Assembly: GCA_949130485.1 (NCBI GenBank)
Contig: OX422184.1
Coordinates: forward strand, 16,702,324 to 16,766,323
Direction of reading: 5' to 3'
Length of the DNA: 64,000 nucleotides
Source: Agelas oroides
Lineage: Eukaryota; Porifera; Demospongiae; Agelasida; Agelasidae
Both the position numbers and the translations under genes were made by a program. The notes under the pieces were generated by a model that was not told the DNA's origin, did no database searches, and was given only the letters and a program-made list of their open reading frames with translations. Of this stretch, positions 1-64,000 are shown one piece after another (within the stretch, counting starts at the first letter, position 1; the number at the start of each line of letters is the position of its first letter).

Positions 1-92
1 GTTTGATTGGATGTTGACAAGCAGGGATGATAGCTTGAGTTTCTTTTAATCTGGATTATGTTTTTGTCTCTCTCTTGTATTTACCTATTTAG

Positions 93-3000
93 CCAATGCT
101 GCTTCTGCTTCTTCGAATTGTCTATGCTTTCACATCACAACACTTACCTCAATCATTGGATGTCACCTTTTTAGCCAATTCATTGGTACCATATTTTAGA
201 CATTCTGACAGGGATGTGCGTGTTGCTGCAAGGAATGCAGGACAGTCCATCATTTCTGTTATCAGTGAGACAGAGCAGCAAATGTTCATTCTTGATGCTA
301 TTGATGTACATGATATAGTCTGTTCCTTTGGCAAGCAGATGCCTATTAGCTCCTCGCTACGACTGATACTCTCCTTTTGTCAGTTAGCTGAAAACCGCAG
401 GCTTATTCTAAACGAAGGCATTCTCCTGCTTGCGGTAAGTACAGCCGTTTTATCAAGAAGACCTTTAGAAAAGAACTTAGCTTTTCAAGTAATAAAGATT
501 TTATGTATGGAATGGAACACTCAGAAAACTGAATCAAGGAGCGATTGTAAAGTTTCACATTGTGAATCACCTGTGTTAAAGGGCACAATTGCCACGCAAG
601 CTAATAACATTGACCAAATGTCATCACAAGTGGGACCTATTAATGGATCTGCACATTCCAGTCCTAACAGCTTTCCTTTATCAAATAAATTGTCATCATC
701 AATTGAATCAGACAATACTAACCCACCTGACCCACCTGCACAAGAGGAGGCTGATTCTAAGCTGTCTTCACAAGAGAAATCGAGAGAATTGCTTCCACAG
801 GACAGGGAACAGGTGATTGGAAATTTGCCCTCACAACACTCAAACAGTAAGGATTCTTCTTTTGACAAGACATTCAATGACTCGGAGAATTTATTTTCAG
901 CGGCACAAGTGGTAAACTTGCCTTCAAATGAGCAAGCATGTACACAACAACAAACTATTAACTTGTCACAACAGAAATCCAGTCGAACACACACTCATAA
1001 GGAAGCCAGTGTTGATGACCTTGGGCAGGAAATTGATACATCAGAGGCTGCAGCGCAGATTTTACTTGCTCAGAAATATCTAACACCACTGGCTGAATGT
1101 GCTGATAACTTTAAAGCTGTTGTCTTCCTGAGAGATATAGCCAACAGGGACTCATTCACAAGGCTCAAAGATGCTCTGGATAAAGTTCAAGACGTTTCTG
1201 TACGTTCACAACTTTGTTCTCACTCTGAGGTTTTCCAGCGACTCTCCAATTTGCTTTTGAATATCGTATGTAACTTCCTGCAAGGTGAGTATGGAATCTC
1301 ATTGTGCTTGGATCTAATGACTTGCGCTAAGAACTTTTTATTTGTGTCAATTATGCAGCACTGATGGTGACAGATGAAAAGCAACACCAAAAATGGTGTA
1401 ATTATATTTTGCTTACATCATGGGATTGTTTAAAAGTTTCGGATAAGGAGTCCTTCTCTGAACATCAAGCCTTAACCATCCTTGATGGAGCACTTGAGAC
1501 AGTTACTAAAATAGGGAGAATGAAGAGAATTGATCAGGTATGTCCTTCAAGAAAGATTTTATGTTACTGACAGTTGTTATGAATCTGTTGTCCACTGTAC
1601 AGGTCCTTGAGAGAAGTCTCCAGTTCTGCCTTGGAGTGCTAGAGGATCTTCTGTATTCTGATCTTGGTGCTTCATTAACCCAACAACCATTAATGGCTGT
1701 TAGAGAAACCCTACTGGATGGTCAAGTGCTACTTGTGCCATCTTGTAAACCAAAAGCACAAATGATTTTAAGTTACTTTGTTAATAATGATGATGAAGTG
1801 GCTAAACACTTGTGCATTAGTCCAAGCATCGTGTCAAAGTATTTAAAGCCCAGGCTCACTTCCGATGACGCAAGGGAAGTGGTGATGACTTTAAAACAAG
1901 TAAAAGCTCTTGCAAATGTTTTTAGAAACCGACAACTGCTCAGACAGTGTGAAATACTACAGCTGTTGGAGGATCTTGCAGAGAAATTTACCAATTCTGT
2001 TGCAGAGAATTACATTGCTGAACTAATTTGTTCGTTGTTATCTGACCCACCAGACATAGAAGAAGATACCAATCCCTTTCCTGTGCTTGATGAGGTTCTG
2101 AGTGCTACTTTTGAAGGTCTTAAGACAGGTAGCTAGGGGTGTGGTAATGTGCCTGTACCTTTGTAATCCCTTTGTAGATTTAGTCATAAAATTGATCATC
2201 AAGGATGTATTTTCCATGAGTTTTCAATCACATAGATGCAGTTAGGTAACTATTATAGCTGTATTAATTAATGCATGCCTATACATTTAATCATTTAGAT
2301 AGGGTTTAGGAATTTGTGCATATGTGAGCAATAGTCTAGCCAAGATAAGGTATAAGACAAACTTGGATTTGCGTATAATATAAATAACTGTGACCCGTTG
2401 GAGATTCACTTACATTCAAATAACTTTGTTTGTTGCTTGAGGCCACACTTGAGGCTACATGAACAATATTCTACTCAGTTTTTACCTCTATTGTTGCAGA
2501 TCAGAAAAGAACAGAAGAGAGTCAAGTTGATTTCATCAGTATGGAGGATTTCATAACCAAGACAAGTGAAGTTTGTAGCAAACAACTTCCAGATGTAGTA
2601 ATGCTACATGCTAAGCACATTTATGAATTAGCAGTGGCTGCAAAGAAGGAGTTTCAATATGTTCTTCACGAAGCACACCACACCATCAAAGTTACATTTT
2701 TGATGCAAGCTAGTAAGCACTTGGGTGAACTGTGCAAAATATATGAAGATTGCACTGATCTCTCATGGCAGAAGCTTTTTGGGGAGCAAGTGGCTTTTAT
2801 GTTCAGAAGGCATTTGCCCGAACTGTCATGTGTCTCCTTTAAAGCAATGAAGGATACATACTCAGATACTATGTCAGGTTGGTCTATTTTCAGTTGTATT
2901 TCTCTGTAAAGAGCATCTACATTTACCAGCACCAGCTAAATGTAACCAAGGATGGCTTTCAGCTGTTTGACAAAGTTTTGTTTTGTGTGTCAATATTCTT

Positions 3001-6000
3001 GGTTGGCTTATCGAACAATGTGTGCGTTTAATTTTATTAGTTTTTTCTAGTTAAATACATGGACTATTTGCAAAAGTCTGGTAATTGTGACATTGTGAGC
3101 TTTGTAGCAGGTTAATGCCACAATGTGACTGTATTCAATTTCTCTGTATTGCTAGATATTGATAAGGTGGCATACAGTGCTTGTCTTAAAGACTTCCTTC
3201 AATATCTCCATTGGTGCATTGAAACTTGGTCAAGGATGAGTGCAAGCGTTCAGTGGTCCCTCGTCGATCATGGAGCCTTTCATCTTCTGTTGAATGAATT
3301 TCACACAGCATCTACTACTATGGTTAGTTTCCTTCCCCTCAAATCATTCACGTTAGATGTGTGGATAGAATATGCACACTCTTAGGTATGAGTTAAGGCA
3401 TTGATACTATAGAATATCTACTCTTGGTCTTCATTTAGAAAAGGGAGGTGGTCTTATGTTCCGGAGATTATGGTAAAGGTAGACTTAATTAAAACCCAAG
3501 GAGAGCCTGAGCTTTAATGGGTGTAAACATAGTGTACAGGATGCAGAAACTAAACAAACTAAGAGATAGTATCAATTTCTAACACGAACCTAAAAGTACA
3601 AGCCCAAAATTGTTCAAACATGGCTTTCAGACACCTTTTTTTCTTTTTCCCTGTAGCTTGTGACACAGGATATTCTATACACAGCCGTAACATCCCTGTA
3701 TAACGTGGTTCTTGATCCCAATCTGGCAGTGAGATTTCGGATTGTAGTAACCAAGAAGCTTCTGAAACCATTCCTCTCAACTCCAGATGTAGGAATGAGG
3801 TGCATTACCAAGTTCAGTTTAAGTTGCATGCATAGGCTTCACTCAAGATCTGAATTGAATCAGATTAAACTGGATTCAGTAGAAGTTAGTATGCTTGCTC
3901 GGTGTTTAAACGGTGTAGATACTTTCTTTGGTGGAGAAGATAATCTACTGTTGACAATTGAAAATCTTGCACGCATCCCAAGTACTTGGCAGTTGTTTGT
4001 AAATGCAGGGGTTGTTCATACATTGGCTTCCTTGGTATTATCTGAAGAGGGCTTTACAAGAAAACATGCTCTAAAAGCACTACTGAATATGATCCCAGAA
4101 CCAGAAATGGCTGAAGGTGATGCTCAAGGAAAGGATGCGAACAAACGAGTCCCAAAACAACCTTTAACCAGTCCTGCTACTAACGTCTTTACAAGAATGT
4201 CTTCATTGGTTGAGTTTATTAAAGGTCAAGCAGGTGATAGTAGCTGTTATGAAATCTGCAAGGCTATCCAATTATTAACTTCCTCACCAGAAAATCCAGG
4301 TTAGTAAAACAACTAAGCGATTGCTTTATGTGTATCTTTATACTGTAGCATGTTTCTTTCATATGTATATGTGTGCCTCTACAAATACTATTATAACAGT
4401 GTACTTTCATTCACCACAGAATTGGAATCCATTGAAATTTTGTACATGGTTGAAAGACATCCCGATTGCTGGAGTTTCTGTGAACTGCTACTCTCAGAAA
4501 GTGGTCTTTCTCATCACGAAAGTAGCACAGCACTTGTCTACCAAGCAAAGTGTCTTTACCACGAATATAACAGAGAGCTGGCTGCAAATTTAGAAATGAG
4601 TAGCCATTTACCTGGTTTTGAATATAAGGAAATGATGCGCAAGTTCTGCAATACAAAGATTGTGAAAGTTATAAATATCCTATCCAAGTTTCCTACATTG
4701 AGAACACAGGGTGCTTTAAGCAGCGTGAATGAAGACCTGATCCTAATGCTTGACAAAGCTCTTCTTGATTGTCTAATTTTCAATACTGCAGAAGTTCAGA
4801 TATGTCTTCTCTGCCACACAAAGGCCAAGAAAAGACTCATTCACAGCCACTTCATTCCAAAGTTTCTCATTCATGGGCTGATAAAAACCATGGGCCTTGA
4901 CCCAAAGACTAATATATTCATCTTCTCACCAACTGAACACCCATCCGACTGGAATTTGAAATCAGCTGCAAAACTCTCCTTTACCATGCTTTGTGACACA
5001 TGTGATAACCAAATTATGAGCCAGGATGAAAACAATTTCAAAAGGTTCTTCAGTAAAATCTATGACCCACAAACACCTGTGTCTACAGTAGTAGCTCACA
5101 GAATTCCATATGACCAATATCTCTACAGGTTTGCTGCTGGACTGATGTTCAGAAATATTGCCCCACTTTTCAGTGAAGTTTGTGCTGAAATAGGTGAATA
5201 CAATTGCCTGCTCAATTTGATGCATGCTTATCGAGAAGTAATCTTGAGCAGTGGAGATACACAACTGGAAATGCCGAAATTGTACCTATTAGCACTTCCT
5301 TCTGAATTGCCTTCTAGTATGGGCAATCTACAACACTGGCACCAGTTTGTGTTTATGAATGTTGCCCCGTATGCTGCTTATAAGCTCCTTCAGCCTGGAG
5401 AACCAATGGTTCCTAAGAAATTGTACTGCTGCATGGCGAAGATTGGGGTGTTACTTTTTATAGCTCCATTTGAAAAAGAACTTGAACAAGAACTTGAGAA
5501 ATGCAACCCTTATGCATTGATCCAATACAAAAGTGCAACAATGACAATGTTGATTCCTGATAATCAACACAGAGCTACTTGTATTCCTCAAAAATTACTG
5601 TGGAGTCTTATAGGTTGGGCCAAGAAGAGTATTAACCAATCGATGTCAATTGCTCTGTCCATTAAACCACCAACACTCCGTTTAGGAAGTGGAAGTGTAC
5701 CTTGCCAAGGCCTATTGCCTGAAAACTTTTCCAGTTCCTCAGCACCAATTGATTTACAGGCTAATCTACTTCCTCCAGGATTTGCACTTAATTTTGACAA
5801 GCATAACACCCTCCCTGAGAAAGTTGTGGAGGTTCCAGATGGCCACACCATACTACTGCACCAACCAGTTCAAAACACAACAGGTGCTCAAGGCTATATC
5901 ATCTTGGCAAAACAAGAGGCTGAGAGTGCATCCAAAATTATAAAATCAGAAGGAAAACGTGCAAAGAAGGGAGAAAAACTCCCAGTATATACCACATTTT

Positions 6001-8792
6001 CACATCCTTATGTTTTGGTTTATCTAAAGCATACAGGATTAATGCTAACCATTAAAGCTGGATTCTTCGTCAATGTGAATGACTGCCAAGTAACTGATAT
6101 ACTTCGTGGCTCTGCTCCATCAATGAAAGAATCAGAACATGTACAAAAAATTGTTCATGAAATCCCCTTTATCCTTCGCAAGATGTTCCGCTCTAAGGGC
6201 TTCAGGAATCTTCACTCCCTTCTCTTTTGGCATGAATCTATGATGAATGCTGCTACAGATGTGACAGGAAACAAGTGAGCCTACTACTGTTGCTGTATAG
6301 TATGTTAACGTTTTTGCAGTGCCTAGACTTTCAATTCCAGACTGCAGGGTAAAGTAGCAATGGCAACTTAGCACTTTCTTCCAACAAATTCACTGCCAAG
6401 CAGTCTGCAGTGCACTTTAGTGGCACCTTGGTTTCTGTGGGTGTCACTTTTATACAGTTGTGCCAATTTAAGTGGTATGTAACTAAACTGAATGGCACAA
6501 GTGTGAATTAACTTGTTGGTAACATATAGTGCTAAATTGACAAGTGGTAAAACAAGTTTCAATTAGTGTAGCTACTTGACTCAATTGCAGTAAATGACAT
6601 CACATGTTACCAACAAATCTGAAATCTGTAGGATACAATTCCTTTTTTTAGTTTATAGCTTAATAAGGCTACTGATCTATGTGTGTCCGTATATGTCAAT
6701 TGCTCAAATCTAATGATCTGAAATAAACAATGAGTTCAGTATGCCATTAGCTTGATAGAGGTGAAATTGGCTCAATTCTCTGATCTCGCATTTTGGGAAG
6801 ACTTAAAGTTCATAGACAGTGATGCATGATTGAATTATACAGTCAATGGGGATGGCAGGAGAGCGCAACCTTATTCCTTCACCCTATGTACAAAAGTCTG
6901 TGTTAGTCATGGACAAAAAGGAAGCCAAGTGTTACACAGAGAAAAGCCACAGCTCAATCTAAGGAGTGTCAGTTAGAGTCTCTTGAAGACAAGCAGAACA
7001 GAAAACAAACATGCCAGGCAGAGACATTGGTTGTAACGGCCGAGAGAAATAAAAACTTGTTTCAACTAAACTCTATTCCATGCCCTACTTTGTCTCTGCT
7101 CACACTTCTATAGCTACAGTCTCTTTTTTTTCATATGATTGTGTGTTTTCATGGTTGCTGTGTCCTGCCCCAAGATTTTTTCAGCTCTTAATCAGTCAGT
7201 CACAATGGGTATTACACATTAAAAGTAAATCCTGTTTTTTGGTTGATACAATATCTGTGAAGGACAATGCGTCACTAGCTGTTAATTGATTGAGAGGTGT
7301 GGCAGGCCAAACACGATGGTATAGACCTTCAGCTGAAAATATTTCATTTTCAATCTCATTAACTTGAAAACTCTCAGACTAATATAGACATGGGATGGGG
7401 TAAGTGCTCTAAATAAGCACCTCTAGTTGCTTATGAAACAATTGAAAACTCTCAGACTAATATAGACATGGGAAGTGCTCTAAATAAGCACCTCTAGTTG
7501 CTTATTAAACAATTGACTTGGATGAAGGAGCATTGAATGATTGGTATAAGTAACAGCATGGTTTCGAGTGCAATTTGGGATTAATAGCACGAGTGAATGG
7601 CTATTAATTGCACGAGGCGAAGCCGAGTGCAATTATGCCATTCATGAGTGCTATTAATCCCAAATTGTACGAGAAAACATGCTGTTCCTTGTTAATCATA
7701 AACTTTGCCTAGTTTACAGTATGCTATAATAAGTATGAGTATGTATGTGATGTGGTGGTTTATAGTATACAAGTATACAGTAAACTGTATAGTTTACACC
7801 AAATTGTTGTCAGTTACAAGTTACTAGTTTACATTATTTTAATATGGTTTACAGCAAATTGTTGTCACTTACAAGTTACAAGTTTACATTATGTTAATAT
7901 AGTTTACAGCAAATTGCTACTGACCAATCAGTGAGCTATTACATCTTGCACAGTTATGTAGTTTTTGTACTTTTTGTCCAATCAGAAGCTTTTCTAACTG
8001 TGCAATTATTTTTGTGCAATTACAAAAATAATTGCACACCTTTCTATGGGAGTAAATGTATTGACACTAAATAAGTATATGATTAAAGTAGTGATCAGAT
8101 AAACTTGGTTTTCAATTTTTATGAATGACAGGTTATTGGGTTCACAATGCAGCATGATTTACTAATAATTCCCCGTAGTAACTTGTTAAGTAAATAAGTC
8201 TTCTCTTTGTGACAGGATTCTCTGCACGTTTGACACAAGATGTTTGGAAGAAAAGTGCATCTACTGTGATATGCGGTGTGACTACTGTCTGAAACCATGC
8301 TTAAACTGTGACAAGAGGGAGGTGTTTTCAGGACTAGGAACTGTGCAGACATGTAGTAAAGCTTGTTCTGATGCCATGTTTCAAAGTGATCCACTTATCA
8401 AGCTGCAGAATATGGAAACCTCATTGGAACAGTTTGCTCCTAAAGGACATGTAGAGCTTTTGCGCTGTTTCTTCACTTACGAATCTAAAGAAAACCCCGG
8501 TCTGGGTATCGCTGTAATTGTTTCAGTCTGTCAGAGAAAGGGAGGTGCTTCCGAAATGAAGTACGTAAAACTTTGGCACAGGAACATTGCTCAGCCATAC
8601 TGTGTTGAATATTTTATCGATGAACAGTTTTGTCAAATTGAGATGCTGAGTTTCGAAGGATCAGAATCAGTGTTCTCTGCTGGTGAAGAAAAGGAGATGA
8701 TTCACCAGTTCCATCAAATTCTTATAAAAATAGGTTTGCCTTACCATTTAGCTCAATTGGAGCTGGGTACTCATTGCACCATTTCCCCCTAG
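93..8792 (+). CDS. Large helical-repeat-like protein with HNH/treble-clef-like region and Cys-rich C-terminus (5' end outside window)
   Basis: Eight coding exons can be chained with GT-AG introns and consistent phases: 93-1284, 1359-1537, 1603-2128, 2500-2877, 3156-3322, 3657-4299, 4420-6274, 8216-8792, giving 1838 visible residues ending in TAG. The first exon follows an acceptor (tatttag), so the protein starts left of the window. Much of it is Leu-rich and helical, reminiscent of ARM/HEAT repeats, with a Ser/Gln/Asn-rich linker around visible residues 150-330. Exon 7 carries CLLC, SHFIPKF and CDTC (visible residues about 1157-1223), the spacing of an HNH/treble-clef zinc site. The last exon is Cys-rich (CIYC, CDYC, CLNC, then C..C). 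I do not recognise the family; nuclease activity is not implied. The last intron (1.94 kb) is filled with repeats. Confidence 0.82.
7364..7515. repeat. Direct tandem duplication, about 75 bp x 2
   Basis: The stretch beginning ctctcagactaatatagaca and ending near aaacaattg occurs twice back to back. The second copy lacks about 7 bp after 'catggg'. It lies in the last intron of the large gene. Confidence 0.85.
7552..7686. mobile_element. Foldback MITE
   Basis: The left arm aacagcatggtttcgagtgc is repeated in inverted form at the right end (…aaacatgctgtt), and the arms continue through caatttgggattaatagcac / gtgctattaatcccaaattg. The result is an almost complete hairpin of 135 bp with a short centre (cgaggcgaagccgag). 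No coding content; a typical non-autonomous element. Confidence 0.8.
7792..7920. repeat. 55-bp tandem repeat, about 2.3 copies
   Basis: Units begin gtttacaccaaattgttgtc (7792), gtttacagcaaattgttgtc (7847) and gtttacagcaaattg (7902), so the period is 55 bp. AT-rich and intronic. Confidence 0.85.
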
Positions 8793-9872
8793 TTACAAAT
8801 ACTTTTTACTGCTGACTGTAACTGCTGTATACCCATACATACTCATTGTATATAAAGTTTGTCATAACATTTGTCGAAAATAGGCCTAGTAGTCTGAAAG
8901 TTTTATGTATGCAATTAGCTGCTGTGATTACGTTTCTTGATCTTGGAATTTTATGTTTTGCCAAAAGCTGTAGGAGTGATCATGTGATGAAACCATACTT
9001 ATAATAATTGATTAAATCCCAGGAAGACTTCTGTAGTATACTTATTACAGAACAACCACTCTATCCACGAGAAAGGACGATTGTAAATAGCATCCATCCA
9101 AAGAAGAGAGGTTAGTATGTAACCACCTGCAGCATTGTCTTGAAATGCATGTTTGTTTTTTTCCAGAAGAAATAGAAGTAGAATAATGTGTGAACATGCA
9201 TGCATTACTGAAAGCCCCACATAACAAAAAGAAAATTTTTTGAGTTCAAGGTATGTTGCTTTAGCACACCTACCCCACTGTTCTTTTCCTGTGCTGTAAC
9301 TTCTTTCTACAGCACAAGAGCATATAGTGTTTATCTGTTCAGGTATCGGTCTGTGACCCTGCAAGAACACACTGCTGGTGTGGACACATGCTATACCTAC
9401 CTGCTTTATACTGTCCTGTAATTGTAGACTTGTACTGACATGGTCATATGATCATTTCCTCTCCTGTTCAGTTGCAAATATTGGCACGAGCGGAGGAGCA
9501 CATTGGTACCACACTAGTGTTGCAATACCATGGCTTTTTGTTTTGACATGCACTTTATTGTGGCATGTTAAGCCTTCGATCACTCACCAACTGTCACAGG
9601 CAAGTACAGTATCCTCACAACAGTCACAGAAAAAGCAAAGAATAAAATACCATTGTATTATCTGAAAATAAAAATATTGTGCCACTAAATCATTTGTAAC
9701 AAGAGAAGTTCATGTGATTCTAGTCCAACCACTTGTTAGTTCGTTGACCTGCAGCAAAAAGGAAAATCAAGTGGTATCAAGTAGTGCTACAACAGTTATG
9801 TAAACCTATCTCTCGCCTTTCTTAGAATAGCAGAATGAGTTGTAGAAAATAACTAATTGGGAAAGTGGGGCT
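8793..9872. other. 3' flank of the large gene, no gene seen
   Basis: AT-rich DNA after the TAG stop. AATAAA-type signals are present at about 9641-9671 and could serve polyadenylation. Open frames here, including one of about 120 codons on the minus strand, show no recognisable domain. Confidence 0.5.
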
Positions 9873-10184
9873 TACCATCATTATTCTAATAGAATAGAAG
9901 ATCCAATCTAGCATAAGAAATTCAATTTATGCGATTCCTGTTCATCCAATTATGTGGAAGGTAGCTGCACTAATTATTTTCGAGTGAATCCAATTTAGTG
10001 GAAGAGCCCATTGTAGTGGACACCAACAAAGTGTTCTTAGCAAAACAAAACGGTGAAGTCTCAGGCAGAACAAGTGTGCTTAGTGCACCAGGAAGCATTC
10101 TCATTGATCTAATCAAGCGAAGAAATCGGGTTCCTGCACGTTTTTGTGAATCTAATTTACCATTCTATTAGAATAATGACGGTA
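9873..10184. mobile_element. Foldback MITE with 25-bp terminal inverted repeats
   Basis: The left end taccatcattattctaatag(aat) and the right end (att)ctattagaataatgacggta are inverted copies. The interior repeats 'atccaattta(tg)tggaag'-like words. About 312 bp, non-coding. Confidence 0.8.
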
Positions 10185-12829
10185 TGTAATGACATGTGGG
10201 TACAAGGCATGATATAAAAGAGAAGGTATGACTTCTGGTTGCTAATATAACGACTGAAAGATGACAATTTGAAAGGATAGGTGAGGTTCAAAGACACCTG
10301 AGTTGGACTTACTAGCCATCTGTATACTCAGTGTAGTTAAGGACTGGGTCCAGTAAATTTTCAGTCCACAGATCAGTGATTTTCCATGCAGATTTCTTGG
10401 ACAGTAATGTATTTACGTATACCAGTCACTGGTGCATGGAATGAAATAATCATTCATCACCTTCAATTTAATGTTGTTAATTTAATTAGCACACGTCACA
10501 TGATGGACCAAGGGCCACCCAATACCACGCCCTCCAAGATACATTTTGCAAATTCCAACATTTTTCCCAATGGCTAAAGGAGTTCATTGTTTGTTAGAAA
10601 TAATTTAGTCGATACCATCTAACTTTTCACTGAGGTGCTGATTTAATGTGATTTTAAAAGTGTAGTGTTCCAGCTATAATTGTGTGTTACATAAAATATG
10701 CAGGCCTTCCCACTGTCCAGCTTTATAGACCACACATGGAAAGGCAGCTTGGGAACAAGACTAGAGTAACCATCGAAGAAGGTCGTCTTAGGCCATACCA
10801 ATCTAATTTTTGTTGCTCGGGCCAGATGACTTTTCAAAGAGAGTCAGTATAGGTAGGCTTAAAAATGATAACAGTGACGTGATCATGATATTGGCTGCAA
10901 AACATACACTAACAGCTCTCCAAAAGAGTCTGTCCATCTACAGTTGACGGTCTTAGCCTTTTGCAAAAAAGCAGTTAAAACATCGCAAGATTCAAATTTG
11001 TCCAGTGAAAGTGTCAAAACTTGTTACACCCCAAGATACAACTTAAAGGACCCGCGTAAATAATATAACTAATATAATACACAGGCCAGTGCATGGAAGC
11101 GTTGGACATCCAATCTGAGTTGATATTCGTTAATGGCATAGTGCACTTACTCCAGGAATGAAACTTTGGTACACCAATAACTCTCCCTTCACCAGCTACA
11201 CCACTGTCACCCCTCACAGCGACTCCCGAAGCGCTTACGTGGCGTTCAATACACCTACGTATAAAATCATTGCGTGTATTGAGCGCGCTACTGTACTTCG
11301 GGCTGTTATTACGCGCGTAATGCGCGAGTATAAAGCAGGTGAAGGGGTGCCTCGCTATTCACGCTTGATAAACTGATGTCTTGCTCCTCCCTTGAGGGTA
11401 AGGCATTTTTCAAAAAGCCACAAAACTCTGAACTCTAAGCCTTCTACTTCAGGTCTTATAGCTAAGTAGCAGTGAACTTTTTTCCTAAAGCCTACTAACA
11501 AAGATTTTACCTACGTATAGCGAGCCAAGGTAAACCTGCAGCACTAACCTTCCGTGAGCATCTTGGGGTGCGGTTACTTTGCTCGTTTATAAATCAGGGT
11601 TACATTGTTTTCACTTTCCAAGATAGTTCTAATTGCTGCCCTGGGACAACATTCCCTGAGAGTTTCCAGGTTGCAGGAATGTCTTGCTGGCTAGAATAGA
11701 CCATTGACGCACTATCATGATTGTCTTTGGCAAATTATTTCTAGAGGAGACAACAGAAATTGAGATACTTTCCAGTCTTGTTCACAGTTCACTGAAAGCG
11801 CATTGTAGTTACAGTTTGAAGTTCTTTGTTGCTAAAAATCACCTGAGGAATCGCTTTCTTTCCAACTGCAGTCTTCTTGCCAGTCGTTTTGCTCGATCAT
11901 GTTCAACACGCCCTTCACAAAGGTCTAAGTTACACAGAGGGTGTGGCACGGCGCATGCGCAGATGCATTGCCGTCCAGCGAAAGTACGTCCAAAAAAATA
12001 CGCCAGAGTGTCCAGACATCTCCCTCTCACTCCTCCCACCGGAAATAAAGAAAATACGGCTGGCTCGCGAGACTAACACGCGCTTGAGCAATGCAGTCAC
12101 GCTAGTTTGGGGCTCGCTCAGGCTCGCCCCAAATATAGCTCATTAACAACCTCTTCAACTGAATAACATGTGGCAAAATAATTGATAACAAGAAAGATCA
12201 GCTCCATCAACTTCTGACAGTGATCAGCAACCTGTAGGGACCTGCAATGCAAATGGAATGATTTAAAGGAAAGTAGTACAACACAACACATTAATGTTTA
12301 CTCTTTCCATCTTTGTATATCTCTTGCCTTTTAGTAGAACAGCAAGAATCATTTCAGGTAAATTTACAAAATAAAATTGAGTGGGTGGTGCTGAAATGAT
12401 GTGCAGGTACTGGGCACGACAAAATGAAATGTATACATGACTTCTGGTATGCTGGAATACTGACTGAAAGATGACAGTTTGAAGGAACAGAGGCCAAACT
12501 TAGTGTTCTCCCAACATCAACAACACCTGAAATGTGTTTTCCGTCTGACTGATCATGTGTTTGGTGCATTATAATGGCAATCCCATGCTTCATAGTTTCA
12601 TGTCAGTTATCTCATTATCTACACACTCCAACTATTCTTAGAATGTGTACCTTCTCCATTGACTACCTTCATGCTTACTTGGTTCTATTATACAGACATG
12701 AATATAACTTCAGAGTTGTATCATAAGATTTCAGATAGTATACCAGTATTATACCCTTAAAAAGGTACGTACAAGTAGCCCTATGATAACAATGTTACTA
12801 TGGCAATGCTTTGAGCTAGTAATCCTCAG
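10185..12829. other. Intergenic, no gene recognised
   Basis: Mostly AT-rich single-copy-looking sequence with a GC-richer island at about 11860-12135. The island contains CpG-rich words, a TIR-like ctcgcgagacta at about 12064-12075 and a small hairpin tttggggc…gccccaaa at 12106-12133. Open frames on both strands of the island do not resemble known domains. Confidence 0.4.
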
Positions 12830-15800
12830 TTCCACCCCTAATGTCCAGCACAGGTACGTTAACAGCCCAATTAGTGGTGCACTCTGGATGTTTACATAAA
12901 TAGTATACTTGGTTCATGCAGTACTAGGACCAACACTGGTTATATATACGGGTGGAAATTAGGCAGTTCATGCTTTTAGTTCCACCCCTAATGTCTTGCA
13001 CAGACTCAGCAAGCAGTACGACAATGAATGCTGCATGCACAATGGGTATATATTTACAAGCATAAATTGTGGTTCCACCCCACAGACAAATGTATAGAAA
13101 GTGCTCAACCATGTGTCACTAGAGGTTCAGGGTGCTTGGGTTTTCACTGGATGGAAATTATACATACTCATGTAGCAATTAAGGATAAGGTTCCAACATA
13201 GCTATAGATTAACACAATGATGCTGGACTGTGGATGTTAATAGTTTAGTACTAGGATCACCACCACTATAATGTGTGAAAATTAGGCAGCATTCATGGCG
13301 ATTTCATGCTCTGGGTTTCACTCCTAAAGTCTGGCACAGACTTGACAAACAGACTTGGCAAACGATAAATCACACTGACTGCTGCACAGTGGATATTCAC
13401 CATGGAGATTGATATACAAGTACAGATGACACAACTCCCATTGTGACATGTTGCATGCCTCATGCATAGCTATCAGGTCACAGTTTATCAGTTAAGTATA
13501 CTTTTGCTTAACCTGTGAATACAATACAATACTCTGTTACTATAGCAATGTGGTGAGTTAGTAGGTTACATATATATCCCTAAAGTTCAGCACAGATAAG
13601 TTAACAGTAACTCAATGAGTGCTGCACTAGCTCTGGATGTTTACTGGCAAAAATATTACACTAGGTCCATTCATAGCTGCAAACTATAACCAACATTGCT
13701 ATATAATGGGTGTAACTTAGGCAGTATTCATGCTCTGGGTTCCACCCCTAATGTCTGGTACAGACTTGGTAAACAATAACACAATGAATGCTGCAGACTG
13801 GATATTCACAAGAAAGAATCACAGCTGCAGTGCTTGGATGACCCATGAATTGCCTATGTTATTATTAGGTTGGATTAGCCTGTATTATGTCTTGATCAGA
13901 CAACACTTAGCCTCACAAATGGTGGGAGGTGGCCCAAGATTGCAAGTGAATGAAGGGGGGGAAACAGGCTATAAATGTGGTTGTGTGTTAAATTCTATGT
14001 CACCTTTTCACAACTCTCGACAAGAGACATTGTAGACTTAGCTGAATCATTGTCAGCAGCACTGAGAGACCTTCCTTTAGTTCATTGGTTTCTGCAACAA
14101 ACATGCATATTCCCACATCACCAAGCTAAGGGGCATGACCAGTACTTCCTGTGATTGCTTTTACAGTGAGTGTACACTATTTTAGGCAATTAAGACTATC
14201 ACAACATGTTATGATTACATATACAAAAGCAGTTTGTAGCACAATGTCAGCTAATGTCAGCTATTTGTTATATACTTGCAGCAGTAGCTTTAAGGATCTT
14301 GGGGGAGTGCCAATACTACTTTAAGATCATTCACAAGTAATTAGTGCTTCAATGGCCGTTTCTCTTTCTGCGAATTTCTGTTGCTCTTTCTGTGAATTTC
14401 TGTTGCCTTTACTGTGAATTTCTCACTCAGTTTGAGTTTACACACTTATTCCGGTTGCTATATTTAAGAATGACAATCTTTGATCTATTTCTGAGTGCTA
14501 GCTATACCCACTTAACATTATAAAGTCCCATCTGGTCAGTAACATGTTGGTATGTTACCAATGTTTCTCCAAACCCAGGCTTTTCATTCTGGATTTTGTC
14601 TCATATTTTTGGAGTAAAAATTTTGTACATGATGCAGTTGTGCCTGGTTTGAATTGAGACCTTATCTAAACCTTATCTGTACTAATCGTGCTATCCATCA
14701 CATTTTAAAAAATGCAACCGTCAAGTAATGCAATGACTTCCATTTTCATATTTGAATTGTCATATAAAATTGTCATCACCAGGCAACATTACTAATGTAG
14801 TAGCCCTACTGACAATTTTATACAGTCTGTAAGGTTAATTAATTCACATTGCTACTAATTGAATGATTGCCACCCTCTTCTGATGTGTGGTGAATTAAGT
14901 GAATTGCATGTGCACAACTTGTGGGTGTGGTGTGCCAACATATTCATTCTCAACACTGTAACTTGCCCCAAGCCCACTTTTTGTCATGTTTTGGCTTAGG
15001 CTTTAATATTCCTGTGTACTCAGTTTCAACAAATCGTGAATAATTATGTCATAAATACAGTTTAACTCTACCCTACTGTAAGTTCCACCCCTAAAATCTG
15101 CCATGACAAGCAAATGGAGATTCACAAGCATAAATAGTACATGTGCAGCTGTATGGCTAACACTATTACTGAGTCAAGGTTACATATCACAGTTAGAACT
15201 GCATTGGAAAACAGTGATACCAGATCAATGATATACACCTACAGATGATACTACTCCCATTGTGGTAGATTGCATGCCACATGGTTATGGGCTATATCAC
15301 AAGAGATCAAATAGGTATACTTTCGCTTGACCCGTGATGACATTCATACAACACATTTATCAATCTGTTACTCTGACAATGTAGTTTATATTGTGAGTTA
15401 GTAGTTCTGGAGTCCACCCCCAAGTCCAGCACAGATAACACAATGAGTGCTGTACTCTGGATGTTTACAAGCAAAAATAGTATTATCAGATCCATAGCTG
15501 CAGTACTAAGACCAACACAACTTATAATGCGTGGACTTAGGCACAGACTTAATGAGCAAAAACACAATGAATGCTGCACTCTGGATACTTACATACATGA
15601 ACTACGGTTCCACTCCTGATGTCTGACACAGAAAGCCCTCACAATGGACGCTCAGCAGTGCTCTGGATAATTTGCAAGCATAAATGACACACTAGAGTTT
15701 ATGCAGAGCTGCTGGGCTTGGGGATGGAAATTATGTCGTGATTATGGTTTTACCAGCACAGAACAACACAATTAGTACTGGACTCTGGATGTTTACAAGC

Positions 15801-18800
15801 AAAAATTCACAGCTGCAGTACTCTGACCACTATATTAGGTTATATTAGGCTATCATACACTTGGTTCCACCCCTAATGTCCAGCACAGAGTCGGCAAACA
15901 AATAACACAATGACCTTGGATATTTGATGTTAAATTCCAACCATATTGTAGTTATCACAATGAGTGTTGCACTCTGGTTGTTCACATTGTCAAGCTTCAA
16001 TTACAGCTGCAGTGCTAGAACCACCAATATAAATCAAGTATTATTTTGCTTATGTTATTTTTGGGTTGAACTTCCCTGTTTGTAATATGTTGTGATCAGA
16101 CAACGCTAAGCCTCATAAACAGTGGGATGTGGGCCAAAGACTGCAAAATAAAAGACATTCTAGGCTTAGCCAGCAGCACTGAGAGAATTTCCTTTAGCTC
16201 AATGGTTTCTGCAACAAAATGTGCCTATTTCCATACCACGAAGATAAAGGACATGACCAGCACTTCCTGCAATCACTTTTACAGTGAATGTACACACAGT
16301 CTTAGGCTATTAAAGTCTTAGGCTATTAAGACTATCACAACATGTTATGATTACATATCAACACAAAAGCAGTTTGTAGCACAATGTCAGCTAATTAGGC
16401 TATTTGTTATATACTTGCAGCAGTAGCTTTAACGTACCCTCTACTGCTGTTCTGCTACAACTGTGCTTATGCTAGACAATAGAGAGAATCACAAGTAATA
16501 ATCAGTGCCTCAATGTCTCTTTCCTTTCCTGCGAATTTCTCACTCAGTAAAGTTATGTACTCTTTCAGCTGTCTATATCACAAACAGCAACCTTTGATGA
16601 TTTTCAAGTGCTACACTCATATAATTTGTAAATTCCCACCTAATCAGTAATGTGTTGTACATCCCATTTTCCAAAACGGGCCTTTATTTTATTTTATCTT
16701 GCATCTTTGGAGAAAAATTTGAAGGAAAGCCTGGATGTACAATGATGCAGTTGTGCACCATAATTATCTGTGCTACATTTTTTGCCATCCATCACAGAAC
16801 TCTACACTTAAGAACTGAACATGGACACTTCATGTTATATGCAACCATAAAGTCATGCAATGACATTCACTTTCATACTTAAGTTTTTTGGACCGTAAGA
16901 ATTTTCATATAAAATCGGCATCATCATGGCAATGTAGTATTACAGTAGTATAGCCACGTCTTACAGATAAAGTCTATATGACAGTCCATAAAGTTCATTC
17001 ATGTTGCTAATAATTGAAGTAATAATTACCAATCTCTACTGAGGTGTGGTGAATGAAGTCAATTCCATGAACACAGCTTGTGAGTGTGGGTGTGCCAGTG
17101 TATTCATTCTCAAAAATGTAACTTGCCCCTACCCACTATGTAATGACTTAGACCTTAATGTTTCTGTCTGTTCGGTTGCAATAAATCATTAATACATATG
17201 TACTAAAGATTTAACTCTGCCCTATGCTAAATTAAATCGATAATGTCTGCCATGACAAATGAATGGAGATTCACAAGTATGGATAGTACACTATGTTTAT
17301 GCAGAGCTGCAGGGCTAACACTATTACTGAGTCAAGATTACCTATCACAGTTAGAACTGCATTGTTAATGCAACAAACAGTGATACCAGATCAATGATAT
17401 ACAATTACAGATGATACTACTCCCATTGTGGCAGATTGCATGCCACATGGTTATCAGGCCACAGTTGTATCACAAATATCTCAAGTAGATATATACACTT
17501 TCGCTTAACATGTGATGACATTCATACAATACATGCAATATACTCAGTTACTATAACAATGTAGTTCATTTACCTGTATACAGTTATACTGTGAGTTGGT
17601 AGTTCTGGATACCATTCCTAATGTCTAGCACAGGCAAGTTAACAATAATTCAATTAGTGCTGTTACAAGCAAACTAGTAGATTAGGTTGGTGCAATACTA
17701 GGATCAATTATGGGTGGAATTTAGGCAGTGTTCATGCTCTGGGTTCCACCCCAAATGTCTGGTACAGACACAGCACCGATAACACAATGAATGTAGCACA
17801 CTGGATATTCATAAGCATGAACTGCAGTTCCACCCCTAATGTCGAAGACCAACAGTGAGTTATCACAATGATATGGATATTCACAATCTTGAATCGCAGC
17901 TGCAGTGCTAGGACCACCTAAACAGTGGGAGCTGGGTGAAAGATTGCAAACTATCAAACTCAACTGTAGGTTGAAGATTTAATTATATAGGTACAAGAAA
18001 CATAATTACGTTATAGGATTCACGTTGCTACAGTTGTGGTCATCTTTTCACAACATGTTCTACACTAAAGAGACATTTTATATTGAATGGCTAGTAGCAC
18101 TGAAAAGTCTTTTTTTTTTTTGTCTCAATGGTGTCTGCAACAACATGTGCCTATTTCCATACCACGAAGATAAAGGACATGACCAGCACTTCCTGCAATC
18201 ACTTTTACAGTGAGTGTACACACAGTCTTAGGCTATTAAAGTCTTAGGCTATTAAGACTATCACAACATGTTATGATTACATATCAATACAACAGCAGTT
18301 TGTAGCACAATGTCAGCTAATAAGGTTGCTTGTTATATATACGTGCAGCAGTAGCTTTAAGGAACTCTCCACTGCTGATCTGTTACAACTGTGTATAAGT
18401 TCATTCACAAGTAGCTAGTGACTCAATGTTTTTTGCCCTTTCTGCAAATTTCTCACTGAGTATAGTTTGAGTTACGCACTTCTATCCATATCGAGAACAA
18501 CCATTTATGATCCATTTCTGAGTGCTTGCTACACCCACTTAATTGTATAAAGCCCCACCTAGTCAGTAACTCCGGCATGTTGCAACGTTCCCCCTATTAC
18601 CCAAATAGTGCATGCCACATGCATATTAGGCCATAGTTTTATTGCAACATATCAGATATCCTAAATGGGTACATTTTGCTTAATCTCTGATTACAATGCA
18701 ATATTGATAACGATGCAGTTCATACTGTCAACTTATAGTAGTTCTTGGTTCCACCAATAAAGTCCAGCACAAGTAAGCTAACATAACTCAATTAGTGCTG

Positions 18801-19680
18801 CACTAGCTCTGGATGTTTACAAACTAAATATTACACTAGGTTCATTCACAGCTGCAGTACTAGGACTAAAACTGGGTGGAACTTAGGCAGTATTCATGGT
18901 CTGGGTTCCACCCCTAATGTCTGGTACAGACACAGTAAATGACTGCTGCACTCTGGACAATTCACAAGCATGAATCACAGCTGCAATGCTGCAATGCTAT
19001 AGGGTTAACACTGCAGCACCAATGCGAATTGATCATGTTATTATTGGATTGCCTGCTTACAGTATATCTTTATCAGACAACACTAAGCCTCATATACAGT
19101 GGGAGGTGGGCTCAAAGACTGCAATTTAACTGTAGAGTAAAGATTTAATTTTGAAAAACATAACTGCTATGGTTGTGTGGGTTAAGTTCTTTGTCACCTT
19201 ACACAACTTGTTCTACATACAAGAGACATTCTAGACTTAGCTGAATCCTTGCCAGCAGCACTGAGAGACCTTCATTAAGCTCAATGGTTTCTGCAGCAAA
19301 CATGCATATTCCCACTTCACCAAGCTAAGGGGCATGACCCGTACTTCCTGTGATCGCTTTTGAAGTGAGTATACACTATTTTAGGCAATAAAGACTATCA
19401 CAACATGTTATGATTACATATCAATACAACAGCAGTTTGTAGCACAATGCCAGCTAATGAAGCGCTGGGCTAAGGGAATAGAGAGCATAATAAGTTCATT
19501 CACATGATTGTACTTAGTGCCTCAATGTTTGTTGGTCTTCTGTAGATTTTTCTCTCAGCATTGTTTGAGCATATGCAGTATATATCAAGAACGACAAGCA
19601 TTGATCTATTTCTGAGTGCTTCACCCACATAAGTTTGTAAAGCCCAACTCATGTCAGCATAATGCTAACAAATATTGAGC
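12830..19680. repeat. Degenerate nested tandem array (about 6.9 kb)
   Basis: Two levels of repetition are visible. Short units contain 'ttccacccctaatgtctggc', 'cacaatgaatgctgcactct', 'ggatattcacaagcat' and 'cagctgcagtgctaggacca', recurring tens of times with indels. A larger unit contains 'catgaccag(c/t)acttcctg' followed by 'caacatgttatgattacata' and 'cagtttgtagcacaatg'. It recurs near 14138, 16253, 18178 and 19334, at spacings of roughly 2.1, 1.9 and 1.2 kb. No coding potential is evident. A shorter relative is at 55.6-56.1 kb. Confidence 0.85.
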
Positions 19681-22447
19681 CACTGTAAATCCAAAGTTTC
19701 TAAGAAAAAATGAAAATCTTTGATCTCAGTGCTTCAGCAGGGACAAGTAAGTGACTCCCCCTTGCCCATCCTACTGGAGAACTATAGAGTAAGTCACCAA
19801 ACACCTCGACCATTTACCACAGGAAACAAGAAGTAACAGCAATCCATGCAGTGGGCCATTTGACTGAGAACTGGTTTAGCAGACAGAGGTGTATTTTGTC
19901 TTGTACCAACGTGCCTGCAATGTACATCACTGCTACAGGCTACAATATAGTAAAGAACAAAAGCTACAGATAGCCCAGACTGTTCTTAGTATGCTCAACA
20001 AATCTTTCACATAAGCCTAACATGTTTGTTGGTCTTCTGTTGGTCCATCGTGCTCCATGGTTGTAATAAACAAACAGGAACTTTTGAAGTTGCAATCAGT
20101 TCAAAATCTACTCATTTGTCAGTTCCTATGTATTACATAAAACATAATCTCAGTCAATCCAACAAAACAAGCAATGACACAAAATTTATCATACAACTCA
20201 GCTCTCCTCTTTTCTTCAAACAAATGTAATGACAAATCATGCACATCCTCACCAATGTACTGTACATTGAGCATCTCTTTCTGGGACCAGGCTGAGAAGG
20301 TTTCCATCATATAGAGCTACATGTAGTCTCTATCCCAGGTCTGCATCTGGTGTTTTGCTGCTTGCAGTAGGCAAAAGTGAAGATTGCCTGGTAAGTTTTC
20401 TCATGTGAGAGTAATTGCGAACAAAATAGAAATTGTTTTGCATGTTGTTCAACCAACTACACATTCAATGGTTTGTGTGTGGTTAGATATGTGTGTAGGT
20501 TGCCTAATACTTTTTCTGTTCTGATCCTCATGGACCCACACACAATTTAAACCCTTTCTACTATTTTTCTACCAGTGACATTTCTCACATGCAAAAAAGT
20601 TACCAGGTTCTCTCATGTTTTTCCGTAATACAGTGACAAAATTATGTAAAGTGAAGGACAGCAGCAGCCTTGACAGCATGCATGCACAAGTCTTACGATA
20701 CAGGCTGCTGCTCAGGTAGTTAAACTACTGCCACTGCTAAGTACAACTTTGATTTGACATTGAAAGTTACTCAGATAATAAAGAAAGCCATTATTTTTCG
20801 AGTTTAAGCAATCAAAGTGGCATATAATTTAAGTATTTTGAACCTTGGACTTAATAGGCTGACTCGGTAACAATTAGAAAGGGCGCCCTGCCGGGGAGGA
20901 TGTATTACACTTGCAGAATGCAGATCGTGGGACTCCAGTAATCCGAGGCCAGTTCGCTAGATATAAGTACCACAATCATCAGGTAAAATGTGGTACGATT
21001 CTGAGGTTACAAACATGTACATACGCGTTACAGAAGTCACACTGAATTAAGTCGAAAATCGTCACATGTGGTCCACGGATTAGTCAAAACAGACTCGGAC
21101 TCAAATTTAGCACCCTCAATTTCCAATGAACGTACCGACTTTGCGTTGTGAAGCATCCCTGCGCTTGAAAACGCCAATTCGTGGTGGGTGCCATATGCAC
21201 CACTGCAAAAACGTGAAAAAAGCCGTACAGGAAATTGACTTCGTAAACTCTACGGGAACTATTACTTCAATGCTCCATATCGCACAACCCACGCAACGGA
21301 TTTTCTTTGAACAAACTTCGCAGAAAGGCCAAAATAGAGCATTTATGGCAATTTTGACTTAAACCATCGGTAATTCTCAAGCATAGCATGATGTGTTTGT
21401 GTGGTTCCCAAGCTCTTTTCCAAACTGCTTTTGGTGGTGGCCCGAATGAGACTAGTGCGATGCTGGTTGCTTTATCTCTGTTGTGAAGTTAGTCTATAGT
21501 TAGTCTATAGTTAATCGACATTTTTAGCATTTGATATCACCATCCTAATGGTTTTTCCATTGTCCATTAGCGACAAAACGTTATAATCAGGCATAAGCTA
21601 GTATACACTAATTTATATGGTCGGAAACGATTGTCATTCTTGGCATATATGCTCGAACAATGCAGAGTGAAAAATCTGCAAAACGAGCAACAAACATCGA
21701 GGGTCTAAGTAGGGTGTGGTCAGAGCTGGGAAAAGAAGTATAGCCTACGGGTGATACGTTTTACCGCTAGGAGCATGTCCTTTACTTCCATTGTGATTTT
21801 TAGTTTTGCTTTTATCATCTATTGCATTGCCTTGTTGTTGTTCTTTTTTTTTGGTGGGAGGGGGGATGTGTAGCCATCGATTGAGTGCTGTACAACGAGT
21901 GCACAAGTTTTATTTATACAGAGTACAGATAATATTAAGTAAAATGAGTGAGCAAACAGGATTCGTTCATGGCATTAGCAACCGCTTCGCATTACCCATA
22001 CCTTAACTTGCCTGACGGGCGAAGTTTCCGTACTAGTGCAAAAAATCCGGGCAGGAAGGAAGCTGCATCCTAAAACCGTTGACTCCGGAAGAGAAAATAT
22101 GACAGGGAGGAAATGTACTTTTTCCGAGCATTCTATACCTCCAGCGTTTTGTCCCGTGGTCGTAGCATGTCCGTGCATGCTATCTTTGTTTGGCATGCCT
22201 TTGCAGTCACGTTGCTGCAAGAATAAACTACAGCTCTCTGCTATTTCTGTTCTGAACTACAGTACAATAACAGCATCGTCTCCGGTGCATAAATGGGAGG
22301 GGCTGCTTTTCCTGTTTCCTGTGGTCAGCCGATTATTTGTATTGACCGAACATTGGTATAGTTTACTCTGAGTACGCAACGAATTGCTGCATGTCGTATA
22401 ATTTCGGAAATTTACTCTGCAGCAAACGTAGTCAAGTATAGTCTAAG
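19681..22447. other. Intergenic and 5' flank of the glycosyltransferase gene, no gene recognised
   Basis: AT-rich to 20.8 kb, then more balanced composition with CpG-containing words (for example gggcgccctgccgggg at 20881) toward the glycosyltransferase gene. No open frame here has a recognisable domain. Promoter elements could not be assigned with confidence. Confidence 0.4.
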
Positions 22448-23995
22448 ATGGATAAAGTGACTGCAACTGCAACAGTTTACCTGATTTTGTGTTGCTGTAT
22501 TGCTGCTGTATCTCAAAGTTATCGCAAAAATTTATCTATTTTACTTGTTACAGCTCCGAGCCCTGGACACGTAATAAAGATGGCGGCATTAGGTGAAGAG
22601 CTAGTTACGCGAGGACACAACGTTACTCTGAGCACCACGGAAAGAGAAGGATCTAAACTGCCTCAAAAACTTGCTGATGATTATGGAATGTCATATGTGA
22701 ATGCTGGTCCGGATGATCTCAATTCAGAAACTTTTATAAAGCATCAAAAAGCAGTACATGATAAAACAATCTATGGGAGTGTGCTGATATCTGCTCAAGT
22801 TATATACCCAGGTTGGGCTAACCACACTGCTGAAACACTTGATAACATCCTTCATAAAAATTGGGATGTAGTGGTTGTGGAACAATACATGTCTCCTACA
22901 TTTGCTTGCTATACTAAGAAATGGAAAATCCCCATGATTGTTCTTCACACTACCATTGATTTTCGCCTACATCACCTTCCTCCCTGGTCATATCCACTTT
23001 TTACCACAGGATATGCAGAAAATTTAAGTTTTATGGAACGTCTCATTTTAGTTTTCTATCGCTTTGCATTCTGCTACTTGGAAACTGTTTTTGTAAATGC
23101 ACAGTTGACACGTAGTGGTGATGAATGCACGTCAGAATACTATCATGCAGCTGCTGCAGGGGGTACAACAACACCCCTCATTGTCGGGACTGTGTTTGGG
23201 TTTGAATTTGCTCGACCTGTGCTGCCACTTATACACTATGTGGGGCCACTTGTGCCAAAATTGCAGGAAGCTTTACCAAATGATTTGCGAACCTGGTTAG
23301 ATATGAAGGACCCTAAGACTGTTGTCTACATCAGCATGGGTTCAACTGCATCCTTAACTCCAAGTATGGGAAAAGCTATACTTAATGGCATTTTGAGCAC
23401 AGAATATGATGCAGTGTGGAGTCTTCGTAAAAGCAATCGTGATATCTTGGAAGGGCTTACAATTAATACTAGTCGATTCTTCATATCAGAGTGGGTGCCT
23501 CAGCGCACACTGTTAAAAAGTGACAGACTTGCCATGTTTATTGGTCATGGTGGAATGGGTGGCATTACAGAAACTTTGCAAAATTCTCTTCCAGTCATTG
23601 CCATTCCATTTAATTTTGACCAGTGGGGTACTGCTGCACGGATTAAAGCTCAGGGGCTTGGAATTGTTTTAGACCGCCATCATCTCACTGCAAGTAACGT
23701 TGCAGCTGCAGTTGAAGCTCTTAGATCAACCAAATATATAGAAAAGGCAAAGAAAATGAGCAAGATTTTTAACAATGCGGGAGGGACTAAGAAAGCTGCA
23801 GAATTAGTTGAGTACTATGTAGAGGTCGGTTATGAACACCTGGTCTCAGGTTATTCAACTGAACACCAGTGGAATTGGATGGAGTTTTATAACATTGAAA
23901 CAGATGTATATGTATTAACCTTTCTGTCTCTGATCCCAGTTGTGTGTTGTTGCTTAAAATGTTTTTGCTCTCTTTGTAACATGGTAATCCATTAA
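22448..23995 (+). CDS. UDP-glycosyltransferase (UGT, GT1 family), membrane-anchored
   Basis: An intact intronless 515-residue protein of normal UGT length. It opens with a signal peptide (MDKVTATATVYLILCCCIAA), followed by the N-terminal acceptor-binding half with PSPGH; His41 sits where the catalytic base of GT1 enzymes lies. The C-terminal half has VVYISMGS (about 292-299), then SEWVPQ (347-352), GHGGMGGITE (366-375) and PFNFDQWG (387-394). These form the UDP-sugar-binding signature, with HGG and the terminal DQ pair intact. A hydrophobic Cys-rich stretch at about 486-515 is the expected C-terminal ER membrane anchor, although the tail lacks an obvious KKxx. It probably transfers a sugar from UDP-sugar to small lipophilic or xenobiotic acceptors in the ER lumen. 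Donor and substrate cannot be read from sequence. The lack of introns could mean retroposition, but single-exon GT1 genes are not rare. Confidence 0.93.
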   Translation: MDKVTATATVYLILCCCIAAVSQSYRKNLSILLVTAPSPGHVIKMAALGEELVTRGHNVTLSTTEREGSKLPQKLADDYGMSYVNAGPDDLNSETFIKHQKAVHDKTIYGSVLISAQVIYPGWANHTAETLDNILHKNWDVVVVEQYMSPTFACYTKKWKIPMIVLHTTIDFRLHHLPPWSYPLFTTGYAENLSFMERLILVFYRFAFCYLETVFVNAQLTRSGDECTSEYYHAAAAGGTTTPLIVGTVFGFEFARPVLPLIHYVGPLVPKLQEALPNDLRTWLDMKDPKTVVYISMGSTASLTPSMGKAILNGILSTEYDAVWSLRKSNRDILEGLTINTSRFFISEWVPQRTLLKSDRLAMFIGHGGMGGITETLQNSLPVIAIPFNFDQWGTAARIKAQGLGIVLDRHHLTASNVAAAVEALRSTKYIEKAKKMSKIFNNAGGTKKAAELVEYYVEVGYEHLVSGYSTEHQWNWMEFYNIETDVYVLTFLSLIPVVCCCLKCFCSLCNMVIH

Positions 23996-24580
23996 TTAAA
24001 AGGAAACTTTAATTTTTGACTAGCTGTTACTTGAGTTGAAATTGAGTGAACACATGACATACATGGCAACACAAGCACTGCATTTGCTCATCTGAATAAC
24101 AAGCAAGTACTCTGCATGGCATTTTTAGCATAGGTGAGCAGCTATGTATGTGCTAACCATACTGACCCTGCTTATTTTTGTATGTTGTTGCTTGAAACTT
24201 TTTTCTTAAAGTTGTCCTTATGTTGTCTAGTGCTGTCCTTATGCTTTCCAGAGTTGTCCTTATGTTGTCTAGTGCTGTCCTTATGCTTTCTAGAGTTGTC
24301 CATCTATCCATCAAGGCCTAACATTTACTCATCTGAATGACAAGCCATGCAGTCTATATGCAGTCATTTGCCAATTATATATGCATATGATATACAATTT
24401 TGAATTAACCTTATACTGACCTTGCTCATTATTCTGGTGTCTCAGTTGCAGGTGAGTAAACATATGTTTGCGTAGAACAAATTACAGCAATTCAAGCCTA
24501 ACAGTTACTCATCTGAATAACAAGCATGCACTGCAGTTTGACATTTCTGATACAGATGAGTAGGTAAAGTGACTGTTTGT
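23996..24580. repeat. Repeat-bearing 3' flank, including a 42-bp tandem repeat at 24211-24300
   Basis: The unit gttgtccttatgttgtctag + tgctgtccttatgctttc is repeated with period 42 bp (starts at 24211, 24253, 24295). Around it are short modules 'gttactcatctga' and 'cagatgagta' in opposing orientation. They recur at 24.5, 29.9, 30.0, 31.4 and 31.6 kb and look like a small foldback family. Confidence 0.7.
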
Positions 24581-25320
24581 AGTTTTCTTGCTGCTGTTAT
24601 TGATACAGATGAGTAAGTAAATTTTAGGCTTAATTAATTATTGGATGGAGAGTTCATTTCACTCTGATACCTATAAAACCATGACAACCATGACAAGTAT
24701 AGCTTGGCAGTTTGTTTATTTCTGTTTTTCTGCTACATTTATTAAGCCACAAACTATATATTATATGAGTATACGTGGGTAAGTCTTGACAACAAATTGA
24801 TGTGATAAATCCGGTCCTTTGTTCTGCACACAGACAGCATTCTGTATAAGCATGCATCTATCATAAAATGTCATGGTTAACGGTCTGGTTGATTGGCATA
24901 TTATTTGGTAGATGCATGTTCCAGCTTTAGAGCAGTAGTAAAAGTTTTCTTGCTGCTGTTATTGATACAGATGAGTAAGTAAATTTTAGGCTTAATTAAT
25001 TATTGGATGGAGAGCTGATTTCACTCTGATACCTGTACAACCATGGCAACCATGACAAGTAGCTTGGCAGTTTGTTTGTTCTTTTTATTTCTTGTTGTTG
25101 TTTTTTTCTGCTACGTTTATTAAGCCACAAATTACTGATGTTGGTATACATGGGTAAGTCTTGACAACAACTTGATGTGATAAATCCGGTCCTTTGTTCT
25201 GCACACAGACAACATTCTGTATAAGCATGCATCTATCATAAAATGTCGTGGTTAACGGTCTGGTTGATTGGCATATTATTTGGTAGATGCATGTTCCAGC
25301 TTTAGAGCAATAGTAAAAGT
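24581..25320. repeat. Tandem duplication, about 365 bp x 2
   Basis: Copy 1 (24581-24942) and copy 2 (24943-25320) both begin agttttcttgctgctgttat and end ttccagctttagagca(g/a)tag. They are nearly identical apart from small indels, such as a 'ttcttgttgttg' expansion in copy 2. The minus strand has an open frame through copy 2 (25426 to 25085), but copy 1 has a stop at the matching place. Confidence 0.88.
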
Positions 25321-25426
25321 TTTTATGGCGTAAACGTTTTGCCTTTTCAGTCAGGTTACACTGATAGTTGTTGAAGATATCACCGACACGCATAGTGAAT
25401 TGAAGCCAGGTATTCCGCAAGACCAT
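25085..25426 (-). CDS. Uncertain 113-codon open frame over the tandem duplication
   Basis: The frame starts ATG at 25426 and contains several cysteines (YYCSKAGTCIYQIICQ, MLIQNVVCVQNKG). I do not recognise it. Half lies in a duplicated repeat whose sister copy is interrupted, so it may be only a chance frame or a remnant of a repeat-borne gene. Confidence 0.18.
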   Translation of the reverse strand: MVLRNTWLQFTMRVGDIFNNYQCNLTEKAKRLRHKNFYYCSKAGTCIYQIICQSTRPLTTTFYDRCMLIQNVVCVQNKGPDLSHQVVVKTYPCIPTSVICGLINVAEKNNNKK

Positions 25427-25548
25427 GCGTACCTGCAGTGTTGGGGTGTTGACTGGGAACGACAGTCAGCATTCATGCTATGCTTGGTACCCGGCGCGGA
25501 GAAAGAGCGCCTGGTGCACACTGATGCGCTTCCGGTTAATTAAAAATG

Positions 25549-25863
25549 GCGTTGTTCACGTTTATGACGTTTACTCTGACAAAATACATCCCGACGTGGC
25601 CCAGTTAGCGAAAACGGCATCGGTGTGCCGCCTTTGTGGATCCTCTGTGGCTTATAGCCACCATAGAGTAGCATTGTTTGGTAAAAAAAGCTAGCCAGGA
25701 AAGATTAGCATCAAGGATAAGCGCTCTGTTGGATATAACGTTGAACGATGATGACGGCTTACCGAATCTCATGTGTGCGAAGTGCAAGCGGAGAGTTGAA
25801 AGTTTAGAGAACCATACTTGGGGTCGCAAGTCGCTGAAGGGCATCAGAAATCGCTTGTGCTGA
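25549..25863 (+). pseudogene. ZAD-like zinc-finger domain fragment, frameshifted
   Basis: Two overlapping frames together encode one CxxC…CxxC domain: VCRLCGSS… (from about 25624) runs to LFGKKS and a stop at 25692-25694. The adjacent frame continues QERLASRISALLDI…DDGLPNLMCAKCKRRVESLE to a stop at 25861-25863. The break is at a run of seven A residues (25682-25688), where one base too many or too few separates the halves. The two Cys pairs and spacing match ZAD-type zinc-binding domains found before C2H2 finger arrays and in mobile-element proteins. No C2H2 array follows. It is a relic, or a homopolymer error in an active short gene. Confidence 0.6.
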
Positions 25864-26462
25864 AATCCGAACTTTCATTACACGCCATTATATTATCCTG
25901 ACAAGTTTACTATATCGAGTCCGAACTCTGACGTCACATGACACGGAAGAATCAGAAAATAGCCCGGAGTCCCCGAATCTTGGGGAGATTAAACGCATGC
26001 GCAAACAGTGTGTACCAGGCGCTCCTTTTTTCGCGCGCGCGCCGGGGACGAGGCTACATTCATGCGGGTTACGAGCGCTGCGCCCGCGCAGCGGCACTTC
26101 AAACGGGTTACAATATAATCAGGTGATCGTAGCAGATTATATTTGGTGGCGTTCCTGGTGTTGTCCACCGTTCCTGGCGCTGGGCTGCATTTGTGCGGTA
26201 CACGAGTAAACCAAAGTTGTGCACTTCCTTTGTGTCTACGTCTGGGTAGGTCACAGATCGTTTCACAATGTTTTGATGCTATTTGCGGGATTTAGCCCGC
26301 ATGCTTGACTTTTAGAGCCTTACGCAGGGTATTTCTTCACGCCAATGTCCGTGGAGTCGATGAAAATTCCGCGTAATATACATACAAAATTGCATCACGA
26401 TCTTTGTTACGGTCTTTTCACCTTTAATAATGAATATGGCGGATCTTTTTGCAGGTTGAAAA
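25864..26462. promoter_or_regulatory. GC-rich 5' flank of the kelch gene
   Basis: A CpG-rich segment (for example ttcgcgcgcgcgccgggg at about 26029-26046) precedes the kelch gene, against an AT-rich background. An acceptor-like ctttttgcag ends at 26454, 8 bp before the start codon, suggesting a 5'-UTR intron as in the other copies of this module. No TATA box is obvious. Confidence 0.4.
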
Positions 26463-28630
26463 ATGGCTAAGGAGGTGCTAGTCAGCATGGGTGAGAATAC
26501 GCGAATAGTAACTTTCTCGATCCCCTCATCTTCAGAGCCAACACCTGTTGTCGATGTGGAAGGTCTAAAGCAAGCTATCCGAGTCACATTTGCAGACGTC
26601 TTGCAACCTGGTCAGGACTTTTTTCTGCAGATAAAAAGTGAGGAATGGAGAGGTGAATTTATTGACCTACTAGGTAATCAAAGGATTGCTGAAAAACCCG
26701 TCATCCGAGCTGTTGTGAAACCTGTGACTGAGGTAAGTCGCCTTTTGATTTTCTCCCTTGAGTATTATCATTCAGTTTATGGCTGCTGATATATGAGTAG
26801 ATTTGCAATGACTCGGCTTGCTACTTGACTTCATTACAGCAGACCGCACCAATTCCACAATATGGTGTTATGCCATCAAAAACTCAGCCAGCTGAGCCAT
26901 CTCAGCCAGTTCATGGAAATCAAACTGACAATCAGGTAGTGACAATGCATGATTGCAGTACAGTAAGATTAACTAGTGTGACATGATTGCTGTTCAGTCT
27001 TTGTTAAGCTAGTTTCTTTACATATTATGTTTGAGCTAGTGTATATATTCATTATAAGTTAGGCAAGTTCAAAAGAATGAATGTAGTGTTGAGGTCGTGG
27101 TTATCTTTATGCAGGTTGAAGATACCGAGCCCCTACCAAGGTGGGGACATTTGGCAGTTACACTTGGCTCTAAAGTGTATGTGTGGGGGGGTCAGGATTC
27201 AACCCTAGAAGATCGCAGATATCTTCGAGTGTTCGACATACACACAAAAAAGTGGCTAAAAAGAGAAACCATAGGAACTCCTCCAGAAGGCTTTGTCGCA
27301 TGTGCCTACACTCTCATAGGCAGTGTTCTGTACGTATTTGGTGGGTCAGATGGTTGTTCCTACTACAACGACGTCTATGAAATTGAACTCAGCAAAACTC
27401 TGGTATGGAAGAAGTGCAAAGTACAGAATCCAGATAAAGCTCCTATGAAAAAGCGCAGTACAGGAATGATAGCGAGAAAGACCAAAAATGGAAGCGATGA
27501 GCTTGTTGTGTTTGGGGGATATGGTGCACCACGTGATGATACTCTGCCAGGTAACAGCATTCATCGTACCAATGAAGTCCACACGTTCAATATTGAGAAA
27601 GGTTGGTCTATATACTATCTTACTAGGACCTATGATGCTGTCAATATAATATATTTTACCTCATCAGGAGAATGGTCTGCTCAGGATGTTACACATGGTA
27701 TTCCTATACCTGAGTGGGATAGCTTTACGATTACCAAAATTGATGATGAGCATGCTATAGTGTTTGCCGGCGTCCAGCAGGGTCCTGGTGCCATCAATGA
27801 TGTGTACTGTTTACAAATGAAGGATAGTCCTACTACAGATGATCCAGAATGGGTGAGCCAGAATGATATAGAAAAATGACATACTTATGTTTGTATGGTA
27901 AAATTCAGTTCCAAGGTTCTAGCTACTAGTGCAATGTTTTCTTACCATCATTTCAAATCATGGCATAAAAAGCTCCAACTTATCTTTTCATGTACAGTCA
28001 TGGGTCAAACTTGCAGTAACGGGAAAAAATGGTGTGCCATCTGCAAGAAGAGATCATGCAACCACTCCTTTGGGTACCGGGGAGAATCCACAACTGTTTA
28101 TGACTGGTGGCATTGATAAGAACTGGCGGTCGCTAGGTGATGCATGGATCCTTAATCTTGAGAGAGAGGCTGACGGAAAAATAAGCCGATGTTCTTGGGT
28201 CAAGGTGACAATTGCTGATATGAATAGCAGAATTCTAGCAGGCATAGACTTGGCCCTATCACTATACTACATAGGTACTTTCAAAGTATGCTGCCTTTTT
28301 TACGATATCTACACATCTCTCTGACTTCATTCCAGTTTGCAGGTCAACATCAAGATTTACAGATAAAGGATGCTGACAATGCCGAGCCTCTGACGCCGCG
28401 ATATTCCCTCACAGCAAACAAATTTGAAAACAGTGGATGCGAGCAGCAGTTACACCTGATGACATTTGGAGGAATAACATCTAAGGACTTGGTTCTTGCT
28501 GAAACAACAATTCTTACACTTGGTGAGCATAATTATTTCTACAGCAATACTTGTGTCTGATGAGTTAACTTGCACTATCCTTTTATTCATAGACTTCAAG
28601 GAAAAAGCCATGAGTGTTTACAGACCATGA
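26463..28630 (+). CDS. Kelch-propeller protein with N-terminal beta-grasp-like module
   Basis: Seven exons fit GT-AG rules and phase: 26463-26732, 26840-26935, 27115-27601, 27668-27852, 27998-28274, 28343-28522, 28593-28630, giving 510 residues. The ATG at 26463 is preceded in frame by TGA (26457-26459), which fixes the start. Residues 1-90 are the module (VLVSMGENTR…QPGQDFFLQI…FIDLLGNQ…) shared with the NLR gene downstream. Residues 91-122 are a Pro/Gln/Ser linker. Residues 123-505 hold six kelch-type blades, seen as VYVWGGQD, LYVFGGSDG, LVVFGGYG, AIVFAGVQQ, LFMTGGID and LMTFGGI. Kelch propellers bind protein partners; there is no BTB or F-box, so a ubiquitin-ligase adaptor role is not supported. 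The last exon encodes only a short tail. The acceptor chosen for exon 6 (tttgcag|GTC) is the one that keeps the frame. Confidence 0.88.
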
Positions 28631-28881
28631 GAAATTCAACTTGATTAATTCCAGACACTTACCACTATGAAGATTTTATTTTGCATTATCTAAGTGCATA
28701 TAGCTAGCTAGTCCCTACTGTGTCAGTGCACGTAACTGGACATTGGCAAATGTTTCTGAGCTGCAAAGTTTGTCAGATAATTTTGTTATGCTAAAAGGCG
28801 ACTTAAACACCACTGAGTCTTGCACCAGCATGCACAAGTAAGCTATATACATGTAACTAACAATTTGATGTTAATTTGTTT
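28631..28881. other. 3' flank of the kelch gene
   Basis: AT-rich sequence after the TGA stop, with no clear AATAAA close by and no gene seen. Confidence 0.4.
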
Positions 28882-30180
28882 TTGCGCATTTTCAGTGATG
28901 ATAATTAGGAAGCTCTCTCGTTGCATCCTGCTCAATGATAAAAAATATTTTATAAGCGTGGTGAAATTAGGCCATTGGGATGGTGGAATATCTCTAAGTG
29001 GTTGCATACTCTTGCTCTTATCCACTTAGTTGAAAGAACAGCATAAAAATCTGCTCAGATACTACCTGCATGTGGAGCATTAAGCGTACATATATATAAT
29101 ATTGTTCCCGAAGTAACTGCCAAGGTTCCTTTCGCTAGCCATTGTCTTACATGATCTTATACACATATACAGGTGCACCATGGGTCCTACAAAAGCAAAG
29201 CACAATGGAACAAATGCCTACATTCATGGTATGTTGTTATAATGGGAAAAAAATAAAACAAAAACGTGGCCCTCGATAGGATGACGCGGCAAAATTGAAA
29301 TATGCTTTCAGGAAATGTATGACTTGCCAGATAGCCCACATCACCGTATTCTACAAGCACAGTCCGAAGATCGCAGTAAATTTTTCATACTAGCTATGTC
29401 AGCGGTGAGCACCCAAAGTGAATGGAAAAATTTGCTTGTGGTGATCATGGTGAAAATGCGGAGTAGAGGAGAATACCAGGCAGCATTTATGTATTTATTA
29501 ATCGGTTTTGCATGCACGCTTGTTTGAGCTGCGTGTATGAGCGGATGTTCCTAAATACGGACGTCAGCGCTGTGACTGTGCTACGTGCACTAAGCGCGCG
29601 GTGATCAAAGAAATCGCCGCGGTTCACGTTAGCTCAGCTGGAAGAGAGAAGCAAACTTGCCCAAGTCCAATTTCTATTCATGAAAGAGCATGACAGTTAT
29701 ATTTACTGTGTTCATCATAGCTGCTCTGCGCAGAACAATTTAATTACAAGCATGACCACAGTGTGCATTGGTTGCTTGAAATTTTGTCCTTTCAAACACT
29801 CATGGTGAACTATTACCCATAATCTGTAAAAGGGGGAATTTTCTTTTGACTAGCCATTTGTTATCTGAGTTGCAGGTGAGTAAACACATTACATGCCATA
29901 TTACATGGTAACATGGTTATAAGAATACACATTACAGCAAACTACTGCATCAAACCCTGACAGTTACTCATCTGCATCAACCTGGCATTTTTTGGTGCAG
30001 ATAAGGAAAGTAGGAGTAATCTTTTTGGTCTGTTTTGACTAGCCATTTGTTATCTGAGTTGCAGGTGAGTGAACACATTACATGGCTGCACAGCTAAGTA
30101 TGTGATCAGATTACTGGCCATAATTATCTTTCCATCCAACCCTGACAGTCACTCATTTACATCATAGCAAACAAGCTATA
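28882..30180. repeat. 1.3-kb direct repeat, copy 1
   Basis: Begins ttgcgcattttcagtgatga and ends tagcaaacaagctata; 1299 bp. It is paired with 30376-31675. It contains short 'gagttgcaggtgagt(a/g)aaca' modules also found at 24.0-24.6 kb. No gene is recognisable; the open frame around 29315 is also broken in copy 2. Confidence 0.88.
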
Positions 30181-30375
30181 GACCTTTTTCAGGGGGTTTG
30201 GCTTCAAGGTTAGCGACCACTATTTATGTTGCCATGGTAACACCAATTTTATATGACAATCTTATAGTCCAACTGACTCAAATCTCAAATATGAAAGTTA
30301 TCCGCCTTATGGTTGATTTTAAACAAATTGTCAAACTTTGGCATTTAAGTATTGAGTTCTACGGTGAGTGGCAAC
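30181..30375 (+). mobile_element. MITE at the junction of the 1.3-kb duplication
   Basis: The segment carrying tttggcttcaaggttagc, gttgccatggtaacacc, ttatatgacaatcttatag, ctcaaatctcaaatatgaaa and ggtgagtggcaa reappears in reverse complement at about 56140-56360. Its pieces also occur near 38665-38705 and 14740-14800. It separates the two 1.3-kb copies exactly. Confidence 0.7.
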
Positions 30376-31675
30376 TTGCGCATTTTCAGTGATGATAATT
30401 AGGAAGCACTCTCTCGTTGCATCCTGCTCAATGATAAAAAATAATTTATAAGCAATGTGGTGAAATTAGGCCATTGGGATGGTGGAATATCTCTAAGTGG
30501 CTGCATGCTCTTGCTCTTATCCACTTAGTTGAAAGAACAGCATAAAAATCTGCTCAGACACTACCTGCATGCAGAGCGTTATAAGCGTACATATATATAT
30601 AAAAGTAAAATATCGTTACCGAAGTAACTACCGAGGTTGCTTTCGCTAGCCATTGTCTTACATGATCTTATACACATAATTATACATTTGCACCATGGGT
30701 CCTACAAAAGCAAAAGCACAATGTAACAAATGCCTACATTCACGGTGTGTTGTCATAATGCATAATGGTAGAATAAAAAGGTGGTCCTCGATAGGATGAC
30801 GCGGCAAAATTGAAATATGCTTTCAGGAAATGTATGACTTGTCAGATATAGCCCACATGACCGTATTCTACAAGCACAGTCCGAAGATCGCAGTAAATTT
30901 TTCATACCATGTCAGCGGTGAGTACCCAAAGTGAATGGAAAAATTTGCTTGTGGTGATCATGGTGAAAATGCAGAGTAGAGGAGAATACCAGGCAGCATT
31001 CATGCATTTATTAGTTGGTTTTGCATGCATGTTTGTTTGGTCCGTGTGTACGAGCATCCGCTCCTAAATTGCCCTGAATATGGACGTCAGCGCTGCGACT
31101 GAGCTACGTGCACTAAGCGTGCGGTGATCAAAGAAATCGCCGCAGTTCACGTTAGCTCAGCTGGAAGAGAGAAGCAAACTTGCCCAAGTCCAATTTTCTA
31201 TTCACGAAGGAGCATGACAGGTATATTTACTGTGTTCATCATAGCTGCCCTGCACAGAACAGTGTAATTGCATGCATGACTGCAATATGCGTTGGTTGCT
31301 TGAAATTTTTTTTTTGTCGTTTGAAACACTCATGGTGAACTATTATCGACTAGTCACTTGTTATCTGAGTTGCAGGTGAGTGAACATAGTAATAGTGATT
31401 AGAATTGCATGGTTATAAGAATACACATTACAGCAAACTACGTACTCTGATAGTTACTCATCTGCATCAACCTGGCATTTTTTGGTGCAGATAAGGAAAG
31501 TAGGAGTAAATATTTTGGTCTGTTTTGAATAGCCATTTGTTATCTGAGATGCAGGTGAGTGAACATATTACATGGCTGCACAGCTAAGTATGTGATCAGG
31601 TTACTGGCCAAAATTATCTTTCCATCCAACCCTGACTGTCACTCATTTACGTTATAGCAAACAAGCATAGCTATA
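30376..31675. repeat. 1.3-kb direct repeat, copy 2
   Basis: Same ends as copy 1 and almost the same length (1300 bp), with scattered substitutions and small indels. The divergence is spread evenly, so it looks like a simple tandem segmental duplication. Confidence 0.88.
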
Positions 31676-33351
31676 GAGGTAAGCGTGAAATTTGATGCAG
31701 GTGCGGTTGAAAATCACATATGCCATAAACATGTTTGATGAAGATGAGTGCAGGTATTAGTAAAGAGGTATAGGTCAGATTGAGAGATGCTATGACCAAA
31801 GATCAAATTACACAATCAGTCAATACAAGTAATACGATGATAAAAACATGCCTCATTTCGTAGTAGAAACTCCTGTTTGTGCTATTATTAATTGGTTCTC
31901 ATAAAATCAGAATGTCGCTGATTCATTCACAACTCATATATTGGGGGAATTTGAAAAAAAAATTACAACCAGCAAAATGTATCACAGATGGTGACGTCTT
32001 GTCACAAGACTACAAAATACAGACACTTGCGCATCTGAACAGCCAAAAGTTTGAAGCTCGGATGGTGAAGCCACTTAGTACAGGTTATGTAAACACTGTG
32101 GTTGCATGCCGAATACTGATTACATTTTATGTAAGTTAGAGAACATTGACACCCACGCAAACCAGAAACAGGAAATTAACTTCGTGTGGCCGTGCTGTCA
32201 CGTTTCGATTATACACTGGCTTGGGATCAAGAACGTGCAGCTGCCCATAAGCTTTGTCTCGAGAAAGGCAGGACTGAATTCAGGTCAGGGACGACTTATG
32301 TGTAGCTACATGGATGGCAATGAAAAATTGTACATAATTGCATTGCTGAACTTGATAATGTAATGAATGAAGTGCAGTCAGGTAACTATAATGTCTATAT
32401 GTCCCTTCGTTATGTGATTCTTTGTTATTTACAAACCATTTGCTAGATTTGAGTTGCTCATCGAATTCAGAAGTGTGACCAGTTGCAGCTTCTTGAAATG
32501 GCATTCTTGGAAGAATGTTAAATACCTGTTTAGGATTCTGAACTGAACTACTATAGAAATACTAAAGTCCAATTCTAGACTCAGTGATTCTAAGGACATA
32601 GATGGTCACCCAGATGTTAGCTTAATTAGATGTTATGACATTTAGTTATTGCATATTCCTACCATAATTACACACAGCGGTTTGTCTCATGCTTGTAGAT
32701 CTATATGGCATTAATCCTTTTGTACATGAATGGCTAGCTCATGTTGGATTTAACAAGTTTGTTTACACCACATTTGACCAGAGTAAGCAAGCTCTGGAAG
32801 CAATTAAGCTCTTTAGTTCCAAGGTGACTTGAGTATGAATAAAGTATCCAAGACTAGTTAGTCTACCATGTCAAAAGACCAACAGGTTTGGAGGAGCCAG
32901 TAAGGCTCTCAAAACTCTTCCAAAGTACATCTCTCTTAGAAGTGAGTCATCAATGTCTACAGTGCTAGCCATAGACATTTCAACTGCTATTTGCAAATTA
33001 TGTTACCAGTAAGCCTGACACAACATAGCACATGCCATTGGAATGTACTAACAAAAAACATTGATTAGATTGCAGACATGAAGTCATGCCAATATTAGGT
33101 TGTAGACCGATAAACGTTTTAGTACTATGCTACTGTTCAAGTGATAAATGCTGACATGAAGTCTGCTATATAAGTATAATCATCAATCTGTCTGGTTACA
33201 TTCAAATTGTAATGAGTTTGCTTCTACGCGCACAACACTGCAGCACTCAAAAATCTGTCAGGCAAGACTATATATACTCCCAAGACAAATCTAACCTCGT
33301 CACTAGAATTATATGTCCGTGCAAGTGAGCCTAGTTGGATGGTTGAGGTAG
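31676..33351. other. Intergenic, no gene recognised
   Basis: AT-rich sequence. A short open frame at 31879-32139 and another at 32106-32363 have no recognisable domain and no supporting splice structure. Confidence 0.4.
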
Positions 33352-33361
33352 CTACATAGGT

Positions 33362-33437
33362 TAGCCTCGTACCCAGGCCACGTGGGAGGACGGAAAAGCA
33401 CTTTTCCCTCCTCCCACGTGGCCTGTGTATGAGGCTA
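33362..33437. mobile_element. 76-bp foldback element with 10-bp target-site duplication
   Basis: The arms tagcctcgtacccaggccac and gtggcctgtgtatgaggcta are inverted copies and continue through gtgggagg/cctcccac. The element is flanked by ctacataggt on both sides (33352-33361 and 33438-33447). The long TSD and all-TIR structure suggest a Mutator-like foldback. Confidence 0.85.
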
Positions 33438-33699
33438 CTACATAGGTATACCAGTATTAGCATTGGAACTTGTACCACTTCTAACTGGACCAACATACTC
33501 TACAACAGTATTGTATGTAGACTGTGTACCTCCACAAAGAGAAAGAGCTTGCCTCAACCGTTTTTGGACATAGCGTTCAGTAGAACATTTAGCGCTGTCA
33601 GTTTGCTATAAGTGCAAATGTAAATGAATAACTTATTGGCGACACAGCTAGCGCGCGGCGCCCAGGAGCCGGCTTTCCGCAAACGATGAATATATTCTT

Positions 33700-33834
33700 T
33701 TTTTTTAAGTATATAAGGCCGGTGACACGCAAATTTACCGCAGTTTCACCGCGCAGGCACAGGAAGTGCCAGTCAAGCCCCGGGAACGGTGGACCGTGAA
33801 TACAACGAAACAACTTCAACCGAGCATTTAGTGA
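33700..33834 (+). promoter_or_regulatory. Candidate TATA promoter and untranslated first exon
   Basis: A tatataag box (33711-33718) in GC-rich surroundings is followed about 115 bp later by a strong donor, CATTTA|GTGAGT (33829-33836). No ATG opens a long frame between them. It could be the start of the NLR transcript, whose first coding exon lies 4.2 kb downstream behind an acceptor-like site. This link is inference. Confidence 0.3.
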
Positions 33835-33837
33835 GTT

Positions 33838-36163
33838 GTTTTGTTATTTTAAACGGGATCATCTGTTGCAATAACTCGGCTCGTAATTTTTATTTGATTT
33901 TCTCTATATACATACAGCCATGGCACCTGATTTTAGCAGGTAGTAGTCATACAAAACCATTAGGGTTTTTATCGCCTCCTGCGCTAAATTTTAGGCTTGC
34001 AGTACGTATTTAAGTGCATGACGCTGCCGATATAGTTGTGACTGCGTGCGCGAAGCGCTCCAAACAAACATATCGACGTCGAAGAAAACGAAATTCAGTG
34101 GCCATAATTGCCTCAAATCTTGACTATCCCAGAACAACATTTTTGTATGCCATTCATTCAGATTCTTTTCACAGCGTTTGCTGCTTACATCGCCCGGGGT
34201 TATTGTTATACTTCTTTCGTTGTGTTGCTACTGTATTTTTTTTTTGCATTGAATAACTGCAGGAGTTGCATGAATAGCAACTCCGTTTTTTATTTATTTT
34301 TTCTTCTTTTGCTCGTTCAAGGCTAACCCTATCCCAAGTGGAAAGAAAACGTATTTCAATATAGTCGCACATCCAAACATGTATGTAGGCTAAACCAAAG
34401 AAGTCTTATGCTGAAGCCACTCAGTGCAATTACTAAGCAAGTACTGTGGTTGGCTACATGCTAAATGCAAAGTTTTAACAACTGTGTGCACCGAATGATG
34501 TGGACTTTATTTTCTTCTCTCGAGTAGTATTTCTTGTGTCGATCCCCGATAAGTATTGCTGAATGGCGCCACGGTATGTAAGTTCTGTTGTGTTGTTACA
34601 GCGTTGCACATCTTTATTCGACAAAATTTGCAAAAAAAATATTTTTTTTTTGTATTGTGTGAGTTTACCATTCTCTGCATGTATGTAGGTAAGCGCTCTA
34701 GACAAACACGTCAACGTTGAGAAGCTGCCAGTTAAAATTAATTCCGGTAGCCAGAATTGCCTAAATCGGGTTTCATTACGCTCCGTCAACACATGTCCAT
34801 GCCTGCCATTCCAGTGTAAAAGGTGCTGCAGCATCAATGCATCATGGAGGGGATTGAGAAGAAAGTCTGATTTACATACTGCTATGTTTTTGCTCATTGT
34901 ATGAGTATATACTTATGGCGTCAGTCTCGAAGAGCCGCATGATAAACGTAAGGACGAGAGACGTGCTCTGCGAATGCAAGCAAAGTTTTCCTAGCTAGTG
35001 TTTATGCATAGGCCACTATTTGTTGCATATTAGTTTCTCATCCCCCGCCCGCATACTTTTTTGGCGACTCGCTTCGCCGGCCATTGTTGTATGTTTTATC
35101 GATCCCGTGCTCTGTACGCGTCGATGCTACTGATTTACATGTTGATTTACTACTCAGCGTATTGAAAAACAGCTAAGAGATGTCTCCCTCCCTAACATAT
35201 CGGAGCGCTTACTCCCAGACGTCACTTCTTTCACGGGGAGCGTGGTCTCGCGAGTCCAGGAGCCGATTTTTTTTTTTGCGGTTAGCGAATAGTGGTATAA
35301 TGGTAGTGGCCGCCCGCCCGCCCGCACAAAATTTAGAGAAAGTTCCTGATGAGAAATAAAAATTGTGCCCTTAGTATGACATACATTGCAATTCTTTTGT
35401 ATTTTGTCATTTATTTATTTGTTTATTTTTGTATTTCTGCACCCATAGCCTCGTCCCCAGGCCCCGCCCGAGAAATCGGGAAAGTCACACTTGCAAAAAT
35501 TCCCGTATGTGCTGTGTCAGCAGTCTTCGTTTGGAGTAGACGAATCACGGGGGAGGGTGGGGGGTGGTGTTTGCACGGGGATTAGTAGGCCCGCTCGATC
35601 CTCGGTCACTTCGCCTCTGTATGTCAGTTCACCAGTACAGTACTCCTTGTGCACGGGCTACAGTACATTAGCAACGGAGCCAGAATCTCTACGGCTAGTC
35701 TGAGTACATACAGCCTCAAAACTACATTAGGATTTAACATGACTGTCGGAAAAGTTCAAGGAAATAGCACAATGTCATATAATTATTGGACTCATATTGG
35801 CTTCATAGCTATTGTTTCTTGGAAACTACTGAGGTCTCTCACAAGGCTTGCTAACATTTGCAGTAGTTTATTTAATATGGTGTTGCTCGTGATGTGTGTA
35901 ATATCTTTGGACAATGCCAAATTCCGAACTGTTGTTTATGGTAGTCCAATCTTGAGCTGTCAATTGCATGTTACCATGTATGCCTCACATATCTCTGTTG
36001 CCATGTATCACTGCAGTTCATACCTTAGTTGCTACTGTACCTAGCCAACTATAAAAAGGCTGTGATCTTTATTGTATGCAGTCACCATTGAAATTCTGAA
36101 TTGCTGCTATCACTATGGTGGAAACTGCTGTGGTGAATATCGGCCACAGTAGTCGGTAGCGTG
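33838..36163. other. Intergenic, no gene recognised
   Basis: AT-rich with GC-rich patches. Low-complexity sequence includes (cccg)n at 35311-35327 and poly-T near 35267-35278. A minus-strand frame of 140 codons at 34475-34897 has no domain-like content. Confidence 0.4.
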
Positions 36164-36168
36164 CAATG

Positions 36169-36546
36169 CAAGGGCGTAGCTAGGATTTATTGAGTGAGGA
36201 GGCAATACCTTGCCGCGCGCGGCGAAAATTTTGCTAATTAATTATTCATAACTTAACTAAACAAGGCGCACTTTGTTAAAGGTACGTAAATGTACAAAAT
36301 ATAAGTTACCTTTCCTTCCACGCTTTGTAAAGAAAGTCGTTATCAATGCTGCTGGTCTTTTCCCAACCATGAGGTCTCTATTTATAGTGCGGGTGACATC
36401 TGTCATAGTGATGTAATTTACTTCGCGCATGCATGCGCTAGTTTTATATGATATCGCGGTGATTATCGCCAATGCGTGTGCGCGTTCTTGCACAGAAAAG
36501 TGAGGAGGCAACTGCCTCCTCTGTCTCATTGCTAGTTACGTCCCTG
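36169..36546. mobile_element. CAAGG…CCCTG MITE with 5-bp TSD
   Basis: Terminal repeats caagggcgtagctag / ctagttacgtccctg are inverted with few mismatches. The element is flanked by caatg on both sides (36164-36168 and 36547-36551). It contains internal gaggaggcaa/ttgcctcctc-like words and no coding sequence. The ends resemble hAT termini but the TSD is 5 bp. Confidence 0.75.
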
Positions 36547-36730
36547 CAATGTATTCTTAGCTGCACTGAGGATACAACATTGTGTAAGTAGAGAACAAAA
36601 CATTCCAGCCTTAAAATATTTCCAGTGCGAGTCCGCGAGTCCTCAAGTTCGCAGTCCACAGAACACTAATATAGAGTGATTTCTAAATTCTTGTGTTTGC
36701 CTTGTATATGCCATTTCTCCTCTCACTCGC

Positions 36731-36748
36731 TCACACACACACACACTA
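36731..36748. repeat. (CA)n microsatellite
   Basis: A short run of alternating CA after ctcactcgct. Confidence 0.9.
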
Positions 36749-38072
36749 GGTTATCCTGACATTGATTGTGACAAGCACACCCATGACAGTGCTTATCATA
36801 GGTGGTGAAAGCATTAATGCCCAGATGACTTACCGTTAGTCACGGAAATTCAGTAAAAAAGCTGCCATGGAAGAGCAAGACACAGTAAGGTTACATGCAG
36901 TCTATATCAGACCACAGCAGTAATGTCACACCACTGCAATCCCACACTTGCACTGAGTGAGGGATTAACACTCAGGATAGCTTGTACGTAACGGAAGGTT
37001 CATTTAGTAAATCTCTGCATCAGATTTATGTATGGAATGTAGGGTATATGTGCTTTGTTGCTGAAACTATATAGATGAAATACAAAGGACACTAACCTGA
37101 ATATCTGTCCAATGTTAAATTAGCATTGAACTGTAGAGCATTCTAGCTGAGGTAAATCTGAAGCACTAAACTCTAGGTTCTGCAATCACCTTGATATGTG
37201 GTTTAGACTTCATTGTTTAGAGAGAGACTTGTTGGAGTTGTAGCTAGCTGTGAAGGGATAATTTAGTAGACAGATCAGCCAGAGGACAATTAATGAGAAA
37301 TTGTAAACATTATTACGATAAAAATGTAAAAAGATGTTCATAGGGAATGCATGCCAACAAGTATGCAAACAAGGTAGGGATGATGTTAAAGTGATGGTAA
37401 ATATATGAAGGCCCACTGAATCCCTGCATTTTTCTCACTGAGAACCATCCTGGAAGACAAGTGTCAGCACACAGTTGAATTGCAAAAGCATGTGCTAGTG
37501 CTAACATGTGTAACTTGGCTTCAGTCTAGAAGCAGTGACAGGGAGTAGGTTTGTGGACATACGTAGATCCCTAGCCTAGAGGTGCACATGAGCAGGAAAA
37601 AAGATACTAGTTTTGTGAGTAGAGCTTTCTGAAAGTTTTAGTAGGTTTCAGTGGGGGGTGAATTTGTCTTGAAAACCAACATAGCCAAATTGCTGTTTTT
37701 GAAGTCGAATATGTAGACTAGTGGTCCCACGACAAATCTATATGTAAAATTTTCACTTGTTTTGTGTGTGTGTTAATGATGTGGTCTGACTGTGGGTGGA
37801 ACCTTGAGAGGAATGGGAAAATTTTCATTTTAGTGGAGGGAATAACAATTGAGTTTTTGACATTTTCAGGTAGAGAGAGGGAGCAGCTAGTTTGGTACAA
37901 ACATTTTGCGTACACTTTGACTTTGTCCATTTAGCTATCGAAGGTTTTTATATGTTATGTGTCTGTGCCATTCCTACATAGAGAGTCTATCAACTCTCTG
38001 ATACATGTACAGTTGTAGAGACATGTGCTCATTGTTATAGTCTCTTGAATTTTAATTCTGTGGATTGTGCAG
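36749..38072. other. 5' flank of the NLR gene, no further exon recognised
   Basis: AT-rich sequence up to an acceptor-like ggattgtgcag ending at 38072. An upstream first exon is likely but could not be placed with certainty. Confidence 0.4.
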
Positions 38073-41000
38073 GTCCAAAAAATGATGAAGACAGTGTTAG
38101 TCACCATGGGTGAAAACACACGTCCTGTATCCTTCACACCTTCATTGTCAGCAGCAGCTGTTACTGATGATACAAATGCTCTGGAACAAGCTATTCAAGT
38201 CAAATTTAAAGATATTTTGCAACCTGGCCAGGAGTTCTTTATGCAACTAGAGAGTGATGAATGGGGAGGTAAATTCCTTGATGTGCTGGGTAACCAAAAG
38301 GTTGCTGATCGATCAGTTGTGAAGGTTGTTATGAAGCCCATAAGTCACGTAAGTTGATCAGATCTGTGAGTTTTCCTGGCTAAATAATATTATGCTGTAT
38401 TACACATGCAGTATGAGTAGCTACGTGTCGTTTAAATCAGTCATTTTTAAACTTTTGCGTGGAAATTGGTACTTGCTCATATAGTTTGAGACATGTACCT
38501 TATCCATTTCTAGATCACAGCACATCGTAATAATAAAAAGTTAGCTATTACGGATTAGTTATGAAACAGTTACAGACTTCCGGTAAAAAGCAACGGAGAA
38601 CCTTATGCCTTGCCTAGCATGTTTGGTATTTTGAAGCTCATCACCAAAGTACAAGCTGCATGGTATCACTATGGCAACATTTTAAATCCAAAGCCACGCC
38701 CCCTGGAGTCTAGAGGCACATGGTCTATGGCTACCAATCTAAGACTTGCATTGGGCCTTTGACAACTCGCCAACATTGGAGTGTCATTCGAGAGCCGATA
38801 TTTTTTAAGGCTTTCCGCACTTGGTGATAAAAGGGAGAAACCCCTTCTCCCACATTCGCACTCACCCCCCATGTACCAGCCCTCCATTTTCGAAAAATTC
38901 TGGATCCGCCCCTGATACAGCGCAGTGAACTGCAAAGAAATTTCTATGAGTTGTGATTAGATTATTAGTGCACTTTACCGCAATGTTACTGATCTCTTTC
39001 TGGTGGACTACTTTATATATGTAGGTCAGCAAATTGGAAAAAGTGGTGCTAGTCAGCATGGGTGAACATAAGCGACCTGTAAAGTTTTCAACAGTGATCA
39101 CTGATAAGAAAGCTCTGACACAAGCTGTTGAAGTCACATTTGACGATATTTTGCAACCTGGCGAGGAGTTCTTTTTGCAGCTAGAGAGTGAGAAATGGGG
39201 AGGCACATTTGTTGACCTGCTGGGTAGCCAAGAGGTTGCTGATCGATCAGTTGTTAAAGCTGTAATAAAATCTGTGAATAAGGTAAGTCATTGATTTTGT
39301 GTAGCTATGTGTTTTCAGTTAGCTAACCTAATTCTAAACTTTAGCCCAAGATGCGCGAAGTGATCACAAGTATCAAGTGACCACAGAGTATAACATCAAA
39401 GCATTTTATTACCCACTAGCCTCATTCCCAGGCCCATTACCTTTGCACAGTAGCATGTCAGCATTTTGTTGAACCAGCATGGTGTATGCATATACATATC
39501 CACAAACAGAAGCCAGACAAAATAAAATTAATCAAACCGAGTAAATGTCAAGTAAAAACCATAACATAATTTTGGCAACTGTGGATCTGTGTACATGATT
39601 ATTCATTTCTAGTAGAATAAGAAGACAATTAAGTTCTATCTGCACAAAAACAAGCATGTGCATGCCAAAATAATAGTACTACAATATTTTTGATTAGCAA
39701 ATTCCACCATTTCTATAGTCTGATGCTGTACTATCACAAGCCCAGCCAACCAAGCCATCCCAGGCCGTTAAAAATGACAACCAGGTACAGAGCATGATTT
39801 TGAATATTTAGATTGCATGGTCATTCCTGAAATTGAAGGTGTTACATGTTAAACTCATTGTGTTTTTCTTCAACAATGTAGGGAGCCAGTACAGTCACAT
39901 TGACACAATCAAGTTCAATCTGCCATGAAACAATGGAATTTCCTTTACCTTCTGAGGTAAAGAAAGTAAATCTGAGTTTGCATCTACATGTGTATATATT
40001 ATGCTTTTTGAGCAACTGTAGATCATAGCCTGGTTCCCAGGCTCCTCCCTCTCTGGAGTAGGGGCATGGGGACAAGGCTACTGTGTATTGGAATATTGTT
40101 GTGTGATATCATGTCAACATAATAATGTGTGCAACAGAAGCTTGCTTCCAGATTCTATTATGTTTTACTAGCAGCTACAATGTACAACACGTTATGATTG
40201 GCAGCCCACATCTTTTCTACAGCCTGGAGTTGTGCCATCACAAGCTCAACCAACCCAGCCAAGTCAGGAAATTAAAAATGACAACCAGGTACAGTACATA
40301 ACATTGGAAAAGTAGATTGCGAAATTATTCATGAAATTGAAAGTGTGACATATTGATTTCGGGGTTTGTTGTTCTACAATGTAGGAAGCCAGTGCATTCA
40401 AAATGGAAAAATCAGATTTCTCAAGTTCAACCAGTGATGAAACAATGGAACTTGCTTTACCTTCTGAGGTAAGAGAACTACTGTAGACCAAAATAAGGAA
40501 GTGATCTGCCATAGCATACTCAGGATTCCAAAGATATTCAGGCACAGTATGGGTGCACTGATTTTGTGAGAGCTCCTGCACAAAGCACAGTCTGGAAGCA
40601 GGCTGCCTTAAATTTTAGAGCCTCCCAGATCAAGGCTGTAGACAAGTGGGTGCTTGGGGGTGCTGAAGCACCCCCAAATTTTTGGCATTTGTATTTGAAG
40701 GATATAGCACATAGCCACAGCACACAACTGCTTATGATGTGTAGTGAAAGTTAGCACCCCCAACTAAAAAAACTTGTCTACGGCCCTGCAGATTGGCTCT
40801 GAAACTATTTAGGCCACTGCCATCGATCTCTCAAGACACTTTTGCCATATTTTTGATGGTATGTGTACATGCAGTATCTTCCCACCAAATAGATGATAAG
40901 TAAGTGAACAACCGCAGTGACAGATTGGTGAATGTGGAAGCACTAGTTCAATCACGCAATCGTTGAGATTACTTTTACCCGGGCACCAGCACAATCCACC

Positions 41001-44000
41001 AGGGCATCAGCTTGTATGAGCTCTGTTTAGTGCTATCATGTGTGTACTTGCTGCAGTAATGAGCTCTGAGCTACCTAGACATGCTTCTATATATGCCTTG
41101 CCTTTGCAATCCACATATCTACCCTTAATGAAGTATGCACCCCTTCTTGCAGCAGGGAAGCCTGGCAATGTGGCTAGCTTTTTAAGATAACTACTACATG
41201 TTGGCAATTGTACTAGTCTATTATATAGCTTCTATACATTAGTTTCAGCTCATAATTTAATCTATTTTCTCTCACTTAAAATGATGTAGGTACTGCTTGA
41301 AGATACAAGCTATGAACTACGTCTGTGCTCAAAGCTAGATCTTAGGACTGTACTAGAAACTCTATTTGAAGCTCGAACAAACTGGTACAACATTGGTCTC
41401 CAGTTAGGATTATCTGAAGCAGATTTAGCTGCTATTGAGGCTGAAAATAGTATGCTACAAGATCGTCTTCGTGCAGCACTTGCAAAGTGGCTCAGAGGAG
41501 TTAACCAAGATTCAAAGCCAACTTGGAAAAGATTGGTAGATGCCCTTAGAAGCCCGACTGTGAAGGAGAACCAGTTAGCAGAGTTTGTTGAAGAGAAATA
41601 CTGCAATGTGGGGGAAAATCAAGTAGCTAGAGTGAACTACTCTGATTATCTCAGACACCTGTATCGAGACTTTGCACCTGTACGAATGCTCCAATGGCCC
41701 AAGTTACCTCACTATGAGTTTGTCTCACTTGCTATGATCAAACGAGAAAAGCTTGTGCAGGGAATAACTGACAAATTTGTTGAACTCACTCTTCATGGAT
41801 GTAGCGACGATATCAAACAACAAAAAGAAGAGATTGATTTAAAAAGCATTTTTGACAAAATCGAGGCAGCACACAAAGTAATTCTACTTGAAGGAGCACC
41901 TGGAGCAGGAAAAACAATGTTGATCTGGCACATCTGTCATGAGTGGGGAAGAAAGAAACTTTTTTCTCAGTATTCTATAATCGTTCTTGCTACATTACGT
42001 GATCCTGAAGTTCAGAAAGCAAAATCGATTACTGATGTGCTCGCACTTACTTGTGAAAATCGAAGGGATGCAGAGAAGGTGGCTGCAAGAATGAGAGCAT
42101 GCCATGGTAGAAACATCCTTTTTCTACTTGATGGGTGGGATGAGCTTCCAGAAGAACAGCGAAAATCTAAAGCATTCCTCTTCAGTGAACTCATTGAGAA
42201 GCCTGTAAAGCATTCTCTGGATGAAGCTGCCATCATTGTTACTTCTCGCCCAGTGTCTTCTGGTGACTTGCGACCCTTTGCATCATCAAGAATTGAGATT
42301 GTTGGTTTTATAGCTTCTAAAATCAAAGAGTATTTCGAAACTTGTCTCAAGTCTGAAGAGGGACAAGCTGGAGCACTTGATACACTGCTTCAAATTGTGG
42401 AAGATAACCCACTTATTGAAAGCATATGCTATTTGCCTCTAAATGCTGCGATTGTTGTTTATCTCTTCTGTGCTTGTGGCTATACTCTACCAAGCACCTA
42501 CCATGAACTCTTTCAGTTACTTGTCTACCACTGCATTCTTCGTCATATCGAAAGAAGTAACCTAAAGATAACATTAAGTCAACACCAACGTCCCTCTTTT
42601 GACGACTTTCCTGAGGAGATCAGGATACCATTTGAACAAGTCTGTAAACTGGCATATCTCGCTTCAAGAAAGAATGTGATTACTTTCTCATCTGCTACTC
42701 TTTGTGACGATTTTAGGGTCGCAGAACCTCTGAACCATTTAGGACTAATGCAAACTGTTAAGAGCTTGCTTATACATGGTGAAGGAACAACATACCACTT
42801 CCTGCATCTATCTCTTCAAGAACTCCTGGCTGCATATCACATTTCCAAAATGCCACCAGATAGTCAGCTCAGAGTGTTTAATGAAATGCGTAATGAACCT
42901 CGGTTTAGTGCTGTTTTTGGATTCTACGCAGGGTTCACTAAACTTCAAAATAAGGAAATTCGAGATGTTGTAGCTGAAATTGTGCAAACAGGAAAAAAGT
43001 CTGCAGATAAGACTCTTTTGGTATCTCTGATGAATTGGCTTTATGAGGCTCAGGACCTAGAATTGTGTCACTTTGTTCAAGGAGAGCTAACCAGAGACCA
43101 GAGTGAGAAGCTAAATGAGGGAAATGGAGTACTAAATCTTAGTTACACAAGTCTCAAACCATCTGACACACTGTCAGTTGGATACTTCATGTCCACTGTG
43201 AAGACCGAAAGTGGAATGCATTTCTGCGTAGATCTTTCTTACTGCTCACTTAAAGATCACCATGCAAAGTTCCTAGTTAAAGGATTATCACACAATCAAC
43301 CAACAACTACACCATGTGTTAAAATAAACTTGTCCTCAAACAGCATGGACACAGAGGGAATAAACCACATTGCCGAATTTTTAAAGGAATCACAATTAAT
43401 CCAAGCACTCAACCTTAGGAAAAATAGACTCACTCATTCTCGACTTTTGAAAGCCTTAACGAATAACTCATCACTTATCGAACTTGATATATTTCAATGT
43501 TCACTTACAGCAGAAGCTGGAGAGTCATTAACAGCTATGCTAGCAAACAACCACTCACTGCAGTGTCTAGACATCAGCTACTCTAGAATACCTCTTGAAT
43601 GTATTGCAGAAGGCCTGATACAAAACAGTGCATGCAAACTCAAAACACTTCATGTGATCTACTGTAATTATACAGTTGAGGGAATGAGACAGATTTCAGA
43701 AGCAATAAAATTATGTCATCTTGAAGAACTGTCAGTTGGTCCACTACTTGATGACTGTATGGAACCATTAGGAAATGCATTAATAACCTTACGATCTCTA
43801 TCATTGAGAGGAGAGCAAGTCACTAACCAAGGATTGGAAATATTTGGTGAAGCCTTGCAAGAAAACAATTCCCTGCACAAGTTACGCCTACAAGATTTCC
43901 ACAAGGTAACCAGTGTAGGTCTTAAAAGACTAGGAGAACAAATAGAAAGCAACCAAAAACTTGAGGTGCTATCAATGAAAAACTTCATAGGCAGTACCAT

Positions 44001-44151
44001 AACTGATGGGCTGAAAAATTTAGTAATGTGCTTGAAACAGAATTCGACTCTTAAAATATTGCAACTCTCAGAAGATCAAGTAGCAGAGATCAAAGAAACC
44101 GTATGTAACATCAACAAAAATAGAAACGATCCATTGAAACTGGAATCCTAA
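38073..44151 (+). CDS. NLR-type receptor: two beta-grasp-like modules, linker, Death, NACHT, LRR
   Basis: Seven exons, all starting and ending in phase 0: 38073-38348, 39025-39282, 39719-39784, 39882-39956, 40223-40288, 40385-40468, 41290-44151. From ATG 38082 the protein has 1225 residues. Residues 1-89 and 90-175 are two copies of the module also found in the kelch protein. Residues 176-272 are two pairs of short linker exons. A Death domain follows at about 288-377 (NWYNIGLQLGLSEADL…AKWLRG). The NACHT ATPase has the P-loop EGAPGAGKT (473-481), Walker B ILFLLDGWDEL (548-558), VTSRP (about 589-593) and the helical motif HLSLQELLAAYH near 774. About eleven ribonuclease-inhibitor-type LRRs run from about 885 to the end. 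It is probably a cytosolic immune sensor signalling through Death contacts. The start is uncertain: the frame is open back to the acceptor at 38072, so an upstream coding exon is possible. Confidence 0.92.
38665..38921. mobile_element. MITE remnants in NLR intron 1
   Basis: A piece of the family seen at 30181 (tatggcaacattttaaatcc … gccacgccccctgga) is followed by a hAT-like right end, cgaaaaattctggatccgcc + cctg at 38890-38913. The minus-strand frame over it reads GADPEFFENGG, a translation that hAT MITEs commonly yield, so it is not a gene. Confidence 0.55.
40025..40080. mobile_element. Small TAGCC foldback remnant in NLR intron
   Basis: tagcctggttcccaggctcc and its imperfect inverse …gggacaaggcta bracket about 56 bp. 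Same family as 33362; no clear target duplication. Confidence 0.5.
40631..40788. mobile_element. CAAGG…CCCTG MITE with 5-bp TSD in NLR intron 6
   Basis: Ends caaggctgtagacaagt / acttgtctacggccctg are inverted. Flanks are cagat on both sides (40626-40630 and 40789-40793). Interior hairpin gggggtgctgaagcaccccc. 158 bp, non-coding. Confidence 0.8.
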
Positions 44152-45173
44152 CAGTATACATTATAGCCAATGACAATGTATGTACCACTTCTTCAATGAA
44201 GCGTACCTAAGAAGTGCAAGTATATTTAGGCAAATCGTTTGTGCATTAATGCTATTGCAACTTTGTGTATGTTTATTGGGCAATAATTTGTATTGTAATC
44301 ATTATTAATTTCTTCATTTGATAGTATTAAGTTTTGCTCACAATAGTGCATTGCAAAATTCTTTCTCCATATAACTTAATTAAGGGACACATCACTTGTA
44401 CCACTTTAATAATCATAGCAAAGAAAGTCATGACCTAGAATTATTGTAACAAATATTTGGTGAGCAGAACAATTCAACAGATTGCTGTTGTTGAAATCTG
44501 TGTACAAAAACACAAGTCCACAATGACTATAATATTATAGATGTGTGCTTTGGCCAAATCAATTCCATTATAAGAAGAAAATGGATTATGATCATGAAAA
44601 GTTTATTGATAGTGCCACCATTTTTGGTTACCTGTCGATCTGTCTGACAATATATATACTTACAGCAAACCACTTAGCTTTGCTCATCGCACCCACACCT
44701 TTACAGGCCTACTTAGCACACCTCCAATTTTCTGAAGCCCAGCAAGTGACATCAAAGGCTAAGCTTCTGAGACACCATAAACACTGGACCCGGCCAAGGA
44801 CTGGGGACTCAAGGACCCGAGACCCGAGTACCGGGGACCCGAGGATCTAGAGTCTATGTTGCACTTAGTTGTTATATGACAGAAATGCAACTACGTACCA
44901 GCAACTTGTGCCCAATTTGAAACTTACGGCAGCGCGGGCTGTGTTGTAACTTGTACAGTCCGCAGTGCTATATACACACAAAAGACGTTCTTAATGCCAG
45001 ATTGTGCTATCATTCCGTTACCTTCATTCATTCTTCATTCTGTAAAACCGAGAATAGTTTATTGCATGCAAGCCTAATAGCATGTCCCTGCATGACTATA
45101 GACTCCTGCGTGAGAGTCTGGCCTGAGAGACTAGCATGACTAGCTCGAGGTGCACAAGTCCCAGGGGCAAAGG
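44152..45173. other. 3' flank of NLR gene and intergenic, no gene seen
   Basis: AT-rich. A degenerate short repeat of ggacccgag-like words lies at about 44786-44849. The open frame over it (44545-44850) looks non-coding. Confidence 0.4.
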
Positions 45174-45229
45174 TAGCCTCGTTCCCAGGCTCTCTCCTCA
45201 AAAACGGGGGGAGGAGAGAGCCTGGTAAC
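45174..45229. mobile_element. TAGCC foldback fragment
   Basis: tagcctcgttcccaggctct + ctcctc pairs with gaggagagagcctggtaac. The right terminal TAGCC inverse is missing or degraded. Confidence 0.6.
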
Positions 45230-45340
45230 ATTCGGGAAAAAAGCTGTCGACTTCAGGCGCGTCATCATTCATGTGATCAACGCAGGACGCTCCCACTTTA
45301 GTAATAATTGTCAAGTGATTTAATGTGGCACATAACTCTG

Positions 45341-45580
45341 TATTTTCAAGGTCGACAAACCTGGAATCCAAGCTGATAGACTTCTTTGTCTTCTTAAACT
45401 TTTAGCGAACAGTCAGTTTTGGGAGTCTTCCACCACCCACTGTCCGTAAAATTGGGGGTTTTCCCAGTTTCCTGTTGGCATTGGCATCCAATGCGTTTAT
45501 AATTAAGTTAGTTAAGATGTGGCCTGGCAAAACCCCTGATGTGGCGGTCGGAACTTTGAAGATAAGCTTAGATCGACTTC
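45341..45580. repeat. Dispersed direct repeat (copy 1 of 2) with poly-pyrimidine tail
   Basis: tattttcaaggtcgacaaac … gataagcttagatcgacttc; a copy with small changes is at 46446-46678. It is followed by a T/C-rich tract at 45581-45602. Confidence 0.8.
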
Positions 45581-45694
45581 TTTCTTTTTTTCTTTTTTTT
45601 TTACATCGCAACCACACCTCAAGTAGCTAGAAAGAAATCAAAGGAATTAGTGATTGAATAGCCCAGTTTGTCTTACCACCTAATACCTGCCAGT

Positions 45695-45807
45695 CAGCTT
45701 CGTACCCAAGCGTGGTCCAGCCACACCTGGGTACGAGGCAAGGGCACATGATGACGTCATTTTCCACAAAAAATGACATCATCATGTGCTCTTGGTACGA
45801 GGCTAGG
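45695..45807. mobile_element. TAGCC-family foldback
   Basis: cttcgtacccaagcg… and …cttggtacgaggctag are inverted. An inner palindrome acatgatgacgtcattttcc/ …aaatgacatcatcatgtg surrounds a short centre. Confidence 0.65.
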
Positions 45808-46327
45808 AGGTAGAGGGCAGACCAGAGGACAGGTTTGAATGTACAGTAAAATGAACGAAATTCACCGAATGGATATTGCCAGGTGAATTCTATATGGTCA
45901 CTTATGTAATGTGCACCTTCATGCACCTTGAATCACAAATTAAGAGCAATAACTGTCCATCTAGAACTCACCTGGTACCCAGGCTTGTGGTATCCACAGA
46001 GCAAGTTTTGTTCAAAACAAATGAGGATCATCTATGTAAATTGAGTTCACTTTTCACTATGGTCGCTATGGCAGCCTACATCATTTACTTTATTGTTAAT
46101 TTTTCACTCCAGCTGAGTTGCAATGTCATGCAGAGGAATCAGGTGTTGTGCTGACTGATGATACTCTGCCATTGAAGTATCTGGTGACGATGTCATAGCA
46201 TTAACTGAGTTTGCAGACTGTCAATTGAAAGGACATGATCATTAAAACCCACCATCTTCTACAAATATGTAGTTATTCTTATTGGAATTGGCTTTATTTG
46301 TGTGATATCCACCATACCATAGCTGCA

Positions 46328-46375
46328 ATGAACATGTCGCACATGACGCACATGACGCGCATGACGCGCATGGAA
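46328..46375. repeat. Short tandem repeat, 9-10 bp unit
   Basis: Repeated catgacgc(g/a)c words, about four copies. Confidence 0.8.
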
Positions 46376-46445
46376 GTAGAACTTGACCTCCTGTATGGCT
46401 GCTGATAATTGGTGCTGCAAGGGCTTAAGGTGGCAGGGAATCCTG

Positions 46446-46678
46446 CATTTTCAAGGTCAACAAACCTGGAATTCAAGCTGATAGACTTCTTTGTCTTGTT
46501 AAAATAGTCAGTTTTGGGAGTCTACATCCGTTCACTGTCCGTAAAATTGGGGATTTTCCCCATTTCCTGTCGGCATTGGCATCCAATAATCAGTTTATAA
46601 TTAAGTTAGTTAAGATGTGGCCTGGCGGAACCCCTCATGTGGTGGTCGGTACTTTGAAGATAAGCTTAGATCGACTTT
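46446..46678. repeat. Dispersed direct repeat (copy 2 of 2) with A/G-rich tail
   Basis: Paralogue of 45341-45580, about 1.1 kb downstream, followed by an A/G-rich tract (46678-46704) where copy 1 has a T/C-rich tract. Confidence 0.8.
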
Positions 46679-46707
46679 AAAAAAAAGAAGAAAAAAAAAG
46701 AAGGAGT

Positions 46708-47757
46708 TTAGTAGAGTGCTGTAGTGTCAGTAGCTGTGAGTAGTGCGTAGTGCCTGCTTGTGAAAGCAAGCTTGTGTCTAGAAGCAGCAGAAAAGCCACG
46801 GTGGCCAAGACTGTACTCATTGGGCAGGCCCAGGTCTTGCGATCGTATGCCAAGCCTAGTAGGTGGTCGTGGCCCGGTGCTTCGAGTGCTGGGCTGGGCT
46901 TTAACTAGAATGCGCAATATATCGTTGATGCTACAATGCCGTAGACAAGAAAGCTGAACGGTGATTGTGTGTGGAACAGAGCCGTGAGTTGTTTAGCGAC
47001 ATAAGGGGGAGAGGTGGGGCTAGTAATGCTTGCTTGCACTCGTGAATGAGCCCCTCCCGTAGACAAGCTGTGAATTTTTTGAAATGTGCTTTCATTTTGG
47101 TGCAGTCAAAGTTGTCCATTCCAAGAGCAGTGGCGTAGCCAGAGTTCAGCGATTACCGGGGCACTTGGTGGGCGTGGCCACGTGCTATCACAAGGTGAAC
47201 TTTGACCCCGGCTTTGAGACAGCGTAGCTCGCACCTGGGGCTCATATTTGTTGCTGAAGTTGACGGCCAAAGAAGCTAAAAATCGTAGATAAACGGCATT
47301 GGCAGCTTTATTCTACATGACATAATTCTATATACAGCAATGCTGTTGCGGTTCAGGTAAGTTGACCTCGCATGATTACCAGGGCACCCAGAAATTCACC
47401 AGGGCCTGGGCCCGTATGGGCCCGGGTGTAGCTACGCCACTGTCCAAGAGTAGTGACAAACATGAGTCTAGCCTGACTTTGAGAGTAGCTCTGAACAAAA
47501 GCTGGCACAGACTGATTTGAGATACATTGGTGGTTAGGACGCTACCTACAGTGAGCATGTAGATGCGTCCATCGAGTGGCAATTTTGGGTCATGAATATA
47601 TTAATAAGCTACTAAAACCCTTTTTTAAAATTAGGCAAAGCAAGATTGCCCTAAACCAAACCCTAACCCTGAAGCTAGGAGTAACACTGGTCCTGACTGT
47701 AACCCAGGTTTATGTTTTCGTTAACCTCCGCCAAGTGACTTCCCCCGCCACCTTAAA
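46708..47757. repeat. Paralogous repeat block (copy 1), interrupted by a hAT-like MITE
   Basis: From tagtagagtgctgtagtgtc to cctccgccaagtgac this block matches 53098-53782 along its length, except for the 315-bp insertion at 47128-47442. No gene is recognisable. Confidence 0.85.
47128..47442. mobile_element. hAT-like MITE with 8-bp TSD
   Basis: Ends cagtggcgtagc / gctacgccactg are perfect inverted repeats of 12 bp. It is flanked by tccaagag on both sides (47120-47127 and 47443-47450). The paralogous block at 53 kb has no insertion at this site. 315 bp, non-coding. Confidence 0.9.
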
Positions 47758-48985
47758 GGACTACTCGTATCAGTCTCCACAAGTTGGGTTTCATAGGTTG
47801 ACAAAGAATGTAAATGCCTCCTCAAATCGTTCTACTGTACGTCACATGCTTCTTTGTTCCCTGTCATGGGACAACACCTGTGTTGGTGACTCTTTACAAC
47901 ACCCACTTTCACATGCTCAGATATCTATTTTGGACTTTGTGTAGCGTGAGCTTGTCAGTTCAGTATTTCTGGTGGATGGCAGAGGTGACTCTGATGAAAA
48001 CTGATGGATCCTGACCAAATTCTGTCACATTTTCATGTTTTGCTTCATCACTAGCTCTCTTTTGTATATTATTCTCTGCAGTGCATTCTTCATCTGCTCA
48101 TGTACTTTCAAAGCCCTATAGTAGCACACACGCACACATACACCTGACACGGGTCATCATAGTGTCATGTTATATAACAATTATGACGTGTGGGTGGTCA
48201 CAGGTTTCACTAGCCTGTGCCAAAGCACCAAGGTGCTGACACAAGTTTTAACCTGCCAGCAGTAAAGTACTACCATAGTGGAAAACTATGCTCACCCTCA
48301 CTTGCTTGCAGTTGTGTAAAATTAGAATGTCCCAGACATCTTTAAGGGGTACAAAATACCAGTTATTCCGTAACTTAGGTACAGAGTAACCGTTTTCAAC
48401 GCTTCAAACACAATTTATACAGCCTTCCACCCTTGCACTACACCTGCAAATTGAAGGAAAGATGAGAAAACTCGCAGTATTAGAAATATGAGCTCTTCCG
48501 GTACGCTGGAAGTACTTCCGCATTCACGCGGGAAGCTGCTGCGCGTGTAATTACATATATGGAAGCGTGTGTACACTTGCGGATTGACTGTATTGCTGGA
48601 TAACTCTCGCTTGGCCAGAAATGAGTCCCCAGGAAACAAGTGAAACCCAGGGTCCAGTGACTTCCTATGCATTTAATGCTCAATCTGAGCTGCCAGCTTA
48701 CAGAAGAAAACAGTGATTGAATGCAGCCCAGCTTAGCAACAAAAGTGTTCAACACAAACCCAGAAAGTGCTAAACTCACTACTGTGGCACACAGTGACAT
48801 AGATAATACGTTACCACCACGTAAGCTGCACTAAGTTTGATGTCATACCAGCTCAGTAAGCGAACAAGAGTGCTAGTCTCGCGGAGCCAGACTCTCACAC
48901 GAAAACGTACGGTACACACGTTATATGTTAATCAAATGAGTGGTCACGTGACAAGTACCACACCCACCAGTTTCAAAGTGAAGTG
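47758..48985. other. Intergenic, no gene recognised
   Basis: Mixed composition; open frames are short and without domain-like content. A short GC-rich stretch lies near 48525-48546. Confidence 0.4.
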
Positions 48986-48994
48986 CCTTGTATC

Positions 48995-49235
48995 TAGCCT
49001 CGGTCCCAGGACTCCCCCGTTTTACCTTCCGTTTGCGTTCACAATAATACAAGGGAGCGGAAGACCGGCGAAAAACGGGGAAGGCCTGGGAGCATTCATC
49101 ACGTGAGTGGATGCGAGGGGGGGAGGGGCTGATATTCAAGTATATACATACTAAACTTTCGCCGGTCTTCCGCTCTCGTGTATTATTGTGAACGCAAATG
49201 GAAGGTAAAACGGGGGAGGCCTGGGAACGAGGCTA
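48995..49235. mobile_element. 241-bp TAGCC foldback with 9-bp TSD
   Basis: The left arm (tagcctcggtcccaggactc …) and right arm (… ggcctgggaacgaggcta) are inverted over about 80 bp, including acaataataca/tgtattattgt and cggtcttccgct. Flanks ccttgtatc (48986-48994) and ccttgtgtc (49236-49244) are a 9-bp duplication with one mismatch. Confidence 0.88.
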
Positions 49236-49540
49236 CCTTGTGTCAGTGTCGCTATGCTCTGTTGAAATAAATCTCGTGGATCCAGTTGAGATGGCTAGAA
49301 AGAAGCACAGTTGCCATAAGAAGCGATGTGAATGCACAGGATGTGCTGCACTGCAGCAAGCCAGTAGCTATGTGTGCATTTCTCTGAAGTGTCAAAGTGA
49401 CTTGTAGCTCACTGTGGGCGTGCTGTATCGGTAGTCTGCTATCAGAAAGTAGTAGCTAATAGATCTAGCTTGTTAACAACATACCCACCTTAGCCTTTAT
49501 ACAAAGCTCCAGAGTTGCAAGTCAGGATGAAGTGTTTGTA

Positions 49541-50497
49541 AGTCTCGCGTGGCCACATCCCGTTCCGCACGAGAGCTAGAGGGAAGGGGTCTGGTAACTT
49601 TCGCTTAGCATCGTTCCCAGGCTCTCCCCTCGCCCCGACGAAAAATAAAAACGGAGGGGGAGAGCCTGGTACCGATTCGCACATGATATCGCGGCATGAT
49701 GACGTCACAGCAATAATTACAAAAGTCATGACGCAATTATGCAGCCACGTGATTGGCTGACTCGAACAGCTACGCTATTTCTACTGAAACAAGTGAGCTG
49801 TGACTGCGTCGGTGAGACCTTGGCACAACTCAAACAGCAGCGACGGCGGAGAAGTACCCAGTACGTAGGTAAGACTTTGCCTATTGTACTGTTACCATGT
49901 TCCGCTTTGAAAAAAATTGCTACAAGGTTATGAAGAAAGACTTTCGTTGGCCAGCGCTACACTCTGGGGTACAAAATAAAATCGCAACCACATTTTAAGG
50001 CTCCAACATAGCTACAGAATAATAAACGAGTTGTAGTAACAAACTCCTGACCTGAGAGTACCTCGCGGCTCCTTCGCGGTCTTCACGTGAGTGACGTTTA
50101 TTTAATAGTTAGTGCAAAGTGCCGCGATATCACGTGCGAATCGGTACCAGGCTCTCCCCCTCCGTTTTTATTTTTCGGGTCGGGGCGAGGGGAGAGCCTG
50201 GGAATGAGGCTAACTTTCGCTGCAGCCGCTTGTTGCACAGGAATTTCATTTACTCGCATCGCGCTAGCGCTAAGGCTGATAATTATCTCGAGAAGACTGA
50301 TGAAGCAGCTGCTTGTGGTTTCACAGTTGATTTACACCTTGTAATTTCCTAATGAAGTTGTGATAACAGCACTCATGTGACAGAATACTGCGCTGTGATT
50401 GGTCACGCACTGTACAGAGCGGGGCAACAAACTGCTGTAAAAGAAGTTACCAGACCCCTTCCCGCTCTTGCGGAACGGGGTGTGGCCACGCGAGACT
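49541..50497. mobile_element. Compound foldback element, about 957 bp
   Basis: Outer arms agtctcgcgtggccacatcc… and …ggtgtggccacgcgagact are inverted. They continue through aaggggtctggtaact/agttaccagacccctt. Inside lie a second pair of inverted arms, 49612-49692 and 50122-50212. These carry cccaggctctcccctcgccc, cggtaccaggctctcc and atatcacgtgcgaatc-like words. The centre (49700-50115) has no recognisable gene. Flanking target copies are imperfect. Confidence 0.75.
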
Positions 50498-50809
50498 AGA
50501 AGTTTGTGTGGTCACTGAAGTGTCAACATTTTTGATCATAACTCAGGTTAGCAGGGGTTTAAAAAAGATCGCATATTCTCATCTTTAGCAAATGTAAGTG
50601 CCTTCATGTTAAGGCAGCTAGTTTGGCCACTGTAAAATCCTGTGTCATCGTAGGTCCAATTCCTTGATGGCAAATGTATGGCCCCGTGCAATCGCCGTGG
50701 GTTAGCTCTCGACCTTAGCGCTTGCACAGTAGGGGGTTCACCCAACTCCATGTGGTGACATCACAATTTGTAATGTTTATTCCTTGCGCATTGCGCGCGC
50801 GGATCGAAG

Positions 50810-50870
50810 ATGGAACTGGATCCAGACATGTTAATTGGACCCAAGAAGCTCAGTATCAAGTCCCTTGCAT
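50810..50870 (+). CDS. Possible first coding exon (21 codons)
   Basis: ATG at 50810 follows a CpG-rich tract (gcgcattgcgcgcgcgg). It reads MELDPDMLIGPKKLSIKSLA and reaches the donor GCAT|GTGAGT. It looks like a genuine start exon, but no downstream partner could be identified. It may belong to the surrounding repeat. Confidence 0.3.
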
Positions 50871-51135
50871 GTGAGTGAACTTTCACTTACAGCTTGCTAT
50901 AGTTTTACGGGTCGTGGTTTTATACTTATAGTAACTCTGTGAACTAAATGCAGCATAATTTCTGGACCTGAAGAGGTTCAATACTTTTTTCATGCTTTTT
51001 TTCTAGCTTGTGAGCTGAATAATATTATATAAACCTACAATGCAACAGCTAGCTAGCTGTAACTCCTGGTTTATAGAAATAAATGTTCATCTACATGCCT
51101 GTATGAGTTACTAGTCTAGTCTTTCTCGCTCAGGT

Positions 51136-51244
51136 CAAGCTTCGCCAGTCTAGTGAGCCATGTGCAGATTTTTTATAGAAAGTTCTAGTCTAGCTTCGCC
51201 AGTCTAGTGAGTCATGTGCAGATTTTTTTATAGAAAGTTCTAGT
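51136..51244. repeat. 54-bp tandem duplication
   Basis: agcttcgccagtctagtgag … atagaaagttctagtct occurs twice in succession. Confidence 0.85.
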
Positions 51245-51812
51245 TTGCATGTGATGAACTAAATGTTTACCTACAATCTGAGTACAAGAACAAATTTTGT
51301 GTGAGCATCTTAGGGTACGGTTTCACTTGACCGCATTATGTAAGATACTAGAAACTTGTCCCTCAGCAAGTCATGCAAAACAGTTGCTGGAAGGCATGCA
51401 GCAAAACAAAACACCAGAAAAAATCACATAGTCTGTATTGTGTCCAAAGATGTTGTGCAACATTTTAACAAGAATGCTGAACTCTAGCTTACTGGACTCT
51501 AGTGTGCATTTTGCAAACTGAATCATGCACAGTGCAATCTGTCGAAGTGTACTCCCAAAGTAGTCTCATTGCCATACTTTCAAAAAGCATAAATGTCTCA
51601 TGTTCTGAGTATTGTCAAATGGAATGGTGCTTACTACACAAAGAATGCCATAATTGTATTTAAAAAATCTTGATCTCAAAATGCCGACGGTTTAGTGCTT
51701 GTGCATCATGATTCACAAAAGATCAAGAACGTCATAAACTTTATTGGGCCAGTGGTAACAAGGTACTAGACACATTCTCTACGATTCAATATATGACAAT
51801 CTGTTGCTTATG

Positions 51813-52115
51813 CCATGCTAACATAATTATGCCTTCTGCAATCCGATTGAAGCTCTCAAATTCGAGAGTGGCTCCATCCCAAGTGACAAAAATGTCACTC
51901 AGAACACCAGACCCTCTTTATACACATATGTGAAGGTTCCTGGTACATCCGAACTCTGTCCTCAATCTCCATCTGAGGCACGTTTGCTTACAGTCAAACT
52001 GGAAGAACATTTAGCATCTTCTTTAGTTTACCTTGCTCCTTCTATCCAACTGCTTGCAGTTTCTGCTCAGGAAACAGCAAACAGCCAACGATGCATACAT
52101 GACTACATGCCCTGA
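51813..52115 (+). CDS. Open frame without start, unknown product
   Basis: About 100 codons are open to a TGA at 52113. Readable portions include SGSIPSDKNVTQNTRPSLY and VKLEEHLASSLVYLAPSIQL. Composition is protein-like, but no domain is recognised and no ATG lies at its head. It may be an exon or a decayed element ORF. Confidence 0.25.
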
Positions 52116-52271
52116 GTTAGGCTTGCAGCCTAACTCATTTCCAGGCTCCACTAATAGGCTTGCAATAAATCAAGTGAGGATACACTGAGAGTCTGGGAAG
52201 GAGGCTACACTTTGTCATAGTAACCCACAAAAACATGAGGAATCCTGTCTAACTGGGACCCTAGTCTTACA

Positions 52272-52542
52272 AGGGGTAGTCACTTACATGTAGAAGCGTT
52301 TGCGACCGGGAATCAAGCAATCAAAGCCCCCTTTGGGGGACGATCAAGGGATCAAGAACTGCTAAAATCAATGGATCAAGAACACACGGCTGCAATTTGA
52401 CCTTTGACCCTTTGAAAATCATGCGCTCAAGAGCCTCAGAAGGGAACGATCAAGTGATTAAGCACATTTTTTGCCGATCAAAAGCCTTGATCCCGGTCGC
52501 AAATGCTTGAATAGACGGCATGTAAGTAACTACCCTTTTATG
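52272..52542. mobile_element. Foldback MITE with 8-bp TSD
   Basis: Arms aggggtagtcacttacatg and catgtaagtaactaccctt are inverted, continuing through gtttgcgaccggga/ tcccggtcgcaaat. It is flanked by gtcttaca at 52264-52271 and 52543-52550. The interior carries repeated gatcaag words. Confidence 0.85.
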
Positions 52543-53097
52543 GTCTTACACTGTAATAAACTCTTGGTCACAGTAGGTAACAGGTTAGCTCACAAGCTAG
52601 GGACGAGCCTGAGCACAGTATTCAATATTAAAATACTGACTGAACCTGTACACGAGTCCAGCATAAGCTACATAATTTTCTTGCTATAAAATTAAGTTGC
52701 ACAATCTCTTTGAACACAATACAGACTACCTGATGTCCTGTCCAACTGGTGTTTTGTTGCTGCATGCCCTTCAGCAACATGTGCTACAAGTCTTTACCCT
52801 TCGCAGAGAGGTGTGGCTTGTGGGACTACATGTCTGGATCCAGTACTGTGGGTGCTCTGCGCGCGCAATGTGCACATTACAATTTATGACATCACCACAT
52901 GGAGTTGGGTGAACTTAGTGAACCCCGCACAGTAGATACTTCAACGATAACTGTTTCAAGCTGTGGTGTCAAACTTCAGTAAGTCCTCTCAGGCTGGGAA
53001 AGAAACACTCAAACGTTGGGCATGCACGTGCACTTTGGTGGCTTTTCATTCATTACTATATATTTGTTTCTTTCCACTTGGGGTGTAACTTGCAAAG

Positions 53098-53782
53098 AAG
53101 GAGTGTAGTAGAGTGCTGTAGTATCAGTAGCTGTGAGTAGCGCGTAATGTCTCCTTGTGAAAGCAAGCTTGTGTCTAGACTGTATTTGTTGAGTAGGCCC
53201 AGGTCTCGTGGCCGTATGCCAAGCCTAGTTGGTAACCGTGGCCAGGTGCTTCGAGTGCTGAAGCTATTAACCAGAATACGCAATATATCGTTGGTACTAT
53301 GCTCCAGTACCCAAAGGAGCTGAACGGTGGTTGTATGTGGAACAGATCCGTGAGTTGTTTAGCGACATAAGGGGGAGAGGTGGGGCTATAGTAATGCTTG
53401 CTTCCACTCATGAATGAGCCCCTCCCATAGACAAGCTGTGAATTTTTTGAAATGTGCATTCATTTTGGTGCAGTCAAAGTCGAGAGCAGTGACAAACATG
53501 AGTCTAGTCTGACTTTGAGAGTAGCTCTGAACAAAAGCTGCCATAGATTGATTTGAGATACATTGGTGGTTAGGATGCTACCTACAGTGAACATGTAGAT
53601 GTGTCCGTTGAGTGGGAATTTTGGGTTCATGAATATATTAATAAGCTACTAAAACCCTTTTTAAAATTATTGCCCTAAAGCAAACCCTAACCCTGAAATT
53701 ATAGGAGTAACCCTGGTCCTGGCTGTAACCCAGGTTTATGTTTTCATTAACCTCCGCCGAGCGACCTGTCTGCAACCTTAAA
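53098..53782. repeat. Paralogous repeat block (copy 2), uninterrupted
   Basis: Matches 46708-47757 without the 315-bp MITE, showing the pre-insertion state at about 53488-53492. It contains caaaccctaaccctgaa, which is shared with copy 1 and is not a telomere. Confidence 0.85.
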
Positions 53783-54300
53783 GTATGGATGTCAAATGCT
53801 AAATGTACCCATTTATATTTCTATTATGCATTTTGGTGTTCTGTATATACTTTTCAGCCTCTAGAGAACATTTTTTCCTGTGCTAACATTGAGCACTTTG
53901 AAAGGGCAAAGTATTCTTCTCTAAATATATTATACGCATTTTTGAAAAGGAAATTTATCTGTTAATGCAACACAGATATTCCATACAACTTGCTCACGCT
54001 TGCCCCACAATGCACTGCATTCGTCTAGTTACTTAACTAGGCAGTGACACTATGGCCACTCAAGATGAAACTATTCTTGGAGACAGTGGCTAAAATGGTG
54101 AGCGTTCCATGTTGATGTCCATTGATTTCAGGTGACGGTGGGTACGCCATGCGTGTTATAAAAGCAAAAGCACAGGGTAACAAGAGTACCTACAGTTGCC
54201 AAAATGGCGAAGGAAATCGGGAAGATGCGACCCCACTGGATACGACCCCACCTTCTGAAGTGCTTTGAGAAGAAGATGGAGCCATTTTCACACCAAAAGG
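53783..54300. other. Intergenic, no gene recognised
   Basis: AT-rich. The stretch 54155-54200 (ataaaagcaaaagcacaggg) resembles part of the 1.3-kb repeat at 29.2/30.7 kb. Confidence 0.4.
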
Positions 54301-54313
54301 TCTATACACATGC

Positions 54314-54420
54314 TTGATGCTGGACACATTCGATGACATGGTGGAATGTGAAGAGTGGTTCCATCTGAGGTGTATGGGACTTACACTGACAAGACGACGG
54401 ACTATGGTACTGCAAAAACA
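54314..54420 (+). pseudogene. PHD-finger relic
   Basis: The frame reads DTFDDMVECEEWFHLRCMGL, the second half of a PHD finger (MVxC…C..WFHxxCxGL). The cysteine normally two to three residues after MVEC is missing through a short deletion, and the first CxC pair is not present upstream. The frame ends at 54508 without further zinc ligands. Such PHD pieces are common in mobile-element and tandemly duplicated genes. Confidence 0.5.
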
Positions 54421-54593
54421 TGTGTTGATTAATGATCGTTGTAACTACTATAGTTGTATTCTTGTGTACTACTGTGTAATTATCTTGTTACTGTACAATT
54501 TGGAATAAACACTATAGTAGTGTTCTGTACTATTGCCTGTTTTAGTATATACGGTTGTATAATTATTGTTATCTGGTACTTACATATCTACAC

Positions 54594-55285
54594 AGTGCCC
54601 CCCAGCCCCATATCACTAGTGATGTGAGGATCCCCCCAAATATATATATAGCGACCTTTATGACTACGCTGCCTAGCTACAATACAAATCCTGCATGCAC
54701 ATACTGTAGAGACATATAGAATAAATTTATTATAGACTACAAACACAGGGAGAGAATTAGCTATAGGCAGCATCTGAGCATGCAGAAACAGAAATTGTCG
54801 GAAATTACTTCCAGATACTGAGATGTACAAGATTTTACTGACGCATGTTGTTGTCTTGTACTTATATAGCTTTTCATTTGAGTACAGAGAGGCCTCAGAG
54901 GAATGGTTGAACTTTACTATTTAAAATTGCTGAGGTCGTCACTAATTGATTTTTCGATTTTTCATATCTCAACAGACCAGCTCTCTCGACTTTTACTGAT
55001 AGGGGCCCCAGTTTTCAAATCAAGATTCAAGGCTGGGTCCAAGTCATAGAAAAAGCTACAAAACTTTCTACCTTGCAATGTCCAAGATCGATTGACCTCA
55101 GTTGTTTCAATTAGCAAATGTCAACCATGTCCTGCCTCCTCTGGAGGGGCCCCAAATCACTGAAGAGTTCCCATATCACTAGAGTTCTGGGGCACCCAAG
55201 GCCTCATATCACTAGTGTATTAGAGCCCCCCGGGACCCATATCTGTAGAGATATTGGGGGGGGGGGGGGGGGGGGAGGGGGGGTC
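54594..55285. repeat. catatcactag-containing repeat and G-rich low-complexity tract
   Basis: The word catatcactag with adjoining C-runs recurs at about 54607, 55171 and 55203. 55256-55283 is 20 G, one A, then 7 G. Confidence 0.7.
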
Positions 55286-55559
55286 ATATCATGCGGACAC
55301 CGGTTGACGAAAAACTGGATGACACAACCAGGTTTGGCGAAAATTTCTCTGCGAAATATGACCAGAAGTTATGCCATTATATAGGTTGAGAAAGTAATAT
55401 ATTTGCTTGGCCTAAAGAATATGCACTCGGTTACAATATTCCTCAGGATACTAGCTACAAACTCAGGCTTTCCGGGCATCTTGGATTTTATCTTGCAGCT
55501 TTGGAGAAAAATTTTTTATTGGTCACTGTGGCTGTACTAATCGCCTGCCAACCTCCTCT

Positions 55560-56105
55560 GAAGTGTGGTGAATAAAGTGAATTGCATGTCCACAACTTGT
55601 GGGTGTACCAGTATATATATATCCATTCTCAAAGAATGTCAGTTGTCATGCATTTTGTCCCATAATGTTCAGGATTTAATGTTCCTGTGTGCTCAATTCA
55701 ATGAAAATGTGTGTTTTTGTAACAGAGTTTAACTCTGCCCTGCTCTGAGTTCCACCCATATGAGCTCATAAATATATTCCACCCCTATAATGTCTGCCAC
55801 AATAACAATGAATTGAGATTCACAGGCATTTATGTAGGACTACTTCTACATGGTTGGAAAGTTATAGGACTGTCTCTGCATGGGTGGAATGTATGCATGC
55901 TCCTGTTGTAGTTCTGGGTCAGTTATAATTCTGGGTTCCACTCATAATGTCCATGCAGCACAGAATTTAACGATAACACAATGAATGCTGCATGCACTCT
56001 GGATATTCACGAGCATAATTGTATGCCATTTCCACCCACATGGTTGCAGTGATACAATGTCATGTGGAAATCAGGCATTATTCATGCTCATGTTATTATT
56101 GGGTT
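55560..56105. repeat. Outlying copy of the 12.8-19.7 kb array
   Basis: gtgaataaagtgaattgcatg, ttccacccctataatgtctg, cacaatgaatgctgca and ctggatattcacgagcat match units of the large array some 36 kb away. Confidence 0.75.
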
Positions 56106-56124
56106 GAAGTAGCCTGCAAACTTT

Positions 56125-56365
56125 GACTTTTATAAATGGACTTTTTGCCACTCACCATGGAACTCAATACTTAAGTACATGCTAAAGTTAATTTGACGAT
56201 TTTTTCAAGTCAACCATAAGGCCTAAGCTTATACTATAACTTTCATATTTGAGATTTGAGTCATTTGGACAATAAGAATTGTCATATAAAATTAGCATTA
56301 CCATGGCAACATAATTAAAGGTTTCTAACCTTGAAGCCACACCCCCTGGATAAGGTCTATCGCGC
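56125..56365 (-). mobile_element. MITE, inverted relative of 30181-30375
   Basis: Contains the reverse complement of the 30-kb copy (tttttgccactcacc, ctttcatatttgagatttga, ttaccatggcaacataat, ccttgaagccacaccccctg). Confidence 0.7.
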
Positions 56366-56458
56366 TGAGGCATACTGACCGTTGTTAGTTGGATAGCGTT
56401 ATACGACATTTTACAGATTTCCGTATATGCTCAAAATCACAAACGCGTACTCACTTAC

Positions 56459-56560
56459 GTAGCTTCCAATCTCATTTCCGTTCTCAATCCACTGCTTTTT
56501 ATGCTTCGCCATAAGAAGCCTAGCTCTTCGTGAAGCGATAGCGTCAGCGATGTACGACAT
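56459..56560 (-). CDS. Possible divergent first exon overlapping the TM-Death gene
   Basis: On the minus strand an ATG at 56560-56558 opens 34 codons (MSYIADAIASRR…QWIENGNEIGSY). They run exactly to a consensus donor GTAAGT (minus-strand GT at 56458-56457), phase 0. Composition is basic and helical, plausible as real protein. No downstream exon was found to the left, where a MITE lies at 56125-56365. Its start codon is 8 bp inside the neighbouring plus-strand CDS. Confidence 0.4.
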
Positions 56561-57089
56561 TGTTCTGTGGCTCAGCGAAGTCGATACTTTCTTGGTTCTC
56601 GTCACTGTGATTGTTGGCTACGTAATTGTGAAGTGGATGTTGGCACAATGGCGGGCGCGGGTTAGACGACGGGTGTTAGGACTATTGGCCCAATTGTGGG
56701 CGTTCGTAGTGCAAGTTAATGATATTGCCCCTACTAGTACTACAGAGGTACTGAACGCTAGAAAGCTTTCTTCTGAGCTGAATGCAGTTGACAGGTGGTA
56801 CCAGCTGGGGATCAACCTCAGTCTACAACCGTATGAGCTGAACAAGATTGAACGGGACTGTCGAGGAAGTGAGCGTCGAATGCTGCAAATGTTAGATCTG
56901 TGGTTGCGACGTACACCCAACGCGTCGTGGGGGAATGTGGTGAGTGCTCTTCTACAGATGGGGGAGGACAGAGTGGCTGATAACATATGTCAGAAGTACA
57001 TCAGAGGAGGAAGTAAGTTGTATATCACTGAAAGCGATAACAGATACATCAGCCCACAAACCAGAGTAGATAAGCAGTATCTACGCTAA
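56550..57089 (+). CDS. Membrane-anchored Death-domain protein
   Basis: A 179-residue frame from ATG 56550 to TAA. Residues 13-33 (TFLVLVTVIVGYVIVKW) form one transmembrane segment followed by RARVRRR. This predicts a short N-terminus outside and the rest in the cytosol. Residues 66-152 are a Death domain: DRWYQLGINLSLQPYELNKI, then MLDLWLRR, then WGNVVSALLQMG and ADNICQKY. The WYxLGxxLxL helix closely resembles the Death domain of the NLR at 41.3 kb. A strong donor (GGAA|GTAAGT at 57012/57013) lies just after the Death domain. The 25-residue tail may therefore be intron read-through and the gene may continue downstream. AATAAA occurs at 57290. Likely an adaptor or receptor stub that recruits Death proteins to a membrane; partner unknown. 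Confidence 0.82.
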   Translation: MYDIVLWLSEVDTFLVLVTVIVGYVIVKWMLAQWRARVRRRVLGLLAQLWAFVVQVNDIAPTSTTEVLNARKLSSELNAVDRWYQLGINLSLQPYELNKIERDCRGSERRMLQMLDLWLRRTPNASWGNVVSALLQMGEDRVADNICQKYIRGGSKLYITESDNRYISPQTRVDKQYLR

Positions 57090-57884
57090 GGTGCCATCGC
57101 CTAGCATCTATTTTGAAGTGGCGGGTCAACCTTGAAGACTTCATAAGTAGTCATGAGAATTGCATGCTTTACCTCATCCAACATACTCTCAAAGTGGCAC
57201 TGTTTTAAAGCGCTATGACTGCTCTTTTCAATAATTAATTGTAGTTCTTCTGAAAGTAGCAGTAAGCAGGAAAAGAAGCTGTTTGAATGAATAAAAAGGT
57301 TAATGTCATGCTACATGGCAACAGGCCACCTCTGACCTAGCTATGTGACCATACAATAAAGTACATGATTTACATACTGTATGCCGATGCATGCCTATGT
57401 CAAGTAAAATTGTTACTATAAGTATCAGACATAGGTGAATAGAATTATAAAGAAAATAAGTAAAAGAAGGGAGTTAACAAACCTTGGAGAAATTTTTTTT
57501 TTGTGGAGAGTAACCGACTATAGTCAGGGCCATCAAGAGCCACTGAAAAGCTAGGACCACCGATTCGGTGGCTAATGGGCCAGTGTTTAGCTCCAACCAC
57601 TGATTGATCTTACCTATACGTGTGCTGATACCTTTACGTTGCCTTGACTCCACTGAATGAACTAGCGTCGTTTTTCACATGCAAGTCAATATATATAACA
57701 CTATGACTGGACTTGCACGTAGGTAGCTGGATAATGTAATGTGTTTACAAGTTCCCGGAAGTCAAAATCGATCAATATACAACGAGAGATGCTAACAACT
57801 TAATTTTACAGGATAAATGATACAACATTGCTACAAAAAACACTAAACATAACAGTCTCTTGTAGACCAGACTGACACGTATAT
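57090..57884. other. 3' flank, no gene recognised
   Basis: AT-rich; possible polyadenylation signals aataaa at 57290 and 57354. Confidence 0.4.
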
Positions 57885-57894
57885 ATGCTGGAGT

Positions 57895-58097
57895 ACTCTC
57901 GCAAGCCCGACCCACCTCTGCAAGAGAAGGGAAGGGTCTGGTGAACTGCGTGTACAAGCTGTGTCCCACTGGAATGCAATTAGCTGGATGACGTAACCAG
58001 ATTTCAAATAATGCACTCTTGAATTACCTGTTGCAGAGTAAGCACCCTCCCCGAGAAGTATACTCGAAGTGTTTTTACAGTCGGGCTTGCGAGACTA
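57895..58097. mobile_element. 203-bp element with 10-bp TSD
   Basis: Ends actctcgcaagcccgac and gtcgggcttgcgagacta are inverted. It is flanked by atgctggagt at 57885-57894 and 58098-58107. The termini resemble those of the compound element at 49541 (agtctcgcg…), so both probably belong to one Mutator-like family. Confidence 0.88.
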
Positions 58098-58302
58098 ATG
58101 CTGGAGTGTGAGAGTATGGACTACCTGACTATCTCCAGGGGGGTGGTACTGTTCACCGTTTAGTTAGGTATGTTCCCAAGTGAGTTAGGCTTAAAGCTGC
58201 CAGTGCTCTGCCACTGAGCCATGACAGCCGGACAACCACCAACCCTCACAATCCTCTATATGTACTGCACAGGTGGTACTGAATGCCTCAGTCCCACACC
58301 TG

Positions 58303-58409
58303 GCAGTCACTCAGCATGTGCTGTCAGAACTCCTTTAAGGGTCGACCAGAAAATTCTCTCTATCAGGAAAGAACAGAAGTGTCCTGGGTTCGACTCCCGG
58401 CGACTGCCT
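58303..58409 (+). pseudogene. tRNA-like remnant with intact B box
   Basis: The T-arm ctgggttcgactcccgg forms a 5-bp stem and 7-nt loop and contains the Pol III B box ggttcgactcc. The 3' side cgactgc pairs with gcagtc(a) 100 nt upstream as an acceptor stem. The D-arm and anticodon arm do not fold convincingly and there is no A box in this strand. It is a degraded tRNA or tRNA-derived SINE head. Confidence 0.35.
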
Positions 58410-61394
58410 GCCTTTTCACTTTCCTCTATTTTCGCCTCATAACATCTAAAATCCCTATTTTTCCAGTGTGAGGCAAGATGCTCTGAGCGTTTTTTGGGCT
58501 AGGTTTATCTACCCAGTGGATAGTTAGAACAACATGGATACTTTACTACGAAACCAAAAAGGTGCCATCAGTAATGTCCTGGGTGGGGCCAACCTGTACC
58601 AGTTCCCTTGCTCACATGAGCCCACTTCCAAAATATTACGGCATTTTTAATGATGACCAGGCATATCTCTATTATAATGATATACTGTTACATGTTGGAG
58701 AAATGCAGGCAAGCATGTAGCATATCAATTTTCACCAGAAATAGCTTGACCCATGCCTCAACTACACTGGGCATTTGCAGTTTGTGTTCATCCAGATAAA
58801 AACAGTGGCCAATGTTGTTGTGTTTTTTTGCCATGGTTTAGGGCTTATCCCCTTGTCCACTCAAGTTTCTAATAGAACATAAATTAGTTTGCAAATGAAA
58901 TGTAGTTCATAATTGCATGTTTGAGGAGAGTGATGTAACTTTAGCATGGCTATATTCATGTACTATTGAATGAGCTCAGGGGATTTGTATAGTTAACTTC
59001 TGGGGAGTATTCATGTGCTGTTAATACTTTATTTGAACTTTGAGTACACACAAAGATGCGTGGTAAAAGGTGAGTGGTATGGACCAAAGTAGGAAACAAA
59101 CTTATAAGCCTAAGTTGGAGCCTGTAAAAGCTTCTTCATGTGCCCAGTGTTATGGCTTTTCTTAAACACCATAGCCAACATAAATCTGGGTAGGAACCAG
59201 GCTAACACTTAGCCACGAGTTTCAGGATGCTAGCTTATCTCCGAAGCAGACTGATGCACATGGTACCCTAGAGATTGATAAAAAGAACAGGGTCATGAAA
59301 ACTACAATGCAGAGGCTTTTGCAATTAAAATGCAGAGAGGAGGTAAAGCTGGTAGTCTATGAATGAGATGCAATTTGTTTTGTGCCATTAATTGATCATG
59401 AATTAGATGGCGAATGAAATTCGTTTATAATTGCATGTTTGTGCTAGCTAGACAAGGGGTATAACTTCAGCACGGCTATATTCATGTTTTATTGAATGAA
59501 CTCAGAGACATATATACTTTATAGACTAACCTCTGGGCAGTATTCACTTACTGTTACATCCTCACGTAGTCTCCAGTCGGGCAACTGGCAAACACTGAAA
59601 TAGGAACAGAAATGAGAATGGAAACAACCAAATGATTGGGCAAGCCTGTGCCTTTTTCATAGCCATACATACACCAAGAGTCTGAACTAGCACCACACAT
59701 GGTAAGTTCCTCAATCTGTAAACTTAATATACTAAGGACACGTAGCCACTTCGTCATCGTGGGGCCACGAGTAGACTCAGTAGTTGTGCATGACTGTGTA
59801 TCGATACCCTGAGTAGCAGCCATGCCTGATGTACAACTGGCATAAAGCATTTGTCTTGTCTATTGATTAAGCACCCTACACAAAAACTTCATACTAGAGG
59901 TTAGCCAAATTCTTCAGTCCTGGGTCATTTTTCAGCTCTGGGTCATTTACAGTCACAAGTTGTCGTGGGTCTTTGGTCTTGAGCTCCAAGCCTCTTCATA
60001 TTTCCAAGCATTATTCAGTATCTATGAATCCTCACATGTAAAGGCTAACTAGTGTGCATGGTATTTCCATGCCCGTATCTTGTTGGGTAGACTTTTGCCT
60101 TGGGCTAGTCACCTTTACACCTAATGTTCCACCCCTTCTTATGGGAAAGTTGCGTTCTTTGGATAGTTTCTACATTAGTTAAACATTTAGCTCATAAGAT
60201 GGAAATTTAAGTGCTGAACCTCTTCGGGTCCAAATAAGGAATGCTGCATGTATCTTACACAACCTACGGAATGACTTATATCACTGTTAGCTACCTGTGG
60301 AGCTATAGCTAGCTGATGCATAGTAAGAAAATGTTTTGGTCACAAGTTGGAGACTTACTGAACCCAGTGTTAGCTACGCTTTTGTCTAACTGGCATTTTG
60401 TTTTGCTGTATGCCTTCCAGAAGCTTATTGAGACCTACATTCTGTTAGTCTCATGCCCAAAATGCGTATGGCTTGTGTAGTTTTTGTTAAGCCCATTCCT
60501 TGAATGTGGTATAAACACCTATGAGATTGTAAAATTGTTAATTGTTATGTAGCACTTCCCTTTCAACATTAAAAATTTGTATCCATACTTTTGTTATTTG
60601 ATGAATTTTTTTTTATTTTTGAGGGAGTGGGCACATAACAAAATGTTTTGATGTTACTGATCAACACATGCTAGAAATCTAACTTGGTGTGCCAAATGGT
60701 TTTCCCTGAGAGGGTCATGGCACAACACTAAACTTCTATCTACTTCACATCACTGCACATGACAAGACCTCGCAGGCCAGCCTTTCCTGTCCATAGTTGA
60801 AGTGATCAGAGATTTCAGATGTTGAAGACCTGGGGAGGAGGCTAAAGAGGCCATATGTCAGCTAGCGATAGTTCTGAAACAGCCACCAGCTCCTTGGTTT
60901 CTGCTATAAACTTGCCTTATAACCCACCTTCCCACCCTATAAACCTTCTAGCCCACAAAAGGTAAGACAACAGCTTACCGAGGTTGTTTTTTTTCCTTGT
61001 TTTTTTTTGTTTGTTATTTTGAACGACCTACAACAAGGCTATAAGAGTGAGACCACAACTGCCTACTATTGCTTTGAATATCATCAAAAAAGCTATGAGT
61101 CCATGTTAGCCTCATAGCTAATGTATATACTGTATACAAATATATTCATCCGAAGTCATTGATCACTCACCACAAGTTGTGCCCACTTGAGAAAATTGAT
61201 CAAGCATAGACATTAGCTATATCTACTATCTATGGTTAAATCAACTACAACTACTTCCTTGGTGTGCTAACAGAGTGCCTGTCACCACAATAACAGTCAC
61301 AGCTGTTTCTCCACTTGAGTGTAGGCAGCCTTTTCTCAGAACAATGCTGTCCATTACTACTTTTCCTCTTCATTTCTCCCACCTACACTACCAG
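58410..61394. other. Intergenic, no gene recognised
   Basis: AT-rich. It contains two related passages (58.9-59.05 and 59.38-59.55 kb: gaatgaa/ttgcatgtttg…ctattcatgt…ttgaatga) and pieces of the 50.7-kb element at 60.2-60.5 kb. A minus-strand frame of 98 codons at 59554-59850 is Cys-containing but unrecognised. Confidence 0.4.
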
Positions 61395-61412
61395 CTTTAC
61401 AATTTGCAACAG

Positions 61413-61564
61413 CGGTCTCTGTGAACTTCTTTTGGATTGCTGGCACCATCTTGATGGCACTGCTCATACACTTCGTGATGTCTACAGTCTTTGGCTTCAA
61501 CCTACCGAGTAGGGTTTACCAGCAGGTGCTATATTGGGTGAGAGGAGCAAAATACATGGAGGAG
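61413..61564 (+). CDS. Membrane-segment exon, copy 1, of unknown gene
   Basis: Read in the frame of 61421, the segment gives VNFFWIAGTILMALLIHFVM then STVFGFNLPSRVYQQ and VLYWVRGAKYMEE, ending at the donor GAG|GTGAGA. One hydrophobic helix is followed by a basic amphipathic stretch. An acceptor-like caacag lies at 61407-61412, which would make the 5' phase 2. A near-copy is at 63296-63442. The family is not recognised. Confidence 0.4.
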
Positions 61565-62268
61565 GTGAGATGGAACACACATTTATCTGGCTTGATATAA
61601 TTATGTATCAGATAAACAGGGTTGGTTGATAATCTTTGTTAGTGAACAACTTGCTGTTGCTATCATCAAGACATGCTTCAGGAAATTATGCTAACACAGC
61701 ATTTATAATGTCAAGAAAAGGTTTGAGGAAATACACATGCGTACATTAAAAGTAAGCATTAGTAAAAAATGTCAAATTGTCAAAGGGCCTATCTCTTCCC
61801 ACTAAAAAGCAATGTGTTTATTTTACATCTTGGGACGTAATTTGCACTAGGTGTAGGAATAGGGCTGTTTTAGCGAATAAAGGTAAAACATATTGGTTCA
61901 CACAATCAGTGAATGATTCATTGTAAGCTAGTCCTGAAGATTGTGCATGCATTTGGAGACTCCTTATCATGGTCCGACTACATTGATGAAAGCTTTGTGG
62001 GGAAGAGTACGCTGCTATTTTATTTGTACTGACAATTAAGAAGATTGAAAGACAAGAAGATGGAAAGACAAAAACAAATTGATTTTGTGCATATTCAATG
62101 AAAACTCGAGTGCTTGCCTGTGTGCATTATAAAGGCTGCTAATAAGACACGTACTCTCAGTACCTAGCTAATACAGTATCACTGTGCCAGTCGATTTCAT
62201 GCAGAGGCAAAACAACAAAGATGCTCAACACAACAAATCTTGTATATCATAAAAGGAATGTAAATATT
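61565..62268. repeat. Intronic/intergenic stretch partly duplicated at 63.44-63.64 kb
   Basis: Words such as gagatggaacacaca, gataaacagg, tcttcccact and aaagg(g/t) are shared in order with 63443-63640. The duplication therefore reaches beyond the exon. Confidence 0.6.
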
Positions 62269-62663
62269 GTATAGCGCTAAATTTTCTAGGGTCTAAATTT
62301 TCGCGAATAGCAGTTTTAGAACATTTCGTTGAAATAATTTCGCGAATTCGCTGTCTAAACCACGCGCATGCCGCGAAGGTAATGTACTATGGGCGTGGCA
62401 TACAAGCACGGTCACACCGTCGTCCGCTTGAGCTCGCAGCTGTCAGCATGGCAGTGCCTACTTCGAAGGTATATACCTCTTTGGAGAGCGTCCCTTGAGG
62501 ATTCGACAGCATAGTCCCGGGATGTTGTCCATCGAATCTCTTGCAGTCAGAGCGTGAAAACTGTGGTTCACGCGTCAAAAATTTTCGTTGAAATAATTTC
62601 GCCAACGGTTGAAAATTCGCGAAATTCGCAAAATTAAAGAACCGCGAAATCTTAGCGCTATAC
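62269..62663. mobile_element. MITE with gtatagcgctaa ends
   Basis: gtatagcgctaaatttt at the left and aaatcttagcgctatac at the right are inverted. Internal words cgttgaaataatttcgc occur at both 62328 and 62587, with further (t)tcgcgaa words. About 395 bp, and directly abuts a hAT transposase fragment. Confidence 0.75.
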
Positions 62664-62875
62664 TAAAGAAGTGCTACAAGAGAACGAAGGAAAAGGCAAG
62701 TAGTTCAAGTAGCAGCAAACAGCTAACACTTCAAGAAAGCTTAGACAAACAAAACAAAGGGGACATCAATTATCCTAGTGCCCAACATATTCACACCAGG
62801 ATAGGTACAACTGCAAAAATGGATTACAAATTTAAGTGGAAGCTTCAAACTTCAAGTTGGCTCCTGCATATATGA
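62664..62875 (+). pseudogene. ZBED/hAT transposase fragment
   Basis: The frame reads KKCYKRTKEKAS…, then QLTLQESLDKQNKGDINYPS and AQHIHTRIGTTAKMDYK, ending at a TGA (62873-62875). The LTLQESL…NxPxAxxIHxxIG pattern is that of the linker region after the BED finger in hAT transposases, just before the DDE core. The BED finger upstream is replaced by the MITE, and nothing recognisable of the DDE core follows. Confidence 0.65.
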
Positions 62876-63295
62876 AAAGAGGGTTCTCTGTTACCAACTT
62901 TGTAACAAATTTGTTATCGATATCGGCCTATATCAGCCCCATTTTATCGGTTATCAGAATATCTGCTAAAACCTATATCGATGCATCTTACAGTTAGCCA
63001 TAGACATTTCTGTCTCACCTAGGGGAGTGACCAGCCACAAAAATGGAAACAGGTAGCAAAACAAATAGTATCCACTGTATCTGATCGAGGAGATATGGTA
63101 TATATGGTCAAAGGATCACATGCTGTAAATGCAGCAAACTAATAATTTATAATTATATAATTTCATCATAATATAATGTGATATCTGTCTTCATGCACTT
63201 CCTGCAACACCAGCAAACTATGAAACATAATTACAGTCTAAAGCTGCAATCGTTCACTATGCATTTACCATTACACTGTGCCATTTTATCTGCAG
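62876..63295. other. Intergenic, no gene recognised
   Basis: Includes a tatcggcctatatcagcccc…ttatcggttatc-type low-complexity motif at 62917-62985, typical of small hAT-related repeats. Confidence 0.4.
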
Positions 63296-63442
63296 ATTGT
63301 GACCACAGTGAACTTCTTTTGGATCACTGGCACCATCTTGATAGCAGCGCTCATGATGTCTACAGTTTTTGGCTTCAACCTACTTAGTAGGGTTTACCAG
63401 CAGGTGCTATATTGGGTGAGAGGAGCAAAATACATGGAGGAG
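63296..63442 (+). CDS. Membrane-segment exon, copy 2, of unknown gene
   Basis: After the acceptor tctgcag the exon reads IVTTVNFFWITGTILIAAL, then MMSTVFGFNLLSRVYQQ and VLYWVRGAKYMEE, to the donor GAG|GTGAGA; 49 codons, phase 0 at both ends. It is three codons shorter than copy 1 within the hydrophobic helix. The gene presumably continues beyond the window. Confidence 0.45.
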
Positions 63443-64000
63443 GTGAGATGGAACACACACCACTCTAGCTTGCATGGGATAAACAGGATTTGTTTACACT
63501 CTTTGTTAGTGCACAAGAAACCAAGTGCTATCATAGACCCCTGCTTCAGGCACTTATAATAATGCTACAGAAGAATGTTAAGAAAGATATTCAAAGGGTC
63601 TACTTCTTCCCACTGAGAAATAATAGACCAATGTTTACTAAAATAGTCACCTTTCTCAAGCGTATACTTAAGCTTGAGACAGGCTCTGCCATTCTCTCAT
63701 CTGCGGGCAACCTGGCTGGTTTGTCTTGCATAGGCTGTGCATGAGCTAGAGGTTGCCATACATACTATAAACAAAGCTACTCAATTTCACCCTTAAAATA
63801 TTCACATGCAGCTAGCTAGCATCAATCATTGTTTCCTGTTACATCTACCACTGGATGAGCAGACCTTGAGACAGTACATTTGTTTCTCACCCCAAAAAGA
63901 GTCCTGCTCCTCCTGTGAATTTAAATTTTCCCATACAAAGCACTCCCCATGTGTTATACTAACCAAGAATATGGAGTTTTTTAATGGCTCCAGCAATGAT
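63443..64000. other. Right-edge sequence, no exon recognised
   Basis: The first 200 bp parallel the stretch after copy 1; the rest is AT-rich with no clear coding exon. Confidence 0.4.

Follow-up and report, generated by a model that had tools for sequence, protein, structure and literature searches.

The window analysed here, a 64,000-nt stretch of Agelas oroides contig OX422184.1 with coordinates counted from its first letter, holds two neighbouring plus-strand genes that share a protein module of 86-90 aa, encoded by one exon apiece. In the upstream, kelch gene the module (M1, 26463..26732, 90 aa) forms the first coding exon, whose ATG follows an in-frame TGA and which ends at a GTAAGT donor. 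A Pro/Gln-rich linker exon of 32 aa (26840..26935) and two propeller exons placed by their splice sites (27115..27601 and 27668..27852) follow, both within 27115-27876, which matches the Pfam family Kelch_KLHDC2_KLHL20_DRC7 (E = 2.4e-29); a further coding stretch is predicted at 27998..28214, with a provisional 3′ end, there being no GT donor at 28215. The downstream, NLR-like gene begins with two modules, M2 (exon 1, 38082..38348, 89 aa, GTAAGT donor) and M3 (exon 2, 39025..39282, 86 aa, AG acceptor and GTAAGT donor, phase 0 on both sides). Next come the linker exons E3 (39719..39784, 22 aa) and E4 (39882..39956, 25 aa), their respective repeats E5 (40223..40288, 22 aa) and E6 (40385..40468, 28 aa), and a single exon of 953 aa (41290..44151) that encodes Death, NACHT and a C-terminal LRR-like part. 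Pfam supports NACHT (E = 1.1e-21) and, N-terminal to it, Death (E = 1.6e-5; score 25.4 bits, cut-off 22.6). The initial annotation had proposed a Death-NACHT-LRR receptor adjoining a co-oriented kelch gene; Death, NACHT, adjacency and orientation were all borne out, but no LRR family was matched in Pfam at E <= 5, and the neighbouring paralog L058, 65% identical to the window Death-NACHT gene, has an LRR_1 match (E = 0.018) that falls below cut-off.

The exons of both genes were predicted from splice consensus sites and open frames, and the last intron of the NLR gene is 821 bp long, so that M2 and M3 might in principle form a separate short gene outside the Death-NACHT protein. We consider such a gene-model artefact quite improbable, since all seven exons are divisible by 3, join to 1225 aa with no internal stop and have AG/GT at every internal border.

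The three modules are homologous (50-57% identity), their previously proposed positions proved exact, and the motifs quoted for them are present. M1 and M3 are 50% identical over 90 aa (BLASTP pair E = 8e-32), M2 and M3 57%, and M1 and M2 52-53%. The linkers are also related: the kelch linker exon is homologous to those of the NLR gene and nearest to E5 (tblastn with E5 as query, 4.7e-4; score reached by 0 of 5000 E5 shuffles). Because the linker exon is common to both genes, it is the 5′ cassette that was duplicated and not the domain alone, and the sharing between the two genes thus shows, first of all, exon duplication. A local duplication might have given the Death-NACHT gene its cassette by neutral exon shuffling, leaving the kelch and NLR proteins functionally unlinked. 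The duplication of linker exons together with the module is what such shuffling would produce, and decaying copies occur elsewhere in the genome (the kelch copy L056 is frameshifted, and exon copies on C6 and C9 are broken). We nevertheless regard this account as fairly unlikely, given that open frames are kept across the called exons of both window genes and that dN/dS is 0.29-0.50 in six of six pairs among M1, M2, M3 and the C22 copy L004. These ratios mean that the four modules evolve as protein, under purifying selection.

Fold and conserved residues of the module

The AlphaFold2 model of M3 was confident (pLDDT 86.5, pTM 0.75) and comprises five strands and one helix (DSSP: E4-12, E15-23, H28-38, E47-55, E61-64, E76-83), in the order beta-beta-alpha-beta-beta-beta found in the ubiquitin-like beta-grasp superfamily. 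A Foldseek search with this model returned 1076 matches, only one of which reached E <= 0.001: the top-ranked UBL of USP11 (E = 7.3e-4, TMq 0.66). USP11 or USP15 UBL entries account for eight more of the best 50, and other leading entries are plexin RBD, FERM-F1, the PB1 of AtNBR1 (rank 5) and the DIX domains of Dvl2 (rank 7) and Ccd1 (rank 10). Altogether, 42 of the best 50 of the 1076 matches are UBL, RBD, PB1, DIX, FERM or SUMO entries, which we take to belong to this fold class. The beta-grasp fold that had been suggested from pattern is thus what the model shows, with UBL, plexin RBD, PB1 and DIX among its top matches; the predicted strands and main helix are present, but the additional short helix is absent from the DSSP assignment. 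A closer likeness to PB1 or CIDE-N had also been suggested, and this was upheld only in that PB1 occurs among the Foldseek matches, as both families failed in profile comparison. The hhalign probability was 16.9%, out of register, against four PB1 sequences and 0.6%, over 11 columns, against three CIDE-N sequences; CIDE-N was absent from the best 50 of the 1076 Foldseek matches.

Searches of Pfam and of PDB sequences with the module gave no match to a described family. For 20 module rows, PB1 was not among the Pfam matches at E <= 5, and DIX had no Pfam match. Single-row Pfam matches to Calx-beta (0.035), DUF6175 (0.073), DUF5393, HTH_Crp_2 and GHL15 were judged to be chance, as were ten partial PDB sequence matches (E = 0.065-1.7) and a match of two of the three modules to NCBIfam AmcE (E = 0.00086 and 0.053; scores of 19.4 and 13.6 bits where the cut-off is 140). 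No relative of M3 was confirmed in the bacterial/archaeal and viral collections. Taken together, the model and these searches suggest that the module is an apparently unnamed sequence family inside the ubiquitin-like beta-grasp fold. Among the alignment rows that reach each position, K6 in strand 1 and R17 in strand 2 are both conserved in 14 of 14, and the turn between strands 3 and 4 carries an acidic residue (E/D) at position 56 (14 of 15) and W58 (15 of 15).

Genomic distribution and carriage by transposons

The module had been noted on the kelch gene and the NLR; both occurrences are real, but it is not confined to these genes. Among the matches listed in our genome searches it occurs at 26 distinct places, 17 of which had E < 0.01 in at least one search. 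This count excludes C1:10796334 (E = 3.4) as chance and includes C1:24114353, C11:4302357, C7:7593157 and C7:8707120 (E = 0.06-0.36), which are known from table rows only. With carriers assigned at places with defined surroundings (leaving out C22:4511170, C2:9705555, C22:2453111, C6 and C9), most other copies lie inside DNA transposons, and every definable carrier that is neither kelch nor NLR is a DNA transposon or, at L045 and L047, a putative one. Presence in kelch genes is patchy (two of the six closest loci): among the limited candidate lists scored genome-wide, there was no module match at four kelch loci that are 76-81% identical to the window kelch exon (C2:16782028, 16996834, 17019865 and 17043167). 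The same searches, together with further comparisons, gave none at the NLR paralog L058.

The first kind of carrier is a DNA transposon by its inverted termini and target duplications. Its ends read TGC(R)(S)(Y)TATCA, a pattern with 681 matches in the genome (reversed control, 0), and it encodes a DDE-like/PHD protein. The module lies within terminal inverted repeats at L048, L049, L050, L053 and L057, 3-bp duplications flank five of five elements with both ends read (TAG, TAA, TAA, TAA and TTA), and at L055 identical termini are found on either side (C1:4749519 and C1:4761146). The module is the first coding exon found in this element, 170-240 bp from the left end in six of six cases. L048 is an internally deleted copy that matches the full-length element L057 at 99.8% identity over 925 bp, and a third copy, L040, which keeps its left end and stops within the module, shows 98.5% identity over 263 bp. 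The DDE-like core of the copies is 62-73% identical to L057 and less divergent than the remainder. Its conserved blocks NRDDA, VDGA.DEGP and NRVELQNG make the protein a candidate RNase H-like DDE transposase; the AlphaFold2 model of its DDE-like region reached a pLDDT of only 39. These results point to a family of DNA transposons that encodes a PHD finger, gives no Pfam transposase match and has hundreds of termini in one genome.

The second kind, a putative DNA transposon, is represented by L045, between 171-bp inverted repeats (85% matched), and L047, between 254-bp inverted repeats (90% matched), which have the end TATGGCACGCC and coding exons in common, the module being an N-terminal exon. 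No clean target duplication and no transposase were found at these two loci. L045 encodes a HECT domain (E = 3.9e-8); no HECT match was found in L047, so that a single HECT carrier is known. Kelch propellers are common substrate adaptors, and this HECT carrier, the kelch carrier and the lead of USP11/USP15 among the Foldseek matches would all suit a monomeric ubiquitin-like adaptor that works with ubiquitin ligases and does not self-assemble. We think this unlikely: the related element L047 is without a HECT match, DDE-like/PHD and Death-NACHT proteins carry the module as well, and the aligned rows show no Gly-Gly tail, the last strand of the module leading into linker exons.

The window genes themselves do not appear to be transposon cargo. 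No end of either element kind was found nearby, so that these genes show no sign of having been captured; the sole end-like resemblance is a lone one-mismatch match at 13681 on the minus strand. Eight inverted pairs of 24-37 nt occur within 22000-48000, and those flanking the kelch gene (26027/35446 and 26163/33770) and the NLR gene (36810/44229), at 25-30 nt and 80-84% matched, are too weak to call.

Transposons often take up host exons, and the module may accordingly be an old N-terminal interaction domain of kelch and other host genes that was captured by two transposon kinds, for example to exploit host partners. Apart from the commonness of such uptake, the carriers at C22:4511170 and C2:9705555 could be ordinary genes, which would fit this direction. 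The module tree does not decide the matter, since none of its 11 inner branches is well supported (host rows group in 66% of bootstrap trees). On the other side, the module lies 2.7-6.2 kb upstream of six of eight long DDE-like matches, whose long ORFs are 41-53% identical to one another, which indicates that it is old in these elements, and its presence in kelch genes is patchy. We regard the reverse direction as possible, if somewhat doubtful, and infer that capture ran from transposons into host genes.

A proposed association module and its relation to known systems

The homology of the modules, their in-frame exon structure and their carriage by transposons are established. From these we propose, as on balance the probable reading, a mobile-element-associated beta-grasp association module and a cassette shuffled between kelch and Death-NACHT genes. 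The module would be a detachable N-terminal association domain, many copies of which ride DNA transposons. One lineage, in the form of a cassette made up of the module exon and the Pro/Gln-rich linker exon, would have been added to the kelch gene. The Death-NACHT gene, about 11.6 kb downstream, has a related cassette with a doubled module, doubled linkers and phase 0 at every border. Self-association may be front to back, as in PB1 or DIX domains, by way of the basic pair (strand-1 Lys and strand-2 Arg) and of the acidic residue and Trp of the strand 3-4 turn. Through its tandem modules, NACHT-driven oligomers of the NLR might recruit other module proteins, or be recruited by them, in a homotypic assembly that could link the kelch and NLR proteins. 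The earlier suggestion that these two proteins act as sensors for a single assembly is hypothetical. A far more speculative and very improbable extension is that the NLR is an intracellular sensor of transposon proteins, with the module as an integrated bait that recognises the protein of an active element by homotypic contact and NACHT/Death signalling that removes or silences the cell. If true, an animal NLR would be defending the genome through a domain captured from transposons, with the same domain on the neighbouring kelch protein.

PB1 and DIX domains also have the beta-grasp fold and form front-to-back polymers, and the module resembles them in strand/helix order, in Foldseek matches and in its presence on unrelated proteins. 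PB1 has a strand-1 Lys and an acidic OPCA turn, to which the basic strand-1/strand-2 pair and acidic turn of the module may correspond; unlike PB1 and DIX, the module model has no helix after the acidic turn. CIDE-N shares the beta-grasp order with the module, and in both a hydrophobic strand comes after an acidic turn. In titles and abstract openings of the open-licence literature we found no description of such a module, a weak negative.

Fusions of transposases with host genes are known, such as KRAB or Pogo fusions. An F-box protein with a Tc1/mariner HTH is another example (PMC12062965, where a term search gave zero occurrences). The present case is similar in that a domain is common to mobile elements and multicopy host families, but differs in that the common part is an N-terminal beta-grasp domain and not the DNA-binding part, and in that the direction of transfer is presumptive. 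Sponge NLRs, including NLRX, NLRC and NLRD of Dysidea avara and those of Amphimedon, combine Death and NACHT, with some clustering (PMC12909245), and the window gene has the same architecture. Numbers of 135 in Amphimedon (PMC6208332) and 126 in Dysidea (PMC12909245) have been given. The N-terminal domains named there are CARD, DEATH and unspecified others, and kelch, ubiquitin-like and transpos* have zero occurrences in the main text of that article (PMC12909245). If our reading is right, an apparently unnamed beta-grasp family moves between DNA transposons of two kinds and host genes, a Death-NACHT immune gene among the latter, and could supply sponge NLRs with new N-terminal domains. In plant BED-NLRs, an extra, usually N-terminal NLR domain is also found in transposase-like proteins (PMC7761493); BED is a DNA-binding zinc finger, whereas here a beta-grasp module lies on an animal-type Death-NACHT gene with no known resistance function. 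On our reading, plant NLRs that carry transposase-related domains would have a concrete counterpart in an animal, and receptors of innate immunity would have a testable means of watching mobile elements.

The module and its predicted fold in adjacent kelch and NLR genes

Three copies of an 86-90-aa module lie in the window exactly where the initial annotation placed them, one in the kelch gene (M1, 26463-26732) and two in the Death-NACHT ("NLR") gene (M2, 38082-38348; M3, 39025-39282), with pairwise identities of 50-57%. Across these three and the copy on contig C22, dN/dS was 0.29-0.50 in all six pairs. Counted over the alignment rows that reach each position, conserved residues are K6 (14/14), R17 (14/14), Q52 (16/17), an acid at 56 (14/15) and W58 (15/15). 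Pfam assigned 20 module rows to no family, returning isolated chance-level matches only, and we found no description of the module in the open-licence literature searched. Ten partial PDB sequence matches (E 0.065-1.7) were regarded as chance.

The module had been proposed to be beta-grasp-like, resembling PB1 or CIDE-N. The fold class is borne out by prediction: the AlphaFold2 model of M3 (20 rows; pLDDT 86.5, pTM 0.75) has predicted elements E4-12, E15-23, H28-38, E47-55, E61-64 and E76-83, the beta-grasp order, and Foldseek against the PDB matched it to the USP11 UBL at E 7.3e-4 (1 of 1076 matches had E <= 0.001). Plexin A4 RBD, AtNBR1 PB1, Dvl2 and Ccd1 DIX, FERM lobes, Raf RBD and SUMO also matched, such ubiquitin-like or beta-grasp entries making up 42 of the 50 best rows of 1076. 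Sequence-profile comparison supported membership of neither PB1 (16.9%) nor CIDE-N (0.6%).

The kelch gene opens with M1, followed by a 32-aa Pro/Gln-rich exon and the propeller (Pfam Kelch, E 2.4e-29). The NLR gene runs from the successive exons M2 and M3 through four short linkers that form two repeated pairs (E3 39719-39784, E4 39882-39956, E5 40223-40288, E6 40385-40468) to a single exon with both Death (E 1.6e-5) and NACHT (E 1.1e-21) by Pfam, which recognised no LRRs in this ORF. Splice sites of both models were inferred from sequence; all seven NLR exons are multiples of three and, joined, encode 1225 aa with no internal stop. The kelch linker matched E5 at a tblastn E of 4.7e-4, a score reached by none of 5000 shuffles, and its score against E3 was reached by one of 5000. 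By these scores the linkers of the kelch and NLR genes are homologues, so the two genes have a common 5' cassette, ~11.6 kb apart.

Several other features were seen in the window. An ORF between two NLR genes (56463-57089) has a Death domain (E 2.8e-10) and, by eye, a hydrophobic segment that is likely membrane. Located 3' of the kelch gene is a long direct repeat (28890-31240), in which ~28890-29700 recurs at ~30370-31240; a 517-aa ORF (22442-23995) resembles a UDP-glycosyltransferase by eye, and a 375-bp unit stands in tandem at 24581-25323 (2.0 copies, 89% matches).

Carriers of the module across the genome

The window occupies C2:16702324-16766323 in a genome of 259 Mb and 141 contigs, consistent in gene content with a sponge. 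Four protein searches of this genome, combined, found the module at 26 distinct places, with C1:10796334 (E 3.4) excluded as chance; 17 of them, including the window's own three, had E < 0.01 in at least one search. Among the 23 outside the window, ~10 kb of surroundings were examined for 14, ~3 kb for C2:10307480 and 561 bases for the copy on C12, the remaining seven being known as search matches alone. Most other copies with a definable carrier are on mobile elements, recognised by ends and content (L045, L047, L048, L049, L050, L053, L055 and L057); against these stands one decayed kelch copy, and five more examined places have no defined carrier. The putative reading of the initial annotation, in which two sensors feed one assembly, is therefore incomplete. 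C6 and C9 hold broken copies, whose similarity begins ~1 base before the start codon and ends ~25 bases beyond the donor site; this suggests that the module exon was duplicated as a unit. The two broken exons are 88.7% identical over 309 bp, the similarity stopping near the exon borders, as an exon-sized duplication.

One kind of element has, at its ends, inverted repeats of the form TGC(R)(S)(Y)TATCA, a pattern with 681 genome matches (reversed control, 0), and those listed include several close inverted pairs, as short non-autonomous copies give. Duplications of 3 bp were present in all five elements with both ends read (TAG in L048, TTA in L057, TAA in L049, L050 and L053). The full-length L057 element (L057:551-9206, minus strand; 8.66 kb) and the internally deleted L048 (1.76 kb) have both ends in common and show 99.8% identity across 925 bp; L040 is a truncated third copy. 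Behind the module, L050, L053, L055 and L057 each have an NCD2-like/coiled-coil ORF and, after that, a long ORF in which DDE-like blocks are conserved. A domain scan of the L057, L055 and L050 ORFs scored NCD2 at E 1.1e-8, 2.4e-5 (slightly short of the cut-off) and 0.0058, respectively. A PHD finger lies in the long ORF of L057 (E 5.5e-7) and L050 (E 2.7e-6); that of L055 stops ahead of the PHD part, and L053 has a PHD-like pattern in a separate ORF. Pfam matched no transposase in this family, and AlphaFold2 modelled its DDE-like region at low confidence (pLDDT 39), so the putative transposase is called from ends, duplications, copy pattern and motifs. With its 3-bp duplications, NCD2-like and PHD proteins and DDE-like motifs, the family may represent an unclassified superfamily.

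Inverted repeats of 171 bp and 254 bp, with the common end TATGGCACGCC, enclose L045 and L047, two related loci that have several coding exons in common but lack clean target duplications. A HECT domain was recognised in L045 (E 3.9e-8) and none in L047. To our knowledge no HECT-bearing DNA transposon has been described, and a literature search found no matching paper.

Proposed origin and working of the cassette

On the simplest account, and the most likely, the module serves DNA transposon proteins as an N-terminal association domain and is detachable. Together with a linker exon, one lineage of it would have joined a kelch gene, and this cassette would later have been shared with the Death-NACHT gene. 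The DDE-like region has 26 genome matches, eight of them long, whose long ORFs are 41-53% identical among themselves and 62-73% to L057 in the core. The module's presence 2.7-6.2 kb upstream of six of these eight long copies, together with its patchiness in kelch genes, speaks for a transposon origin; C2:9881495 (six stops) and C2:15743107 had no upstream module among the listed matches.

The module was found in two of the six closest kelch loci. A degenerate, frameshifted copy of the kelch gene at C2:16975677 (~81-89% DNA identity across longer pieces) retains it, and four more loci, with 76-81% identity to the kelch exon of the window, gave no module match in the four genome protein searches. 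The window kelch exon has 77 genome matches, 46 on C7, many at 9.2-9.55 Mb and ~10 kb apart. On C7 a full-length module-bearing element (~9409250-9417905) lies ~2 kb from a member of this array (9419944-9420342), in opposite orientation, a present-day case of the module adjoining a kelch gene. The next NLR, a second Death-NACHT gene just downstream (L058:2065-4899, window ~66065 onward), is 65% identical to the window NLR; its Death match falls short of the cut-off, module and linkers gave chance-level matches at best, and no recognisable copy of either lies upstream.

The direction, from transposon to host, is the weakest step, because no inner branch of the module tree is well supported. Neither kind of transposon end was found near the window genes, apart from a single one-mismatch resemblance at 13681; both genes are flanked by weak inverted pairs of 25-30 nt.

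Homotypic assembly of module proteins is a tentative proposal that we hold to be rather less than probable; it draws on the fold class, conserved charges, the NLR tandem and use on unrelated proteins. Bipolar PB1 domains rely on two basic residues in strands 1-2 together with an acidic one in the turn between strands 3 and 4, and by analogy modules might contact one another front to back, with their own basic pair set against the acidic turn. The module may instead be a ubiquitin-like adaptor, as one HECT context, one kelch context and the UBL as top Foldseek match would favour. Neutral shuffling of the module cassette is a further rival account.

Among N-terminal domains, a survey of Dysidea NLRs names, in its relevant passages, CARD, DEATH and unspecified others (PMC12909245). 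The nearest known design is that of plant BED-NLRs, which, as portrayed in passages of one account, combine an NLR with an integrated domain also found in transposase-like proteins (PMC7761493); here too, to that extent, an NLR carries an extra domain common to transposon proteins.
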